Of a stretch of DNA of 64,000 nucleotides, positions 1-64,000 are shown one piece after another. Position 1 is the first letter of the stretch, and each line of letters opens with the position of its first letter. The DNA comes from Solitalea lacus. GTDB taxonomy: Bacteria; Bacteroidota; Bacteroidia; Sphingobacteriales; Sphingobacteriaceae. The stretch spans positions 806,001-870,000 of the forward strand of contig NZ_CP091740.1 of the NCBI RefSeq assembly GCF_022014595.1, given 5' to 3'. Below the pieces are notes generated by a model, which did no database searches, was not told the DNA's origin, and saw nothing but the letters and a program-made list of their open reading frames with translations. The translations under genes were made by a program, and so were the position numbers.

Positions 1-888
1 ATGGCTATCACCATGCAAAAGTTTTCAACTGTATGGGAGCAAGAAAAGGAAAATTATGATTTAGTCTTTTGTTTGGGCGACCGCTATGAGATGTTTGCCG
101 CTGTAGCTGCCTCGGTTCCTTTTAATATAAGAATGGCACATTTGCATGGAGGAGAAACAACGCTCGGGGCCATTGATAATAAATTCAGGCATTGCTTAAG
201 CCTTTTTTCTGTAATTCACTTTACAGCTACAGCTGATTATGCTCAGCGAGTTAAGGAGATAATTGGTAATGATGAAAACGTTTTCAATGTAGGCGCATTG
301 AGTTTAGACAATCTGAAAGATGTAGAATTGTATTCTAAAGAAGGATTTAATCAAGCTTTTGGAATAGACATTTTAAAGCCAACCGTTTTGGTTACTTTTC
401 ACCCTGAAACGGTTTCTGTAGAGAAGAATATTGATTATGTGAAGGAGCTGATTGCTGCTTTGGATGAGCTAGAGGAGCAGATTGTGATCACCATGCCAAA
501 TGCTGACACAATGGGAAATGCCATGCGCAAGGAGTATCAGCAATTTATTGATGGAAAAGAGAATGTAATTGGCATTGAACATTTTGGGATTAAAGGCTAT
601 TTTTCATGTATGAAATATGCAGCCTATTTGTTGGGTAATACATCCAGTGGAATTATTGAAGCTGCTTCGTTGAATAAGTACGTTATCAATGTTGGCGATA
701 GACAAAAAGGACGTGCTGTTTCAGAAAACATTATTCAGGTGGCTCCAACAAAGCATGAAATACTGGTAGCTTGCAAAAAAGCAAAGCAACTAGGTGAATA
801 TATAGGACGCAATAGCTATTATCAGGGTAATGTTGCTGATAATATAATAGCAGTACTTAAAAAAGTTATAGTTAAAGCAACGAATTGA
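1..888 (+). CDS. Hydrolysing NDP-sugar 2-epimerase (LegG/NeuC-like), 5' partial
   Basis: This is the C-terminal ~295 residues of a WecB/NeuC-type UDP/GDP-sugar 2-epimerase that removes the nucleotide and inverts C2 to give a free ManNAc-type sugar. Visible family motifs are CLGDRYE (about 24-30), AHLHGGE (46-52), the TFHPET segment (about 132) and GNTSSGIIEA (about 212). Family members are about 370-390 residues, so some 80 N-terminal residues should lie left of the window and the Met at base 1 is probably internal. Its stop overlaps the next gene by 4 nt. With the PtmE-like and CMP-nonulosonate synthetase genes that follow, the likely substrate is a GDP-linked 2,4-diacetamido sugar of the legionaminic acid route. 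The NeuC reaction on UDP-GlcNAc is the alternative. Confidence 0.85.
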   Translation: MAITMQKFSTVWEQEKENYDLVFCLGDRYEMFAAVAASVPFNIRMAHLHGGETTLGAIDNKFRHCLSLFSVIHFTATADYAQRVKEIIGNDENVFNVGALSLDNLKDVELYSKEGFNQAFGIDILKPTVLVTFHPETVSVEKNIDYVKELIAALDELEEQIVITMPNADTMGNAMRKEYQQFIDGKENVIGIEHFGIKGYFSCMKYAAYLLGNTSSGIIEAASLNKYVINVGDRQKGRAVSENIIQVAPTKHEILVACKKAKQLGEYIGRNSYYQGNVADNIIAVLKKVIVKATN

Positions 889-1937
889 AAGATTTTAGTA
901 AACATATCATTTTAAATACGGCTTCTGCCCGTGATGCATTACGTAAGTTGGATAACCTCCCTTCATTGGAAGATCGTACGCTTTTTGTAATTGATGATAC
1001 CAATAAATTATTAGGATCGATAACTGATGGTGATATACGACGAGGATTGTTGAATGATAAAGAGATTTCCGACAACTGTACGGTATTCATGAACCCTGGG
1101 TTTAAACGCTTGAGTGAATCAAACATCAGTTTAGAGCAGATCAACGAATTCCGGGGAAAAGATATTTACCTGGTGCCAGTTTTAAACGGTTCAGGTGAAA
1201 TTGTTCAACTACTTGATCTGAAGAAACAACGATCAATGATTCCTGCTTCTGCCTTAATTATGGCGGGAGGCAAAGGTGAACGATTGAAACCTCTAACAGA
1301 TTCGGTGCCAAAGCCCATGCTCAAAGTGGGGAACAAACCAATCATTGAATATAACATTGATCGTTTGGCTAGTTTCGGTATAACACAGCAATACATCAGT
1401 ATTAAGTATTTGGGAAGTCAAATTGAAGATTATTTTGGAGATGGCCAGGCGAAGGAGATTTCGATAAAATATATTCAGGAAGATCAACCTTTGGGAACCT
1501 TGGGAGCACTTGCTTTGGTAAAAGAGATTAAGCATGAGCATCTTTTGGTTATGAATTCCGACATATTAACTAATATTGATTACGAGGATTTCTTTAAGTT
1601 CTATATTGAATCGGGGGCTGATTTATGCGTGGCCAGTATTCCGTATAAAGTGAAGATTCCTTATGCTGTGTTGGAAACAAACGAGAATAGCATACTTTCA
1701 TTTAAAGAAAAGCCCACTTATACCTACTATTCAAACGGCGGTATTTATTTCATGCGATCGGCTTTAAAGGAAATGATTCCATCGAATTCATTTTACAATG
1801 CCACCGATTTGATGGAAGAATTAATTAAAGAAGGAAGGAAAGTTGCTCACTATCCCTTGTTAAGTTATTGGTTAGATATTGGTCGCCATGAAGATTTCGC
1901 TAAAGCCCAGGAAGAAGTGAAGCATGTTAAATGGTAA
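885..1937 (+). CDS. CBS-domain nucleotidyltransferase (PtmE/LegE-like sugar-1-P guanylyltransferase)
   Basis: The 350-residue protein has two N-terminal CBS motifs (about 10-60 and 65-115) followed by a RmlA-type nucleotidyltransferase domain starting near 122 with the signature MAGGKGERLKPLT and the sugar-site segment PKPML. This CBS-plus-NTase architecture is that of PtmE, which makes GDP-glucosamine at the start of the legionaminic acid pathway in Campylobacter. The start is TTG at 885, chosen because TTGA overlaps the stop of the upstream gene and the CBS domain begins directly after it. Its stop overlaps the next gene by 7 nt, so the three genes are translationally coupled. GDP specificity is inferred from context; the sequence alone shows only the fold. 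Confidence 0.8.
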   Translation: MKDFSKHIILNTASARDALRKLDNLPSLEDRTLFVIDDTNKLLGSITDGDIRRGLLNDKEISDNCTVFMNPGFKRLSESNISLEQINEFRGKDIYLVPVLNGSGEIVQLLDLKKQRSMIPASALIMAGGKGERLKPLTDSVPKPMLKVGNKPIIEYNIDRLASFGITQQYISIKYLGSQIEDYFGDGQAKEISIKYIQEDQPLGTLGALALVKEIKHEHLLVMNSDILTNIDYEDFFKFYIESGADLCVASIPYKVKIPYAVLETNENSILSFKEKPTYTYYSNGGIYFMRSALKEMIPSNSFYNATDLMEELIKEGRKVAHYPLLSYWLDIGRHEDFAKAQEEVKHVKW

Positions 1938-2635
1938 AAATGATAACTGATACTTTATTCATTATTCCTGCACGAGGAGGCTCCAAAGGTATTCCCGATA
2001 AGAATATCAAGCCTTTAGGAGGAAAGCCCTTAATTCATTGGTCGATAGCTATTGCCAGAGCATTAACCGAAGATGAAAATATTTGTGTAAGTACCGATAG
2101 CGAGAAAATAAAAGAAGTTGCAGAGCAAACTGGTCTTAAAGTTCCATTTTTAAGACCTCAAGAATTAGCTACAGATAATGCAGGTACCTATGAAGTACTA
2201 TTACATGCTTTACAATTTTATAAAGAGAAAGGGAAAGAATATAAAAATGTGGTGTTATTACAACCCACTTCTCCATTTAGATCCATCAAGCAAGTAAAAG
2301 AAGCAATTGAATTGTATAATGAGAAATTGGATATGATTGTTTCGGTAAGGGAATCGTCAGACTCTCCTTATTATACCTTGTTTGAGGAAAACGCGGCAGG
2401 TTACCTAAAGAAATCAAAGGAAAGTAACTTTGTAAGAAGGCAAGATTGTCCAAAGGTTTACGCCTACAATGGAGCAATTTATGTAATTAATGTTGAATCA
2501 TTATTAAAACAGCCAGTCCATCAGTTTTCCAAAATAAAAAAATACGTGATGGACGAGATCTCATCAATTGATTTGGATACTCCTTTAGATTGGGCCTGGG
2601 CTGAATTTGTTTTAGAAAAAGGAATGGTGAAGTAG
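1931..2635 (+). CDS. legF: CMP-N,N'-diacetyllegionaminate / acylneuraminate cytidylyltransferase
   Basis: A 234-residue CMP-nonulosonate synthetase that activates a sialic-acid-like sugar with CTP. The nucleotide-binding motif IPARGGSKGIPDKNIKPLGG lies near residues 11-30, followed by the STDSEKI segment (about 55) and LLQPTSPFR (about 109), all typical of NeuA/LegF. Length matches the short bacterial single-domain type. ATG at 1931 overlaps the preceding stop; an in-frame ATG at 1940 is a possible alternative. It closes the nonulosonate gene group: 175 non-coding bases follow, holding only a weak GTATAA/TTATAC stem at about 2657. The match to LegF rather than NeuA or PseF rests on the two genes in front of it. 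Confidence 0.85.
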   Translation: MVKMITDTLFIIPARGGSKGIPDKNIKPLGGKPLIHWSIAIARALTEDENICVSTDSEKIKEVAEQTGLKVPFLRPQELATDNAGTYEVLLHALQFYKEKGKEYKNVVLLQPTSPFRSIKQVKEAIELYNEKLDMIVSVRESSDSPYYTLFEENAAGYLKKSKESNFVRRQDCPKVYAYNGAIYVINVESLLKQPVHQFSKIKKYVMDEISSIDLDTPLDWAWAEFVLEKGMVK

Positions 2636-2810
2636 TGGTACTGCATCAATCGAGTATAAGTATTTATACCCAAAATATTTTCTCAAAAACCTACATACAC
2701 CTAACAATCACTCGTTTTTAATATTAAGTTAATATTAATTAATGAATTGAGTTTGAAGAGTTAATAAATCTTCCGAATTTAGCGGCCTTAAAATAATTTT
2801 GAACACCTGC

Positions 2811-3890
2811 ATGACCAACCAACAAACCAATACGGCAGTAAATGACGACGAAATTTCCTTAAAAGAGATTATACTGAAACTGAAAGAATGGGGGCAATAC
2901 TTGTTGTCCAAATGGGTAATTATTATTGCTGCTGGAATTTTCGGTGGAACCATTGGTTTTACTTACGCCTTATCTCAGAGGCCTCAATATACAGCAAGAC
3001 TAACTTTTGCCCTGGAAGAGGATAAGGGAGGAGGTATAGGCGCATATGCCGGTTTAGCTTCGCAGTTCGGTATTGATTTAGGCGGTGCAGGTGGTGGTGT
3101 GTTTTCAGGCGATAACCTTTTGGAGCTAATGAAGTCCCGTTCAATGATAGAACGAACTTTATTGAGCGAAGTTGAAATAAACGGTAAAAAACAAAGCTTG
3201 GCCGATTATTACATTTCAATTAATAAGCTAAGGGAAATGTGGGCTAAGAAACCAGAGCTTTTAAATATTAACTTCACGTTTAACACTAACCGTTCCAAAT
3301 TTACTCGGGTGCAGGATAGCGTGTTAAATACTATAACAGAAAATCTTAAGAAAAGCAGTATTTCAGTAGATAAAACTGATAAAAAGTTAAGCATCATTGC
3401 CATAACTTGTAAATCTCAAGACGAACTGTTTTCAAAATACTTTACTGAAAATCTGGTGCAAACGGTGACTGATTTTTATGTAAAAACCAAAACAGGCCGT
3501 TCTGCTAAAAGTGTGGCTATTCTTCAAAATAAAGCCGATTCCTTACGTAATGAAATGAATCGTGCCATGTACGGTAGAGCAGCTGCTGTTGATCAAACAC
3601 TTAATTTAAATCCAGCCCGTCAAACAGCAACTGTCCCATCGCAACGTAAGACAGTTGATATACAAGTATTAAGTGCTGCTTATGGTGAGGTGGTTAAAAA
3701 TCTGGAAATATCCAAAATGGCTTTGATGCGGGAAACACCTTTTATTCAGGTAATTGATGAACCTATTTTGCCGCTGAGTAAGGAAAAATATGGGAAGATG
3801 AAGGGATTGATGATGGGAGGAATACTCGCTGGATTTTTGACAGTGGTGGGATTGTTGGGAAGAAAGGTGTTTTCGGGAATCATGGAATAG
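2811..3890 (+). CDS. Wzz-family chain-length determinant / polysaccharide co-polymerase
   Basis: About 359 residues with the Wzz layout: a short cytoplasmic N-terminus, a membrane segment (about 33-55, VIIIAAGIFGGTIGF), a large periplasmic part, and a second membrane segment near the C-terminus (about 330-350, MMGGILAGFLTVVGLL). It should set the chain length of the surface polysaccharide in the inner membrane. No kinase (Wzc) domain follows, and no Wza-type export gene lies in the window. ATG at 2811 is preferred; an in-frame TTG at 2799 would add four residues. The periplasmic stretch near 75-105 is Gly-rich, as in Bacteroidota homologues. It stands alone between the nonulosonate genes and the rfbD fragment. 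Confidence 0.8.
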   Translation: MTNQQTNTAVNDDEISLKEIILKLKEWGQYLLSKWVIIIAAGIFGGTIGFTYALSQRPQYTARLTFALEEDKGGGIGAYAGLASQFGIDLGGAGGGVFSGDNLLELMKSRSMIERTLLSEVEINGKKQSLADYYISINKLREMWAKKPELLNINFTFNTNRSKFTRVQDSVLNTITENLKKSSISVDKTDKKLSIIAITCKSQDELFSKYFTENLVQTVTDFYVKTKTGRSAKSVAILQNKADSLRNEMNRAMYGRAAAVDQTLNLNPARQTATVPSQRKTVDIQVLSAAYGEVVKNLEISKMALMRETPFIQVIDEPILPLSKEKYGKMKGLMMGGILAGFLTVVGLLGRKVFSGIME

Positions 3891-3990
3891 GAAGTGTATT
3901 TCACCGATTTTGAAGGTGGGATTATACCGATTTGGGTGGTTAAACAATAAAACAATTTAACAAAACAAAAAACTAACCTTTTTGAGGCAC

Positions 3991-4164
3991 ATGAATATAA
4001 TAGTAACGGGTGCAAATGGTCAGTTAGGAAATGAATTGAGATTATTGACTCATATCCGTCCTCACTTTAGTGTGATGGATAAGCAAAAGGTGAAAGCTGA
4101 ATTTGGTTTGCAAATTCCATACTGGAGGGAAAGTTTGAAAGATTGTTTAGAACTGATTAAATAA
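3991..4164 (+). pseudogene. rfbD (dTDP-4-dehydrorhamnose reductase) remnant with internal deletion
   Basis: A 57-codon ORF that starts like RfbD (MNIIVTGANGQLGNELRLL, the Rossmann motif GANGQLG) and after about 23 residues switches to what reads as the extreme C-terminus of the same family (FGLQIPYWRESLKDCLELIK). Some 230 middle residues are missing, with the frame kept. The protein cannot be an active reductase because it lacks the SDR Tyr-Lys pair and the substrate domain. The rest of the dTDP-rhamnose set (rfbA, rfbB, rfbC) is not in this window. It is best read as a scar left when a rhamnose block was replaced by the CDP-dideoxyhexose block that begins 11 nt further on. Confidence 0.75.
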
Positions 4165-4174
4165 ACAGGTGGTT

Positions 4175-5206
4175 ATGCAAAAGTATACCTTAAAAGTTCA
4201 GGAAGTTGTAATTGAAACGAATGATACTGTCACTATTCGTTTCAAGCAACCTGCCTTGAAAAAAGTTAAGTATAAACCTGGCCAATATCTTACCATTTGT
4301 GTAAACGTTAATGGACGTAAATATAGACGTCCATATTCTATTTCATCTGCACCAGGTATTGATTCGACTGTTGATGTTACTGTAAAACGTGTTGAAGGAG
4401 GAGTGGTATCTAATTTCTTAAATGATTCCGTTGTTGAAGGACAGATGATGGAAGTTTTAGAACCTACTGGGGATTTTATCATAGATGAGAATCGGAATTC
4501 AGCAAACCTATTATTATGGGGTGCAGGAAGTGGTATAACACCTCTATTATCAATTCTGAAAACTTCTCTAATCAATTCAACTGGTCACATAAGTCTGGTT
4601 TATTGTAATCGGGATCATGATTCGGTAACCTTTAAGGAAATTCTTGATGAGATGGTTGAGCAAAATGCTGACCGACTAAAAGTATATTATATCTATTCTA
4701 AACCTAAAAGGGAGGATCATAATATCTTTCAGACGGGAAGACTTAATAAGCAGATGGTTCATAAGATAATAGAAGGAATTATTGATCCTATAAATACACT
4801 TCATTATATCTGTGGCCCAAAAGGAATAAAGGATACAGTTGTTAATGAACTTACCTCTTTAGGTCTTCCGGAAAATCAAATTTATTTTGAAAACTTTGAG
4901 AAAACGATTGGTCCAAAAGAATTCGAAGGGGTAGAGGATCGAGAAATTTCGATCTGCTTTAATGGAACGAATTCAATTATAATAGTGGAGAAAGGAAAAT
5001 CCTTTTTAGATGCCGCTTTAGACTCTGGGTTTGATTTACCGTATAGTTGTCAAATTGGAACTTGCTTAGAATGTAAAGGGAAAATTTTAAAAGGTGATGT
5101 TAGAATGATAGGCATGGAAAAGGTTCCAAACGAATTAATGGCTGATGAATGCCTTCTTTGTTGCTCACATCCATTAACCGATAATGTTCAGATCCAAATA
5201 AATTAG
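4175..5206 (+). CDS. rfbI: CDP-6-deoxy-delta-3,4-glucoseen reductase-type flavo-iron-sulfur protein (E3)
   Basis: A 343-residue reductase with an FAD domain (RRPYSISS near 54), an NAD(P)H domain (GAGSGITPLLSIL near 113) and a C-terminal plant-type [2Fe-2S] ferredoxin domain (CQIGTCLEC near 293 and CLLCC near 328). In the 3,6-dideoxyhexose pathway this E3 protein passes electrons to RfbH (E1), which is encoded at 18984. ATG at 4175 is preferred; GTG at 4169 would add two residues. It leads directly into rfbF and rfbG, which supports the assignment. Here the ferredoxin domain is C-terminal, unlike the N-terminal ferredoxin of enterobacterial AscD/DdhD, so this is a permuted version of that protein and the symbol is functional rather than strictly orthologous. 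Confidence 0.75.
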   Translation: MQKYTLKVQEVVIETNDTVTIRFKQPALKKVKYKPGQYLTICVNVNGRKYRRPYSISSAPGIDSTVDVTVKRVEGGVVSNFLNDSVVEGQMMEVLEPTGDFIIDENRNSANLLLWGAGSGITPLLSILKTSLINSTGHISLVYCNRDHDSVTFKEILDEMVEQNADRLKVYYIYSKPKREDHNIFQTGRLNKQMVHKIIEGIIDPINTLHYICGPKGIKDTVVNELTSLGLPENQIYFENFEKTIGPKEFEGVEDREISICFNGTNSIIIVEKGKSFLDAALDSGFDLPYSCQIGTCLECKGKILKGDVRMIGMEKVPNELMADECLLCCSHPLTDNVQIQIN

Positions 5207-5226
5207 AAATATATACAACACTAAAT

Positions 5227-5997
5227 ATGAAAGTAGTTTTACTGGCAGGGGGCTTAGGTACCCGTTTATCAGAAGAAACAGTACTAAAACCAAAACCCAT
5301 GGTTGAAATTGGTGGCATGCCCATTCTTTGGCACATCATGAAGATCTATTCCGCTCATGGATTCAATGACTTTGTGATCTGTCTTGGTTACAAAGGTTAT
5401 GTGATCAAAGAGTATTTTGCAAACTACTTTTTACATAAATCGGATGTTACCATTGATCTCAAAAGTAATGCAGTAAAAGTGCATGACTCACAGGCAGAGC
5501 CTTGGAATATCACTTTAGTTGACACCGGTAATGAATCAATGACCGGAGGACGCGTAAAGCGTATTCAGCATCATATTGGCAATGAGCCTTTCATGCTAAC
5601 CTATGGTGATGGTTTAGCTAACGTAGATATTAAAGCCTTGGTTGATTTCCATAAGAAAAGTGGTAAGCATTGTACTGTTACTTCGGTGCAGCCAACTGGA
5701 AGATTTGGCTCTTTGAATATTAATGGAGATAGCTCAGTTCACTCTTTCCTCGAGAAACCCAAAGGGGACGGTTCCTGGATCAATGGCGGCTTCTTTGTTT
5801 GTCAACCGGAGGTGTTTGATTATATCGAAAATGATTCAACCATTTTTGAGCGTGCCCCTATGGAAAAATTAGCTTCTGATGGGCAGATGGTTGCTTATCA
5901 GCATGAAGGCTTTTGGAAACCTATGGATACATTGCGCGATAAAATAGAATTAGAAGAAAACTGGACTGCTAATAAAGCCCCCTGGAAAATTTGGTAA
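5227..5997 (+). CDS. rfbF: Glucose-1-phosphate cytidylyltransferase
   Basis: The 256-residue protein starts with the RmlA-type signature LLAGGLGTRLSEET and carries the RfbF-typical segments PKPMVEIGG (about 19), TYGDGLANVD (about 120) and EGFWKPMDT (about 233). Length matches RfbF/DdhA. It makes CDP-glucose, the entry to CDP-linked 3,6-dideoxyhexoses. It lies 20 nt after the E3 reductase and just before rfbG, a standard arrangement. Confidence 0.93.
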   Translation: MKVVLLAGGLGTRLSEETVLKPKPMVEIGGMPILWHIMKIYSAHGFNDFVICLGYKGYVIKEYFANYFLHKSDVTIDLKSNAVKVHDSQAEPWNITLVDTGNESMTGGRVKRIQHHIGNEPFMLTYGDGLANVDIKALVDFHKKSGKHCTVTSVQPTGRFGSLNINGDSSVHSFLEKPKGDGSWINGGFFVCQPEVFDYIENDSTIFERAPMEKLASDGQMVAYQHEGFWKPMDTLRDKIELEENWTANKAPWKIW

Positions 5998-6002
5998 GCA
6001 TC

Positions 6003-7097
6003 ATGTTTAAGTCATTAGAGGAAACATATAAAGGCAAAAAAGTTTTTTTAACAGGGCATACAGGCTTCAAAGGAGCGTGGATGTTGAAAATCTTATCAAT
6101 GTTAGGTGCTAAAGTTCAAGGCTATGCATTGGCACCTGAAAATGAGTTTGATCTCTATCATCTTATTGATGGAGACAAGCTATGTACTTCAACCATTGGC
6201 GATTTGAGGGATAAAGAACTTTTAAAGAATACAATTCTTAGTTTTCAACCCGATTTTATTTTTCATTTGGCAGCGCAGCCTCTTGTTCGATTGTCTTATG
6301 AAATTCCTTCTGAAACATTTGAGGTAAACGCTATTGGCACCGCCAACTTATTGGATGGTGTACGTTTATTGAATAAACCCTGTAATGTTGTTTTAATCAC
6401 TACTGACAAGGTATATCACAATAACGAATGGGAATATCCTTATCGTGAAACTGACCGTTTAGGTGGTTATGATCCTTACAGTGCCAGTAAAGCTTGCGCG
6501 GAATTAGTGATTGATTCTTATCGTAATTCTTTTTTCAACCTTAAGAAATACGATGAACATCAAAAAGCTATTGCGGTAACTCGAGCCGGGAATGTGATAG
6601 GGGGAGGCGATTGGGCAAAAGATCGATTGATGCCTGATATTGCACGCGCATTGGTTAAGAACGAAACTATTGAAATTCGCAATCCTAATTCCGTTAGGCC
6701 TTGGCAACATGTATTGGAACCGGTTATGGGTTACCTTTTATTAGGATTAAAATTGAAAGAAGACCCGATTCGATTCGCACAAGCCTACAATTTCGGCCCT
6801 TATGCTACTGATGCCTTGCCGGTAGTTGATATGGTTGAATTGGCCATTAAGGCTTGGGGATGCGGAAATTACAAAATAAAGAATGCTGCTGATCAACCAC
6901 ATGAAGCAGCTTTGCTAAAGCTTGATATAAGTAAAGCTGGAGTGGATTTAGTTTGGCGGCCTAAAATGAATGCTAGTCAAGCAATTCAGTTTACCATTGA
7001 TTGGTATAAACAATTTGATATCAATAGAGATGATATAGATGGGTTTACGAATAGCCAAATAAACAATTTTGAGATACTAAATACTGAAATTCAGTGA
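6003..7097 (+). CDS. rfbG: CDP-glucose 4,6-dehydratase
   Basis: A 364-residue extended SDR. The NAD motif TGHTGFKGAW near residue 17 and the TTDKVY / YSASK catalytic segments are those of RfbG. It converts CDP-glucose to CDP-4-keto-6-deoxyglucose. ATG at 6003 gives the usual RfbG N-terminus; a TTG at 5991 would overlap rfbF and add four residues. The gene ends in a GTGA overlap with the next SDR, so translation is coupled. Confidence 0.93.
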   Translation: MFKSLEETYKGKKVFLTGHTGFKGAWMLKILSMLGAKVQGYALAPENEFDLYHLIDGDKLCTSTIGDLRDKELLKNTILSFQPDFIFHLAAQPLVRLSYEIPSETFEVNAIGTANLLDGVRLLNKPCNVVLITTDKVYHNNEWEYPYRETDRLGGYDPYSASKACAELVIDSYRNSFFNLKKYDEHQKAIAVTRAGNVIGGGDWAKDRLMPDIARALVKNETIEIRNPNSVRPWQHVLEPVMGYLLLGLKLKEDPIRFAQAYNFGPYATDALPVVDMVELAIKAWGCGNYKIKNAADQPHEAALLKLDISKAGVDLVWRPKMNASQAIQFTIDWYKQFDINRDDIDGFTNSQINNFEILNTEIQ

Positions 7098-8155
7098 ATG
7101 AAATCATTAGACAAGACCTGGAATATATAAGTAACTCAGGTATTGAATGGGGTAGATTTAAGGATAAAACAGTTCTTATTTCGGGAGCAAATGGATTCAT
7201 TCCATCTTATCTGGTTGAATCATTGTTGTTTGTAAATAATTTGCTGAATCAGAATACAAGAGTAATCGCATTAGTCAGAAACAAAGAAAAGGCGGAAAAA
7301 AGATTTAGAAATTATTTAAATAATCACTTATTAGAAATCTTGGTTCAAGACGTTTGTCAACCAATTGATCTTAATATTAAAGTAGATTATATTATTCATG
7401 CAGCAAGTCAAGCTAGTCCAAAGTATTATTCAATCGATCCTGTCGGAACTCTGAATGCAAATATTTTTGGAACAATAAATCTATTATCATTAGCTGTTAA
7501 ATCTTCTGCTCAAAGTTGTCTGTTTTTTAGTTCCAGTGAAGTTTACGGTGAAGTTGAAGAGGATTTTATTCCTATTAAAGAGGATGGTTATGGTTATTTA
7601 AATCCAACTTCTGTTAGGTCTTGTTATGCGGAAAGTAAAAGAATGGGAGAAACAATTTGTGTAAGCTGGGCACATCAGTATGGGGTTGATGTGAAAATTG
7701 TAAGACCATTTCATACTTACGGACCTATGATGGATTTAACCGATGGGAGAGTATTTGCAGATTTTGTTGCTGATATAGTTCTCAATCGTGATATAATAAT
7801 GAAAAGTGATGGGACAGCAGTTAGAGCCTATTGTTATTTATCTGATGCAATCATCGCCTATTTTTTAGTATTGTTAAAAGGGGCTCAAGCTGAAAGTTAT
7901 AATATAGGGAACCCTCAAGGTGTATGCAGTGTAATTGATTTAGCTAATAAATTAGTTTCATCTTTCCCAGAGAAAAAACTAAAAGTGATAAGAAAGGAAA
8001 ATATGGATTCAAATTATATTCCTTCTAAAGCAAATAAAGTTATCCCAAATATAGATAAGGTTACTTCTTTAGGATGGAAACCCAAAGTTTCAATTGAAGA
8101 AGGATTTACTCGAACAGTAATTAGTTATGAATCTAATTTAGATTTAACTTTTTAA
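7094..8155 (+). CDS. NAD(P)-dependent epimerase/reductase (SDR) of the CDP-dideoxyhexose block
   Basis: A 353-residue extended SDR with the Rossmann motif SGANGFIPS (about 30-38), the SSSEVYGE segment (about 149) and a YAESK catalytic Tyr-Lys pair (about 177). It starts at GTG inside a GTGA overlap with rfbG. In CDP-dideoxyhexose loci this position is taken by the sugar-specific SDR (paratose/abequose synthase, 5-epimerase, or the YerF-type reductase acting after YerE). Because a YerE-like gene follows 11 nt on, a YerF-like side-chain reductase or a C5 epimerase are the best guesses; the sequence alone does not decide. The gene has more AT-rich third positions than rfbF and rfbG. Confidence 0.65.
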   Translation: MNEIIRQDLEYISNSGIEWGRFKDKTVLISGANGFIPSYLVESLLFVNNLLNQNTRVIALVRNKEKAEKRFRNYLNNHLLEILVQDVCQPIDLNIKVDYIIHAASQASPKYYSIDPVGTLNANIFGTINLLSLAVKSSAQSCLFFSSSEVYGEVEEDFIPIKEDGYGYLNPTSVRSCYAESKRMGETICVSWAHQYGVDVKIVRPFHTYGPMMDLTDGRVFADFVADIVLNRDIIMKSDGTAVRAYCYLSDAIIAYFLVLLKGAQAESYNIGNPQGVCSVIDLANKLVSSFPEKKLKVIRKENMDSNYIPSKANKVIPNIDKVTSLGWKPKVSIEEGFTRTVISYESNLDLTF

Positions 8156-8166
8156 TAAATTCAATT

Positions 8167-9888
8167 ATGAAAGCATCAGATTTTATAGCTGATTTCTTGG
8201 AAAAAAAAGGCATTAAAAGTGTTTTTGAACTTTCAGGAGGGATGATCACTCACCTTTTAGATTCTATTAGCCTGCGTACAAATATAAATATTGTTACTAT
8301 GCATCACGAGCAATCTGCTGCATTTGCAGCAGATGCTTATGGTAGAGTTACCGGTTTGCCTGGTATTGCTTTGGCTACAAGTGGGCCTGGAGCTACCAAT
8401 TTGTTAACCGGTATTGGAAGTTGTTATTTTGATTCTTCTCCTGCAATTTTTATTACTGGTCAGGTTAATCGTCATGAACAAAAAGGGAATAAAGCAATAA
8501 GACAATTAGGTTTTCAAGAAACTGATATTGTTGCTATGGCAAAACCTATAACAAAAGCATGTTTTCAAATTCAAAATGCTGAAGCTATTCCCAATGTCTT
8601 TGATGAAGCTTTTAAAATAGCATTAGAGGGTAGACCAGGGCCTGTTTTAATTGATATTCCAATGGATGTTCAAAGGGCTCAAATTGAATCGAAACCTTTC
8701 ATTGACCACCAGGAAAGTTATTCAACTCTCCTTCCCGAGAATGAAATATTGAATTTAATTGCAGAAATACAAAAGGCTAAGAAGCCTTTAATACTAGTAG
8801 GTAGAGGGGTTAAGGCTGCTCAGTGTCAATTTGAATTTGATCAATTTGTAGAACAAACACAAGTACCTGTTATGAGCACTTTACTTGCGGTTGATGCCAT
8901 TGAATATGAACATGAATTGCGGGTTGGTTTTATAGGCAGCTATGGTAACCGATGGGCAAATATAGCTTTCGGCGAATGTGACCTTTTAATTGTTTTGGGA
9001 AGTAGATTAGATATTCGTCAAACAGGAGCTGATACCAAATTTATTGAGAATAGGAAAATCTATCATGTAGATTGTGAAGCAGGTGAAATTAATAATAGGG
9101 TTAAGGGCTGTGTCCCATTTCTAACAGATTTAAAGATCTTCTTTAAACAATTCGCTGCACTTAGCAGTAAGTTCGAATTTTCTAAGCCGACTGAATGGCT
9201 CCAATATATAAACGATTTAAGAACTCAATGGCCTGACACAAAAGAGTTAGATCCTGTAGGTATAAACCCTAATGTATTCATGTGTCAGTTATCTGAAGCA
9301 AGTGAAAAGGCTTTTGCATATTTAGCTGACGTAGGTAGCCATCAAATGTGGGCAGCTCAATCTTTAAGGCTAAGGAAGGATCAGTTCTTTATAACTTCAG
9401 GTGGAATGGGGGCTATGGGATTTGCATTGCCAGCTGGTATCGGTGCCTGTATCGCCCATGAAAATGCTCCTGTTGTTGTCATAGTAGGGGATGGTTGTAT
9501 GCAGATTAATATTCAAGAGATGCAAACGATTGTTCGCAATAAGCTACCTGTTAAAATGGTGGTGATGAACAATAGGAGTTTAGGAATGATTAGACAATTT
9601 CAGGATAGTTATTTTGACTCCAGATACCAATCTACATACTGGGGCTATGATGCTCCTGATTTTGAAAAAGTTGCAGTGGCTTATGGCATAGAAGCTAAAA
9701 CAATCACAGCACCGGAAGAAATTGGACAAGCTGTTAAATGGTTATGGGATAATGACAATAGTGATATGCCATTGTTGTTACAGGTTATGATTGATACTCA
9801 TACTAATACTTATCCTAAAATAGCATTTGGCAAACCATTAACTGAAATGGAGCCATTTGCAAAACCAATTGAAATGGAAGGAACTTAG
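8167..9888 (+). CDS. TPP-dependent acetolactate-synthase-like enzyme (YerE-like)
   Basis: The 573-residue protein has the three-domain fold of acetolactate synthase: an N-terminal PYR domain with the catalytic Glu in HHEQSAAFAADAYGR (about 46), a central FAD/DHAP-type domain, and a C-terminal PP domain with the TPP/Mg motif GDGCMQINIQEMQ ending in NN (about 444-470). A biosynthetic IlvB role is unlikely because no ilvN or other ilv genes are near. Inside an rfbI-F-G-H set the matching family is YerE, a TPP flavoenzyme that transfers a two-carbon unit from pyruvate to CDP-4-keto-3,6-dideoxyglucose to make the branched sugar yersiniose. This is inference from fold plus context. Confidence 0.75.
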   Translation: MKASDFIADFLEKKGIKSVFELSGGMITHLLDSISLRTNINIVTMHHEQSAAFAADAYGRVTGLPGIALATSGPGATNLLTGIGSCYFDSSPAIFITGQVNRHEQKGNKAIRQLGFQETDIVAMAKPITKACFQIQNAEAIPNVFDEAFKIALEGRPGPVLIDIPMDVQRAQIESKPFIDHQESYSTLLPENEILNLIAEIQKAKKPLILVGRGVKAAQCQFEFDQFVEQTQVPVMSTLLAVDAIEYEHELRVGFIGSYGNRWANIAFGECDLLIVLGSRLDIRQTGADTKFIENRKIYHVDCEAGEINNRVKGCVPFLTDLKIFFKQFAALSSKFEFSKPTEWLQYINDLRTQWPDTKELDPVGINPNVFMCQLSEASEKAFAYLADVGSHQMWAAQSLRLRKDQFFITSGGMGAMGFALPAGIGACIAHENAPVVVIVGDGCMQINIQEMQTIVRNKLPVKMVVMNNRSLGMIRQFQDSYFDSRYQSTYWGYDAPDFEKVAVAYGIEAKTITAPEEIGQAVKWLWDNDNSDMPLLLQVMIDTHTNTYPKIAFGKPLTEMEPFAKPIEMEGT

Positions 9889-10030
9889 ACATCCGCTAAA
9901 AAAATGATGCGATAATTAGATCCAAAAAATAATTTAGTATTAAAAAAAGTTACATACTATCCTCATTTAGAGCTTTCGGAGCACAGATAAATTACATCCT
10001 GTCGAAGGATAGATTCTAACATAATATTCA

Positions 10031-12025
10031 ATGAGTTATAAATTTAAAGTTACTCTGTTAATAAAAATAATTATACTATTTGTGTTTTCATCAGAGTATA
10101 ATAGTATGTTATTTCAACCTTTCGTAAATACTTTTATAAATAATGGTTTAGTAGTAAATCCATGGCAGTTTTATTTTGAGCATAATTTGAATTCGGATTC
10201 ATTCCCTTATCATTCATTAATGTTGCTGATTTTGAGCCCATTTGCAACATTAAGCTATTTATTACATACTGAAGCTTTCTTTAAGCTTCCATTGTTGCTG
10301 GGAGACTTGGGGATTTTATATATACTACTTAAATCTTTTCCAAATAAAGAGAAAAGCGTTTATCTGTATTATTTCTTTAATCCAATTATTATATATGCCA
10401 TCTACATACATTCTCAACTAGATATAATACCTACTGCAATATTGTTATATGGAATTTATTTACTAATGGTTAATAAGCACAACTATTCTTCTGTAGTGTT
10501 TGGATTGGCCCTAGCAACAAAAATTCATGTAATTATAGCATTGCCATTAATATTTTTTTATCTGTATAAAATTGAAAATATTAAAGTTGCAATCAAGTAT
10601 ATAGTGGTTTCTCTAGCCATATTTTTATTATTTGACCTTCCGTTTCTATTTTCGGATGGCTTTGTTCAAATGGTACTTTTAAATCCAAAACAGTCATTGC
10701 TGTTCGATTCATTTTACAATATTGGATCAGTCAATATATTGCTTCCAATAGCGGCTATTTTAACGATTTATTATCATTTTTTCAATCAGGATAAAGTAAA
10801 TAATGATTTGCTTTATTTTTATTTTGGAATTCTATTTTCTGCAATTATCTTTTTTATTTATCCTGCTGCAGCTTGGTATGTCTGGATGGTTCCTTTTGTT
10901 TCAATGTACTTTATTCAAAACAACAATAAAAAAAGTAAATTACTTTACATAGGTTTTTCAATTGTTTATCTGATATTTTTTATTTTCTTTCATAAAAGTG
11001 AGTACAAAGACATTTTCTTTTTTGGTGATGATATAAATTGGAAAATACACAATGACAGATTTGCAGATATTTCCTTTACTTTATTAGAAGTTACCCTTGT
11101 TTCTATAATGTATGCATTTTATAAATACGGAATCAAAAGTAATTCTATGTATAGAAAGCAGTTAAATTTAATAATTGGTATCGGTGGTGATAGTGGAGTA
11201 GGAAAAACAACACTTTTGAATAATCTACAAAATTTATTAGGTAATAAACTACTAAAAATCGAAGGAGACGGAGAACATAAATGGGAAAGAGGCGATGACA
11301 ACTGGAATAAGTTTACACATTTGGATCCTAAAGCAAATCATATACATAGACAATCCGAAGCAATATTTAGTTTAAAACATAATAAAACTATATTTCGGAG
11401 TGAGTATCTACATTGTAATGGTAAATTTTCGAAGCCTAAAAAAGTTAAGCCAAAAGAGTTCATAGTTATTGCAGGGTTGCATCCATTTTATTTGCCAAAA
11501 CTGAGAAAAAATATAGATCTGAAAATTTATATAGATACGGACGATACTTTAAGAAGGCATTGGAAAATCATAAGAGATACTAAGAAAAGAGGTTATAGTA
11601 CTCAGAAGATACTAGAACAAATTGAGATTAGAATGGAAGATGCAAAAAAATATATCTATCCTCAAAAAGAGTTTGCGGATATGATTATTAAATATTATCC
11701 AGTAAATACTTTTGTTCTAGGAAAAGAAAATGAAGCAATAAGTTTAGGTTTGAGAATTACTTTTGATGCTAATATACACATTGAAGGTATTTTGGATAGA
11801 TTAAATTGTCAATTTACATGGGACTATAATGATGATTTAAAGTCCCAATTTATAGAAGTTGAGAATAGACCTCAGGCAAATTTTGAAAATATAGCATTTG
11901 ATTCTATTGAAAATATAAGTGAGATTATAGCTTCAGAAATTAAATGGGAAGATGGATATGAAGGTTTAATTCAACTAATATCTTTAAAAATGATCAGTGA
12001 AAAATTAAAAGAGAATCATAAATGA
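10031..12025 (+). CDS. Fusion: polytopic membrane domain (GT-C-like) + P-loop kinase
   Basis: A 664-residue protein in two parts. Residues 1 to about 375 form roughly ten membrane segments with loop features (for example the HSQLDIIPTAI segment near 133) resembling bacterial GT-C or DUF2029-type polyprenyl-sugar transferases. From about 380 a soluble domain begins with a Walker A motif GGDSGVGKTT and looks like the uridine kinase/phosphoribulokinase family (EGDGEHKWER; a second conserved core around VIAGLHPFYLP). It would phosphorylate a small polyol or sugar while tethered to the membrane. ATG at 10031 follows 142 non-coding bases. It opens a run of ATGA and TTGA overlaps with the HAD, aldolase and nucleotidyltransferase genes. 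The pairing of these two domains is not one I recognise from a characterised enzyme. Confidence 0.6.
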   Translation: MSYKFKVTLLIKIIILFVFSSEYNSMLFQPFVNTFINNGLVVNPWQFYFEHNLNSDSFPYHSLMLLILSPFATLSYLLHTEAFFKLPLLLGDLGILYILLKSFPNKEKSVYLYYFFNPIIIYAIYIHSQLDIIPTAILLYGIYLLMVNKHNYSSVVFGLALATKIHVIIALPLIFFYLYKIENIKVAIKYIVVSLAIFLLFDLPFLFSDGFVQMVLLNPKQSLLFDSFYNIGSVNILLPIAAILTIYYHFFNQDKVNNDLLYFYFGILFSAIIFFIYPAAAWYVWMVPFVSMYFIQNNNKKSKLLYIGFSIVYLIFFIFFHKSEYKDIFFFGDDINWKIHNDRFADISFTLLEVTLVSIMYAFYKYGIKSNSMYRKQLNLIIGIGGDSGVGKTTLLNNLQNLLGNKLLKIEGDGEHKWERGDDNWNKFTHLDPKANHIHRQSEAIFSLKHNKTIFRSEYLHCNGKFSKPKKVKPKEFIVIAGLHPFYLPKLRKNIDLKIYIDTDDTLRRHWKIIRDTKKRGYSTQKILEQIEIRMEDAKKYIYPQKEFADMIIKYYPVNTFVLGKENEAISLGLRITFDANIHIEGILDRLNCQFTWDYNDDLKSQFIEVENRPQANFENIAFDSIENISEIIASEIKWEDGYEGLIQLISLKMISEKLKENHK

Positions 12026-12702
12026 GATATAAAGGAATACTACTTGATATAGATAATACACTTTATGACTATAATTTAACTCACTCTTTTGCAAAAAATA
12101 AAGTATTCGATTATTGTATTAGAGAATTTCATTTATCAAAAACTGAAATTAGTTTAGCTTATGATAAGGCTAGAAATAATGTTCATGTTGAATTAAGTGA
12201 AACAGCTGCTTCGCATAACAGACTATTGTATTTTCAAAAGATGTTAGAAATTCTTAAAATCAATACTCTACAGTATAGTTTTGAGCTATATAATATCTAT
12301 TGGGATAATTTCTTAGAAGTATTAAAACCATTTGATGGAATATATGATTTGCTTGAGAAGTATGAAAATAAAATTTGTTTAATCACAGACCTTACAGCTC
12401 ATATACAATACCGTAAAATAAAAAAAATGGGGCTTGAAAAACATTGCTCTATGATTGTTACGAGTGAAGAGGCGGGGAGAGAAAAGCCTCATCCTTATAT
12501 GTTTATGTTAGCGTTAAATAAATTGAATTTAAGACCTGGTGAAGTGTGCATGATCGGAGATAGCTTTAAAAAAGATATCATTGGTGCAACGGCTTTCGGT
12601 ATTGAATCTATTTGGTTTAATCATGAGGAGAAAATAGTGTCATGTGATAATATCCTTATAAGAGAGGTACGGAATTTCAAAGATATTCTAGAGTTATTAT
12701 GA
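12022..12702 (+). CDS. HAD-superfamily phosphatase
   Basis: A 226-residue HAD hydrolase. Motif I is LLDIDNTLYDYN (nucleophile Asp near residue 8), motif II is the Thr in LITDLT (about 124), motif III the Lys in REKPHP (about 156), and motif IV GDSFKKDI (about 182). A helical cap lies between motifs I and II, as in subfamily I phosphatases such as phosphoglycolate phosphatase. It overlaps both neighbours by ATGA, so its substrate should be an intermediate of the kinase-aldolase-nucleotidyltransferase cassette. The exact phosphoester cannot be read from the sequence. Confidence 0.8.
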   Translation: MRYKGILLDIDNTLYDYNLTHSFAKNKVFDYCIREFHLSKTEISLAYDKARNNVHVELSETAASHNRLLYFQKMLEILKINTLQYSFELYNIYWDNFLEVLKPFDGIYDLLEKYENKICLITDLTAHIQYRKIKKMGLEKHCSMIVTSEEAGREKPHPYMFMLALNKLNLRPGEVCMIGDSFKKDIIGATAFGIESIWFNHEEKIVSCDNILIREVRNFKDILELL

Positions 12703-13769
12703 GGGAAGTAAAAGATTTTGTAGAAATATCAAAATATGCTGGAGAACGACTTGATTTAATTCAGTCAGCTGGAGGGAACAGTTCGGTTAAGTTAAGTAAT
12801 GGTCAGATGCTTATTAAAGCATCCGGATTTTTGCTAAGTGATATTAATGAAGAGGCAGGGTATTCAAGAGTTTTTACTGCACCCGTAGCTGCAATTGTGA
12901 AAAATGAAGTCATTATTAACTCCGTTAACAAACGTCAAAGAGAATTGTTAACAGCACAACTTTTAAAAGAGGCAACGATAGATAAACAAAACCGTCCTTC
13001 AATTGAAACATTACTTCATTCATTTCTTCTGAAATATACACTTCATACGCATTCAATAGTAGTGAATATGGTAGTTGTACAGAATAACTGGAAAGAGATA
13101 TTAAATTCTATTTTCAAAGAAGAGGTACTAGCTTACGTTGGATATGAAACGCCGGGAATTGAATTAGCTATTGCTTTAGATAAAGAATTGCAAAGATTTG
13201 ATAAAATTCCGAATATCATTTTTTTACAAAACCATGGTTTGATTGTTACATCTGATGACAAAGATGAGATTAAAACTCTTACTGAGGATGTTTTAGAAAA
13301 GATCGAAAAGTTTATGAATATCGATATGTCAAGATATAAACTCACGAACGATATTAGTAATTTATTTAATAGTATCTCGGACAACCCGAATATTTCCTAT
13401 CTATGTGAGGATAAGTTTTTAAATGAACAATTACTAAAAAGCGAGAAACTGTTTTTTAATTCTCCTTTTTGCCCTGATACTTTCGTTTATTGCAATGTTA
13501 GCCCAGTTAAGCTTGAAAGTTTATCTGATAAAAAAAGCCTAATAGATTATAAGGTGAAGTGTAACGAATTTCCAAAGATAGTAATCTACGATGGTAAGCT
13601 TTTTTTTAGGGCTTTGACTATAAAGAAAGCAAAAGAAATAGAAGAAGTTTTTAAATTTCATATTATGGTTTTATCACAAAACGAAAATAAAACTATAAAC
13701 TTCTTAGAGAAGGAAGAATTGGCTTATCTCGCAAATTGGGAAGCTGAAAAATTTAGACAGGAATTATAA
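12699..13769 (+). CDS. Class II aldolase/adducin-family protein with C-terminal extension
   Basis: The N-terminal ~200 residues match the class II (zinc) aldolase/epimerase fold: GGNSSVKL (about 26), the zinc ligands in LHTHS (about 115) and NHGLIV (about 177). The remaining ~150 residues contain SPFCPDTFVYCN (about 255) and end in WEAEKFRQ. This resembles the extra region of larger RhaD-type aldolases and makes the protein (356 aa) much longer than fuculose- or ribulose-phosphate enzymes (about 220 aa). It could cleave, form or epimerise a short phosphorylated ketose. ATGA overlap with the HAD gene and a 13-nt gap to the nucleotidyltransferase support a shared pathway. Confidence 0.75.
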   Translation: MREVKDFVEISKYAGERLDLIQSAGGNSSVKLSNGQMLIKASGFLLSDINEEAGYSRVFTAPVAAIVKNEVIINSVNKRQRELLTAQLLKEATIDKQNRPSIETLLHSFLLKYTLHTHSIVVNMVVVQNNWKEILNSIFKEEVLAYVGYETPGIELAIALDKELQRFDKIPNIIFLQNHGLIVTSDDKDEIKTLTEDVLEKIEKFMNIDMSRYKLTNDISNLFNSISDNPNISYLCEDKFLNEQLLKSEKLFFNSPFCPDTFVYCNVSPVKLESLSDKKSLIDYKVKCNEFPKIVIYDGKLFFRALTIKKAKEIEEVFKFHIMVLSQNENKTINFLEKEELAYLANWEAEKFRQEL

Positions 13770-13782
13770 AAAATAAATAGAA

Positions 13783-15429
13783 ATGCACATAGTAATACCA
13801 ATGTCCGGAGTTGGTAATAGATTTATTGAAGCTGGTTACAGTGAGCCTAAACCTTTAATAATAATTGACGGAAAGCCAATCATTGAGCATGTTTGTGATT
13901 TATTTCCAGGAGAAACAAAGTTTACATTTATTTGTAATTCTAAACATTTGGCTGAGACGAATATTAGATCGGTTTTACTAAGAATCAAGCCAAATGCAAA
14001 TATAATTGAGATACCAAATCATAAAAAAGGTCCTGTATATGCAGTTTCTTTTGTGGAGGATTTGATAGAAAATGAGGAAGAGGTAATTGTAAATTATTGT
14101 GATTTCGGAACCTATTGGAATTATCATGAATTTTTAAGTCATACCAGAGAAAGAGGTGCTGATGGTGCAATTCCTGCCTATAAAAGATTTCATCCTCATA
14201 TGTTAGGAACTACCAACTATGCTTTTATGAGAGATGAAAAGCAATGGATGCTTGAAATAAAAGAAAAAGAGCCATTTACAAACGATCGCACAAATGAGTA
14301 TGCTTCAAATGGGACTTATTATTTCAAAAAAGGATCTTATGTAAAAAAGTATTTTAAAGAATTAATGGATAAAGGGATTAGCCTAAATGGTGAATATTAC
14401 GTATCGCTTATCTATAATCTTTTGGTTCAGGATAATTTAAAAGTATCCATTTATGATATTCAGCATATGCTTCAATGGGGGACACCTCAGGATGTAGAGG
14501 AGTACTTAAATTGGTCAAAATATTTCAAGGACGCTTGTAATGAAACGATTAAACCACAGGCATTAGAAAACAGTATTACCTTGATTCCACTTGCTGGTCG
14601 AGGTAATAGATTTGCCAAAGCAGGCTATAAAGATCCAAAACCTCTTTTAGAAATTAGTGGAAAACCCATGATTATTCAGGCTGCAAACTCCTTACCTAAT
14701 AGTCAAGAACAAGTTTTTGTAACGTTGCAGGAACACTTGAATAATTATCCATTGGAAAAAGCTTTAAAAAGCGAATTTCCTGATTCTAAAATAATAGCAA
14801 TTAATAATGTTACAGAAGGACAAGCTATTACTTGTAATTTGGGTTTGAAAGAAGTAGATGAGAATTCTTCGCTATTAATAGCTGCAACAGATAATGGGAT
14901 GATTTATGATAAGGAAAAATATCAAAAATTAATAGACGACGAAAACGTGGATGCTATTATTTTTACATTTAGACACCATATCTCTAGTAAAAATAATCCT
15001 CAAATGTATGGTTGGATAAAAACAGACGAAAATGATAATGCTGTTAAGGTTTCTGTAAAAGTTCCAATTTCTGAAAATCCATTTAATGATCATGCTATAG
15101 TAGGCACATTTTATTTTAGGAAAATAGCATATTTCAAGAAAGCTTTGCAAAGTTTGTTAGAAAAGGATATAAAAGTAAATGGGGAGTTTTATGTTGATAG
15201 TTTAATGGGGGAACTTATAGATCTTGGTCTTAATGTGAAAGTTCTTGAAGTTGATGATTATATCTGTTGGGGAACTCCTGAGGATTACGAGACATTTGTT
15301 TATTGGCAAAGTTTTTTTCATAAAGCATCTTGGCATCCCTATCGATTAGAAAGCGATATTACCGTAAGCAAAGACAAAATAGAAGAATTAAATAAGAAGT
15401 ATTACGCATTTGAGCAATCATACAATTGA
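13783..15429 (+). CDS. Tandem nucleotidyltransferase (two NTP-transferase domains)
   Basis: A 548-residue protein made of two homologous ~265-residue nucleotidyltransferase domains. Domain 1 begins at residue 1 with MSGVGNRFIEAGYSEPKP and ends in QWGTPQDVEEYLNW. Domain 2 begins near 267 with LAGRGNRFAKAGYKDPKP and ends in CWGTPEDYETFVYW. Both keep the nucleotide loop and the Lys-Pro sugar-phosphate motif, so both may be active. Single-domain relatives are common in capsule loci as uncharacterised sugar or polyol nucleotidyltransferases. In this cassette it should activate the product of the kinase/aldolase/HAD steps as an NDP derivative. The substrates and whether the two halves use different ones are unknown. 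Confidence 0.8.
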   Translation: MHIVIPMSGVGNRFIEAGYSEPKPLIIIDGKPIIEHVCDLFPGETKFTFICNSKHLAETNIRSVLLRIKPNANIIEIPNHKKGPVYAVSFVEDLIENEEEVIVNYCDFGTYWNYHEFLSHTRERGADGAIPAYKRFHPHMLGTTNYAFMRDEKQWMLEIKEKEPFTNDRTNEYASNGTYYFKKGSYVKKYFKELMDKGISLNGEYYVSLIYNLLVQDNLKVSIYDIQHMLQWGTPQDVEEYLNWSKYFKDACNETIKPQALENSITLIPLAGRGNRFAKAGYKDPKPLLEISGKPMIIQAANSLPNSQEQVFVTLQEHLNNYPLEKALKSEFPDSKIIAINNVTEGQAITCNLGLKEVDENSSLLIAATDNGMIYDKEKYQKLIDDENVDAIIFTFRHHISSKNNPQMYGWIKTDENDNAVKVSVKVPISENPFNDHAIVGTFYFRKIAYFKKALQSLLEKDIKVNGEFYVDSLMGELIDLGLNVKVLEVDDYICWGTPEDYETFVYWQSFFHKASWHPYRLESDITVSKDKIEELNKKYYAFEQSYN

Positions 15430-15794
15430 GTAGAATACGAAAAGAATTAAAAAGATTTTTAGTCGCCGGATTAAGTGCAGTAGGTACTGATCTATTTATG
15501 TACTATATATTCCTGAATTTTTTCTCCATTGGATTATCAAAAGCAATTTCATTTCTTTTAGGTACGATTGTGGCCTATTTAATTAATAAATATTGGACTT
15601 TTGAAAAAAATCAAAAATCTTTAAAGGAAATATTTCAATTCGCTATACTGTATAGTTGCACACTTGGGGTAAATGTTATGACAAATAAGATAGTTTTAGA
15701 TAATACTCAAATTGTATTTATTGCATTTTTTGTAGCTACTGGATTTAGTACAGTCTTAAATTTTATTGGTCAAAAATTTTGGGTATTTAAATGA
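15426..15794 (+). CDS. GtrA-like small membrane protein
   Basis: A 122-residue protein with four predicted membrane segments and the GtrA-family start RFLVAGLSAVGTDLFMYY and end NFIGQKFWVF. GtrA proteins are thought to help move polyprenyl-linked glucose across the membrane. It starts at TTG in a TTGA overlap with the nucleotidyltransferase and is followed 14 nt on by a DPM1-like GT2. This is the standard GtrA/GtrB pairing and suggests that a polyprenyl-phosphate-linked donor is made and flipped here. Confidence 0.85.
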   Translation: MSRIRKELKRFLVAGLSAVGTDLFMYYIFLNFFSIGLSKAISFLLGTIVAYLINKYWTFEKNQKSLKEIFQFAILYSCTLGVNVMTNKIVLDNTQIVFIAFFVATGFSTVLNFIGQKFWVFK

Positions 15795-15808
15795 ATTAGG
15801 CAATAGAT

Positions 15809-16507
15809 ATGAAACTATCAATAATAGTACCTTGTTACAATGAAGAGAAAAACATACCAGTTATATTAGAAAAATTTAATGAAATTATAAAAAGAGATGA
15901 TATTGAAGTTATTTTAGTAGATAATGGATCGACAGATAATAGTCAAAATGTTTTTAATAAACTAACGCCTAATTATTCTTTTGCAAAAGTTGTAAAGGTA
16001 AAAGTAAATGAAGGCTATGGTTTTGGAATCTATTCAGGTCTCAAAGAAGCGAGTGGTGAATTTATAGGCTATACACATGCCGATATGCAAACAGATCCTA
16101 CTGATGTCCTGAAATCACTAGAAATTATCGTAAAACAAGTAAATCCCAAAAATTGCTATGTGAAAGGAGATAGGAAAGGAAGACCTTTTTTTGATCAGTT
16201 TTTTACTTCGGGTATGAGTTTGTTTGAATCGATTTATTTGGGCACAAAACTTTGGGACATCAATGCGCAACCAAATATATTTCACAGAAGTTTTTTTACA
16301 GGTTTAGATAATTTCCCTAAGGATTTTTCTCTCGATTTATATTTACTCTATATGGCAAAAAAACGAGGTCTTAAAGTTATTCGATTCGATGTAATTTTCC
16401 CTCCTCGAATTTTTGGTGAATCTAGTTGGAATAAGGGATTAGCTTCAAAATGGAAGTTTATCAAGAGAACAATAGAATTTAGTGTTAAGTTAAAAAGAGA
16501 ACTGTGA
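15809..16507 (+). CDS. GT2 glycosyltransferase, dolichyl-phosphate-sugar synthase-like (GtrB-like)
   Basis: A 232-residue GT-A protein starting SIIVPCYNEEKNIP with the DNGSTDNS motif (about 36-43), the DXD-like HADMQTDP (about 89) and a C-terminal FGESSWNKG segment typical of DPM1/GtrB-type enzymes. No membrane helices follow the catalytic domain, so it would act at the cytoplasmic face, probably with the GtrA-like protein just upstream. The donor could be the unusual NDP derivative made by the preceding genes. Confidence 0.75.
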   Translation: MKLSIIVPCYNEEKNIPVILEKFNEIIKRDDIEVILVDNGSTDNSQNVFNKLTPNYSFAKVVKVKVNEGYGFGIYSGLKEASGEFIGYTHADMQTDPTDVLKSLEIIVKQVNPKNCYVKGDRKGRPFFDQFFTSGMSLFESIYLGTKLWDINAQPNIFHRSFFTGLDNFPKDFSLDLYLLYMAKKRGLKVIRFDVIFPPRIFGESSWNKGLASKWKFIKRTIEFSVKLKREL

Positions 16508-16508
16508 T

Positions 16509-17111
16509 ATGGAATTTATTGCCCATAGAATTAATACAATAAAAGAATTGAAACAAGTTCCGAATGAATATGGAGTCGAACTTGATTTAAGAGATTATGG
16601 AGAAAAGTTAATACTCCAACATGACCCATTTAAAGACGGGGAAGATTTTGAAGAATATCTCAATCACTACAAACATGGCACTTTGATATTGAATATTAAA
16701 AGTGAAAGAATTGAACATAGAGTTTTAGAATTGATTAAACAATACAATATTAAAAAATATTTTTTTCTCGATAGTTCATTCCCAATGATACATCAACTTT
16801 CAAAAGGTGGAGAAAAAAAAATTGCTCTGAGGTTTTCAGAATTTGAAGGAATGGATACATTACTCGCCATGGCAGGAAAAATAGATTGGATTTGGGTTGA
16901 TTGCTTTACAAAATTATCAATCACAAAAGAAAATTACACAATCCTAAAAGACCTCGGCTATAAATTCTGCCTTGTTTCACCAGAACTTCAGAAACAAGAA
17001 GAAAAAATGAATGGATATAAAGATTATATTAATTCACAGGAAATAAAATTTGATGCTATTTGCTGTAAAATTTACAATATAGTTAAATGGCTTCCCGTCT
17101 CACGACCATAA
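16509..17111 (+). CDS. GDPD/PLC-like TIM-barrel phosphodiesterase, short form
   Basis: A 200-residue protein related to glycerophosphodiester phosphodiesterases. The active-site elements are in the expected order: AHR at residues 4-6, the acidic pair in GVELDLR (about 22-28) and the second His in LQHDPF (about 37). Proteins of this type have about 240 residues or more, so it is a compact version. It lies one base after the GT2 gene. In capsule loci with alditol- or glycerol-phosphate activation such proteins could process a phosphodiester, but no role is established for this one. Confidence 0.65.
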   Translation: MEFIAHRINTIKELKQVPNEYGVELDLRDYGEKLILQHDPFKDGEDFEEYLNHYKHGTLILNIKSERIEHRVLELIKQYNIKKYFFLDSSFPMIHQLSKGGEKKIALRFSEFEGMDTLLAMAGKIDWIWVDCFTKLSITKENYTILKDLGYKFCLVSPELQKQEEKMNGYKDYINSQEIKFDAICCKIYNIVKWLPVSRP

Positions 17112-17147
17112 TGGGTAGTAATTAGCCAAACCATAACTCAATTTAAA

Positions 17148-18845
17148 ATGATAAACTTAATAGGAATATTAATTACTTTGTGTTTGCTTTCTACTTTATT
17201 TGTTTTAACCGGAAGGGTAATTCTAGTAATTGCGAATATAAAAAATAAAACTACTATACCTCTAATCGTAAGCTGTACTTATTTTCTTGGGATGGCAGTT
17301 TTCTTGGCAATTTGGAGGACCTTTTCGTTAATAACGGATAACGCACTACTTTCATTGGGAGTTACTTTAATGATTGCAGTCGCAATGATTTTTTTTAACT
17401 GGAAACAAACATGCCAATCATTCTTTTTTGATTTTTTTGAATTGATAAAATCTAAATGGTATTTGCTGTTTTCGATTTCTATATTTTTTTTTGTTGGGTT
17501 ATATTGGATTGGGTCATTTAATGAATTAAATCCCTTTACAATTATTGGATCCTTACATAGTCCCCGATACGCTAATTTTGCCACTTATGTAGTTGAATTT
17601 AATAGGGTTCCTGTCTTAGGTCAGAACTATGGACAATCCATGTTAGCTTCAATTCCTATGTTTTTGGGATTTAATAGTCCTTTACTAGCATTGAACTTCT
17701 GGTTGAGTATCACAATGATTAATTTTTCTTTATTGATTTATTCATTGTGTTTGTATTTGAATTGTAGCGCTAAATTTTCTACACTCGCTACTTTTTTAGT
17801 TCTTTTCGGAAATACAGCAATTTCATTTTTTCACATATTAAGTATAGATTCTGGTAGTCCATTTATCCTGAATGGATATACAGATTCAATAGCTTCAATT
17901 GGAACTTTTATCGTTGTATTGTTTTTTCTGAAAGATACCTTGGCCAATGACTCTAGTTTTAGGGATTCCATAAAAGAAATAGTATTAATTTTTTCTGTTT
18001 CTGTTTTTTGGAATATTGCTGCCCCACAGGATTCTATGTTTTTTGGATTCCTAATTGGTTTAGTACTGATTTTCTCTTTTAAAAATAATATAAAAGCAAC
18101 ATTTAAAATATTTATGTTGTTTTTAGTCTTTTCATGTGTCGGCATTTTTCAAGGAGGAATGTATACCCCTTCGAAATTTAAAGAAAGTATTGTTTTGCCT
18201 GGAATGATGGAGATTGGTAGCGGTGGTATAGCTATAAATCCTGGTGTTCCCTTCTTTGTAGGTATAGGTGGAGCTTGGGAATATGGGAATAAAAATGTGA
18301 TAACACAGGTTTCAGATGTTAAGAAACAGATCACATCATCTCCTAAATTAAGTTTGGTGGTTTCGAAAATTTTAATTATAGAGCAATTAGTAACGAATAG
18401 TCTTAAAGTGGTATTTTGGCCTATGTTAGGGATTATTGGGTTGATTCTAATAATAAAAACAAATACTATAAAAAACGGAAATCTTTTCTCCAAGCAATTA
18501 GCATTGGATTATAACAAATTAATTTTTGTCGCATTCTTTGTTTTTTTTATTGGATTAATATTCAATTTGTTTTTCTCCATTTCTGGATATAAGTGGGAAT
18601 TAAGTAGATTCCTTATTTTAGGTTATTTTTTAGGTATGATTTGTTTAGTGCTCTGTTTGAATTTTCTATTTGAAAGCCGTATTCTATCAAAATGGAGCCT
18701 GTACTTTTTGATGGTTTTAATAACAATTGGGCCGATTGTTAATTCATTTGCAGTTATATTTGTAAATATTTTTTATACAAATAACAGGATTAGTTTTTTA
18801 GAGAAAATAAATATCTTGATTAATACATCTGGAATGATCAAATAA
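17148..18845 (+). CDS. Polytopic membrane protein, possible GT-C transferase or polymerase
   Basis: A 565-residue integral membrane protein with about 12 predicted segments (for example VILVIANI near 25 and LLFSISIFFFVGLYWI near 105) and a large loop around 125-160 containing PFTIIGSLHSPRYANFATY. I do not recognise a family signature. Size, topology and position between transferase genes and rfbH suggest either a polyprenyl-phosphate-sugar-dependent GT-C enzyme using the product of the GtrA/GtrB pair, or a second polymerase. About 140 AT-rich bases without a gene follow. Confidence 0.5.
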   Translation: MINLIGILITLCLLSTLFVLTGRVILVIANIKNKTTIPLIVSCTYFLGMAVFLAIWRTFSLITDNALLSLGVTLMIAVAMIFFNWKQTCQSFFFDFFELIKSKWYLLFSISIFFFVGLYWIGSFNELNPFTIIGSLHSPRYANFATYVVEFNRVPVLGQNYGQSMLASIPMFLGFNSPLLALNFWLSITMINFSLLIYSLCLYLNCSAKFSTLATFLVLFGNTAISFFHILSIDSGSPFILNGYTDSIASIGTFIVVLFFLKDTLANDSSFRDSIKEIVLIFSVSVFWNIAAPQDSMFFGFLIGLVLIFSFKNNIKATFKIFMLFLVFSCVGIFQGGMYTPSKFKESIVLPGMMEIGSGGIAINPGVPFFVGIGGAWEYGNKNVITQVSDVKKQITSSPKLSLVVSKILIIEQLVTNSLKVVFWPMLGIIGLILIIKTNTIKNGNLFSKQLALDYNKLIFVAFFVFFIGLIFNLFFSISGYKWELSRFLILGYFLGMICLVLCLNFLFESRILSKWSLYFLMVLITIGPIVNSFAVIFVNIFYTNNRISFLEKINILINTSGMIK

Positions 18846-18983
18846 ATTATGGTTAATTTTGGGGTTTTCATCGGAAATATATTGAATCTAATATACAAAA
18901 GTTTGTTTTTTAGAATTTAATATTGCGAATTTTTTCGATTGAATTAGAATTTGCCATAGGTTTTAAGAAAAAAAAATAAAAAA

Positions 18984-20288
18984 ATGTTAAAAAATTTACA
19001 AGACGTTTTTCTTCAGGACAGTTGGAGAGAAATTGCTCGAAAGAAAACAACCCAAATAATTATTCCCGGTGAGAATTATATTCCTGTAACAGGTAAAGTA
19101 CTTGACGAAGAAGATTTATTATTAGGAATAGAGTCGGTTTTGGATGGCTGGTTGACAGCAGGACGATTCTCAAAACAATTTGAGAGTGAATTTGCGTCCT
19201 ATTTTGGGGCTTGCAAAGCATTATTGGTAAACTCAGGATCGTCGGCGAATCTTGTAGCTTTTTATACATTAACTTCTCCTAAGCTTGGTCAAAGAGCAAT
19301 TAAACCAGGGGATGAGGTAATTACTGTAGCAGCCGGTTTCCCTACAACTATCAATCCAATGATTCAGTTTGGAGCGGTTCCGGTGTTTGTTGATGTTGAT
19401 ATCTCTACACATAATATTAAAGCAGAAATGATTGAAGCAGCCGTTTCTCCGAAAACTAAAGCAATCATGATTGCTCATACATTAGGAAATCCATTTAATT
19501 TGGATGAGGTAATGCGTATTGCTAAAAAATATAATTTATGGGTAGTAGAAGATGACTGCGATTCATTGGGTGCTACTTATAATGGCCAAAAAACCGGAAC
19601 ATTCGGAGATATATCAACTTTTTCTTTTTATCCGGCCCACCATATTACTATGGGAGAAGGTGGGGCAGTTGTAATTAATAATCCTGAATTAGCCAAAATA
19701 GCAGAAAGCTACCGAGATTGGGGACGTGATTGTTATTGTGAACCTGGTAAAGATAATACTTGTGGATGTCGTTTCGGTCAACAGTTGGGTTCTTTGCCTT
19801 ATGGTTACGATCATAAATACACTTATTCTCATATTGGCTTTAATCTTAAAGTAACCGATATGCAGGCAGCTTTAGGCGTTTCTCAGTTCAAAAAGTTGGA
19901 TTCTTTTGTAGCCAAGCGTCGTGAAAACTACAAAGCTTTATATGAACGTATGAAGCAGTTCGAGGATATTTTCATTTTACCTGAAGCGACACCTAATTCA
20001 GATCCTTCCTGGTTCGGCTTCTTATTGACCCTTCGTGAAGGTGATGCTGCAGATCGCCATATGTTGGTACAACATTTAGAAAAAAATAAAATAGGTACTC
20101 GTTTGTTATTTGGTGGTAATTTATTGCGTCAACCAGCTTATGCAAATATTCAACATCGTGTGGTTGGCGATTTAACAAATACAGATATCATTATGAACCA
20201 ATCGTTTTGGTTAGGTGTTTGGCCTGGACTGGATGAAGGACATTGTGACTACATGGTAGAAGTAATTAGAGAGTATCTAAATTCTTAA
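18984..20288 (+). CDS. rfbH: CDP-6-deoxy-4-hexulose-3-dehydrase (E1)
   Basis: A 434-residue member of the DegT/aminotransferase fold. The PLP-lysine position is replaced by His in [13 protein letters not shown] (about 211-223), the hallmark of the PMP-dependent dehydrase E1. Cysteines for its [2Fe-2S] cluster are visible in [13 protein letters not shown] (about 252-264). It removes the C3 hydroxyl of CDP-4-keto-6-deoxyglucose with electrons from the E3 reductase encoded at 4175. It is separated from the other dideoxyhexose genes by the 9-kb cassette at 10031-18845 and is one base from the flippase gene downstream. Confidence 0.93.
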
Positions 20289-20289
20289 G

Positions 20290-21657
20290 ATGATTACTCT
20301 TGCAAGAAAATCCTTGACTAAAGTTGGGATTGATCAAACTATTGCTTTTACAGTAATTTCTAAAATTATCCAAGCTGTTGGAGGCGTTGCTACCCTTGCG
20401 TTTGTTGCTCGCTTTTTAACTAAAGCAGAGCAAGGATATTATTATACTTTTGGTAGTATTTTAGCAATTCAAATTTTCTTTGAGCTTGGTTTATGTAATA
20501 TCATTATCCAATTTGTAGCCCATGAAAATGCAACTATAACGTGGAGGGATGATGCAACGTTTGAAGGGTCAGTTGAATCAATTTCTCGTTTGTCATCATT
20601 ATTAAGATTTACTGTAAAGTGGTTTGTTGTAATTTCTATTCTATTTATAATTGGGTTGTTAATAACTGGTTATGTCTTTTTTAAGAAATTTGGAAATGTT
20701 AATGATTTTGTTGAATGGCAAGGACCTTGGTTTTTATTAGCCGTAACAACTGCTTTAGCATTGTTTGCAGCACCTGTTATGGCATATTTGGAAGGATTAG
20801 GCAAAATGAAAGAAGTGGCAAAGGTGAGGGTTGTTCAACAAATAATTCAATTGCCTTTAATGCTTATCCTATTTTCCTTTGGTTTTAAACTTTATTCTGC
20901 GCCAATTGCTTATACAATTGCATTGAGCGTAATACCTATTTGGATTTTTTGTAGTAGGCAAAAACAAATTTTGAAGAATATATGGAACAAAATCGATTCT
21001 TTTAGAGTTGATTATAAAAAAGAAATATTTCCTTTCCAATGGAAAATAGCACTAAGTTGGATTAGTGGATTTTTTATATTTCAATTATTCAATCCTGTAC
21101 TCTTTGCTACAGAAGGTGCAGTAGTGGCTGGACAAATGGGGATGACTATTACTGTTTTAAATTCTATTTTAATGTTAACATTAAGTTGGGTGAGTACTAA
21201 GACGCCAACTTTCTCGGTATTAATTGCAAGGAAAGAATACAAACAACTGGATAAATTATTTAACATAGCATTAATTCAGTCTACTATATTAAATGTTTTT
21301 GGATTATGTGTATTTTTCTTTCTGGTATTTGTTTTACGTTATTTTCAAATATCTATTAACGGAAAGCCATTTGGCGATAGATTCTTAGATTATAAGTCTA
21401 TGCTATTTATGGCAATTCCTATTACATTAAATCACATTATTGCAGGTTGGGCAACCTATTTAAGATGCCACAAAAAAGAGCCCATGCTTGTACAAAGTAT
21501 TATCATTGCAATTATGTGCTCTGCCTCAACTTTTGTTTTTGGCCATGCTTATGGTGTTAATGGTATTACTACGGGTTACTTGGCTATTTCTTTTATAAGT
21601 TTCAGCTGGACTTACTTTATTTACAAAAATAATAAACGCAACTGGCATTGTGAATAG
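20290..21657 (+). CDS. wzx: Lipid-linked oligosaccharide flippase (Wzx-like)
   Basis: A 455-residue polytopic protein with about 12 membrane segments and the N-terminal arrangement of MOP-superfamily polysaccharide flippases (VGGVATLAFVARFLTKAEQG near 30). It would move the undecaprenyl-linked repeat unit to the periplasmic face. ATG lies 1 nt after rfbH and its end overlaps the next GT2 by 8 nt. Wzx identity is by family and position; specificity cannot be read. Confidence 0.8.
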   Translation: MITLARKSLTKVGIDQTIAFTVISKIIQAVGGVATLAFVARFLTKAEQGYYYTFGSILAIQIFFELGLCNIIIQFVAHENATITWRDDATFEGSVESISRLSSLLRFTVKWFVVISILFIIGLLITGYVFFKKFGNVNDFVEWQGPWFLLAVTTALALFAAPVMAYLEGLGKMKEVAKVRVVQQIIQLPLMLILFSFGFKLYSAPIAYTIALSVIPIWIFCSRQKQILKNIWNKIDSFRVDYKKEIFPFQWKIALSWISGFFIFQLFNPVLFATEGAVVAGQMGMTITVLNSILMLTLSWVSTKTPTFSVLIARKEYKQLDKLFNIALIQSTILNVFGLCVFFFLVFVLRYFQISINGKPFGDRFLDYKSMLFMAIPITLNHIIAGWATYLRCHKKEPMLVQSIIIAIMCSASTFVFGHAYGVNGITTGYLAISFISFSWTYFIYKNNKRNWHCE

Positions 21658-22537
21658 ACCAATCCTTTCTTTGTGCATTCCTACTTATAATCGTAGTGAA
21701 ATATTAAACAATACATTAAAGTCCCTAATTAACAATCCTGAATTTGATAGCGATTTGATAGAGGTTTTGGTCTCAGACAATTGTTCAACAGATGATACAA
21801 AAGAAGTTGTAAAACGATATCCAAAAGTTAAATATTTTCGAAACGAAGAAAATGTAAAAGATGCCAATTTTGCTATTGCGTTAAATTATGCTAATGGGGA
21901 GTATGTAAGGTTGTTTAATGATACCTTATCTTTTAAACCTAATATGCTTCGTTTTATGATTTGCAAAATTCAAGAAAATCTCGATTCAAAAAGAAACGTG
22001 TATTTTTATGGTGAAACTTTTTTACATAAAAATACAATTGTTAAGGTTAATAGTTTAAGCGAATACATTAAAGAAGTTAGTTTTTACTCTACATGGATAG
22101 CGAACTTTGGTACCTGGAAAGATAATTTTTTAAATCTTAAAGATATAGATAAATATGTAGATAAGCAGCTCGTTCAAGTTGATTGGAATCTGCAACTATT
22201 CACAACTGATAGTTCAAGCAATATCTATTTTAATGATTTTTACGATATAGAATCTCCAAAGAAAAAAGGCGGATACAATGTTTTTAAGGTTTTTGTATCC
22301 AACTATCTTCTTATTCTCAAACAACACAAGCTTTCGGCATTAACTTATGAAAGAGAGAAATATCAGCTTTGCAAAAACTTTGTATATCCCTGGATTTTGA
22401 AATTATTTGTATTTGAGAGTAAAAAATATAGCTTTCAAACAGATGGAGCATTCAAAACACTTTTTAATAAATATTGGTATGAGCCTTATTTCTATATCAT
22501 TTGTTTGAAATTTTTTATTCATAAAATTAGATCATGA
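21650..22537 (+). CDS. GT2 glycosyltransferase
   Basis: A 295-residue GT-A family 2 transferase: SLCIPTYNRSEIL at the start, SDNCSTDDT (about 42) and the DXD-equivalent region FNDTLSF (about 87). It starts at GTG (21650) overlapping wzx. The C-terminal half lacks obvious membrane segments. It likely adds one sugar to the lipid-linked repeat unit; donor and acceptor are unknown. Confidence 0.75.
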   Translation: MNRPILSLCIPTYNRSEILNNTLKSLINNPEFDSDLIEVLVSDNCSTDDTKEVVKRYPKVKYFRNEENVKDANFAIALNYANGEYVRLFNDTLSFKPNMLRFMICKIQENLDSKRNVYFYGETFLHKNTIVKVNSLSEYIKEVSFYSTWIANFGTWKDNFLNLKDIDKYVDKQLVQVDWNLQLFTTDSSSNIYFNDFYDIESPKKKGGYNVFKVFVSNYLLILKQHKLSALTYEREKYQLCKNFVYPWILKLFVFESKKYSFQTDGAFKTLFNKYWYEPYFYIICLKFFIHKIRS

Positions 22538-23166
22538 GGAAATTGTTTGGTTTCATCATTAAACAGCTTGTACAACTTTTTTCAAGAATCTTTACATTTC
22601 AATTTTTCCAAAATTTGAATGTTCGAAAGAATAGCTATTATACAATATGGATTTCAAAACAGTTTAAAGATTTTGGTAATAATTCAGGGATTAATAAACC
22701 TATATATTTGACAGGTGGGAAATACATAACCATAGGAGATAACTTTCACTGTGATCATAGATTAAGATTGGACGCTATTGACGCATACAATAATCAGGTT
22801 TTTACTCCAAGTATTGTAATTGGGAATAATGTCACTATGCAAAAAGATTGTCATATAGGAGCAATTGATAAAATTGTGATTGGTAATAATGTATTAATGG
22901 GGAGTAAAATTTTTATTTCAGATCATTCTCATGGTGATACGTCGTTATCTTCTATTCTTTTGCCTCCTCTTGAGCGTCCTTTAATCAGTAAAGGGCCAAT
23001 TTATATTGAGAATAATGTTTGGATAGGAGAAGGGGCAGTTATTTTATCTGGTGTTACAATTGGTGAAAATAGTATTATTGGCGCCAATACAGTAGTCACA
23101 AAATCGGTTCCTAAGAATTCTGTTGCAGCTGGTAATCCAGCCAAAATAATTAAAGAATTAATATAA
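22534..23166 (+). CDS. Left-handed beta-helix (hexapeptide) O-acetyltransferase
   Basis: A 210-residue protein with hexapeptide repeats (IVIGNNVTM, IVIGNNVLM, VWIGEGAVILSGVTIGENS) of the maltose/galactoside acetyltransferase-like (WcaF-type) class, and the catalytic His in the ISDHSHG segment (about 129). It would acetylate a sugar of the repeat unit. The ATGA overlap upstream and the 1-nt overlap downstream show it is an integral part of the operon. Confidence 0.8.
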   Translation: MRKLFGFIIKQLVQLFSRIFTFQFFQNLNVRKNSYYTIWISKQFKDFGNNSGINKPIYLTGGKYITIGDNFHCDHRLRLDAIDAYNNQVFTPSIVIGNNVTMQKDCHIGAIDKIVIGNNVLMGSKIFISDHSHGDTSLSSILLPPLERPLISKGPIYIENNVWIGEGAVILSGVTIGENSIIGANTVVTKSVPKNSVAAGNPAKIIKELI

Positions 23167-24047
23167 TGGATGTTTCTATAATAATTGTCAATTATAATAC
23201 AATTTCTTTATTGATAGATGCTATTGATAGTGTTTTGGAAAAAACAAAGGATGTGGTATATGAGATAATCGTTGTTGACAATAATTCAAATGATAATTCA
23301 CAATTTATAATAGGTCAAAAGTATAATACTCAGGTTAAATACATGGCATTGACCGAGAATATTGGATTCGGGAGAGCAAACAATAAAGGATTTGAAATTG
23401 CAAAAGGCAGAAATGTTTTTTTACTAAATCCCGATACTATTTTACAGAATAATGCCGTAAAAATTTTATCTGATTTTCTTGATGATAATTCTTTGACAGG
23501 AGTTGCTGGAGCAAATCTGTACAACGATGATGGCACTTATCAACCTTCTTTTTCTCAGATGTATCCTTCTCTTAAAGTTGAATTAAGCAACTTGTTTCAT
23601 CTTATGTTTCTCCAAAATAAACAGTGCATAAATGAAACAGACGAAGCGATTCAGACCCAAAGTGTTGTTGGAGCTGCAATGATGATTAAAAAAGAAGTAA
23701 TAGAAAAAGTAGGAGTCTTTAATCCTAAATTTTTTATATATGGAGAAGAAGAAGAATTGTGTAATAGAATTAGAAAAGTAGGTTTTTTGATTTTTAATGT
23801 ACCTTCAGCAAAAATCACCCATTTGGATGGGAAAAGTTTTCAGTTTTCAGAAAATAGACAAAAAAGACGTTTGGATGGTATAAGGACGCTATATAGTGTC
23901 TCATATAATAGTTTCTATTGTACTATATTAAAAGTAGTTGAATACACAACAATCGTAAGCCGATTGATAATCTTTAAGATGCTCAAAAAAGATGAAAAGA
24001 TTCAATATTGGTCATTTATGTACAAGAATCGAAAATGGTATAGTTAA
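23166..24047 (+). CDS. GT2 glycosyltransferase, rhamnosyltransferase-like
   Basis: A 293-residue GT2 enzyme of the WbbL type: VSIIIVNYNT start, VVDNNSNDNS (about 37), LLNPDTIL (about 90) and FIYGEEEELCNRIRKVG (about 190), which together are the signature of the rhamnosyltransferase-like subgroup. The subgroup name does not prove rhamnose as donor. It starts on the last base of the acetyltransferase stop. A 75-nt AT-rich gap follows before the polymerase gene. Confidence 0.78.
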   Translation: MDVSIIIVNYNTISLLIDAIDSVLEKTKDVVYEIIVVDNNSNDNSQFIIGQKYNTQVKYMALTENIGFGRANNKGFEIAKGRNVFLLNPDTILQNNAVKILSDFLDDNSLTGVAGANLYNDDGTYQPSFSQMYPSLKVELSNLFHLMFLQNKQCINETDEAIQTQSVVGAAMMIKKEVIEKVGVFNPKFFIYGEEEELCNRIRKVGFLIFNVPSAKITHLDGKSFQFSENRQKRRLDGIRTLYSVSYNSFYCTILKVVEYTTIVSRLIIFKMLKKDEKIQYWSFMYKNRKWYS

Positions 24048-24122
24048 ATCTAGATTGCTTCAAAATCTATAATAAAGTTCGATATACTTTACATTATTAA
24101 TAATTAACTAGAATTTATTAAG

Positions 24123-25454
24123 TTGAAAGACCTTCAGTCTCATTTAAAAAAATACGGGGGCTTATATTTTCTCATAATACTTCATCTCTGTGGCGGTATA
24201 ATAGCCAATCTCGCTATTATTATTAGCTCATGTTATGCTTTTTTTTATTTCTGTTTTAAGAAGGAAATAGACTTGTATGTAGTTTTTTTACTGCTATATA
24301 CGAACATTTGTATGGGGCAGAATGCTGAAGCCGAAAATGTACTCAGTATTAATGTAGGGATTTATGCATTGTTTAAAAATGTATTAATAATTGGGCCAAT
24401 AGCGTTGTCAACTAAATTGGCTTTTGCACTTGCAACACCTGTAAGAGCAATATTGAATTTAGAAAAAACAAAACCTTACTGGTTACTGGCACTTTGGTAT
24501 TTAGCTGTAATATTTTCAATAATAGGATTGTTTGTTTCATTTTTTTCCGGACTTGAAAATAAAGCAGGTCTTACGGTTGGCTTTAGGATTGCACTAACAA
24601 TGGGGGTTGTTCTGATACCCACGCTAGTTTCATCAAAAGAAAAATTTTTAAAGCAATTTGATAAAATTTTCATATTGTCAGCTGTTTCATTGGGCCTTGG
24701 TTTAATGAACGCTCATTGGCTCTTTATATCCTTTGCTTTTTTACCCTATTTATGGTACAGATTTAAATCAATTCTATTAAAGGCCGTAATTATTTTATGC
24801 TTAGGGAGGATTTTTGTTGGATTAGAAACAACTATTACAATTGTAACAATGATTTTACTTAGCTTTATCTTTCTGTTTCTTGCTAAATTTAAGATTCTTA
24901 ATCAAAAAAATTTAAAATATTTAGGTCCACTCTTTATACTTATTCCAATCTTGATAACAATTTATGTTATTCATATGCCTGTTGATAAAATGGGTTATGA
25001 TTTTACAAGTATTATGGGGTATGTGAAATTTAAACTAATTGGAGACAGAAAGCCAATATGGGATGCCACAGTTCTTCAAATGAGTAACCAGAATTTTTTT
25101 ATTGCTCCTTCGGGTAGTTCACTTGAAGTCTATTTCGATTATATAGATAAATGGACCGAATGGCCAGAGGGATCACATAATATTTTTTTGGAAATTGGCC
25201 GTCAGACAGGTGTTTTTTGTATGCTTTTTTTTACTTTTTTACTTTTTAGAACTTTATATTTTGCTTTTAAAAGTTTATCAAATAAGATAGAATGTTTTAT
25301 AATTCTTTCTTTTACTTCTATCTACTTAGCATTTGGCCTTTCTGGACAACACATTGTATATGATGGAGTAGGGTTCATGTATTGGTTGTTAATTGCGCAA
25401 TTAGCTAAATTTAATTCTAAAGTCAATGAAAATAGTACATATCTCAGCAGCTAA
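24123..25454 (+). CDS. wzy: Wzy-like O-antigen polymerase
   Basis: A 443-residue protein with about 11 membrane segments and one long hydrophilic loop in the C-terminal half (around 300-350, with GDRKPIWDA and WPEGSHNIFLEIGRQTG). The latter resembles the conserved His-containing loop of Wzy/WaaL-type O-antigen polymerases and ligases. A TTG start at 24123 is used because it opens the hydrophobic N-terminus; no ATG fits better. Its end overlaps the next glycosyltransferase by 29 nt. It is the best polymerase candidate in the locus. Confidence 0.75.
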   Translation: MKDLQSHLKKYGGLYFLIILHLCGGIIANLAIIISSCYAFFYFCFKKEIDLYVVFLLLYTNICMGQNAEAENVLSINVGIYALFKNVLIIGPIALSTKLAFALATPVRAILNLEKTKPYWLLALWYLAVIFSIIGLFVSFFSGLENKAGLTVGFRIALTMGVVLIPTLVSSKEKFLKQFDKIFILSAVSLGLGLMNAHWLFISFAFLPYLWYRFKSILLKAVIILCLGRIFVGLETTITIVTMILLSFIFLFLAKFKILNQKNLKYLGPLFILIPILITIYVIHMPVDKMGYDFTSIMGYVKFKLIGDRKPIWDATVLQMSNQNFFIAPSGSSLEVYFDYIDKWTEWPEGSHNIFLEIGRQTGVFCMLFFTFLLFRTLYFAFKSLSNKIECFIILSFTSIYLAFGLSGQHIVYDGVGFMYWLLIAQLAKFNSKVNENSTYLSS

Positions 25455-26661
25455 TTCATCAGTAGGAGCAGGGATGGCCTGTGTTAAATTACATGAGGCA
25501 TTATTGAACGAAAATGTGGAATCTAAGATATTGTTTTTAACTAGACAATCCGCAGGTTGCACAAATTCTTCATTTTATGAAAATACAAGTTTAAAGAAGT
25601 TAAAACGTAAATTACTAACTTTTGCTGATAGATTTCTTCTCAAATACTACACTAGAAGGAAACCTGAAATATTTTCACCGGGGTTGTTTGGAATAGATTT
25701 ATCAACAAATACAGATGTTCAAAGTGCAGACATTATTCATCTTCATTGGATTAATCATGCGTTTATAGACATTAAAGATTTATTTAAATTAAATAAGCCA
25801 ATTGTTTGGACAATGCATGACTGCTGGACTTTTACAGGAGGATGTCATTACTTTTTTTCTTGTGATCATTTTAAGAAAGATTGTGGTAAATGCCAGGTGC
25901 TAAATAGTGGAAAGCAAAATGATTTATCCAATTATATATTTAAAAGGAAAAAAAAGTATTATCCAAAATTAAATATTAAATTTTTAGCAATAAGTAATTG
26001 GATGAAGGAACAAGCTAAGCTTGGTACTCTTCTTAAAAATGAATCAGTCGATGTGATTCCAAGTGGTATAGATTGTAATGTCTATAACTCAACAACCAGT
26101 TTAGATTTGCGTGAAAAGCTTAATCTTAAAATTGACGACACAATTGTCTTAATGGGAGCTCAACATTTAAATTCTCCTTTTAAAGGAGTCCAGCTAAGTA
26201 TAGACGCATTAAATCAATATCAAGATAAAAAATTAAAAATAATAACATTTGGTGGCGGAGAAATTGTTTTATCAAACCCCCTTCATCAAATTATAAATTT
26301 TGGATTTGTTTCAAATCCAAAAGAAATGGCCGATTTATATACGGTAGCAGATGTTTTTTTGTGTACATCGGTAGCAGAAGGTTTTGGAATGACCGTAGCC
26401 GAAGCACAATGCTGCGGTACGCCTGCAATTGCATTTGAGGAAACAGGCCCAAGCGATATTATCAATCATAAAGTTACAGGATATCTGGCAAAATTTAAAA
26501 ACGTTGACGATGTTGTAAATGGATTGTCTTATTGTTTAAATACTAAATTTGATAGAATAAACATAGCCATAGATTCAGAAAAGAAATTTTCAATAAAGAA
26601 TTGTGCTATTAAATATAAATTAATTTATAAAGAGATTTTAAGTGAGGAAAGGAAAAAATAA
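25426..26661 (+). CDS. GT4 glycosyltransferase
   Basis: A 411-residue GT-B family 4 enzyme. The N-terminal domain opens IVHISAANSSVGAGMACVKL and carries the MHDCWTFTGGCHY motif (about 123) with a following Cys cluster (C..HFKKDCGKC), seen in a subgroup of capsule GT4 enzymes. The C-terminal donor site has CTSVAEGFGMTVAEAQ (about 317). It overlaps its neighbours by 29 and 20 nt. Confidence 0.82.
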   Translation: MKIVHISAANSSVGAGMACVKLHEALLNENVESKILFLTRQSAGCTNSSFYENTSLKKLKRKLLTFADRFLLKYYTRRKPEIFSPGLFGIDLSTNTDVQSADIIHLHWINHAFIDIKDLFKLNKPIVWTMHDCWTFTGGCHYFFSCDHFKKDCGKCQVLNSGKQNDLSNYIFKRKKKYYPKLNIKFLAISNWMKEQAKLGTLLKNESVDVIPSGIDCNVYNSTTSLDLREKLNLKIDDTIVLMGAQHLNSPFKGVQLSIDALNQYQDKKLKIITFGGGEIVLSNPLHQIINFGFVSNPKEMADLYTVADVFLCTSVAEGFGMTVAEAQCCGTPAIAFEETGPSDIINHKVTGYLAKFKNVDDVVNGLSYCLNTKFDRINIAIDSEKKFSIKNCAIKYKLIYKEILSEERKK

Positions 26662-27853
26662 TACCAATAGTTCAGTTTTTATTGGTAATTATCTAGATGA
26701 GAGTATACAAAATGAGCGTGGTTTACTAGCTCCTAATCCAGCTGGTTCCAATCGAATGTGGAGGATGTCTAAAGCCGTTCAGAGTCAAGGCTTTTTGTCC
26801 TATATAATTTCGCCTGCCTGCAGTGCAAGAATTAAGTTTAACTCTAAAATAGTTCACCCTGCCCGTATTGCCAGAAAAAATGGAATTATAGTTATTTATG
26901 CTCCTGCCCTTGCAATTCCTTATTTCAGTATTTTGTTTGAGTTCTTTTCAATGGCATGGATTTTTTTAGGATTGACTTTCTTAAGAAATATTAGGGTTGC
27001 AATGCTCTATTGCTATTATCCATCAACAATTATTGTGGGATTAATTGCTAAAATTCAAAGAATAAAAATAATTGAAGATTTAGAAGATATTGTAACGCCT
27101 AAATTGAGTGACTGGTTTAGTAAACCAATAATGTTCTCATTACAGCAGGCAATTGGTGGTTTTTTAATGAGAATATCTATATGGTTATCAGATTTAATTA
27201 TCATTCCATCTTCAAAATTCTTGTTTAAAACAATAGAGAATAAAAATTATCTTGTTATAGATGGCTGCATTGATGTTTCAGGAGATACAAAGTTAAATTT
27301 TGAGGATGAAAAAATCACTGTTTTATTGGCAGGTATGTTAGATGAGGAACAAGGAATTGATTTGTATTTGCAAACATTAGATATTGTAAAAAACAACGAA
27401 AAATTTGCAAAAAGATTTAAATTCAATATATGTGGTCTTTCGTTAAATGAAGAATCCCTGAAAGCTTCTCTGGCAAGGTTCGTTAATTTAGATTTAACCT
27501 ATTACGGATTTGTTAGTTCATCAGAATTCAATGCTATATTAAAAAAGACTCATGTCTGCTTAGTATTGCAAAATCCAACTGGTCGAAATGCACAGCAAAA
27601 AACACCTTCAAAAGGTTATGAGTATATGGCCTCAGGTAAAGCAGTAATTGTTACTCCTATTGGAGATTACATTAATTTACCTAACAATACTTGTTTTGTT
27701 TTGAGTGAATACTCTCCACAAAACATCATATCTATTCTATCTAAAATAAACCATGAAAGCATAATCGAAATTGGCGGCAATGCAAAACAATTTGCAAATG
27801 AAAATTGGGGTTTTGAAAATATAGGGAAGAAAATAATTAATCGATTATTCTAA
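26642..27853 (+). CDS. GT4-like glycosyltransferase
   Basis: A 403-residue GT-B protein with GLLAPNPAGSNRMWRM near the start, a hydrophobic patch at about 95-140 that suggests membrane association, and a C-terminal donor region (VLLAGMLDEEQGID near 220, EYMASGKAVIVTPIGD near 325). It lacks the usual E-x7-E motif in clear form, so it is a divergent GT4. A GTG start at 26642 overlaps the previous gene by 20 nt. Confidence 0.65.
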   Translation: MRKGKNNTNSSVFIGNYLDESIQNERGLLAPNPAGSNRMWRMSKAVQSQGFLSYIISPACSARIKFNSKIVHPARIARKNGIIVIYAPALAIPYFSILFEFFSMAWIFLGLTFLRNIRVAMLYCYYPSTIIVGLIAKIQRIKIIEDLEDIVTPKLSDWFSKPIMFSLQQAIGGFLMRISIWLSDLIIIPSSKFLFKTIENKNYLVIDGCIDVSGDTKLNFEDEKITVLLAGMLDEEQGIDLYLQTLDIVKNNEKFAKRFKFNICGLSLNEESLKASLARFVNLDLTYYGFVSSSEFNAILKKTHVCLVLQNPTGRNAQQKTPSKGYEYMASGKAVIVTPIGDYINLPNNTCFVLSEYSPQNIISILSKINHESIIEIGGNAKQFANENWGFENIGKKIINRLF

Positions 27854-28857
27854 TGAAACAACTTATAGTAACTTGCCTGCCAAGTTTTTATAAGAATATA
27901 GCGTTCAAAAAAATATCTGAACATGGTATTCTTAAGGTATTTTTTACATTTGATTCAAAAATAAAACGAGAAGGGGATTTCTTTAATAATGGTTTAAATA
28001 ATGAAGATATTATAGAAAAAACAAATGTATTTAATAATTTAAAAAAACTTTATTTAGAAAGTAAAAAAGCTGAGTATGTGACCTTAGGTGGCTGGGACGA
28101 TTTGTATTTCTGGTTTTTACGTTTCATTGTACCAAAACGAAAACTGAGATTAATTGTTGAGTCAAGTATTTACGAATTTAATGATTCGGCACTTACACCA
28201 TTGAAAAAAATTTTCGTTAAAGGTATTTCAGAATGTATTGTAAGTGGACAACCACATTATCGATTAATAAGGCATTTAGGTTTTAAAGGAAAAATAACAA
28301 TATCAAAAGGTGTTGGAGTTCTCGATTTTAATTATGAGCCGAAAGAAAAGATTAGACCAGAGAAAGTCATGAACTTTCTTTATGTGGGTAGAGTATCTAA
28401 AGATAAAGGAGTTGAGTTATTATTTACTTTTTTCGAAAAAAATCCGGAACTCCATCTAAATATTGTTGGAAGTGTTGAGGATGAAAAATATTTGGATATT
28501 ATTTCAACATTGCAAAATGTAACTTACCATGGTTATAAGAATAGAAATGAATTGAAAGATATATTCAGTTATAATGACGTTTTTATTTTAGCCTCAAGAG
28601 TCGAACCATGGGGGTTGGTAATCGAAGAAGCTTTGTATCATGGTTTACCTGTGGTGGTGTCTGATAAAGTAGGCTGTAATGAGGATTTAGTTAAGGGGTA
28701 CGATACGGGACAAGTTTTTGCTATGGATGATTTAGTTGATTTAACCGAGAAAATAGAAAAAATTACAAATGTTGATCAATATATGTTGCAGTGCAAAAAT
28801 ATTAATTCAATTAATTTTAATGAAATCTCGAATAATTATGTTAACTGCTTTTTATGA
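27853..28857 (+). CDS. GT4 glycosyltransferase
   Basis: A 334-residue GT-B enzyme. The C-terminal domain begins [16 protein letters not shown] (about 176) and has the donor-site motif [20 protein letters not shown] (about 250) with the two Glu of the GT4 E-x7-E motif. The ATG sits on the last base of the upstream stop (TAATG) and the gene ends in a 4-nt overlap with the acyltransferase. Confidence 0.8.
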
Positions 28858-29369
28858 TTAGAAGATTAAAGATGTTTTTAGGTAGAATTTTACTAAAATT
28901 ATTACCTCTACAAGCTTTTCCAAAACTAAATCGGTATTGTTTGCTTCTAATGGGACATAAAATTGGAAAAAAATCTTTGCTGTATAGTTCAGTTGAGGTT
29001 CTCGGATTGATAAAATTGGATGTTGGAAACGAGGTGTTTGTAGGGCATAGAACATTGTTTATGGGCGGGAGTTCTACTATTACAATTGGAAAGAATTGTG
29101 ATATTTCATCAAATGTTAGTTTAATATGCGGATCACATGAAATTGGTGATGTTATGCGTAGAGCCGGTAAAGGAATAAGTAATGATATTACGATTGGGGC
29201 TGGTGTTTGGATAGGATATGGAAGTTTAATTTTGGGCGGAGTGACGATTGAAGACGGAGCAATTATCGCAGCAGGAAGTGTAGTGAATAAGTCTGTAGCC
29301 AAAAATACTATATATGGTGGGGTACCAGCTAAAGAAATTAAAAAATTGGAGATACATGAAATTAGATAA
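28854..29369 (+). CDS. Hexapeptide-repeat acyltransferase
   Basis: A 171-residue left-handed beta-helix transferase: repeats such as [37 protein letters not shown], then the [10 protein letters not shown] tail typical of the O-acetyltransferase group. The catalytic His lies in CGSHEIG (about 99). It is the second hexapeptide acyltransferase of the locus. Its 3' end overlaps the next GT4 by 14 nt if that gene starts at 29356. Confidence 0.8.
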
Positions 29370-30477
29370 TTTATTAATTGTAAATCCGTGGACGGGTAAC
29401 ATTGGACCCAATACTTTTTTGAAAAATTTCTATCGGAATTTAGATTATTCAAATATAAAATTAACGGTTATTTATCCGGAAAAGGATCTAATTTCGGAAG
29501 AGATGGAATCATTAGGGATAAATGTGATTTATAATAAGCATATTTCACTAAAACATATTAAAAATTTTTTTCTTAAAACCTTAATAAGATTCAGTAGCGA
29601 GTTTTATTTAATATTTTTTTACCTCAATATTTTTAGAAAACAAAAGTATTCAAAGTGTCTAATAAATACAGAATTATATTCTTATTCATTATTGGTGCCT
29701 TGGTTATTTTCAAATGTTTATGTAGTTGTACACTCACTTTCTTTTAAAAAGAATGGCTTTTTGAATAAAGTATTGCTTCTTTTTCAAAAAACTTTTGTTT
29801 TCAAATATTTAGCTGTTTCAAAAGCGGTTAAAGAATCTTTAAAGCTGCAGGGTATCAGAAAAAATATTGAAGTTGTATACAATGGTGTAAATCTACAGAA
29901 AGAAATTAATGCAGAATTGGAAAGAAAAGCGAATTATAAAATACTTTCTATCGCTCATCCTGTTCCTCATAAAGGAGCTCATCATTTGTTAGAGGTGCTT
30001 TCGATATTAAAAGATAAAGCTGAATTCAAATGGACCCTTTTAGGTTGGTATTCTGAGTCTTCTGATAAAGAGTATCAAGACTTTTTTATCAGCGAAATAA
30101 ATCGATTAAATTTAAATAATGAAATTGAAGTGCTGGGAAATGTAAACAATATATCTGATTGGTATAGACAATCAGATTTATTAGTCCATCCTTCCGAAAG
30201 TGAATCTTTCGGTTTTGTTGTGGCTGAAGCTATGTCTTTTGGCGTGCCTGTTGTTGCTTTTAAGGTTGGTGCTCTTCATGAAATTATTGATGATAAAATA
30301 AACGGTTTTTTAATTCCAGCCTTCAAAACCACACTGATGGCTGAAATTATATATGAATTAATACACGATAAAGAGAATAATATCAAAATTAGGACAGCTG
30401 CTCAGAATAAAATCAAGGACAAGTTTGATAATGCAAAAAATATACAAAGAGTATTTAGAATTCTAGATCTAAATTAA
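29356..30477 (+). CDS. GT4 glycosyltransferase
   Basis: A 373-residue GT-B enzyme. The ATG at 29356 is preferred because the protein then begins [19 protein letters not shown], the usual first strand and Gly loop, and a GGAG sits just upstream; the longer frame from 29314 would run through the preceding acyltransferase. The C-terminal half has [14 protein letters not shown] (about 194) and [23 protein letters not shown] (about 270). It is the last + strand gene before the convergent acyltransferase, sharing the final 4 nt. Confidence 0.8.
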
Positions 30478-31505
30478 CCTGAGATATATTTTCCATAAGG
30501 CAGTTTATTTACGATATATATTATTAAGACTGAAAATGTTAAACATAATATAGTAGTTGCCGGGATTCCAATTAAAGGGTGAATAAAGAAACAAGTAATG
30601 CCGGCTTTTGTGAGAAATATTAAAATTAATACGTGTACTAAATAAATGCCATAACTAAATCTATTTATTAAATTTAAAAACTTTAAAATAAATTGATTCT
30701 TTACATATTTGTCCTTAACATAGAGATAAACACCAATAGCGCACATTAATACATTAAATGTTAAATATGAATAATATAACTCATCTTTTTCTCCCTTGAG
30801 AATAAATAAAAAATAGGTTCCTGCAATAGTTATTATAAGACCTGGGAAAAATAAAAATATTGCTATGGAATCCTTTTTTCTTGTACTCTCAAAATTTACT
30901 TTTCTTAAGTAATACCCTAATATAGTATAACCCAGAAAGCCATTGAAATACGAAAGATCTACTTTAGTCTCAAAAATGGATAGAATTGGATAAGTAAATA
31001 AAACTGTAATTAACCAAATAATTAAAAAATATAAAATCTCTTTATTAGTACTGCTGCGAATCCACTTGCTGATTATAGGAGTGAAAAGGTAAATACCCAA
31101 TAGTGTATATACAAACCATAGATGATAGGAGCTGCCGTTTTTGAATTGATCAATTATAAACGTGAAAACTTGAAAATAATCTAAATGCTCTTTGTGCATT
31201 ACTTTTAGCGTCAAGCTAAATAAAATATAAGGAATGCTCCAGAAAATAAATGGAATTACAACTCTAAAAAACCTCTTTTTTAGAAAAATGCTAATAGAGT
31301 ATTCTTTATCAAAAAGTAAGGCTCCAGTTAACATGAAAAAAACAGGAACACTAAACCTAACTAAGCTTTCTATAATATTACCAATCCACCAATCTGTTAA
31401 AGACTCCATGCTTGTTAATAGTGGTGCCGTAACATGTAAAATAATTACAGCAATAGTAGTTAGAGCTCGTAAACTATCTGCCCATTGTAATTTAGTTTCT
31501 TTCAT
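30474..31505 (-). CDS. Acyltransferase family 3 membrane protein (WecH/OafA-like)
   Basis: A 343-residue integral membrane protein with about 10 segments and the acyltransferase-3 start LQWADSLRALTTIAVIILHV, holding the Arg and His conserved in this family. It would O-acetylate a sugar of the exported glycan. It is the only locus gene on the - strand between 1 and 42 kb and converges with the GT4 gene, so it is probably a separately transcribed decoration gene. The decayed insertion sequence lies upstream of its start. Confidence 0.82.
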   Translation of the reverse strand: MKETKLQWADSLRALTTIAVIILHVTAPLLTSMESLTDWWIGNIIESLVRFSVPVFFMLTGALLFDKEYSISIFLKKRFFRVVIPFIFWSIPYILFSLTLKVMHKEHLDYFQVFTFIIDQFKNGSSYHLWFVYTLLGIYLFTPIISKWIRSSTNKEILYFLIIWLITVLFTYPILSIFETKVDLSYFNGFLGYTILGYYLRKVNFESTRKKDSIAIFLFFPGLIITIAGTYFLFILKGEKDELYYSYLTFNVLMCAIGVYLYVKDKYVKNQFILKFLNLINRFSYGIYLVHVLILIFLTKAGITCFFIHPLIGIPATTILCLTFSVLIIYIVNKLPYGKYISG

Positions 31506-31674
31506 GTTAAATTTTTTGCGAAGATATGGAAGTTAAATAGTATTGTTTTAGTTATTTCCGATTGCGTTTTAATTAATGTGAATGGTATTATTTCATATTA
31601 TTTAATAAAGAAAAATTTACAGAACTAATTTTTGGAAATTGTTAAAACTGTTTTTTTAGGACACTTCCCAGAAG

Positions 31675-31729
31675 TTGGGCCAATTAAAAGTAGAATTCTC
31701 CCCGCAGCGCAGCGAGGGGATTGGCCCAA
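31675..31729. repeat. Perfect 10-bp inverted repeat with GC-rich core (hairpin)
   Basis: TTGGGCCAAT at 31675-31684 is the exact reverse complement of ATTGGCCCAA at 31720-31729. Between them TCCCC and GGGGA (about 31699-31719) form an inner stem around a GCAGCGCAGC core. The GC content is far above the surrounding DNA. It lies just upstream of the IS3 orfA remnant and is probably part of that element's end, or a small hairpin element of its own. Confidence 0.6.
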
Positions 31730-31762
31730 AAGGAATTAACTTTGAATTGGTAAATAGGTAAT

Positions 31763-31965
31763 ATGAAAAAAAGATCAGATTTGCTGAAACGCAGATTGTA
31801 AAAGAAATCAAGTAACACGAAAATGACCCTACAGCCCTGGTGATATGTAGGGAAGTGGGCATTAGCAATGCCACATTTTATAAATGGAAACAACGATAAG
31901 GCGGACTAACTCAGTCTGACCCATGAAGCCTTAAAGGATGCGATCAGAAAAAAATGAAATATTTC
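31763..31965 (+). pseudogene. IS3-family transposase OrfA remnant
   Basis: Read across stop codons, the + strand gives the helix-turn-helix N-terminus of an IS3-type OrfA: ETQIVKEIK, a stop, HENDPTALVICREVGIS, NATFYKWKQR, a stop, GGLTQSD. At least three in-frame stops and one frameshift near 31780 make it non-functional, and no OrfB follows. The rest of the 614-base gap (31506-32119) shows only AT-rich DNA besides the hairpin at 31675. The remnant marks a past insertion between the two halves of the polysaccharide locus. Confidence 0.8.
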
Positions 31966-32119
31966 CTTTAGATAGAAAATATTGGACAGATAATAGATAA
32001 CAAAATTTTAAAGTTCAACTAAAGCTCCAAATGAGGAAGTTTATAATAATACTTTAATTTGGTTTAAGATAGAATATAGGTTTTATTAAGTTTAATAAAT
32101 AAATTTCAAGAATTTAATA

Positions 32120-32872
32120 GTGAAAATTTCCATAATAACAGTTGTTTTTAACAACGAAGCTACAATAAGGCAGGCTATAGAATCAGTACTTAATCAAACT
32201 TATTTAAATATAGAATATATAATTATAGATGGTAAATCTACAGATAAAACCGTGTCAATAATTGAAGAATATAAAGATCAGTTAAATTGTTTTATTTCTG
32301 AACAAGATAAAGGCCTTTATGATGCCATGAATAAAGGTATATCTTTGGCTACAGGTGATTTAATAGGTATTCTTAATTCTGATGATACTTTTAATTCAAA
32401 TACTATTATAGAGCAAATAGCTAATTTTCATAAGCAAAATAATGTTGACGCCACTATTGGCAATGTTATTCAGCATAAAGAAAATGGTAAAATAGTGCGA
32501 CTATATTCTTCCAAATATTGGAATCCGGATAAACTAAAAATTGGATTTATGCCACCTCATCCTTCCATTTTTTTTAGAAAAGAACTTTTTAATAAATTTG
32601 GCAATTATGATCTTTTTTTTAAAATCGGTGCCGATTATGAGTTAATTGCTCGTTTTTTTCTTAAAAATAATATTACTTGGAAATACTCAGGAATAACAAC
32701 AACTACTATGTTGGTTGGTGGGGTAAGTAGCTCGGGATCTTCATCATATAAATTAATTACAAAAGAAATTCAAAAGGCATTAAGTATGAATGGGATTGTA
32801 TTTTCTCCATTGAAGATTAAATTGCGTTTTTTTTGGAAAATTATTGGTTTTTTGAAGAAATGGGAAAAGTAA
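32120..32872 (+). CDS. GT2 glycosyltransferase (WcaA-like)
   Basis: A 250-residue GT2 enzyme: SIITVVFNNEATIRQAIESV start, IDGKSTDKT (about 36), SEQDKGLYDAMNKGI (about 60), LNSDDTF (about 88) and GADYELIARF (about 173). A GTG start at 32120. Together with the next SDR, which overlaps it, it resumes the + strand operon after the IS3 remnant. Confidence 0.82.
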   Translation: MKISIITVVFNNEATIRQAIESVLNQTYLNIEYIIIDGKSTDKTVSIIEEYKDQLNCFISEQDKGLYDAMNKGISLATGDLIGILNSDDTFNSNTIIEQIANFHKQNNVDATIGNVIQHKENGKIVRLYSSKYWNPDKLKIGFMPPHPSIFFRKELFNKFGNYDLFFKIGADYELIARFFLKNNITWKYSGITTTTMLVGGVSSSGSSSYKLITKEIQKALSMNGIVFSPLKIKLRFFWKIIGFLKKWEK

Positions 32873-33780
32873 AACAGACTTTAATTACTGGTGCGACAGG
32901 GTTTGTTGGTAAAAGCTTGCAAAGCTATTTGTCTCCAACTTTTGAAATGGAATTATTAAGTGTCCGCTATTTGCCTAATCCGCGATTTGAGATAAAAAGT
33001 GATGCGATAATTCATTTAGCGGGGAAAGCTCACGATTTAAAAAAAGTATCAAATCCTCGGGAATATTACGAATCCAATTTTGAGCTGACCCGACAAATGT
33101 TTGATGCCTTTTTAACATCTAAAGCCTCTGTTTTTATTTTTATGAGTACTGTAAAAGCTGTGGCAGATGAAGTCAAAGGGGTTTTAACTGAACAAACCAA
33201 TCCTAATCCTAAAACACATTATGGTATCGCTAAATATCAGGCTGAACAGTATATTCTATCAAAAGAATTACCATCGGAGAAACGAGTTTATATTTTGAGG
33301 CCATGTATTATACATGGACCCGGAAATAAGGGAAATCTTAATTTGTTATATCAACTGGTAGAAAAAGGATTTCCATGGCCGTTGGGAGCCTTTGAAAACA
33401 AACGTTCGTTTTTGAGTATTGAAAATCTGTGTTTTGTTATAAAGGAATTACTGGAAAATGAAAATATTCCATCTGGTGTGTACCAACTTGCAGATGATGA
33501 ATCATTATCTACAAACGAATTAATTCAATTATTAAGCAATACTTTGGAACGAAAATGTAGTATTTGGCCAATTTCTGTTTCTTGGATTAAAAGAATGGCC
33601 AAAATTGGAGACCATTTGTGTTTACCATTAAATTCAGAGCGACTGCAAAAGCTGACAGAGAATTATATAGTGAGTAATGATAAAATTGTAAAGGCAATCG
33701 GTAAATCATTGCCTATTTCCTCAGAAGAGGGGTTGAGGAGAACGTTTATTTCGTTTAGAAAAAAAAAACTATATAAATGA
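32860..33780 (+). CDS. NAD-dependent epimerase/dehydratase (WbpV/WcaG-like SDR)
   Basis: A 306-residue extended SDR. ATG at 32860 is chosen because it places the Rossmann motif ITGATGFVGKSL at residue ~8; a TTG at 32833 would only add residues encoded inside the previous gene. The MSTVKAVADE segment (about 100) and YGIAKYQAE (about 126) hold the catalytic Ser/Thr and the Tyr-x3-Lys pair. Similar proteins act as C4 reductases/epimerases on UDP-HexNAc intermediates (QuiNAc or FucNAc formation). Just upstream of a 4,6-dehydratase and the initiating transferase, such a role fits well. The 297 bases that follow hold no gene I can see. Confidence 0.72.
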   Translation: MGKVKQTLITGATGFVGKSLQSYLSPTFEMELLSVRYLPNPRFEIKSDAIIHLAGKAHDLKKVSNPREYYESNFELTRQMFDAFLTSKASVFIFMSTVKAVADEVKGVLTEQTNPNPKTHYGIAKYQAEQYILSKELPSEKRVYILRPCIIHGPGNKGNLNLLYQLVEKGFPWPLGAFENKRSFLSIENLCFVIKELLENENIPSGVYQLADDESLSTNELIQLLSNTLERKCSIWPISVSWIKRMAKIGDHLCLPLNSERLQKLTENYIVSNDKIVKAIGKSLPISSEEGLRRTFISFRKKKLYK

Positions 33781-34077
33781 AAAGGTCCCTTATAAGAGGG
33801 TTTATAGAACAAAATGGTTATCATTGCATCTTTTGCTGAGTTCTTCAAACAGTGCTAAACAATTAAATAAGAGGACGCCGCTACATTTTTCTTACTAGTT
33901 AGCTGTATTAATTTCTAAAACAGGAGAAATGAGTGGGTCTAAAGTGCCAATTATTTAAACTAAAAAATCACAGTAAAATGTTAGGTTGAATTGAAGGCCT
34001 GAATTAAGTATTTCAAAACAACATAAAAACAAAAACTTCAATTAAACAATTGACGAAAGTTGAGGCGACTAAGACAT

Positions 34078-35295
34078 ATGAAAAGCATTTTAAGAATTGA
34101 TGAATTTATCAAGCAATTTATCACAGAAAGAGACAATAGTTTATTTAAAGAGGATTTAAGTAGTTTTCATACTGAACTGGAAAAGAAAATCACAGACAAA
34201 AATGTATTAGTAATAGGAGGTGCAGGAACGATCGGCTCCTCATATATTAAAGCATTGCTGCGATTTAAAGTAAAGAAGCTTGTTGTAGTAGATATAAACG
34301 AAAATGGCTTAACGGAGTTGGTAAGGGATTTACGTAGTTCTGATGATTTATTCGTTCCAGTTGATATTAAAACCTATCCAATTAACTTTAGTGATTCTGT
34401 TTTTGAAAAGATATTCAAAAAAGAAGGTCCATTTCATATCGTTGCAAATTTTGCGGCTCATAAACATGTTAGAAGTGAAAAGGATCAGTTCTCAATTGAG
34501 GCAATGATCGAGAATAACGTGATCAAGGCGAAGAAGTTGTTGGATCTACTGTTAGATTCACCACCTGAACATTTCTTTTGTGTCTCTACCGATAAGGCGG
34601 CTAATCCTGTAAATGTTATGGGCGCTTCGAAAAAGTTAATGGAAGATGTAATTTTGGCTTATTCAGCTAAGATGCCAATTACTACAGCGCGCTTTGCTAA
34701 TGTGGCGTTTTCTAATGGGAGTCTCCCTTTTGGGTTCATTGAGAGATTGATGAAGAAGCAACCACTTTCGAGTCCTTCAAACATTCGAAGATATTTTGTT
34801 TCCCCTCAAGAATCAGGTGAGTTGTGCTTATTGGCTTGTATCCTGGGAAAATCGGGTGAAATATTTTTTCCTAAACTTAATGAAAAGGATATGAAGACTT
34901 TTTCTGAAATCGCTGTAAAACTATTGGAAACATTAGGATATCAAGCTGATTTTTGTTCTACAGAAGATGAAGCACGTAAAAAAGCGTTGGTTTTAGATAG
35001 CCAATCAACTCATTATCCTGTTTATTTCTTCGAGTCCGATACTTCAGGAGAAAAGCCATATGAAGAGTTTTATACTGAAAATGAGATGAAAGATATGAAT
35101 ACTTTTGCACAGCTCGGGGTAATCAAAGATGCTCAAAGAAAGGAAATTTCAGAAATTGAAGAAACGTTTAGCGTGTTAATGCAACTTTTTGAAAATGATG
35201 AAATAACCAAGGCTGATATCGTAGAAGCTTTAAAAATATATTTGCCAAATTTTGAACACATTGAAAAAGGAAAAAGTCTAGACCAACGCATGTAA
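34078..35295 (+). CDS. CapD/FlaA1-like UDP-HexNAc 4,6-dehydratase
   Basis: A 405-residue soluble polysaccharide-biosynthesis SDR without the N-terminal membrane region of long CapD proteins. The NAD motif VIGGAGTIGSSY is near 48; the active-site segment STDKAANPVNVMGASK (about 179) has Met-x3-Lys in place of Tyr-x3-Lys, as in FlaA1/PglF-type dehydratases. ATG at 34078 is preferred over an upstream TTG at 34060. It probably makes the 4-keto-6-deoxy-HexNAc that the preceding SDR reduces and the following PglC-type transferase attaches to undecaprenyl phosphate. Confidence 0.8.
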   Translation: MKSILRIDEFIKQFITERDNSLFKEDLSSFHTELEKKITDKNVLVIGGAGTIGSSYIKALLRFKVKKLVVVDINENGLTELVRDLRSSDDLFVPVDIKTYPINFSDSVFEKIFKKEGPFHIVANFAAHKHVRSEKDQFSIEAMIENNVIKAKKLLDLLLDSPPEHFFCVSTDKAANPVNVMGASKKLMEDVILAYSAKMPITTARFANVAFSNGSLPFGFIERLMKKQPLSSPSNIRRYFVSPQESGELCLLACILGKSGEIFFPKLNEKDMKTFSEIAVKLLETLGYQADFCSTEDEARKKALVLDSQSTHYPVYFFESDTSGEKPYEEFYTENEMKDMNTFAQLGVIKDAQRKEISEIEETFSVLMQLFENDEITKADIVEALKIYLPNFEHIEKGKSLDQRM

Positions 35296-35299
35296 TTTT

Positions 35300-35962
35300 A
35301 TGTATAATTTGATTAAAAGGTTATTCGATATATTGATATCAACCATTGCTTTATTGATACTTTTGCCTTTATTTATTCCAATTGTTATTCTGTTAAAATT
35401 AAGTGGAGAAGGTTATGTGTTTTATTTTCAGAGAAGAATAGGCTTTAGAAATAATTATTTTGATATCTGGAAATTTGCGACCATGCTTAAAGATAGCCCT
35501 AATTTGGGGACAGGCTCCATTACTTTAAGAAACGATCCTCGTGTAACGCCTATGGGAGGATTTCTTCGCAAAACCAAAATAAATGAATTGCCACAAATAA
35601 TTAATGTTCTTAAAGGGGATATGAGTATAGTAGGCCCACGGCCGCTGGTTGATAAAACTTTTAGTGCTTATCCGGAAAGTGTTAGAGCAGTGGTTTATAA
35701 TTCGAAACCAGGTATAACAGGTATAGGTTCAATTATCTTTCGCGATGAAGAATTCTTGATATCTAATTCTAAGTTGCCACCACACGAATATTATGAAAAA
35801 ATTATTGCCCCATATAAAGGAGATTTGGAAATGTGGTATCAAAAGAACCAATCTTTATTGACGGATTTTAAACTAATATTTCTTACTGCATGGGTAATAG
35901 TGTTTCCCAATAGTGATCTTCCTTATAGATTTCTTGAGGATTTGCCAATCAGGGATTTTTAA
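35300..35962 (+). CDS. Initiating undecaprenyl-phosphate sugar-1-phosphate transferase (PglC/WcaJ type)
   Basis: A 220-residue bacterial sugar transferase with one N-terminal membrane hairpin (about 10-32), the QRRIGFRN segment (about 48), and the catalytic core [20 protein letters not shown] / SIVGPRPL (about 92-118). It would put the first sugar phosphate on the lipid carrier. The short, single-segment form is the PglC kind, which prefers diNAcBac- or QuiNAc-like donors, matching the dehydratase/reductase pair upstream. Confidence 0.88.
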
Positions 35963-36001
35963 AAAATATAGTATTAACACAATTAGAGCATAAATATTTT
36001 A

Positions 36002-37114
36002 ATGAAAAAAGCACTACTTACAGGTGTCACAGGCCAAGACGGAGCATATTTAGCAGAATTTTTATTAAAAAAAGGATATGAAGTACACGGTATAAAGCGC
36101 CGTTCTTCATTATTTAATACTGATCGTATTGATCATTTATACCAGGATCCTCACGATGAAAATGTACGTTTTAAATTGCATTATGGAGATTTAAGTGATT
36201 CAACGAATCTAATTCGCATCATTCAGGAAGTGCAGCCTGATGAAATATACAATTTGGGGGCTATGAGTCATGTTAAGGTGAGCTTTGATACACCTGAATA
36301 TACGGCTAATGCAGATGGAATTGGTACTCTTCGTATTTTAGAAGCCATTCGGATTTTAGGTTTGGAGAAAAAAACAAAAATCTATCAGGCTTCAACTTCT
36401 GAGCTGTATGGTTTGGTACAAGCAGTTCCACAATCAGAAACGACTCCCTTCTACCCGCGTTCTCCTTATGCAGTAGCAAAAATGTATGCATATTGGATTA
36501 CGGTGAATTACCGCGAGGCTTATAATATGTTTGCTTGCAACGGCATTTTGTTCAACCATGAAAGTCCTTTACGTGGCGAAACCTTTGTTACCCGTAAAAT
36601 AACGCGTGGTACTGCAAAAATTGCTTTAGGCTTACAGGATAAATTATACTTAGGTAACCTGGATGCGAAGCGAGATTGGGGACATGCGAAGGATTATGTT
36701 GAAGCCATGTGGTTAATCTTGCAACAAGACCAACCGGAAGATTATGTCATTGCTACTGGTGTAACCACTACTGTGCGCGATTTCGTGCGTATGTCTTTTG
36801 CTGAGGTTGGAGTCGAAATTGAATTCAAAGGAGAAGGTGTGGATGAAAAGGCTTATGTGGTTTCATGTTCAAATCTTGATTTTATTCTTGAAGAGGGAGC
36901 TGAAGTAGTTGCTGTTGATCCACGCTATTTCCGGCCAACTGAAGTGGATTTATTAATTGGTGATCCAACCAAATCCAAAACAAAATTGGGTTGGGAACCC
37001 AAATACGACCTTCCTGCCTTGGTTAAAGAAATGATGGCTGCTGATGTTACACATTTCCGCAAGGAAAAAATGCTGGCCGATGCTGGGTATGCGGTTAAAA
37101 ATCAATATGAATAA
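36002..37114 (+). CDS. gmd: GDP-mannose 4,6-dehydratase
   Basis: A 370-residue SDR with the Gmd-specific start [21 protein letters not shown], the [13 protein letters not shown] segment, STSELYG (about 130) and the YAVAK catalytic pair (about 158). It turns GDP-D-mannose into GDP-4-keto-6-deoxymannose. With fcl and manC just downstream it forms the GDP-L-fucose set. Third-position GC is higher than in the neighbouring glycosyltransferases. Confidence 0.96.
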
Positions 37115-37120
37115 TATTGT

Positions 37121-37185
37121 AAACTCTATGCAACTCTGCGGTAATATAATTTAACCACGGAGCTACACAGAGTAGAATAGAGTTT
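37121..37185. repeat. Long imperfect inverted repeat in the gmd-fcl gap
   Basis: AAACTCTAT (37121-37129) pairs with ATAGAGTTT (37177-37185), ACTCTG (37133-37138) with CAGAGT (37168-37173), and an inner GCGGT with ACCACGG-type bases around an AT-rich loop. The right arm (TTAACCACGGAG...CACAGAG) resembles a dispersed intergenic repeat seen in many environmental bacteria. It could be a terminator-like or attenuating hairpin, or a mobile repeat. Confidence 0.6.
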
Positions 37186-37206
37186 TAGTTTTAAATAAAT
37201 CTAATT

Positions 37207-37229
37207 AAGCGGACCTAAAAGCCGCTTTT
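37207..37229 (+). terminator. Possible intrinsic terminator between gmd and fcl
   Basis: AAGCGG (37207-37212) and CCGCTT (37222-37227) form a 6-bp stem with a 9-nt loop, followed by TTC. The T-run is short, so it may only lower read-through into fcl, which starts a few bases later. Confidence 0.4.
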
Positions 37230-37232
37230 CTT

Positions 37233-38198
37233 ATGTTAAAAATGGAAAAAGACGCTAAAATATACATTGCCGGTCATCGCGGGATGGTTGGATCAGCGAT
37301 CATGGGAAAGCTTCAGGCAGAAGGGTTTACTAATATTATTTGCCGTTCTTCAAAAGAATTAAACCTAACAGATCAGGCTACTGTAGCCCAATTTTTTGCC
37401 GAGGGAAAGCCCGAATATGTATTTCTAGCAGCGGCTAAAGTAGGAGGTATACTTGCAAATAATACCTATAGGGGACAGTTTATTTACGAGAATCTGATGA
37501 TTCAGAATAATGTGATTCATCAATCTTATTTACATGGGGTGAAGAAACTTATGTTTTTAGGGTCCTCTTGTGTTTATCCTAAGCTGGCGCCTCAGCCATT
37601 GAAAGAAGATTATTTGTTAACTGGGGAATTAGAACCTACTAACGAGCCTTATGCAATCGCCAAAATTGCTGGTATTAAAATGTGTGATGCTTACAGGGAT
37701 CAATATGGTTGTAATTTTATTTCGGTAATGCCTACCAACTTGTATGGACCTAATGATAATTACGATTTAAATAATTCGCATGTTTTACCGGCCTTATTGC
37801 GAAAGTTAATAACGGCAAAAGAAAACAATGAATCAGCTGTTACCATTTGGGGGACAGGCTGTCCTAAACGTGAGTTTTTGCATGCTCAGGATATGGCTGA
37901 TGCTTGTGTGTTTTTAATGAAAACTTACAATGAACCGGGATTGGTTAACATTGGCGTAGGAGAAGATATTTCGATTCTCGAATTAGCCAAACTGATAAAG
38001 AAAATTGTTGGATTTAAAGGGGAAATTTTAACCGATACTTCAAAACCAGACGGAACACCGCGTAAACTAATGAATGTTGATAAGCTGACAAGTTTAGGAT
38101 GGAAAGCCAGTATATCTTTGGAAGAAGGTATAAAGAAAGTTTATGAAGAAATTAAAGATACTTTTATAAATGATTATACCGATAGTGTATCAAAATAA
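37233..38198 (+). CDS. fcl: GDP-L-fucose synthase
   Basis: A 321-residue SDR. Fcl motifs are IAGHRGMVGSAI near 12, the LGSSCVYPK segment (about 108) and YAIAK (about 139), plus GTGCPKREFLHAQDMADAC (about 207). It epimerises and reduces GDP-4-keto-6-deoxymannose to GDP-L-fucose. ATG at 37233 and an in-frame ATG at 37242 are both possible. It lies between gmd and manC. Confidence 0.96.
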   Translation: MLKMEKDAKIYIAGHRGMVGSAIMGKLQAEGFTNIICRSSKELNLTDQATVAQFFAEGKPEYVFLAAAKVGGILANNTYRGQFIYENLMIQNNVIHQSYLHGVKKLMFLGSSCVYPKLAPQPLKEDYLLTGELEPTNEPYAIAKIAGIKMCDAYRDQYGCNFISVMPTNLYGPNDNYDLNNSHVLPALLRKLITAKENNESAVTIWGTGCPKREFLHAQDMADACVFLMKTYNEPGLVNIGVGEDISILELAKLIKKIVGFKGEILTDTSKPDGTPRKLMNVDKLTSLGWKASISLEEGIKKVYEEIKDTFINDYTDSVSK

Positions 38199-38209
38199 AC
38201 TAGAACATA

Positions 38210-39271
38210 ATGAATCAAAGTAATTATATCCTCATAATGGCCGGGGGTGTGGGGTCTCGTTTTTGGCCGAAAAGTCGGATAGAATATCCTAAACAGTTTA
38301 TCGATATTTTAGGTGTTGGTAAATCATTTTTGCAGTTAACTGTGGAGCGGTTCAAAAATGTAGCGCCTCAGGAAAATATATTTATTGTTACCAATGAACA
38401 ATACAGAGAATTGGTGAAAGAGCAATTGCCGCATTTTGCCGCAGAACAGATTATTTGTGAGCCGTCTCGTAATAATACGGCTCCTTGTGTTGCTTATGCT
38501 TCGTTTAAGTTGTTTGCTAAAAATCCGAATGCCAATGTAGTTGTGGCTCCTTCCGACCATTTTATCTTAAAGGAAGAAGTATTTGTTGAGAAGATTCTTT
38601 CTGCTTTGGAATTCACAGCTACCAATGATTCATTACTTACTTTAGGGATAACCCCGACCCGTCCCGATACCGGATATGGTTATATCAATTACATGAAGAC
38701 TGATGCAGGTGCCATTAAAAAGGTAATCCGTTTTACTGAAAAGCCTAAACTGGAAAAGGCTCAGGAATTTTTAATTTCAGGAGATTATGTGTGGAATGCA
38801 GGCATTTTCATTTGGAATGTTAAATCGGCCCTGAAAGCATTTCAGCAAAATTCTCCCGAGATTTATGAGTTATTCAAGGCTGGAATGGTTCATTATAATA
38901 CATCTTCGGAAAAGGCATTTGTTGATGAGTTTTATCCGCAGTCGGCTAATATCTCCATTGATTATGCAATTATGGAGAAGGCGGACAATGTATTTACGCT
39001 CCCTGCTGATTTCGGTTGGTCTGATTTGGGGACATGGGCTTCATTATATGAAGTGGCTGAAAAAGATGAAAACCAAAACGTAAGTAACTCAGATCAGATT
39101 CTCAGCTTTGAAGCGGAAGGCAACATTATGCATCTGCCTGAAGGGAAGAAGGCGGTCGTTAAAGGCTTGAATAACTTTATTATTGTAGATGATAAGGATG
39201 TGTTGTTGATTTACCCCAAGGAATTAGAACAGGAGATTAAGCAAGTTTCTGAACAAGTAGCTTTACTATAG
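38210..39271 (+). CDS. manC: Mannose-1-phosphate guanylyltransferase
   Basis: A 353-residue single-domain GDP-mannose pyrophosphorylase: IMAGGVGSRFWPKSR (about 8), EPSRNNTAPCVAYAS (about 84), the FTEKP and WNAGIF segments (about 166-190) and the C-terminal GWSDLGTW (about 266). It lacks the C-terminal isomerase domain of bifunctional ManC/AlgA, which is usual in Bacteroidota. It supplies GDP-mannose to gmd. Confidence 0.95.
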   Translation: MNQSNYILIMAGGVGSRFWPKSRIEYPKQFIDILGVGKSFLQLTVERFKNVAPQENIFIVTNEQYRELVKEQLPHFAAEQIICEPSRNNTAPCVAYASFKLFAKNPNANVVVAPSDHFILKEEVFVEKILSALEFTATNDSLLTLGITPTRPDTGYGYINYMKTDAGAIKKVIRFTEKPKLEKAQEFLISGDYVWNAGIFIWNVKSALKAFQQNSPEIYELFKAGMVHYNTSSEKAFVDEFYPQSANISIDYAIMEKADNVFTLPADFGWSDLGTWASLYEVAEKDENQNVSNSDQILSFEAEGNIMHLPEGKKAVVKGLNNFIIVDDKDVLLIYPKELEQEIKQVSEQVALL

Positions 39272-39425
39272 TACTGAAAATAATACGTTGAGATCAAAGT
39301 GGAAAAAATGAACATCCATGAGATTAAAATTCAAGATGGTTTTTCATTTTTTAAGGCATGGAATCTTAAAATTAACATTGTAAATAAAATTAATGATAAG
39401 TTAATGTATCCATTCACAATCGGCC

Positions 39426-39454
39426 TTGCAAAATACTAAAATGTTGTATCTTTG
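39426..39454 (+). promoter_or_regulatory. Bacteroidota-type promoter upstream of the wecA-like gene
   Basis: TTG at 39426-39428 and TATCTTTG at 39447-39454 are 18 nt apart, matching the TTG-N18/19-TAnnTTTG consensus of the main sigma factor of this phylum. It lies 43 nt before the ATG at 39497 in the 225-base gap after manC, which otherwise shows nothing. It suggests that wecA-like and wzi-like genes form their own transcription unit. Confidence 0.7.
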
Positions 39455-39496
39455 GCCTTTGATTTGGATTAGTGCCTATCGTTTTTATACTATTTT

Positions 39497-40657
39497 ATGA
39501 TTTTACATTTACTCATCTTCCTTTCAGCCCTCTTGGTGGTTAGTTTCTCTATTCCATCAATTATATACGTGGCGTTTAGGAAACGTTTATTTGATGTACC
39601 TACCGAAGATCGTAAAATTCATAAAAAGATTATTCCTAATTTGGGTGGTGTTGCCATTTTTACAGGCTTCTTATTTTCTACTTCTCTGTTTGTTAAAAGT
39701 ACAGTATTGCCAGAGGCAGGTATCATTTTAGCATCTGGAATAATCCTGTTCGTTGTAGGCTTGAAAGATGACTTGGTAGGAATGAGTCCTGTGAGGAAAT
39801 TAATAGCGCAAATTGTTGCCGCGTTGATAATAGCTGTCTTAGCCGATATTCGCATTAAAAGCATGTATGGCTTATTCGGATTGACTGAAATAGTTTATCC
39901 GGCAAGTGTAGCTTTAACAGTTTTTGTTATTGTTGCCGTTGTAAATGCCTTTAATCTGGTTGATGGAATTGACGGATTGGCTGGTGGCCTTGGTGTCGTT
40001 GTATCATTGACTTATTCCTTGTTATTCTATATGATGGGTGAACCGGGTTGGTCTTATATGGCTATCGCTATGGCCGGTTCCTTAATTGGATTTCTGATTT
40101 ATAATGTATCTCCTGCTAAAATATTTATGGGCGACACGGGTTCTCTATTAGTCGGAATGATATGTGCTGTGCTTAGTATTCAGTTTGTTGATTCAAGTAA
40201 TACGCATACAATTACCGCTTTGGGACTGGGTGTTCATCCATCACCAGCTTTGGTTATGGCAATTCTGATTATTCCATTATTTGATACAACGCGTGTTTTT
40301 ACTTTGCGCATTTTAAATAGTGAGTCTCCTTTTAAAGCTGATAGAAATCACCTGCATCACCGCTTGATCGACTTGAATTTATCGCATACCATGGGTGCTT
40401 TGATTTTGGTGGGTGTTAACGTGCTGTTTATTGGACTAGCCTTGACCTTTCAATATATTGGTACTATACAATTGCTGATGACGCTTGCGGTTTTTGCAAT
40501 TCTTTGTAACTCAGCTCTCACTATTTTGCTTAGTCAGCGCAAGAAAAAAGGAATTCAATTAGAGGTGAAACGAACAAGCAAAACAATTGAACCAACGTTA
40601 AAAGAAGAAAAAGATAAGTTTGTGGAGTCGATCCTTGAGCGTATTGCAAAAAACTAA
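39497..40657 (+). CDS. WecA-like polyprenyl-phosphate HexNAc-1-phosphate transferase
   Basis: A 386-residue integral membrane protein of the MraY/WecA family with about 11 segments. Signature loops are DRKIHKKIIPNLGG (about 38), the LKDDLVG Asp pair (about 90), NAFNLVDGIDGLAGG (about 151), FMGDTGS (about 210) and the His-rich DRNHLHHRL (about 283). It would start a lipid-linked glycan with GlcNAc- or GalNAc-1-phosphate. It is the second possible initiating enzyme in the locus after the PglC-type one at 35300. Confidence 0.9.
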   Translation: MILHLLIFLSALLVVSFSIPSIIYVAFRKRLFDVPTEDRKIHKKIIPNLGGVAIFTGFLFSTSLFVKSTVLPEAGIILASGIILFVVGLKDDLVGMSPVRKLIAQIVAALIIAVLADIRIKSMYGLFGLTEIVYPASVALTVFVIVAVVNAFNLVDGIDGLAGGLGVVVSLTYSLLFYMMGEPGWSYMAIAMAGSLIGFLIYNVSPAKIFMGDTGSLLVGMICAVLSIQFVDSSNTHTITALGLGVHPSPALVMAILIIPLFDTTRVFTLRILNSESPFKADRNHLHHRLIDLNLSHTMGALILVGVNVLFIGLALTFQYIGTIQLLMTLAVFAILCNSALTILLSQRKKKGIQLEVKRTSKTIEPTLKEEKDKFVESILERIAKN

Positions 40658-40695
40658 AAATTTCGCTCCCCTATATTTTTCATTTATCTAATTGC

Positions 40696-42318
40696 ATGAG
40701 ATATTCATACAAGAGTATTCTTCTTTGTGTCTTTACACTTATTTCAATTCAATTTTCTAAAGCCCAAACAGTTGGTCGTCTTGGGACGTATTTAACTCCT
40801 CAAGAAGCAAAGCTACTCTATGCTGATACTGTAACCAGGCACACCTCTTTTCGTCCTTATGTTTTAAACGATAAGGATTCAGTGTTTCTTAAGCAAGACT
40901 CAGTTAAACACAAGACCTGGTTTGGAAGAAAGCTGTTTGATGAGCATTTATTGCAGTTGCAAAAGCCGGATTTTGACCTGTACTTAGATTTCTTGCCAGA
41001 TTTTCTGGTTGGCAAGGATTTTAATAACGAAAGGACAACCTGGTTGAATACCCGAGGCTTTTTGGTTGGTGGAAGAATTGGGAAAGAATTTTCATTCTAT
41101 ACTTCTTTTTATGAAAATCAAGGCGTGTTTCCGGTTTATGTTGAAAAGCAGGCTAGAAATCTTGGTGTAATACCTGGTCAGGGTGAGTTTAAAAATTATG
41201 GAGATAATGGATTTGACTACTCTTATTCGCAAGGCCGCATTTCCTATACTCCTTCTAAGTTTCTAAATGTAGATTTTGGATATGATAAGAACTTCATTGG
41301 AGATGGCTATCGTTCCTTGTTATTGTCCGACGCTACAGCTCCATATCCTTATTTGAAGCTAACAGGAACTGTTTGGAATCTTCGATATATGATCATGTGG
41401 TCACAAATGATTGATCGGGAATCGCCTAAGTTAGATTATCAAAATGGTTATCGTAAGAAATGGGGCGTGTTTCATTATTTAGATTGGAATATTTCGCCGA
41501 AGGTTTCAGTTGGGTTATTTGAAAATATTATCTGGATGGACGCTGACTCTCTGGGTAAACGTGGATTTGATTGGAGCTACCTTAATCCTCTGTTGTTTTT
41601 CCGTCCCGTAGAGTTTGCCAATGGCTCTCCCGATAAGGCTTTAGTTGGATTAACGGCCAAGTATAAAATGTTGCCTAAATTTACGTGGTACGGGCAGTTC
41701 GCCTTGAATGAATTTACCGCTGAAGAATTCTTTGGAGGAAATGGTTACTGGGCCAATAAATGGGGGACGCAAATAGGGTTCCGTTCGTTTGATCTGTTCA
41801 AGATTCCTAATCTTCATTTTCAGGGAGAAATGAACATTGTTCGTCCATATACCTATACGGCTCGTATCCCAATTGTTGAAGGTGTTGTGAATCCTAATAA
41901 TGGAAAACCAACCAATAACTATGTACATTTTTCCCAGCCACTGGCTCACCCATGGGGGGCTAACTTTGAAGAGTTTTTAGGAATTGTTAACTACACCTGG
42001 AAACGATTTGATTTTCGGGGGCAGTTCTCTTATGGTTATTATGGATTGGACCCTGAAGGTCTTAATTATGGGAAAGATGTTTTAAAACCTTACGATACGC
42101 GTGTGAGTGATTACGAAAATAAAATTGGACAAGGAATTACAACTAATTTGTATTATGGAGATGTAAAAGTTGCTTATGTTCTAAATTCAAAGTATAATTT
42201 ACGGATAGAAACAGGATTGACCTACCGTAATGAGCAAAATGATGTAGCCCCCAATAAGAGTACTATCATTAGTATTGGTCTAAGAAGCTCCTTCCGTAAC
42301 TTGTATTACGACTTTTAA
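40696..42318 (+). CDS. Wzi/RemB-like capsule-assembly outer-membrane beta-barrel
   Basis: A 540-residue protein with a signal peptide (1 to about 24, ending SKAQ), amphipathic strands throughout, and a C-terminal aromatic (YYDF) typical of an outer-membrane insertion signal. The core FGYDKNFIGDGYRSLLLSD (about 195) with NLRYMIMWSQM resembles the capsule assembly protein Wzi and the Flavobacterium RemB family. It probably anchors or organises surface polysaccharide. It follows the WecA-like gene by 38 nt and closes the locus; a strong terminator comes 12 nt after its stop. Confidence 0.78.
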   Translation: MRYSYKSILLCVFTLISIQFSKAQTVGRLGTYLTPQEAKLLYADTVTRHTSFRPYVLNDKDSVFLKQDSVKHKTWFGRKLFDEHLLQLQKPDFDLYLDFLPDFLVGKDFNNERTTWLNTRGFLVGGRIGKEFSFYTSFYENQGVFPVYVEKQARNLGVIPGQGEFKNYGDNGFDYSYSQGRISYTPSKFLNVDFGYDKNFIGDGYRSLLLSDATAPYPYLKLTGTVWNLRYMIMWSQMIDRESPKLDYQNGYRKKWGVFHYLDWNISPKVSVGLFENIIWMDADSLGKRGFDWSYLNPLLFFRPVEFANGSPDKALVGLTAKYKMLPKFTWYGQFALNEFTAEEFFGGNGYWANKWGTQIGFRSFDLFKIPNLHFQGEMNIVRPYTYTARIPIVEGVVNPNNGKPTNNYVHFSQPLAHPWGANFEEFLGIVNYTWKRFDFRGQFSYGYYGLDPEGLNYGKDVLKPYDTRVSDYENKIGQGITTNLYYGDVKVAYVLNSKYNLRIETGLTYRNEQNDVAPNKSTIISIGLRSSFRNLYYDF

Positions 42319-42330
42319 AATTAAGCAGAT

Positions 42331-42375
42331 AAAAAGAAATCGTCCGAACTCTAGAGTTTCGGACGATTTCTTTTT
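42331..42375. terminator. Strong bidirectional intrinsic terminator
   Basis: A perfect 16-bp inverted repeat: AAAAAGAAATCGTCCG (42331-42346) and its complement (42360-42375), with a palindromic loop AACTCTAGAGTT. Runs of A and T on both sides let it end transcription from the wzi-like gene and originally from dxs on the other strand. The group II intron begins two bases after it, which is where IIC introns insert. Confidence 0.9.
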
Positions 42376-42566
42376 AGTGCGTCAGGCATGTTTAATAGCT
42401 CTAGGGTGCAAGTCCCGAACACGCTTTGTAGTGGGAAGTGTTAGCCGACGGCAAGGGTGTCCTTCGCGAGAAGGAATCTGAAGGCCGTATGTTTGTAAAG
42501 GAATAAGTTCCAGGAAGTTATGTAAATTTAAGAAAGAACCCCTAAAATTTTATAACACTGGAACTT

Positions 42567-43646
42567 ATGCAACCACAAGTTAATCAATTAGATTTTAGCG
42601 GTCAAAACATTTATGTTGGTTTTGACGTGCACTTAAAAAGCTGGCAGGTTACCGTTATGACTGAACTGCTCACCCATAAAACCTTTTCGCAGCCACCTAA
42701 ACCCGAAGTATTACACCAGTATCTCCGGCAGAATTTCCCCGGCGGCACCTATCATTCCGCCTACGAAGCAGGCTTCTGCGGCTACTGGATCCATAACCGC
42801 TTGGAGGCTCTGGGCATTCACTCCATCGTGGTCAATCCTGCCGATATTCCCACCACCGATAAAGAAAAAGTGCAAAAAGAGGATTCCAGGGATAGCCGTA
42901 AAATCGCACACTCATTAAGAAGTGGCGCCTTAATCCCGATTTATGTTCCTTCCAGTAAAACCCTAGAGGACCGTTGTTTAGTTCGCACCCGGTCCATACT
43001 GACCAAGGACCTTGCCCGGTATAAAAACCGGGTAAAATCGTTCCTGTACTTTCATGGCATTGAACTACCTGCGCCCTTCACCAAAAAACAGTCCCACTGG
43101 TCGAAACCTTTTGTTGATTGGCTGGAAAGCATCGCTATGGCTGAGCAGAGTAGTAAAACGGCCCTGCAGGCCATGATTTTAGAAGCGAAACATTTGAGAG
43201 CCTCTGTATTGCAACTCACCCGGCATTTACTAGAGCTATCAAAAACAGGTACTTACCAGGAAGCCATCGCTTTACTGCGAAGTATCCCTGGCATCGGATT
43301 ATTAACGGCCATGACCTTATTAACCGAGCTGGAGACGATTAACCGGTTTAAAAACACGGATCAACTCTGCAGTTTTATAGGACTCATCCCCTCGACGCAT
43401 TCAAGTGGGGAAAAAGAACTAGCCGGTACTATCACCCGACGGGGGCATAGCGTGCTGCGCAGCGCCCTGATTGAAAGTGCATGGGTAGCCGCACGCCTGG
43501 ATCCGGCACTGACTAAAAGTTTTCATGAGTATTGCCGGCGAATGGAACCGAATAAGGCCATCGTAAGAATAGCCCGGAAATTACTCAACAGAATCAGGTA
43601 TGTATTAATAAACAAACAAGAATATGAGTGTGCAGTGGTTAAATAA
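42567..43646 (+). CDS. IS110-family transposase
   Basis: A 359-residue DEDD transposase/recombinase. The RuvC-like N-terminal part has YVGFDVHLKSWQV (about 16, catalytic Asp), EAGFCGYW (about 66, Glu) and KEDSRDSRKIAHSL (about 98, two Asp). The C-terminal transposase_20 part has LLRSIPGIGLLTAMTLLTE (about 237) and the STHSSGEK segment (about 279) with the conserved Ser region. It is identical to the copy at 44121. It would recombine IS ends and target without TSD formation, guided in this family by a bridge RNA. Confidence 0.93.
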   Translation: MQPQVNQLDFSGQNIYVGFDVHLKSWQVTVMTELLTHKTFSQPPKPEVLHQYLRQNFPGGTYHSAYEAGFCGYWIHNRLEALGIHSIVVNPADIPTTDKEKVQKEDSRDSRKIAHSLRSGALIPIYVPSSKTLEDRCLVRTRSILTKDLARYKNRVKSFLYFHGIELPAPFTKKQSHWSKPFVDWLESIAMAEQSSKTALQAMILEAKHLRASVLQLTRHLLELSKTGTYQEAIALLRSIPGIGLLTAMTLLTELETINRFKNTDQLCSFIGLIPSTHSSGEKELAGTITRRGHSVLRSALIESAWVAARLDPALTKSFHEYCRRMEPNKAIVRIARKLLNRIRYVLINKQEYECAVVK

Positions 43647-43744
43647 AACTAAAACGCCATATAAAAACATCCTTTTAATCTGAGACTGATAACACGCTTC
43701 CTTCTATGTTGTAAAGCAAGAGATCTGGAAGTTTTTTTAATGAT

Positions 43745-43752
43745 TACCTTTG
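43745..43752 (+). promoter_or_regulatory. -7 element of a putative ncRNA promoter (TACCTTTG)
   Basis: TACCTTTG fits the TAnnTTTG consensus and lies 4 bases before the first stem of the structured unit at 43757. No clear TTG sits about 18 nt upstream; a T-rich run is there instead. The same element occurs in inverted orientation in copy 2 at 45598-45605. Confidence 0.45.
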
Positions 43753-43756
43753 TGAT

Positions 43757-43861
43757 ATAAATCCGAAGAGGAAGTGGGCGCTGCTGGAGAGCAACTCACC
43801 AGCAATGGGATTTATGACGGTGAATATAGCTTTGAAGCCCCACAATGACAGGGGCTTTTTT
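43757..43861 (+). ncRNA. Candidate IS110 bridge-type RNA, copy 1
   Basis: An untranslated unit of about 105 nt in the non-coding part of the element. An outer stem ATAAATCC (43757-43764) / GGATTTAT (43808-43815) encloses a hairpin TGCTGG (43782-43787) / CCAGCA (43799-43804). An intrinsic terminator AAGCCCC / GGGGCTT followed by a T-run ends at 43861. It sits behind the TACCTTTG element. The internal GGAAGTG (about 43771-43777) can pair with the element end CGCTTCC with one G-U wobble. Known bridge RNAs of IS110 elements lie in such positions; they are usually longer (150-250 nt), so the limits are uncertain. Confidence 0.5.
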
Positions 43862-44120
43862 GCTGTATTCATTGTCCTAAATGGCTAAAGAAAACTCTCT
43901 TGCCCTGAATCTTCAGACACACCTGTCTTTTCAATGAACTAAAAGCCTATAAAAACATCCTTCTATTAGCAGAACCGGTAAATCGGGCTGCAATGCCGTG
44001 TTTAATTTTTTATAGATAGTGAGCTGTAGCCTTCAGATAGCAGATACAGAATGACCAGCACTGCAGGAAGCGTGTTATCAGTCTCAGATTAAAAGGATGT
44101 TTTTATATGGCGTTTTAGTT

Positions 44121-45200
44121 TTATTTAACCACTGCACACTCATATTCTTGTTTGTTTATTAATACATACCTGATTCTGTTGAGTAATTTCCGGGCTATTC
44201 TTACGATGGCCTTATTCGGTTCCATTCGCCGGCAATACTCATGAAAACTTTTAGTCAGTGCCGGATCCAGGCGTGCGGCTACCCATGCACTTTCAATCAG
44301 GGCGCTGCGCAGCACGCTATGCCCCCGTCGGGTGATAGTACCGGCTAGTTCTTTTTCCCCACTTGAATGCGTCGAGGGGATGAGTCCTATAAAACTGCAG
44401 AGTTGATCCGTGTTTTTAAACCGGTTAATCGTCTCCAGCTCGGTTAATAAGGTCATGGCCGTTAATAATCCGATGCCAGGGATACTTCGCAGTAAAGCGA
44501 TGGCTTCCTGGTAAGTACCTGTTTTTGATAGCTCTAGTAAATGCCGGGTGAGTTGCAATACAGAGGCTCTCAAATGTTTCGCTTCTAAAATCATGGCCTG
44601 CAGGGCCGTTTTACTACTCTGCTCAGCCATAGCGATGCTTTCCAGCCAATCAACAAAAGGTTTCGACCAGTGGGACTGTTTTTTGGTGAAGGGCGCAGGT
44701 AGTTCAATGCCATGAAAGTACAGGAACGATTTTACCCGGTTTTTATACCGGGCAAGGTCCTTGGTCAGTATGGACCGGGTGCGAACTAAACAACGGTCCT
44801 CTAGGGTTTTACTGGAAGGAACATAAATCGGGATTAAGGCGCCACTTCTTAATGAGTGTGCGATTTTACGGCTATCCCTGGAATCCTCTTTTTGCACTTT
44901 TTCTTTATCGGTGGTGGGAATATCGGCAGGATTGACCACGATGGAGTGAATGCCCAGAGCCTCCAAGCGGTTATGGATCCAGTAGCCGCAGAAGCCTGCT
45001 TCGTAGGCGGAATGATAGGTGCCGCCGGGGAAATTCTGCCGGAGATACTGGTGTAATACTTCGGGTTTAGGTGGCTGCGAAAAGGTTTTATGGGTGAGCA
45101 GTTCAGTCATAACGGTAACCTGCCAGCTTTTTAAGTGCACGTCAAAACCAACATAAATGTTTTGACCGCTAAAATCTAATTGATTAACTTGTGGTTGCAT
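44121..45200 (-). CDS. IS110-family transposase, second copy
   Basis: 359 residues, identical to the product at 42567 and carrying the same DEDD and C-terminal serine-region motifs. Sequence identity between the copies indicates a very recent event. In this copy the gene follows the element's long non-coding left end, the order seen in IS110-group members that carry the bridge RNA upstream of the transposase. Confidence 0.93.
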   Translation of the reverse strand: MQPQVNQLDFSGQNIYVGFDVHLKSWQVTVMTELLTHKTFSQPPKPEVLHQYLRQNFPGGTYHSAYEAGFCGYWIHNRLEALGIHSIVVNPADIPTTDKEKVQKEDSRDSRKIAHSLRSGALIPIYVPSSKTLEDRCLVRTRSILTKDLARYKNRVKSFLYFHGIELPAPFTKKQSHWSKPFVDWLESIAMAEQSSKTALQAMILEAKHLRASVLQLTRHLLELSKTGTYQEAIALLRSIPGIGLLTAMTLLTELETINRFKNTDQLCSFIGLIPSTHSSGEKELAGTITRRGHSVLRSALIESAWVAARLDPALTKSFHEYCRRMEPNKAIVRIARKLLNRIRYVLINKQEYECAVVK

Positions 45201-45488
45201 AAGTTCCAGTGTTATAAAATTTTAGGGGTTCTTTCTTAAATTTACATAACTTCCTGGAACTTATTCCTTTACAAACATACGGCCTGCAGTGCTGGTCATT
45301 CTGTATCTGCTATCTGAAGGCTACAGCTCACTATCTATAAAAAATTAAACACGGCATTGCAGCCCGATTTACCGGTTCTGCTAATAGAAGGATGTTTTTA
45401 TAGGCTTTTAGTTCATTGAAAAGACAGGTGTGTCTGAAGATTCAGGGCAAGAGAGTTTTCTTTAGCCATTTAGGACAATGAATACAGC

Positions 45489-45593
45489 AAAAAAGCCCCT
45501 GTCATTGTGGGGCTTCAAAGCTATATTCACCGTCATAAATCCTATTGCTGGTGAGTTGCTCTCCAGCAGCGCCCACTTCCTCTTCGGATTTAT
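45489..45593 (-). ncRNA. Candidate IS110 bridge-type RNA, copy 2
   Basis: The reverse-complement copy of the structured unit at 43757-43861, with the same -7 element, nested stems and intrinsic terminator. Here it lies upstream of the transposase in the intact element order, between the left end and the gene. Confidence 0.5.
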
Positions 45594-46119
45594 ATCACAA
45601 AGGTAATCATTAAAAAAACTTCCAGATCTCTTGCTTTACAACATAGAAGGAAGCCCAAGGCAAACTCTCGAGCCTACGAACAGAAACTGTATAAGAGGCA
45701 GCCATGGCAGGATAAGATTGCTAAAGAAATCAAAGTCCCACACTACACAGATGCCATGAATGTATATGCAGAGGCTACATGAGAGGAAAGCGATTAGACT
45801 TACCCTGAGAGATCTGATAACAATCTGGCAGCGGGAGAAGCGCAACCCAAAGCGGAAACAGCTTGCAGGGATGCAAGAACTGGTGTTATCAGAAGTCAGC
45901 AGAAGCCATAGTATTCCAAGTAATGTTGGGAAAAGGGCTGAATGTTAAAATTGGCAAGGAAACAGCTAAATCATTTGAAGCGGAAAAAAAAAAGCCGAAA
46001 CACGTAAGAGAACTGTCTGCATGAGGAAAGGTCGGAAACCGAAAGTAGACTGCAGAAGGAGCTTAGCAGAAAATGAAAGAAACTGACGGAATTGCCCGAA
46101 TGCGCTATCGGTTAAAGTA

Positions 46120-47397
46120 ATGCTAGAGAGAATATTCGACAGAAGGAACCTTGAAAGAGCCCTTGTTGCCGTAGAACGCAACCAAGGGGCAGCGGGTATT
46201 GACCATCTGCAGAGCGATGAACTTCGCCCCTATGTAAATGCCCACTATCAAGCCCTACTGAAAAGTATACTCCAAGGCACTTATGAGCCACAACCCGTGC
46301 GGAAAGTAGAAATACTCAAACCACAGGGCGGCAAAAGGATGCTAGGAATTCCTTGTGTAGTGGACAGGATGCTGCAACAAGCGGTCTCCCAATGGCTAAT
46401 TCCGCAGTACGAACAGGAATTTAACGAAAACAGCTTTGGTTTCAGGCCGGGTAAGAATGCCCATAAGGCAGTAATGACTGCCCAAAAGTACCTTAACACA
46501 GGCCGGGAATGGATAATAGAGCTGGATTTGGAGAAATTCTTCGACAAGGTAAACCACCAGCAACTACTGGGTTTACTAAGTAAGAAGATTGCAGACAAAC
46601 GCACCCTAAAACTAGTCAGCCTTTACCTGAAAAGCGGCATAATGGAAGGCGGAGTGCTAAGCCCTCGCAGCGAAGGTACCCCTCAAGGTAGCCCGTTAAG
46701 CCCATTGCTTTCCAACATCATTTTAAATGAGCTGGACAAGGAGTTGGTAAAGCGGGGACATAAATTTGTGCGTTATGCCGATGATTGCAGTATCTATGTA
46801 CAAAGTAAGAAAGCAGCCCAAAGAGTAGCTGCCGGAATCATAGAATACATAGAAAAGGAGCTACTACTAAAGGTAAACAGGGTAAAGACGAAAATCAGCC
46901 GACCCTCCAACAGCTACCTGCTTGGCTTCAGCTTTTATAAAACAAAGAAAGGCTGGCAGATTAGAATAGGAGAACAGCCCTTCCAAAGGGTGAAAGCGAA
47001 ATGTAAAAGGATAACCCAATCAAGTAACCCCAGCCCAGAAGCAAACAAGCTTAAAAAGCTCGATGAAATCATCAGAGGCTGGGTAAACTACTTTAAAATC
47101 GCCAATGCGAGAAGTAAAATGGAGAAACTTGATGAATGGTTAAGAACCCGATTGCGAATCAACACCTGGAGGAGATGGAAACGGATACGAACCAAAGTCT
47201 CCAACCTAATAAAACTCGAAGTAGGAAAATCATTGGCCTATCAGTGGGGCAACACAAGTAAAGGTGCAGCCAGAGTTGCACACAGCCCCATTTTACTTAG
47301 AACGCTGAATGTCAGCTACTGGAAAAAGAAAGGCTATTGGGGTTTTCAGCATTATTATTGTCAATGGCAAGCCGATGGGCAACCGTCGTTATTTTAA
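46120..47397 (+). CDS. ltrA: Group II intron reverse transcriptase/maturase
   Basis: A 425-residue intron-encoded protein. RT blocks are visible: GIPCVVDRMLQQAV (about 76), FGFRPGKNAHKAV (about 106), LDLEKFFDKVNH (about 132), EGTPQGSPLSPLLSNI (about 184) and the catalytic YADD (about 218). The maturase (X) domain follows, with the IIC-type end RRWKRIRTK and GAARVAHSPILLRTL. There is no HNH endonuclease, as in class C. The frame is intact although the intron RNA is split by the IS copies. Confidence 0.93.
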   Translation: MLERIFDRRNLERALVAVERNQGAAGIDHLQSDELRPYVNAHYQALLKSILQGTYEPQPVRKVEILKPQGGKRMLGIPCVVDRMLQQAVSQWLIPQYEQEFNENSFGFRPGKNAHKAVMTAQKYLNTGREWIIELDLEKFFDKVNHQQLLGLLSKKIADKRTLKLVSLYLKSGIMEGGVLSPRSEGTPQGSPLSPLLSNIILNELDKELVKRGHKFVRYADDCSIYVQSKKAAQRVAAGIIEYIEKELLLKVNRVKTKISRPSNSYLLGFSFYKTKKGWQIRIGEQPFQRVKAKCKRITQSSNPSPEANKLKKLDEIIRGWVNYFKIANARSKMEKLDEWLRTRLRINTWRRWKRIRTKVSNLIKLEVGKSLAYQWGNTSKGAARVAHSPILLRTLNVSYWKKKGYWGFQHYYCQWQADGQPSLF

Positions 47398-47400
47398 CAA

Positions 47401-47477
47401 ACCGCCGTATACGAGAACCGTACGTACGGTGGTGTGAGAGGACAGATAGGGAAATAATCCCTATCTTCCTACTCGAT
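47401..47477 (+). ncRNA. Group II intron domains V and VI
   Basis: Domain V is at about 47401-47433 (ACCGCCGTATACGAGAACC with its pairing arm GTACGGTGGT). Domain VI follows: the stem AGATAGGG / CCCTATCT at about 47444-47466, then TCCTACTCGAT. This matches the 3' end of IIC introns. The 3' splice site is placed at CGAT by analogy. Confidence 0.75.
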
Positions 47478-47498
47478 TAATATTAACAAAAGTCAAAT

Positions 47499-49427
47499 CT
47501 ATATTGCCAAAAGTTTTGTCGGATTAATTTCTGTCATCGTTTTTACTGCGGCAATAATTGCATTTGAATCGTAGCCACATTCTGCATAAAGTTCTATTTG
47601 TTCACCATGCTCAATAACTGAGTCCGGGATGCCTAAGCGTTTAACTTGGGCTGAATAGCCATTGTCTGCCATGAACTCTAAAACTGCTGAACCCATGCCT
47701 CCAACAATGCAGCCGTCTTCGACAGTTATAATCTTTTTGTATTTTTTGAATACTTCATGAAGCAGCTCTTCATCAAGTGGTTTTACAAAACGCAAATCAT
47801 AATGTGCAGGATTAATACCTTCGGCACTTAATTCTTTACAAGCTTTTAATGCTTGGTTTCCAATTGCTCCAATTGTTAATATGACAATTTCCTCGCCATC
47901 ACAAATTTTTCTGCCTTTTCCCACCGGTATAGCTTGCATTGGACGTTTCCAATCAGGCATAACGCCGTTGCCTCTTGGGTAACGAATTACGAATGGTCCC
48001 ATATTTTCTTGTTGAGCAGTAAACATGAGGTTACGCAACTCTTCTTCATTCATTGGAGCCGAAACAGTCATATTCGGAATGCAACGCATATAAGCTAAAT
48101 CATATGCACCATGGTGAGTTGGGCCATCGGCTCCGGCAATGCCTGCTCTGTCTAGGCAAAATACCACATTAAGCTTCTGTATGGCTACGTCATGGATTAC
48201 CTGATCGTATGCTCGCTGCATAAATGAGGAGTAGATATTACAGAACGGAACCATTCCTTGCGTGGCTAAGCCAGCGGAGAAGGTAACAGCGTGCTGTTCA
48301 GCAATGCCCACATCAAAAGCTCGGTTTGGCATGACTTTCATCATAATATTTAATGAGCATCCGGAAGGCATAGCTGGAGTAATACCCATAATTTTAGGGT
48401 TTTGTTCAGCTAATTCAACTATGGTATGTCCAAATACATCCTGGTATTTTGGGGGTTGAGGAGAAGTGGACGTTGATTTTTTTATCTCTCCAGTGATTTT
48501 ATCAAATAAACCAGGAGCATGCCACTTGGTTTGATCTTGCTCTGCTAAAGCGTAGCCTTTCCCTTTTACAGTGAGGCAATGCAATAATTTCGGTCCTGGA
48601 ATGTGCTTCAAATCCTCCAGGACTTTAGCCATATGCTCCACATTGTGACCATCTATAGGTCCGAAATAGCGGAATTTTAATGCTTCAAAGAAATTGCTTT
48701 GCTTTAGGATGCTACCTTTAATAGCTTTTTCAATCTTTTTTACAATTTCACGGGCATTGGGACCGAACTTACTTATTGGCCCTAATATCTTCCAAACATC
48801 ACTTTTAAATTGATTGTATGATTGAGAAGTGGTTATGTCGGTTAAGTATTCTTTTAGTGCTCCCACGTTAGGGTCAATTGCCATACAATTGTCGTTTAGG
48901 ATTACTAGCAGATTGGAGTTTTCAACTCCGGCATGATTCAACGCTTCAAATGCCATCCCGGCTGTCATTGAGCCATCACCGATAATAGCAACATGTTGCC
49001 GATCTTTTTCTCCTTTATAATGAGAGGCTACTGCCATTCCTAAGGCAGCAGAAATAGAGGTTGATGAGTGGCCAACGCCAAAAGTGTCGTATTCACTTTC
49101 CGAACGTTTCGGGAATCCACTGATTCCATTGTACAAACGGTTAGTATGGAAAACCTCCCTTCTCCCGGTAAGTATTTTGTGTCCGTAAGCCTGGTGGCCT
49201 ACGTCAAAAATCAATTGGTCATAAGGGGTGTTAAATACATAGTGCAGGGCAACTGTTAATTCGACCACACCTAAACTGGCTGCAAAATGTCCACCGTTTA
49301 CAGAAACGATGTCAATTATATACTGCCTTAATTCTTCACAAACTTCCTTCAGTTGCTCTTCCTTCAAGTTTCTTAAATCAGAAGGATAATTAATTGTTTT
49401 TAACAATGGTCCCGCTTCAACCTGCAT
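47499..49427 (-). CDS. dxs: 1-deoxy-D-xylulose-5-phosphate synthase
   Basis: A 642-residue TPP enzyme, first step of the MEP isoprenoid pathway. Motifs: [17 protein letters not shown] (about 46), [10 protein letters not shown] (about 76), the TPP motif [18 protein letters not shown] with NDN (about 148-178), and [15 protein letters not shown] in the Pyr domain (about 432). Length is typical. It is transcribed toward the intron; its original terminator is now about 5.1 kb away on the far side of the intron. Confidence 0.97.
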
Positions 49428-49604
49428 TGTTCTAGTTTAAATAAACACTAATTTGTTTAAGCCAGCAAATATATGACTTAAACGGTAGAAAATCGCTTTG
49501 GTTTCACTGCTCTATTAATAAATGTAGTAATAAATGATTGATTGTTAATTCAATTAATAAGCTAGGTTTAAGAAAGTTATTGTGTGAAGATTGAAATTAT
49601 AGTA

Positions 49605-49633
49605 TTGATAATTAATTGGGAAATGTATTTTTG
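49605..49633 (+). promoter_or_regulatory. Bacteroidota-type promoter of scpA
   Basis: TTG (49605-49607) and TATTTTTG (49626-49633) with 18 nt between them, 20 nt before the scpA start. The spacing equals that of the promoter at 39426. It lies in the 226-base divergent gap between dxs and scpA. Confidence 0.7.
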
Positions 49634-49653
49634 CGGCAAACAGAAATTAAGCT

Positions 49654-50421
49654 TTGAGTTTCGAAATTAAGTTAGCCCAGTTTGAGGGTCCATTTGATCT
49701 ACTTCTATTCTTTATAGAGCGTGATGAATTGGATATTCACGACATCCCGATTGCAAAAATCACTAATGACTTTCTAGATTATATTCATGCTATGCAAGCC
49801 ATGAATATTGAATTGGCCAGTGAGTTTATTTTGGTGGCAGCTACCTTAATGCGTATTAAAGCCAAACTGTTAATCCCTCGCCCTGAATTGGATGCAGAGG
49901 GTAATGAGATTGACCCTCGTCAGGATTTGGTACAAAAACTTCTTGAATACAAAAAGTATAAGGCAGTCTTAAATGAGTTTCACCAACTGGAAGATGAGCG
50001 GTTTAAGCAGGAGAGGCGCGGCAATATAGCTCGTGAACTTGAACAAATTGCCAGTCAGGCTGCACCAGGAGAGGAGCTTCAAACGCTGGATTTATATCGC
50101 CTATTGACTGTTTATGAAAAAGTAATGCAACGTTTTGCTGCAGGCAAACAGCAAGTGGTGCATACAGTTGTTCAATATCCATATTCTATTGAAGAGCAAA
50201 AGGTGGCAGTGATGAAGTTGTTTGAATCGGAGAACAGGGTGAGTTATGAGGATGTACTGGCGATCAGCCAAGATAAGGTGCAATTGGTTTATAGTTTTCT
50301 GGCGGTTTTAGAATTACTGCAGCAGCAAATTCTGGATATCAGCATTGGGCTGGGATATAATAATTTCTGGATATCCCCTAAAGAGTCAGTTGAAGAACCG
50401 GTAGAGGAAATGGAAAAATAG
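49654..50421 (+). CDS. scpA: Segregation and condensation protein A
   Basis: A 255-residue kleisin that bridges the SMC head domains. The start is TTG at 49654, giving the canonical N-terminus FEIKLAQFEGPFDLLLFFIERDELDIHDIPI. The middle is acidic and helical (EFILVAATLMRIKAKLLIP near 57), and the C-terminal winged-helix part holds VSYEDVLA (about 197). scpB is not in the window. Confidence 0.93.
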   Translation: MSFEIKLAQFEGPFDLLLFFIERDELDIHDIPIAKITNDFLDYIHAMQAMNIELASEFILVAATLMRIKAKLLIPRPELDAEGNEIDPRQDLVQKLLEYKKYKAVLNEFHQLEDERFKQERRGNIARELEQIASQAAPGEELQTLDLYRLLTVYEKVMQRFAAGKQQVVHTVVQYPYSIEEQKVAVMKLFESENRVSYEDVLAISQDKVQLVYSFLAVLELLQQQILDISIGLGYNNFWISPKESVEEPVEEMEK

Positions 50422-50611
50422 ACGGATTCTGAATTTATCAATTTGTTATTTTCTGTCCTAAATCAATTCAATATTAACAGCTTCTTCTTAATTCTAAAAA
50501 AGAGTTATTAAATTCGCGACTCCTGAATTTCAAAGTGGTAGCTATTTGTTTTCTGTCCGATGAAACAATTGGTTTCCCCTAAATAAACACACTAAAAAAA
50601 CAAATTCTCAC

Positions 50612-51883
50612 ATGAACAGAGATTCCGTTCTATTCGATCTAATCGCTAAAGAAGAAGTACGCCAGGAAGAAGGCATTGAACTAATTGCATCAGAAAACTT
50701 TACTAGTAAGCAAGTAATGGAAGCACAAGGCTCTTGTTTGACTAACAAGTACGCCGAAGGTTTGCCTAACAAACGCTATTACGGAGGTTGTCAAGTTGTT
50801 GACCAAGTTGAACAATTGGCTATTGACCGTGCAAAGCAATTGTTTGGCGCTGCTTGGGTAAACGTACAGCCGCATTCAGGTGCTTCTGCTAACGCTGCAG
50901 TGTTTTTGGCATTATTGCAAGCTGGCGATAAGATTTTAGGATTTGATCTTTCTCATGGTGGCCACTTAACGCATGGTTCTCCGGTTAATTTCTCGGGCCG
51001 TTTATATCAGCCTCATTTTTATGGAGTTGAAAAAGAAACAGGCTTGATTGATTATAAGCAAATGGAAGAAGTTGCAATGCGCGAAAAGCCTAAAATGATG
51101 ATTTGTGGTGCCTCGGCTTATTCTCGCGATTGGGATTATGCTCGTATCCGAGCTATTGCTGATCAGGTGGGAGCTTTACTATTAGCTGATATTGCTCACC
51201 CTGCAGGCTTAATTGCAAAAGGGTTGTTGAATGATCCAATGAAACATTGCCATGTAGTTTCAACTACTACACATAAAACATTACGAGGTCCTCGTGGCGG
51301 TATGATTATGATGGGTCAGGATTTCGAAAATCCATGGGGACAAAAAACGCCTAAAGGTGAGTTAAAGATGATGTCAGCTATTTTGGATGGCGCCGTATTT
51401 CCTGGAATGCAGGGCGGTCCTTTGGAGCATGTAATTGCCGGTAAAGCTGTTGCATTTGGCGAAGCATTGACAGACGATTATAAAAATTACATTGTTCAGG
51501 TGCAGAAAAATGCTGCTCGCATGGCACAAGCCTTTATTGAGCGTGGTTATCAAATTATTTCAGGCGGAACTGACAATCATTTAATGTTGATCGATCTACG
51601 TAATAAAAATGTAACCGGTAAGGCTGCAGAAAATGCTTTAGTTGCTGCGGATATTACCACTAATAAAAACATGGTTCCTTTTGATGATAAATCTCCGTTT
51701 GTTACTTCAGGTTTCCGTGTGGGTACGGCAGCAATTACCACTCGTGGTATGCAAGAGCAGCATATGGATACCATTGTTGAGTTGATCGATCGAGTATTAA
51801 TGAACATAGATAATGATGCTGAGATCAAAGAGGTGAAGAAAAAGGTTAATACGTGGATGCACGATTTTCCTCTTTACAAATAG
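50612..51883 (+). CDS. glyA: Serine hydroxymethyltransferase
   Basis: A 423-residue PLP enzyme that interconverts serine and glycine and feeds one-carbon units to tetrahydrofolate. Motifs: [10 protein letters not shown] (about 22), [15 protein letters not shown] (about 45), [10 protein letters not shown] (about 86), the PLP-lysine in [13 protein letters not shown] (about 218) and the C-terminal [15 protein letters not shown]. Length is normal. A strong terminator follows 28 nt after the stop. Confidence 0.97.
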
Positions 51884-51910
51884 TGGTAAAACTGATTAGG
51901 ATATATTCAG

Positions 51911-51938
51911 GGCGATGACGAAAATCATCGCCTTTTTT
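51911..51938 (+). terminator. glyA intrinsic terminator
   Basis: GGCGATGA (51911-51918) and TCATCGCC (51925-51932) form a perfect 8-bp stem with a 6-nt loop, followed by six T. Confidence 0.9.
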
Positions 51939-52072
51939 CATTGTGTTAAAGTGAATATAATTTTCTTTAAGACTTTATAGACTTGAAGATTTTTGTTTGA
52001 AACGTTAAAATAAATAGAGTAGAAGTATTGGGAAATTGGGATCAATCCCAAAACCTGTGGAGCAACCCTTTC

Positions 52073-53008
52073 TTAAGCAAATAATTTAGTAAGCCTGAAA
52101 AGGAAAAAAGGTACATCCTTTACACCCCTGAATTGACTCCGGAAGGCTTTGATTTTAGCATTGAACGATTCGGCCGAAGCGTTGGTGCTGCGGTTGTCAA
52201 AGTAGTTCAGGATCCGTTCGTAATGGAGCTGTATGGTTTTGGACAGGGTATTAAACGTTTTAAAGCCGGCCTTTTCTACCTGGTCATACCATTGGGCCAA
52301 GCGTGTTAAGGCCAGGGATTTAGATGAGGAGTGGTTGTAAATCCAGGAGAGCTTTTGAGCCAATGCATAAGCCTGTCCCAGATCTGGATATAGCTCAAAG
52401 AGGAGACTTGCCCGTTTTTCTTGTTCCTGGCTCCAGTTCACCTGGGCTTTATACAGCAGGTGGCGGCTGCGGGCCAGCAATTGCTTGAGCGTATCCCCGT
52501 TGGCATAGATCTTCGGATGATATTCTGCTTGGGTTTTTCGGGCCTTTTCCAAGGCCTTGTTTTCCGCCTCTATGGCCTTCCAGCGATGCTGGATGCGAAT
52601 TTCCTGCAAGGCCTCTCCCCCCAGTTGTTGCACATGAAAACGATCGATCACCTGTTTGGCATAGGGAAAACAATGTTTGACAATAAGGTTCATGCTTCCT
52701 GCCAGGTCCATGGTTACTTCTTTTACTTCGTTCCGTAACCGTTTGGGAAGCCGCTTGAGCAGGGGAATAATCCCATCGGACTGTGTGCCCTTGACGATGG
52801 CCACAACGGTCCCTTTTTTGCCCCTGGCGTCTTTATTTGTGATGATGGTATAGAGTTCCCCTAAGGACAACGAAGTTTCGTCAATGGAAAGATAAGGTCC
52901 CATGTTTTGGGGAAACAAAAGTCCTTTTTCGATATCGTTGCCCGCTTTCCAGGAGTTAAAATTACTTAAGCGGTTCCGGTAGCTGCGATGAAGTTTCTTG
53001 CCATTCAC
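52073..53008 (-). CDS. ISAon1-family transposase, catalytic part
   Basis: A 311-residue DDE transposase of the ISL3-like type: YLSIDETSLSLGELYTI (first Asp), VTMDLAGSMNLIVKHCFPYAKQVIDRFHV (second Asp and the DRFHV signature) and NRSTNASAESFNAKIKAFR (Glu). The GTG at 53008 is only a possible start; the frame stays open upstream to about 53073 and overlaps the first ORF. The family is normally made as two ORFs, so this is not clear evidence of decay. Confidence 0.85.
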   Translation of the reverse strand: MNGKKLHRSYRNRLSNFNSWKAGNDIEKGLLFPQNMGPYLSIDETSLSLGELYTIITNKDARGKKGTVVAIVKGTQSDGIIPLLKRLPKRLRNEVKEVTMDLAGSMNLIVKHCFPYAKQVIDRFHVQQLGGEALQEIRIQHRWKAIEAENKALEKARKTQAEYHPKIYANGDTLKQLLARSRHLLYKAQVNWSQEQEKRASLLFELYPDLGQAYALAQKLSWIYNHSSSKSLALTRLAQWYDQVEKAGFKTFNTLSKTIQLHYERILNYFDNRSTNASAESFNAKIKAFRSQFRGVKDVPFFLFRLTKLFA

Positions 53009-53036
53009 GCCATAGAAACCGGCGATGGTTTGCAGG

Positions 53037-53423
53037 CTATGCGCCTGTGTATCGGCTGAATGCTTTTAAAAAAGCCGCAAAACCCTTGGTAATGCGGGTG
53101 CCTTGGGCCACTAAATCCCAATTGCGGTAAACGACTTTGCCGGTATCCTCGTTCATCCAGCGGCGGCGGGTAATGTGGAGGTACACCTGAAAACCACGAA
53201 TGGGAAAATCCTGCAGGGTGATGGGCTCAAAAAAGCCTTTGGAGTGCAATTTGTTTGCCGAATACTCTTCAGGGGTCTTGTTTACTTCCTTTAAATAGAT
53301 ATGGATAGCGGCGTCTTTTTTCTCCACCTCAGTTAATTCAAAATATTCCTCAATGGATTCAGGAAGGATCAGTGGGATCAGGGCTTTATAGGACTCGTGC
53401 ATGGTGTTTTTTAGGATGCCCAA
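53037..53423 (-). CDS. ISAon1-family transposase N-terminal region
   Basis: A 128-residue protein matching the N-terminal region of the same family (EYFELTEVEKKDAAIHIYLKE, then DFPIRGFQVYLHITRRRWM). It would bind DNA. Its end overlaps the second ORF's frame by about 37 nt around a T6-A4 run (GCTTTTTTAAAAGCA, about 53062-53076), where a +1 (or -2) shift would fuse the two. Confidence 0.85.
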   Translation of the reverse strand: MGILKNTMHESYKALIPLILPESIEEYFELTEVEKKDAAIHIYLKEVNKTPEEYSANKLHSKGFFEPITLQDFPIRGFQVYLHITRRRWMNEDTGKVVYRNWDLVAQGTRITKGFAAFLKAFSRYTGA

Positions 53424-53528
53424 AAATGAACTTTTATTCCCTACTCCACAACTTTTGTACTTGATCCGGAAATTGCGACGGATTTATGACTTTTGCCGGC
53501 TTGAAACCGCTATAAAAAAAGAAAGCAA

Positions 53529-53545
53529 GATTAACTAAGTTAATC
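53529..53545. repeat. 17-base palindrome between the IS and rlmN
   Basis: GATTAACTAAGTTAATC is a perfect palindrome around one central base. The rest of the gap from 53477 to 53760 is AT-rich and shows no gene. It may be an operator-like site or chance. Confidence 0.35.
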
Positions 53546-53760
53546 CCGCCTTCTATCTAAATTTACGCTCTCTATGTCCTTTTACGCGACCCATTGGAAA
53601 AGGTTACAAAAAAATAAAAAATATTTAAACGGTATTGTAAATAGTTGAAAGTCAATAGAAAATATTTTTAAGAACATTTTTAAAAAGGTTGGTTGTGTAT
53701 ACAATTGATGTAAAGCTAACTTTAGTTCCTTCAATTCTATTCAAGCAACCACAAGATGAC

Positions 53761-53808
53761 ATAAAAAAGTAAGCCTGCAGTCCATTGTTTGCAGGCTTAC
53801 TTTTTTAT
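53761..53808 (-). terminator. rlmN intrinsic terminator
   Basis: A perfect 19-bp inverted repeat, ATAAAAAAGTAAGCCTGCA (53761-53779) and its complement (53790-53808), with a 10-nt loop. It is 14 nt after the rlmN stop and has A/T runs on both sides, so it can act in either direction. Confidence 0.9.
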
Positions 53809-53822
53809 GTAATAAGAAAAAA

Positions 53823-54887
53823 CTAAGATTTGAGTTCTTGGCCTTCTTTTACGGCTAATTGACCGCATGCCGCATCTATATCTTTGCCCCTACTTCTACG
53901 GATGTGTACGTTAACATTGTTTTTTCGTAAGTAATTGGCAAATGCTTCTAATTTGTCCTCTTTGGTATTGATAAAGTCCGCAAATACAATTGGGTTATAT
54001 TCAATTATATTAACCTTACATGGAACATGTTTACAAAACTGAACCAATTCTTTTGCATCTTCTAAACCGTCGTTGAAATCATTGAATACAATATATTCGT
54101 AAGTAACCGGATTTTTAGTTTTTGCAAAGTAATATTTCAAGGCGTCACGCAGGGCTAACAATGAGTTTTGTTCATTAATAGGCATTATCTCATTGCGTTT
54201 GGTGTCATTTGCAGCATGTAGTGACAGTGCAAGGTTGAATTTAACATTGTCATCGCCTAGCTTTTTAATCATTTTGGCAATTCCTGCAGTAGAAACAGTG
54301 ATGCGTTTGGCGGCCATGTTTAATCCGTCCTCAGAAGTCAAGCGCTCCACGGACTTCATCATGCCACTGTAGTTTAGTAATGGTTCGCCCATACCCATGT
54401 AAACAATGTTGCTAAGTGGTATGCCATAGTTTTCACGAGCCTGTTTGTCAATTAAAACAACCTGGTCATAAATTTCATCAGCATTCAGGTTACGTTTTCG
54501 ATCCATATAACCGGTAGCACAGAATTTACATGTTAAGCTGCAGCCTACTTGTGATGAAACACAGGCCGTCATTCTGTCTTCTGTTGGAATTAAGACCCCT
54601 TCAATGATATTGCCGTCGTAAAGCTTAAAGGTGTTTTTTATTGTCCTGTCAGAACTGATTTGCTGTTTGTCAATTTTAACAGCATTAATTAAAAAATGCT
54701 GGTTAAGTTTCTCACGTAAATCTTTTGAAAGGTTAGTCATTTCATCAAAACTAGTTGCTGACTTCTTCCATAACCATTCATAAACCTGCTTTGCCCTGAA
54801 TCCCTGTTCGCCCATATCGGAGAATAGTTTCTTCAGATCTTCAGGTGAATATGCACGTATATCCTTCTTAACCAATGCCTTTTCCAT
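53823..54887 (-). CDS. rlmN: Dual-specificity 23S rRNA/tRNA adenine-C2 methyltransferase
   Basis: A 354-residue radical-SAM enzyme methylating A2503 of 23S rRNA and A37 of some tRNAs. The N-terminal domain has GFRAKQVYEWLWKK (about 35); the [4Fe-4S] motif is CSLTCKFCATGYMDRKRNL (about 116), and the methyl-carrying Cys lies in the C-terminal DAACGQL (about 344). Length is typical. It is divergent from the amidohydrolase gene. Confidence 0.96.
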   Translation of the reverse strand: MEKALVKKDIRAYSPEDLKKLFSDMGEQGFRAKQVYEWLWKKSATSFDEMTNLSKDLREKLNQHFLINAVKIDKQQISSDRTIKNTFKLYDGNIIEGVLIPTEDRMTACVSSQVGCSLTCKFCATGYMDRKRNLNADEIYDQVVLIDKQARENYGIPLSNIVYMGMGEPLLNYSGMMKSVERLTSEDGLNMAAKRITVSTAGIAKMIKKLGDDNVKFNLALSLHAANDTKRNEIMPINEQNSLLALRDALKYYFAKTKNPVTYEYIVFNDFNDGLEDAKELVQFCKHVPCKVNIIEYNPIVFADFINTKEDKLEAFANYLRKNNVNVHIRRSRGKDIDAACGQLAVKEGQELKS

Positions 54888-54891
54888 GGCG

Positions 54892-54899
54892 CAAAGATA
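54892..54899 (-). promoter_or_regulatory. rlmN -7 element (TATCTTTG) next to the start codon
   Basis: On the - strand TATCTTTG is followed by CGCC and then the rlmN ATG at 54887. No good TTG is seen 18-19 nt upstream. If used, the transcript would have almost no leader. Confidence 0.5.
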
Positions 54900-55023
54900 C
54901 GGATTTTGTTAATTGTTGATTTAAATTTTAGAACTACGCTTCTGCATGCTCCTTTCTAAGTTGTTTTATTTAATACTTTGTTTCTATCATTATTCATCAT
55001 TATAGTATAAAACAGTTATCCAT

Positions 55024-55031
55024 TATCTTTG
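55024..55031 (+). promoter_or_regulatory. -7 element (TATCTTTG) of the amidohydrolase gene
   Basis: TATCTTTG, GAAC, then the ATG at 55036: the same arrangement as on the other strand for rlmN. The -33 element is not evident. The 148-base gap between the genes holds both. Confidence 0.5.
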
Positions 55032-55035
55032 GAAC

Positions 55036-56202
55036 ATGCGAAAACTCTCTGCTGATTGGATAGTAACTCTTGAATATGCTCCACTGCAAAATGGAGTGAT
55101 TTTGGTCGATAAAGAAAACCAGATTGTTGATGTTTTGCCAACCTCTGAAGGATTGCAAGGTGTTGAGCGTTTTAAAGGGATTCTTTGTCCTGGATTTATC
55201 AATGCTCATTGCCATCTTGAGTTATCTCACCTTACAAACAAATTGCCTCAGAAAACAGGGTTGGTAGGTTTTATTCAAAATGTTCAAAAGTTTAGAAATG
55301 CTTCAGAAGAAGAAATTCTTGATGCGATAAAAACGGCAGAATCTGAAATGATTGCCAATGGTATTGTTGGTGTAGGCGATATTTCTAATTCTAATCATTC
55401 CTTTTCTCAAAAATCACTCAGAAAATTACGCTACCATACTTTTGTTGAAGCTTTTGGGTTTAATCCTGCAAATGCTGAAACTATTTACAATCGTTCGGAA
55501 GAGTTATATAAAATTGCCCCGCAAACTGCATCTATTACTCCGCATGCACCCTACTCAGTGTCTAAGCAGTTGTTTGAATTAATCAGTAGCAGCAATCACC
55601 TATCGCCTAATTCAGAGCTAAGGACCATTCATAACCAGGAGACGCAGGAAGAAGCCTTGTTTTTTCAAGGAAAGACCGGACTATTCCTGGATTTATACAA
55701 AGGATTCGGGTTAGATATTTCATTTTTTGAGCCAAGCGGTAAGAGTTCCTTACAAACTTATCTGCCTTGGATGGGGGCAGATAAAAAGCTCTTTGTTCAT
55801 AATACTTTTACAACCGCTGAAGATTTAAAGTTTGCATGTTCAGATGAAAATTATTGGTGTTTATGTCCTAATGCGAATATCTACATTGAGGACGCCTTGC
55901 CTGATATTAGCTTATTTATTGAATCAGGTTTAAAGCTGGTTTTGGGCACGGATAGCCTTTCATCAAATACTCAATTGTCCATTTTTGCTGAAATGCAAAC
56001 AATTGCAGCAAATTTTCCATTGGTTGATTTGGAGCAGATGCTGAATTGGGCGTGTAAAAACGGTGCGGAATTTTTTAATTGGAATGATTTGGGATCATTA
56101 AAAAAAGGTAAGAAACCTGGAGTTAATTTAATTGAGTCTGTTAGTGTTAATGGAGGTAAGTTTTTTATTAATAATCAATCAACTGTTAAAAAAATAATTT
56201 AA
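55036..56202 (+). CDS. Metal-dependent amidohydrolase (deaminase type)
   Basis: A 388-residue TIM-barrel amidohydrolase of the TrzF/ATZ-like class. Metal ligands are visible in NAHCHLELSHL (about 55), TPHAPYSVS (His near 170), the HNTF segment (about 255) and GTDSLSSN (about 305). This motif set is shared by chlorohydrolases, guanine/SAH deaminases and aminofutalosine deaminase; the substrate is not clear. It is divergent from rlmN and followed by the GH27 gene after 52 nt. Confidence 0.78.
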   Translation: MRKLSADWIVTLEYAPLQNGVILVDKENQIVDVLPTSEGLQGVERFKGILCPGFINAHCHLELSHLTNKLPQKTGLVGFIQNVQKFRNASEEEILDAIKTAESEMIANGIVGVGDISNSNHSFSQKSLRKLRYHTFVEAFGFNPANAETIYNRSEELYKIAPQTASITPHAPYSVSKQLFELISSSNHLSPNSELRTIHNQETQEEALFFQGKTGLFLDLYKGFGLDISFFEPSGKSSLQTYLPWMGADKKLFVHNTFTTAEDLKFACSDENYWCLCPNANIYIEDALPDISLFIESGLKLVLGTDSLSSNTQLSIFAEMQTIAANFPLVDLEQMLNWACKNGAEFFNWNDLGSLKKGKKPGVNLIESVSVNGGKFFINNQSTVKKII

Positions 56203-56254
56203 TCGATAGTATTTAATTGGAGTTCAATCGTTTTTAGCTAAAAAACTTCCGTTC

Positions 56255-57838
56255 ATGTTAAGAAGGCTACTCTTTGTCAGCATTATTTGTACGATTAGTC
56301 ATAACCTCATGGCTTCGTCTGATACAACCAATTATTATATTTTAACGCCGAAAGCTACGGAGTTGCCTAAAATTAATGGTCCTCGCTTATATGGAGCTCG
56401 TCCGGGTAAAGAATTTATTTATCCTGTGCCAGTTTCAGGAAGGCGGCCAATGCAAATTATGGCTAAAGGGCTTCCTAAAGGAGTGCGGATTGATAAAATC
56501 AGTGGTGTGATAACCGGGACTGTCTTGAAGTTAGGCAATTATAAAATTGTCCTTAGTGCTAAAAACAGTTTAGGTGAAGTAACAAAGGAATTTACGCTTG
56601 TGATCGGAGATCAGCTGGCTCTAACACCTCCAATGGGATGGAGCAGTTGGTATAGTTTTGGTCGCACTGTAACGCAAGAAAAAATAAGTAAGACCGCTCA
56701 ACTTATTAAAGATAGAGGGTTGCAGCATTATGGGTGGAACATTATCGAAATTGATGATCCCTGGACTAATCAACCCGATCAAATTGATTCAGTTTGGAAT
56801 AAACTTAGTGTTAAAGAGGGAAATGTATACGATTATTATGAAAGATCGGGGACATTGCCTGAAATATCCGGACACCCCAGAGATAAGGATGGAACGTTGA
56901 TGCCCAATAAGAACTTCACCGCTATAAAACCGTTGGTAAGGGATTTACATCGTTTAGGTTTTAAAGTGGGTATTTATAGTTCCCCTGGTCCTTTAACCTG
57001 TTGCGGTGTGGCGGGAAGCTATGGGTACGAACATTTAGATGCACGATCATGGGCCGAGATTGGCTTTGATTATTTAAAGTATGATTGGTGTAGTTATGGG
57101 GTTCTGGCTAAAAATTATTCTCGTAGTGAAATGATGAAACCCTATTCATTTATGGCTGAAATTCTTCGTAAACAAAAAAGAGATATTGTATTTTCAATTT
57201 GTCAGTATGGGATGAGTGATGTTTGGGAATGGGGAGGTGAGGCTGGCGGACAGCTATGGCGTACGGATCATGATATACGTGATAACTGGAACTCTGTTTA
57301 TAATGCGTTTTTAAAATTATCGGATAAAGCCGAGTGGGTTAAGCCTGGAAATTGGAATGATCCGGATATTTTGCAGATTGGCTATGTTGCGGCTAATGAA
57401 AACGGTATTGGTCATCAATCTAAACTTACACCAACAGAACAATACACGCATATGAGCATGTGGTGTCTGTTGTCAGCCCCCTTGTTGATTGGTGCTAATG
57501 TTGAAAAGCTTGATGACTTTACACTTAATCTACTTACCAATACCGAGGTTCTTGAGATTAATCAGGATGCTTTGGGTAAAGCTGCATCTATAGTTGCAAC
57601 TTTAGAGAATGGTATCCAGATATGGAGCAAACCTTTGGAAGAAGGTCGAATTGCAGTAGGATTATTAAATCCTTTCAATACAAGCCTTAACGCTTTGTTT
57701 GAGTTTGAAAAGATAGGGTTAAGAGGAAAGGTTGCCTTGCGAGATGTTTGGAGGCAAAAAGATTTGGGTACGTTTGAAAATGTTTTTGAAACACAAATTC
57801 CAGCACATGGTATTGTGTTATTGACAATAAAAAATTAA
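56255..57838 (+). CDS. Secreted alpha-galactosidase, GH27
   Basis: A 527-residue secreted glycosidase: signal peptide (1 to about 20), an N-terminal Ig-like putative domain (about 45-125), then the GH27 barrel starting LTPPMGWSSWYSFG (about 125). The nucleophile Asp is in YLKYDWCSYG (about 275) and the acid/base Asp in WRTDHDIRDNW (about 340). The C-terminal beta domain carries LLNPFNTS. It would cleave terminal alpha-galactose from glycans in the periplasm or outside. It does not sit in a SusCD locus. Confidence 0.88.
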   Translation: MLRRLLFVSIICTISHNLMASSDTTNYYILTPKATELPKINGPRLYGARPGKEFIYPVPVSGRRPMQIMAKGLPKGVRIDKISGVITGTVLKLGNYKIVLSAKNSLGEVTKEFTLVIGDQLALTPPMGWSSWYSFGRTVTQEKISKTAQLIKDRGLQHYGWNIIEIDDPWTNQPDQIDSVWNKLSVKEGNVYDYYERSGTLPEISGHPRDKDGTLMPNKNFTAIKPLVRDLHRLGFKVGIYSSPGPLTCCGVAGSYGYEHLDARSWAEIGFDYLKYDWCSYGVLAKNYSRSEMMKPYSFMAEILRKQKRDIVFSICQYGMSDVWEWGGEAGGQLWRTDHDIRDNWNSVYNAFLKLSDKAEWVKPGNWNDPDILQIGYVAANENGIGHQSKLTPTEQYTHMSMWCLLSAPLLIGANVEKLDDFTLNLLTNTEVLEINQDALGKAASIVATLENGIQIWSKPLEEGRIAVGLLNPFNTSLNALFEFEKIGLRGKVALRDVWRQKDLGTFENVFETQIPAHGIVLLTIKN

Positions 57839-57848
57839 GAAAATAAAA

Positions 57849-58358
57849 ATGAGTCAGTTGCTTTTATTGGTTGATGAAGAGGATAATGTAATTGGATATG
57901 ATGAAAAACTGCCTGTGCATCAAAAAGGTTTGTTGCATAGAGCCTTTTCCATAGTCATATTTAATAGTAAAGGTGAAATGCTGATTCAAAAAAGAGCAAA
58001 AGGAAAGTATCACTCCGGAGGTTTGTGGACTAACACTTGTTGCAGTCATCCGTTGAAAGATGAAGTGTTGGAAGATACTCTTCAACGAAAGCTGAAAGAA
58101 GAAATGGGGTTTACCTGCCCGTTAACATATAAGTATAAGTTTATTTATAAGTACAATTTTGATAATGGGCTGACTGAGTATGAGCTGGACTATGTTTATA
58201 CAGGTATGTTCAATGGTGAAGTGATGCCGAATCCTGAAGAAGCAGAAGGCTTTAGGTGGGTTAAAGCTGCTGACGTTGTATCAGAAGCAAAGCTTTATCC
58301 TGAAAAATATACCGAATGGTTTAAGCATATTTTGGCAAGAATATCGGAAATTAGTTAG
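57849..58358 (+). CDS. idi: Isopentenyl-diphosphate delta-isomerase, type 1
   Basis: A 169-residue Nudix-fold enzyme that converts IPP to DMAPP. Catalytic Cys is in TNTCCSHP (about 59), the catalytic Glu in YELDYVYTG (about 116), and a Nudix-like metal region is LKEEMGF (about 82). It is 10 nt after the GH27 gene and 18 nt before the acylphosphatase, suggesting co-transcription. Confidence 0.94.
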   Translation: MSQLLLLVDEEDNVIGYDEKLPVHQKGLLHRAFSIVIFNSKGEMLIQKRAKGKYHSGGLWTNTCCSHPLKDEVLEDTLQRKLKEEMGFTCPLTYKYKFIYKYNFDNGLTEYELDYVYTGMFNGEVMPNPEEAEGFRWVKAADVVSEAKLYPEKYTEWFKHILARISEIS

Positions 58359-58376
58359 CTTGGAAAATATTTAGCT

Positions 58377-58664
58377 ATGAAACATCTCAAAATATTGGTA
58401 AACGGAAAAGTGCAGGGAGTATTTTATCGCGCCGCAACTAAGGAAACTGCCGATCTGCTTGGCTTAAAAGGTTTCGTGGAAAATCAAAATGATGGTTCGG
58501 TTTACATTGAAGCTGAAGGAAACGCTGACCAGTTAACTCGCTTTATTGAATGGTGCAAAAAAGGGACGGAAAGGGCCATTGTTCAAAAAGTTGATATTTC
58601 TGAAGGAGAGTTAAAGGGTTTTAAAACTTTTGAAGTTCGAAAAAAGAGTATTTTTGGCTTCTAA
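58377..58664 (+). CDS. acyP: Acylphosphatase
   Basis: A 95-residue protein with the acylphosphatase signature GKVQGVFYRAATKETA (catalytic Arg near 18), the GFVENQNDGSVYIEAEG strand with the catalytic Asn (about 36), and usual length. It hydrolyses carboxyl-phosphate bonds. It is in a tight run with idi and the downstream flippase (15 nt). Confidence 0.93.
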   Translation: MKHLKILVNGKVQGVFYRAATKETADLLGLKGFVENQNDGSVYIEAEGNADQLTRFIEWCKKGTERAIVQKVDISEGELKGFKTFEVRKKSIFGF

Positions 58665-58679
58665 AATTTAAACGCAGTT

Positions 58680-60137
58680 TTGTCAACTTTAAAGAAATTT
58701 GCAGGTCAAACGGCTATTTATGGCCTGAGCAACATTGCTACACGCATTCTCAACTTCTTCTTAACCCCTCTTTATACCAAAATTTACTCGCAGGCGGTTT
58801 ACGGTATTTTTACCAACCTGTATAGCTATGCATCCATTATTAATGCCATTTTGGCTTTTGGTATGGAGACTACTTATTTCCGTTTTCTAAACAAGGAAAA
58901 GGATAAAGATAAGGTATATTCCAATTCATTTTGGAGTGTCACCATTGTTGCAGTAGCATTTTTATTCTTAGGATTATCCGCATCGCGTAATATCGCTGAT
59001 TGGTTGCAATCAGATAGTATTAATGTGGATTATTTGCCATTCGTCCGCTATTTTGTATGGATTTTAGCCATTGATGCCATCTGTGTTATTCCGTTTGCTA
59101 AGTTACGTGCAGATGATAAGGCTATTAAATATGCATTTGTTAAGGTGATAAATATCGGGACATTCATTGGGCTGAATTTATTCTTTATTTTTATTGTGCC
59201 ACTGTTGTTAAAGCACCATTGGCCAGGTTATCAGTTGTTTGTTACTATTCAAACTAATTGGGTGGGGTATGTGTTTCTGGCAAATCTTATTGCCAGTATA
59301 GTTACATTACTGCTTTTGCTGCCGGAAATAGCAAAAGTACAGGCACATTTCAGCTGGCAGTTGCTGACAGGAATGCTGAGTTATAGCTGGCCAATTTTAA
59401 TTGCCAACTTATCTTTTATTATTAATGAAAACCTGGATAAAATCTTACTCGACCGGTATCTGTCATTAAAAGAAGTCGGTATTTACGGAAGTTGTTGTAA
59501 ACTGGCAATTTTTATGAATATTTTTATTCAGGCGTTTAGGTTAGGAGCTGAGCCTTTTTTCTTTAGTCATGCCCATAAAGAAAATGCGACTAAAACATAC
59601 GCTACCATTATGCACTATTTTATCATAACGATATGCGTTATCAATGTAGGGCTAATGGCCAATATTGATATCCTTAAACATTTTATCGACTCAAAGTTCT
59701 GGGTTGGTTTGTCAGTGGTCCCTATTCTGCTATTTGCTTACGTTTGTTTGGGAATTTACATGAACTTATCAGTTTGGTACAAACTTTCTGATCAAACACG
59801 TTATGGGCTGTATATTTCGGCAATTGGAGCCATTTTAACCATTGGTTTAAATGTTTTATTTATTCCAAAATATAGTTTTATGGCTTCTGCCTGGACCAGC
59901 TTAGTTGCTTATCTTGTCATGATGGTGATCTCTTATGTGCTTGGACAGAAAAATTATCCTATTCCTTATCAATTAAAAGATGCATTGATATATATCGGAA
60001 TGTCGGTAGTAATGGTGATTTTATTACAGACTGTTTTTGGTAATAATATTTTTATAAGAAATCTGATGGTTATTACCTTGCTAGCTTTTGCATTTATCAA
60101 GGAGAAAGATAATTTTAAAAAACTTATTAAGGCTTAA
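58680..60137 (+). CDS. MOP-superfamily lipopolysaccharide flippase
   Basis: A 485-residue polytopic protein with about 14 membrane segments; the N-terminus [26 protein letters not shown] is that of bacterial polysaccharide flippases (RfbX/Wzx/MurJ superfamily). Start is TTG at 58680. It lies outside the polysaccharide locus among core genes, so it may serve another lipid-linked glycan such as an S-layer or protein glycan precursor. It is followed by dut. Confidence 0.82.
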
Positions 60138-60166
60138 TTCAATTATTAAAATTTAGAGGAGAACGC

Positions 60167-60601
60167 ATGAAAATTAAAGTCATAAATCAATCAAATAATC
60201 CAACACCTTCATATGAAACTGTAGCCTCAGCAGGAATGGACTTGAGAGCATTTTTAGAAGATAAAGTAGTGATTAAGCCGTTTGAGCGTAAATTGATTTC
60301 AACAGGTTTGTACATGGAGTTGCCTATTGGTTACGAGGCTCAAGTGCGTCCAAGAAGTGGTTTAGCGTTAAAACATGGTATAACTGTTTTAAACTCACCC
60401 GGAACAATTGATGCAGATTATCGTGGGGAAGTTAAAGTATTATTGATAAATTTATCAGATGTTAATTTCGAAGTAAACAATGGTGATCGTATAGCTCAAA
60501 TGGTGATCGCCAAGCATGAACAGGCAGAATGGTTGGAAGTTGAAAATTTGACCGAAACTGAACGTGGTGCCGGCGGTTATGGACATACCGGCTTGCAATA
60601 A
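60167..60601 (+). CDS. dut: dUTP diphosphatase
   Basis: A 144-residue trimeric dUTPase with all five motifs: AGMDLRA (I), [11 protein letters not shown] (II), [11 protein letters not shown] (III), RIAQMV (IV) and the C-terminal [10 protein letters not shown] (V). An AGAGGAG Shine-Dalgarno-like stretch is visible 7-12 nt upstream, unusual for this genome. Confidence 0.97.
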
Positions 60602-60650
60602 TAAATGGCTAGCGCAATAGACTGTTTATTATTACGTTATTGCTACTAAG

Positions 60651-62399
60651 ATGGGTCTTGAGAAGAGAATAATACTTTCATTTTTTGTAATGGTTGTTGC
60701 CATGGAGGCCTCCTACAGCCAAACAACAAAAGGCGCTATTTCGCGTCCTGGAGGAGTTATGGTTAAGAGTCTTACCTCTCGTGACAGCGCCAAAGTGAAG
60801 TATTATTTTCTAAGTGGTCTTCGTGAAAAAACTTTAGGGGAAACTAATAACGCTATACGCAACTTCCTTCTAAGTGTTGATTTGGATCCTGCCAATGACG
60901 CAGCCTATTATGAACTAGCCTTAGCTTATCAGGCCCTTGAGCAAAATGAAAATGCTTTAATTGCCATTGAAAAGGCTATCCAGTTTAACAAAGAGCAAGT
61001 TTGGTATTATAAGCTTAAAGCTTCCTTGCAGCAGCAATTAGGTCAATTCGTTATGGCTGCTCAAACATATGGGATGCTTGTTGCTTTGCAGCCTGAAAAC
61101 GAGGAGTTTTATTTTTTGAAAGCAAGCGCATTGGTATTAGCTGATAAGCTAAATGAAGCACTTGATATCTATTCAAAAATAGAGAATGAGTTTGGGTATA
61201 GTGAAGACCTGATTCTTCAGCGGCAGCGTGTTTACCTAAAAGCGGGTAATCTGCAAGATGCCGTAAGAGAGATGGAGGGATTGATGAAGCGGTACCCGGA
61301 TGAAATTCGATATTATTTAATGATAGCCGAGTTATATGAATCAAATAATTTATATGATAAGGCATTTGAGAAATATCAACAGGCATTAAAAATTGCTCCT
61401 GATAATGGATACTTGCACCTTGCTTTGGCTGATTACTATAGGGTTAAAGGCAATAGAAATTTAGTTTTTGAAGAGGTGAAAAAGGCCTTCGGCTCTGATG
61501 AAGTAGATCTTGAGTCAAAGGTGAGAATTGTTTATAACAATTATGTAAATAACAACGAGCATAGCGTCAAGAATGAGGCCTTGGTGCTTTCTTCAATTTT
61601 AATGGATCGGTATCCTAAGGATGCAAGAGTATTCGCTTTGAGGGCTGATCTGATGTTATTGCTTGATAAAAAGAAAGAGGCGTGCGAGCTTTATCAAAAG
61701 GTTCTTAAAATCGATAGAAGCAATTATGCAGTTTGGGAGCAATTAATAAGAATACAGATCAGCTTAAATGATTTTAAACAAGCTGAGCCAGTAACTTCCG
61801 AAGCATTGCAATACTTTCCTGACCAGGTGAATTTATATTTATATGATGGTTTGGCTAAATCCCAAGTCGGAAATAAACAAGCTGCCATTGTTTCATTAAC
61901 GAAAGGACTGCAGTTAAGCTCTGATAATAAGGCGCTTTCCGCCCAGTTTTATGCCTATTTGGGAGATGCTTATCATGCAATTGGTAGCTATCCGGAGTCA
62001 GATAAAGCATATGATAGTTCATTAATGCTGGATTATGATAACGCAATGGTATTGAATAATTATGCATATTACTTAAGTTTGCGCGGCAAAGATTTGCTTA
62101 AAGCAGAGCGAATGGCTCGTCGGGCAAATCAAATCGAACCTAATAATACTTCATTCGAAGATACCTACGGCTGGGTGTTGTATAGGTTAGGGCGTTATCA
62201 GGAAGCAAAAATGTGGATTGAAAAAGCATTAAGTAATAATGTGTCAAAAAGTGCAACCTTGGTTGAACATTATGGTGATGTTTTGTTTAAGTTAGGCGAT
62301 CGTGATTCGGCGCTGTCTTATTGGAAAAAAGCAAAGGAATTTGGGAGTAAATCAGAGTTGTTAGAAAGAAAAATAAATGATCAAGCTTTACACGAATAA
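60651..62399 (+). CDS. Exported TPR-repeat protein
   Basis: A 582-residue protein with an N-terminal signal sequence (about 1-24, ending SYSQ) and many tetratricopeptide repeats (for example AAYYELALAYQALEQNENAL near 85, DKAFEKYQQALKIAPDNGYL near 235, and GWVLYRLGRYQEAKMWIEKAL near 505). Such proteins act as scaffolds in envelope assembly in Bacteroidota. It overlaps the lipoprotein gene by 23 nt, so the two probably work together at the envelope. Confidence 0.85.
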   Translation: MGLEKRIILSFFVMVVAMEASYSQTTKGAISRPGGVMVKSLTSRDSAKVKYYFLSGLREKTLGETNNAIRNFLLSVDLDPANDAAYYELALAYQALEQNENALIAIEKAIQFNKEQVWYYKLKASLQQQLGQFVMAAQTYGMLVALQPENEEFYFLKASALVLADKLNEALDIYSKIENEFGYSEDLILQRQRVYLKAGNLQDAVREMEGLMKRYPDEIRYYLMIAELYESNNLYDKAFEKYQQALKIAPDNGYLHLALADYYRVKGNRNLVFEEVKKAFGSDEVDLESKVRIVYNNYVNNNEHSVKNEALVLSSILMDRYPKDARVFALRADLMLLLDKKKEACELYQKVLKIDRSNYAVWEQLIRIQISLNDFKQAEPVTSEALQYFPDQVNLYLYDGLAKSQVGNKQAAIVSLTKGLQLSSDNKALSAQFYAYLGDAYHAIGSYPESDKAYDSSLMLDYDNAMVLNNYAYYLSLRGKDLLKAERMARRANQIEPNNTSFEDTYGWVLYRLGRYQEAKMWIEKALSNNVSKSATLVEHYGDVLFKLGDRDSALSYWKKAKEFGSKSELLERKINDQALHE

Positions 62400-63168
62400 G
62401 TTCTTTATAATTATTAGTCTATTAGGGTTGTTTACAACGGCCTGTAAAACCAAAAAAGCGATAGTAGAAACAGGTCCTTTAAATAAAAAGGAGCTTACAG
62501 AGCTAGAAAAAGCAAAGCTCCGCTTTGAAAAACAAGTTGACAGCGCAGAGTTGTCGTTCAATTATTTTAGCGGTAAGGCAAAAGCTGTTATTGCTGCCGA
62601 AGGCCGTGAGGATAATGCTACAATCAATCTTCGTATTAAAAAAGATGAAATCATTTGGGCTTCAGTAAGTGCTTTGGGGTTCGAAGCTGCTCGTGCATAT
62701 ATTACTCCCGATAGTATTAAGGTTTTAGTGCGTTTAGGAAAGAATGCTTATATCAGTAAGGGTTTTGACTACATTCAACAATTGACCAATAAGAAAGTCG
62801 ATTTTAAAACACTACAGGCAATTTTGGTAGGGAACAAGGTGCGAAACTTTTCTTCTCCGAATGATGATTTTAAGATCGAAGATCTATTTTTTATTATTAC
62901 AGGAGGCGATGACACGTTGAAATATAAATTCAACTATAATAATCAGTTTAAAACAAATAGTTTCTCAATTGAGAATTCAACACCTGATCAGCATTTGGAT
63001 GTCAATTACGGCACTTATGCAACATATAATGATCGCCTGGTGCCTTTAGAGTTATCAATTTCCTCACAAACAGGTGGTAAAAAGTTGGGAGTTTCCCTTC
63101 GATATAATAAAATTACGGTTAATGAACCGCTTGAGTTCCCTTTTTCTGTGCCTAAAAGATTTAATTAA
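62377..63168 (+). CDS. DUF4292-like outer-membrane lipoprotein
   Basis: A 263-residue lipoprotein: the lipobox FTTAC places the lipidated Cys at residue 23, followed by a Lys-rich stretch. The rest is beta-rich (INLRIKKDEIIWASVSALGFEAARAYITPDSI near 80), a pattern I associate with DUF4292 proteins, which resemble LolA/LolB-type half-barrels. Placement between a TPR protein and the EnvC-like gene is common in this phylum. A role in lipid or lipoprotein handling is inference. Confidence 0.72.
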   Translation: MIKLYTNKFFIIISLLGLFTTACKTKKAIVETGPLNKKELTELEKAKLRFEKQVDSAELSFNYFSGKAKAVIAAEGREDNATINLRIKKDEIIWASVSALGFEAARAYITPDSIKVLVRLGKNAYISKGFDYIQQLTNKKVDFKTLQAILVGNKVRNFSSPNDDFKIEDLFFIITGGDDTLKYKFNYNNQFKTNSFSIENSTPDQHLDVNYGTYATYNDRLVPLELSISSQTGGKKLGVSLRYNKITVNEPLEFPFSVPKRFN

Positions 63169-63177
63169 ACTATACCG

Positions 63178-64000
63178 ATGAAATTGCTTCTTCATAAAAA
63201 GAATTTTTACTGCGCTCTTTTCTGTTTGATGCTTTCGGGTAGTTCTTTGGTTGTACTTGGACAATCAAGAGAAGAACTTGAAAAGAAGAAAAAACAGCTA
63301 AATCAGGATATAGAATACACCAATAAAATTCTAAAGCAAACTCAAGAAAAAAAAGCCACTTCTTTAAAAGGATTACGGGTACTAAATAGTCAGATTAATA
63401 CGCGTGAAAAAGTAATAGGTACAATTAATACCCAAATTAAGGTGCTTAACTCGGAAATTGTGGCAAAGAATCAAAATATATCCTCGCTTCAGCGTCAACT
63501 TGAACAGTTGAAAAAGGAGTATTCAGGTATGGTATTATTTGCCTTTCGTAACCAAAGTGCCTATAATAAAATGATGTTCATTTTTGCCGCTACAGATTTT
63601 AATCAGGCCTATAAGCGAATGAAATACTTGCAGCAGTTTGGGACTTATCGCCGAAAGCAAGCCGAATACATTAATCGCACCCAAACGGCTCTGAACGTAA
63701 AAGTGATGGAGCTTAGTACCAACAAGAAAGAGAAAAATACATTGCTTGTAGAAGAACAAAAGGAAAAGGCGACCCTAACCAAGGAGAAAGTTAAGCAGAC
63801 AGAAGTTGTTGGGCAGTTACAAAGCAGAGAGAAAGCATTACGTCAGGAGATTGCCAAAAAACAACGAGAAGCGCAAAAGCTGAATAAAGCAATACAAGAT
63901 ATTATTCGCAGAGAGATTGAAATTGCAAGGAGAAAAGCTGAGGAAGAGGCTCGCCGCAAAGCAGAAGCCGAGGCTAAGGCCAAGGGATCAACGGCTCCGG
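63178..64000 (+). CDS. EnvC-like murein hydrolase activator, 3' partial
   Basis: At least 274 residues, open to the right edge. A signal sequence ends near LGQ (about residue 29). A long coiled coil follows (REELEKKKKQLNQDIEY, then repeated Gln/Lys/Glu heptads to about 270). The C-terminal part visible is Ala/Glu/Lys-rich (EEARRKAEAEAKAKG). This is the N-terminal half of EnvC/NlpD-type proteins; the M23/LytM domain should lie past the window. It starts 9 nt after the lipoprotein stop. Confidence 0.85.
   Translation, partial: MKLLLHKKNFYCALFCLMLSGSSLVVLGQSREELEKKKKQLNQDIEYTNKILKQTQEKKATSLKGLRVLNSQINTREKVIGTINTQIKVLNSEIVAKNQNISSLQRQLEQLKKEYSGMVLFAFRNQSAYNKMMFIFAATDFNQAYKRMKYLQQFGTYRRKQAEYINRTQTALNVKVMELSTNKKEKNTLLVEEQKEKATLTKEKVKQTEVVGQLQSREKALRQEIAKKQREAQKLNKAIQDIIRREIEIARRKAEEEARRKAEAEAKAKGSTAP

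Follow-up and report, generated by a model that had tools for sequence, protein, structure and literature searches.

The closest described systems to the cassette reported here are the Gtr modules of Shigella and Salmonella phages (GtrA, GtrB and a type-specific Gtr) together with ArnC/ArnT. Like these, the cassette combines a GtrA-family protein, a GT2 that may be a polyprenyl-phosphate-sugar synthase and a probable variable GT-C glycosyltransferase, and like Gtr modules it is mobile and able to stand alone. Gtr modules, however, use a common sugar nucleotide of the host, whereas the cassette encodes a kinase, an HAD phosphatase, an aldolase, a nucleotidyltransferase and a GDPD-type enzyme, apparently for a donor of its own. 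In addition, the GT2 of Gtr modules carries C-terminal transmembrane (TM) helices while that of the cassette has none, and one GT-C of the cassette is fused to a phosphoribulokinase (PRK).

Parts of the cassette have counterparts in other systems. In the ribofuranosyltransferase system, PRPP and an HAD phosphatase place a pentofuranose on a glycan; the cassette lacks a phosphoribosyltransferase, and NDP- and polyprenyl-linked donors are proposed for it instead. Ribulose-1,5-bisphosphate (RuBP) is the CO2 acceptor of photosynthesis, and the PRK of the Calvin cycle shares its fold and Ru5P-binding residues with the cassette PRK domain. In the cassettes, by contrast, the PRK is joined to either a GT-C or an aldolase, and most of the organisms concerned lack RuBisCO. 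Glycerophosphodiester phosphodiesterases have in common with the cassette GDPD the TIM-barrel fold and the H-R, E-x-D and H catalytic residues, but the cassette protein is only 200 aa long, has no Pfam match and occurs with nucleotidyltransferases. CDP-polyol pathways pair a reductase with a cytidylyltransferase, whereas no oxidoreductase belongs to the cassette. Finally, the haloarchaeal non-carboxylating pentose bisphosphate pathway (PMC9700705) dispenses with RuBisCO and works with RuBP, an RuBP phosphatase of the HAD family and a Ru1P aldolase of the FucA type, as proposed for the cassette; there, RuBP is made by a ribose-1-P kinase (RbsK) and R15P isomerase and then broken down, whereas a PRK in a glycan setting is proposed here.

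Organization of the inserted block

The window is the whole 64,000-nucleotide stretch of Solitalea lacus DNA that was analyzed. The genes of the cassette and its flanks are as follows.

8167..9888, + strand: TPP-dependent enzyme of the host operon, left flank (TPP_enzyme domains; rfbH follows immediately in five relatives)
10031..12025, + strand: gene 1, GT-C glycosyltransferase (residues 1-370) and PRK domain (376-664; PRK Pfam 1.4e-38)
12022..12702, + strand: gene 2, HAD phosphatase, nearest to ribulose-1,5-bisphosphate 5-phosphatase (NF053830, 175.8 bits, 1.1e-51)
12699..13769, + strand: gene 3, class II (FucA/RhaD-type) aldolase that may work as an epimerase (Aldolase_II 4e-13; solved relatives FucA)
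13783..15429, + strand: gene 4, tandem nucleotidyltransferase with two intact domains (two PF00483 stretches)
15426..15794, + strand: gene 5, GtrA/DPMS-type membrane protein (PF04138 3.4e-20, over the cut-off)
15809..16507, + strand: gene 6, GT2, dolichyl-phosphate-mannose-synthase-like (top match among solved structures: P. furiosus DPMS, 5mlz, 4e-14)
16509..17111, + strand: gene 7, predicted compact GDPD-fold phosphodiesterase (AlphaFold pLDDT 94.9; Z 17 to solved GDPDs)
17148..18845, + strand: gene 8, multi-TM protein, probably an acceptor-specific GT-C, within the inserted block
18984..20288, + strand: rfbH-like CDP-dideoxyhexose dehydratase/aminotransferase-fold enzyme, right flank (81-84% identical beside the TPP gene in cassette-free relatives)

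The original prediction of seven tightly packed genes at 10031-17111 agrees with the seven ORFs confirmed there and with their intergenic distances of -4, -4, +13, -4, +14 and +1 nt. These genes are all present, but the unit itself comprises eight, the multi-TM gene extending it to 18845. Gaps of 142 and 138 nt border the cassette, and its GC content (29.6% at 10031-17111) contrasts with 36.1% in the left flank. In five relatives of the family the site is empty, with the TPP-enzyme gene followed directly by rfbH. The cassette is one low-GC eight-gene unit inserted between these two genes of a CDP-dideoxyhexose operon; insertion as a unit had been proposed from the way it splits that operon.

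Predicted activities

The family assignments made at the outset hold for the kinase (PRK), HAD, Aldolase_II, two NTP_transferase, GtrA_DPMS_TM and GT2 families by Pfam, and for the GDPD by fold. Gene 1 had been described as a membrane-tethered kinase. It is indeed a kinase, whose best solved relatives are PRKs (6hzk, 2e-38), and in its AlphaFold model (pLDDT 91.9) the C-terminus gives a Z of 29 to PRK; the N-terminus, however, is more than a tether. By structure comparison it matches GPI mannosyltransferase I with Dol-P-Man (Z 28.2), ALG3 (26.5), ALG6 (25.9) and ArnT (19.6), and it is a complete GT-C fold of the Dol-P-sugar type, for which a Dol-P/Und-P-type donor is predicted.

The PRK domain scores below the curated family cut-off (NF005655, 191.8 bits against 236), and D413, H416, R420, Y459, H461, K512, R515, D516 and R520 are invariant in all 69 intact homologues. 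Six of these correspond, at a constant offset of 361, to the Ru5P/ATP residues His55, Arg59, Tyr98, His100, Lys151 and Arg154 of M. hungatei PRK (PMC5241800). Because all the published Ru5P-binding residues that were compared are kept throughout, the product of the kinase is probably RuBP. Uridine kinase was ruled out as the identity of gene 1, PRK matches being about 30 orders of magnitude stronger; an RbsK-type pathway was likewise ruled out since the kinase differs, and neither an R15P isomerase nor a ribose-1-P kinase is encoded in the cassette. The genome of the window's host contains no RuBisCO. The proposed logic of phosphorylation, dephosphorylation, cleavage or epimerization, NTP activation and polyprenyl transfer is supported, except that a PRK-like kinase points to Ru5P and RuBP, and so to a pentulose in place of a polyol.

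At 175.8 bits the HAD phosphatase lies below the RuBP 5-phosphatase cut-off of 330, yet it is the best match in the genome, the next HAD reaching 66 bits. The active sites of the remaining enzymes are conserved as well: D9, D11, K155 and D185 of the HAD in 73/73 homologues, the metal and catalytic residues E103, H116, H118 and H179 of the aldolase in 77/77, the signature and Asp/Lys residues of both nucleotidyltransferase domains (which are separate genes in L019 and L090) across 83 homologues, and H6, R7, E24, D26, H38, N62 and K64 of the GDPD in 70/70, although this last protein matched zero Pfam families. The GT2, at 232 aa, is without a TM part, which GtrA may supply. Gene 8 gave no match in the Pfam search; variable multi-TM ORFs lie beside or inside 59 of 78 cassettes.

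Proposed pathway

Our main reading, at about even odds (roughly 0.5), is a self-contained Gtr-like glycosylation cassette with its own RuBP-based donor pathway, leading by predicted activities from Ru5P through RuBP, a pentulose phosphate, an NDP-sugar and a polyprenyl-P-sugar to a glycan. The PRK domain would convert Ru5P to RuBP, from which the HAD and the aldolase, the latter cleaving or epimerizing, would yield a pentulose 1-phosphate; in haloarchaea, FucA-type aldolases act on Ru1P (PMC9700705). The pentulose 1-phosphate would become an NDP-sugar by the action of both nucleotidyltransferase domains together with the enzyme of GDPD fold. The GT2 with GtrA would then move the sugar onto polyprenyl phosphate, and the GT-C enzymes (the fused one and its variable partner) would pass it to an extracellular glycan. 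For the nucleotide steps, the most economical chemistry would run from an NDP-1-ketose through a 1,2-cyclic phosphate and an anomeric 2-phosphate to an NDP-2-ketose. Sequence, fold and comparison establish the gene set, the intact active sites, the PRK and GT-C identities and the tie to RuBP supply; from these we infer the individual reactions, which of HAD and aldolase acts first, the shift of phosphate and the sugar at the end, a pentulofuranose like ribulose or xylulose. The detailed scheme is offered tentatively, and the odds are against its holding in every part: bacteria and phages would use RuBP outside CO2 fixation as a pentulofuranose precursor, with NDP attached at C1, a GDPD-driven phosphate shift to the anomeric C2 and a second NDP transfer before polyprenyl phosphate and GT-C delivery.

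The Y. enterocolitica O:10 O-antigen is reported to contain xylulose without such genes (PMC11380512), so other ways to make ketofuranoses exist. No carrier organism of known glycan structure could be tied to the cassette, and no gene could usefully be assigned from the literature on V. cholerae wavE/fructose genetics and on the genes for xylulose in C. jejuni RM1221. If true, the scheme would represent a new sugar-nucleotide pathway and a novel way of making a ketose nucleotide activated at its anomeric carbon, and it would offer a possible route for orphan ketofuranose biosynthesis in bacterial glycans.

Recurrence in bacteria

In Bacteroidota, Campylobacterota, Firmicutes, Cyanobacteria and Proteobacteria, and on an E. 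coli plasmid, the tandem nucleotidyltransferase is again accompanied by this kinase, the HAD, the class II aldolase, the GT2 and the GDPD. Of 54 homologous loci whose sequence extends 6.9 kb or more to each side of the nucleotidyltransferase, 40 contain all six core families. Where a locus lacks a member (L044, L090, L092, L024, L055, L042, L043 and L083), the gene mostly lies at another site in that genome; no cassette-type aldolase was found in the genome of L048 and no kinase fusion in that of L051. Among 395 Bacteroidota genomes sampled separately, three carry the kinase fusion, and the strong GDPD match is confined to those three (Fisher p 1e-7). This co-occurrence is not due to chance, and no characterized standard-sugar pathway was found to account for the homologues of each family. 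Plasmid-borne aldolase homologues of rhizobia and relatives (L013, L014), in sugar-transport or catabolic surroundings, were rejected as cassette members.

Cyanobacteria and phages

Comparison also links the cassette to RuBP supply. All three cassettes from marine picocyanobacteria (Prochlorococcus/Synechococcus; L081, L093 and L094) have lost their kinase site (p 2e-5), with the sites of the remaining enzymes intact. RuBisCO is present in two of these three genomes; L094, a single-cell genome that is probably incomplete, gave no RuBisCO match. Cyanophage-type cassettes contain the aldolase, HAD, GDPD and nucleotidyltransferase and omit the kinase. The hosts concerned make RuBP in the Calvin cycle, and a kinase that is dead or omitted where the host supplies RuBP agrees with RuBP as the kinase product. 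In Phormidesmis (L085) the cassette kinase is kept despite RuBisCO and a PRK of its own.

In viruses, the nucleotidyltransferase is accompanied by a GDPD-like protein in 73/80 loci, and a PRK-aldolase fusion is found in 22 of 80 viral contigs, with the Ru5P residues intact in 24/24. Phage HADs are of a different type. With the bacterial aldolase as query, no homologue was found in the named phages, since their aldolases have diverged too far; phage aldolases came to light via the nucleotidyltransferase. A PRK is tied to surface-glycan genes across many phyla and in cyanophages, and the cassette appears to make a surface sugar from RuBP. If so, cyanophages may divert a Calvin-cycle intermediate into glycan synthesis, and the five-enzyme hypothesis is directly testable with soluble phage proteins.

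Alternative explanations

The alternatives are taken in descending order of likelihood. The first, which we consider unlikely, is that kinase, HAD and aldolase act one after another so that RuBP or Ru1P is cleaved, and that a C2 or C3 fragment (glycolaldehyde- or DHAP-derived) is activated as a small NDP-linked substituent. PRK-aldolase fusions fit this, as does the parallel with the RuBP phosphatase and Ru1P aldolase steps of the haloarchaeal pathway, from which DHAP and ethylene glycol result (PMC9700705). DPMS-like GT2, GtrA and GT-C proteins, however, usually transfer cyclic sugars, and both nucleotidyltransferase domains resemble sugar-1-phosphate enzymes; nor does this route readily accommodate two nucleotidyl steps.

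Somewhat less likely is a CDP-polyol-like route: the phosphate of a pentulose or polyol would be activated and then transferred in phosphodiester (phospho-polyol) form, with the GDPD trimming or recycling it. A phosphodiesterase is among the core families, and the second nucleotidyltransferase domain weakly matches IspD (1.4e-6), but Pfam found no oxidoreductase or reductase among the cassette genes, the machinery for transfer belongs to the polyprenyl-P-sugar/GT-C type and not to the teichoic-acid polymerases, and the phage versions go with GT61 or WavE glycosyltransferases.

It is also improbable that the operon joins two independent modules, with nucleotidyltransferase, GT2, GtrA and GDPD serving a sugar and kinase, HAD and aldolase serving pentose salvage. 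The groups do lie at separate sites in the genomes of G284 (L018/L055) and L090/L092, and in Elusimicrobia the loci L064 and L073 carry the first group alone. Yet separated groups are usually both still present in the genome, a GT-C is joined to the kinase, and PRK/aldolase remains linked with the nucleotidyltransferase and GDPD in phages that have no GT2, GtrA or GT-C. Least probable is that the cassette is an ordinary version of some nucleotide-sugar pathway already described outside open access: it is too common to be assumed unnoticed, but its phage homologues are listed as of unknown function, and the open-access papers searched contain no description of it, in line with the original prediction of an undescribed system.

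Mobility

In E. coli the cassette was found only on two plasmids and not in chromosomal O-antigen loci; a search of E. coli for the second GDPD/WavE system found none. In Pseudomonas (L088), the cassette stands alone, beside ssb.

An inserted gene block in the host operon

The host genome, from the Bacteroidota, is a single contig of 4.40 Mb. Recomputed spacing agrees with the original prediction that seven genes (10031-17111) are tightly packed, with 4-nt overlaps or gaps of 1-14 nt, and an eighth gene completes the block:

17148-18845, multi-transmembrane (TM) protein of 565 aa without a Pfam match

Gaps of 142 and 138 nt set the block apart from its neighbors, and the GC content of the seven genes is 29.6%, compared with 36.1% for the operon genes ahead. 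The block is preceded by the TPP enzyme gene and followed by rfbH. Five relatives within the family have the TPP enzyme gene (67-74% identical) with rfbH (81-84%) directly after it. Because the two genes adjoin there with the block absent between them, the block is an insertion, which upholds the earlier proposal that it was inserted as a unit. It is rare in its own class, the aldolase being found in 4 of 395 genomes, all of which also have the other core families (at separate sites in genome G284). Both Poseidonibacter and Flavobacterium gawalongense have a nucleotidyltransferase that is 80% identical over its best segment, and in the latter the kinase reaches 85%; this closeness of cassette proteins across phyla points to horizontal transfer.

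The CDP-3,6-dideoxyhexose operon contains an SDR and the TPP-dependent enzyme (7094-9888), which we take to resemble a yersiniose-type branched-sugar pathway. Further along the window, two identical transposase-like genes of 359 aa lie in opposite orientation (42567-43646 and 44121-45200), followed by a reverse-transcriptase-like gene (46120-47397).

Protein families

In an AlphaFold model, residues 1-370 of gene 1 adopt a GT-C fold whose nearest structural relatives are dolichyl-phosphate-sugar enzymes (structure comparison Z: GPI-MT1 28.2, ALG3 26.5, ALG6 25.9, PimE 19.7, ArnT 19.6). Residues 376-664 are a phosphoribulokinase (PRK) by structure (Z 29) and sequence (E 2e-38); a uridine kinase was rejected, its best match reaching only 4e-9. 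The six residues that bind ribulose 5-phosphate (Ru5P) or ATP in Methanospirillum hungatei PRK (His55, Arg59, Tyr98, His100, Lys151, and Arg154; Kono et al., PMC5241800) all align at a constant offset of 361 (H416, R420, Y459, H461, K512, and R515), and none of these positions, nor D413, D516, or R520, varies in any of the 69 intact homologues. The HAD protein is the genome's top match to ribulose-1,5-bisphosphate (RuBP) 5-phosphatase, at 175 bits (runner-up 66) and below the family cut-off. The aldolase retains the FucA-type set of one Glu and three His residues (77/77). The nucleotidyltransferase keeps its signatures in both domains, which are separate genes at some loci. GT2 is nearest to dolichyl-phosphate mannose synthase, GtrA is the matching TM family, and the predicted model of the GDPD confidently shows that fold, with all catalytic residues present.

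Co-occurrence of the core families

Scanning 84,980 species genomes with a tandem nucleotidyltransferase alignment gave 181 confirmed relatives, the best 80 of which were made into loci. With one profile per family, seeded from cassette members, all six core families were present in 57 of 90 inspected loci, many from metagenome assemblies. Under strict thresholds, the co-occurrence check called for by the original prediction found them together in 40 of the 54 loci with enough flank, the nucleotidyltransferase frequency being uninformative because loci were picked through it. Core members absent from a locus are usually elsewhere in the genome: the aldolase in G395, the kinase with aldolase and the GDPD in G400 and G401, and the GDPD in G402, G404, G405, G406, and G408. 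Real exceptions seem to exist, although all in metagenome-assembled genomes: the cassette-type aldolase was not found in the genome of L048, nor the kinase fusion in those of L051, L064, and L073. In 395 Bacteroidota genomes sampled independently, the kinase fusion and a strong GDPD match occurred in exactly the same three.

Phage versions

Soluble versions of the cassette occur in viral contigs and in the named cyanophages S-SM2 and Bellamy; most phage homologues are entered in PHROGs as of unknown function. The cyanophage row comprises a nucleotidyltransferase, a GT61 glycosyltransferase, a class II aldolase, a mini-HAD, and a mini-GDPD, without a kinase. A second group, 22 of 80 viral contigs, carries a PRK-class II aldolase fusion (L159-L185, e.g., L172:6646-8049) beside nucleotidyltransferase domain 1, a mini-GDPD, and often a mini-HAD, with domain 2 and GT61 also adjacent in three contigs (L162, L172, and L184). 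The kinase residues are conserved in 24 of 24 phage PRKs. These gene sets suggest that kinase and aldolase act consecutively or cooperate; the core that stays constant is nucleotidyltransferase plus GDPD. Similarity between the mini-GDPD and the cassette GDPD is confined to the active-site region (83% probability, 41 columns), and the mini-HAD belongs to another HAD type, so function appears to be kept more strictly than sequence.

In one phage locus (L170:9298-10074), GT61 is replaced by a WavE-family protein beside the phage PRK, nucleotidyltransferase, and GDPD, which suggests that WavE may act as a transferase for the same donor. A second, related system on plasmids of Scandinavium (L015:3134-10692) and Ruegeria (L016:8914-13056) combines WavE with a distant GDPD-like protein, a beta-phosphoglucomutase-like HAD, one or two single-domain nucleotidyltransferases, and a small protein (cupin-like in L016).

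RuBP as probable precursor and a proposed pathway

In marine Synechococcus (L081) and Prochlorococcus (L093 and L094), the kinase half still lies behind the GT-C part, but its P-loop and all its catalytic residues have been lost; the remaining cassette enzymes are intact. The Calvin cycle supplies RuBP in these cells, and form I-type RuBisCO matches are present in two of the three genomes. Photosynthetic Phormidesmis (L085), with an intact kinase, is the one exception to this pattern. Taken together, three independent comparisons (the retained Ru5P-site residues, the picocyanobacterial kinase decay, and the phage gene sets) agree and point to RuBP as the kinase product and cassette precursor.

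In the pathway we propose, PRK would convert Ru5P to RuBP, and the HAD together with the aldolase would convert RuBP to a pentulose 1-phosphate, the aldolase either cleaving or epimerising by retro-aldol chemistry; epimerisation would resemble the related ribulose-5-P 4-epimerase. One nucleotidyltransferase domain would form an NDP-1-pentulose, the GDPD would open a 1,2-cyclic phosphate to the anomeric 2-phosphate, and the other domain would produce an NDP-2-pentulose. GDPD superfamily enzymes can act through cyclic phosphates. GT2 with GtrA would then form polyprenyl-P-pentulose, from which GT-C would transfer to the glycan. The putative first step is well supported by sequence, and homology and fold argue for the polyprenyl and GT-C steps. 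The middle steps follow chemical reasoning and were chosen because they would give every conserved enzyme a task, including the two nucleotidyl transfers and the phosphodiesterase.

Known systems and genomic settings

Pentulofuranoses (xylulose) are known in a few bacterial glycans, such as that of Devosia submarina, where the biosynthetic route is not described (PMC8707391). The Yersinia enterocolitica O:10 locus, for a xylulose-containing glycan, is annotated without any cassette genes (PMC11380512), and thus xylulose is not established as the cassette product. The cassette would operate in the manner of a Gtr module but departs from it in one defining feature, since it brings its own donor pathway. 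A haloarchaeal pathway (PMC9700705) shares the idea of an RuBP phosphatase and a ribulose 1-phosphate aldolase, whereas its kinase, isomerase, and purpose differ. No description of the cassette was found in the open-access literature, the scope of our search.

The cassette is found in surface-polysaccharide loci and on plasmids of E. coli (IncR), Hirschia, and Azospirillum. Variable multi-TM proteins are found with 59 of 78 cassettes, as a constant donor pathway combined with changing acceptor-specific transferases would predict. In Pseudomonas (L088), the cassette lies alone between ssb and uvrA, both identified from their sequence. The IncR plasmid of E. coli came from human stool and carries a complete cassette (L010:6022-14984) with an IS26 transposase gene downstream, and a near-identical plasmid is present in a frog isolate.
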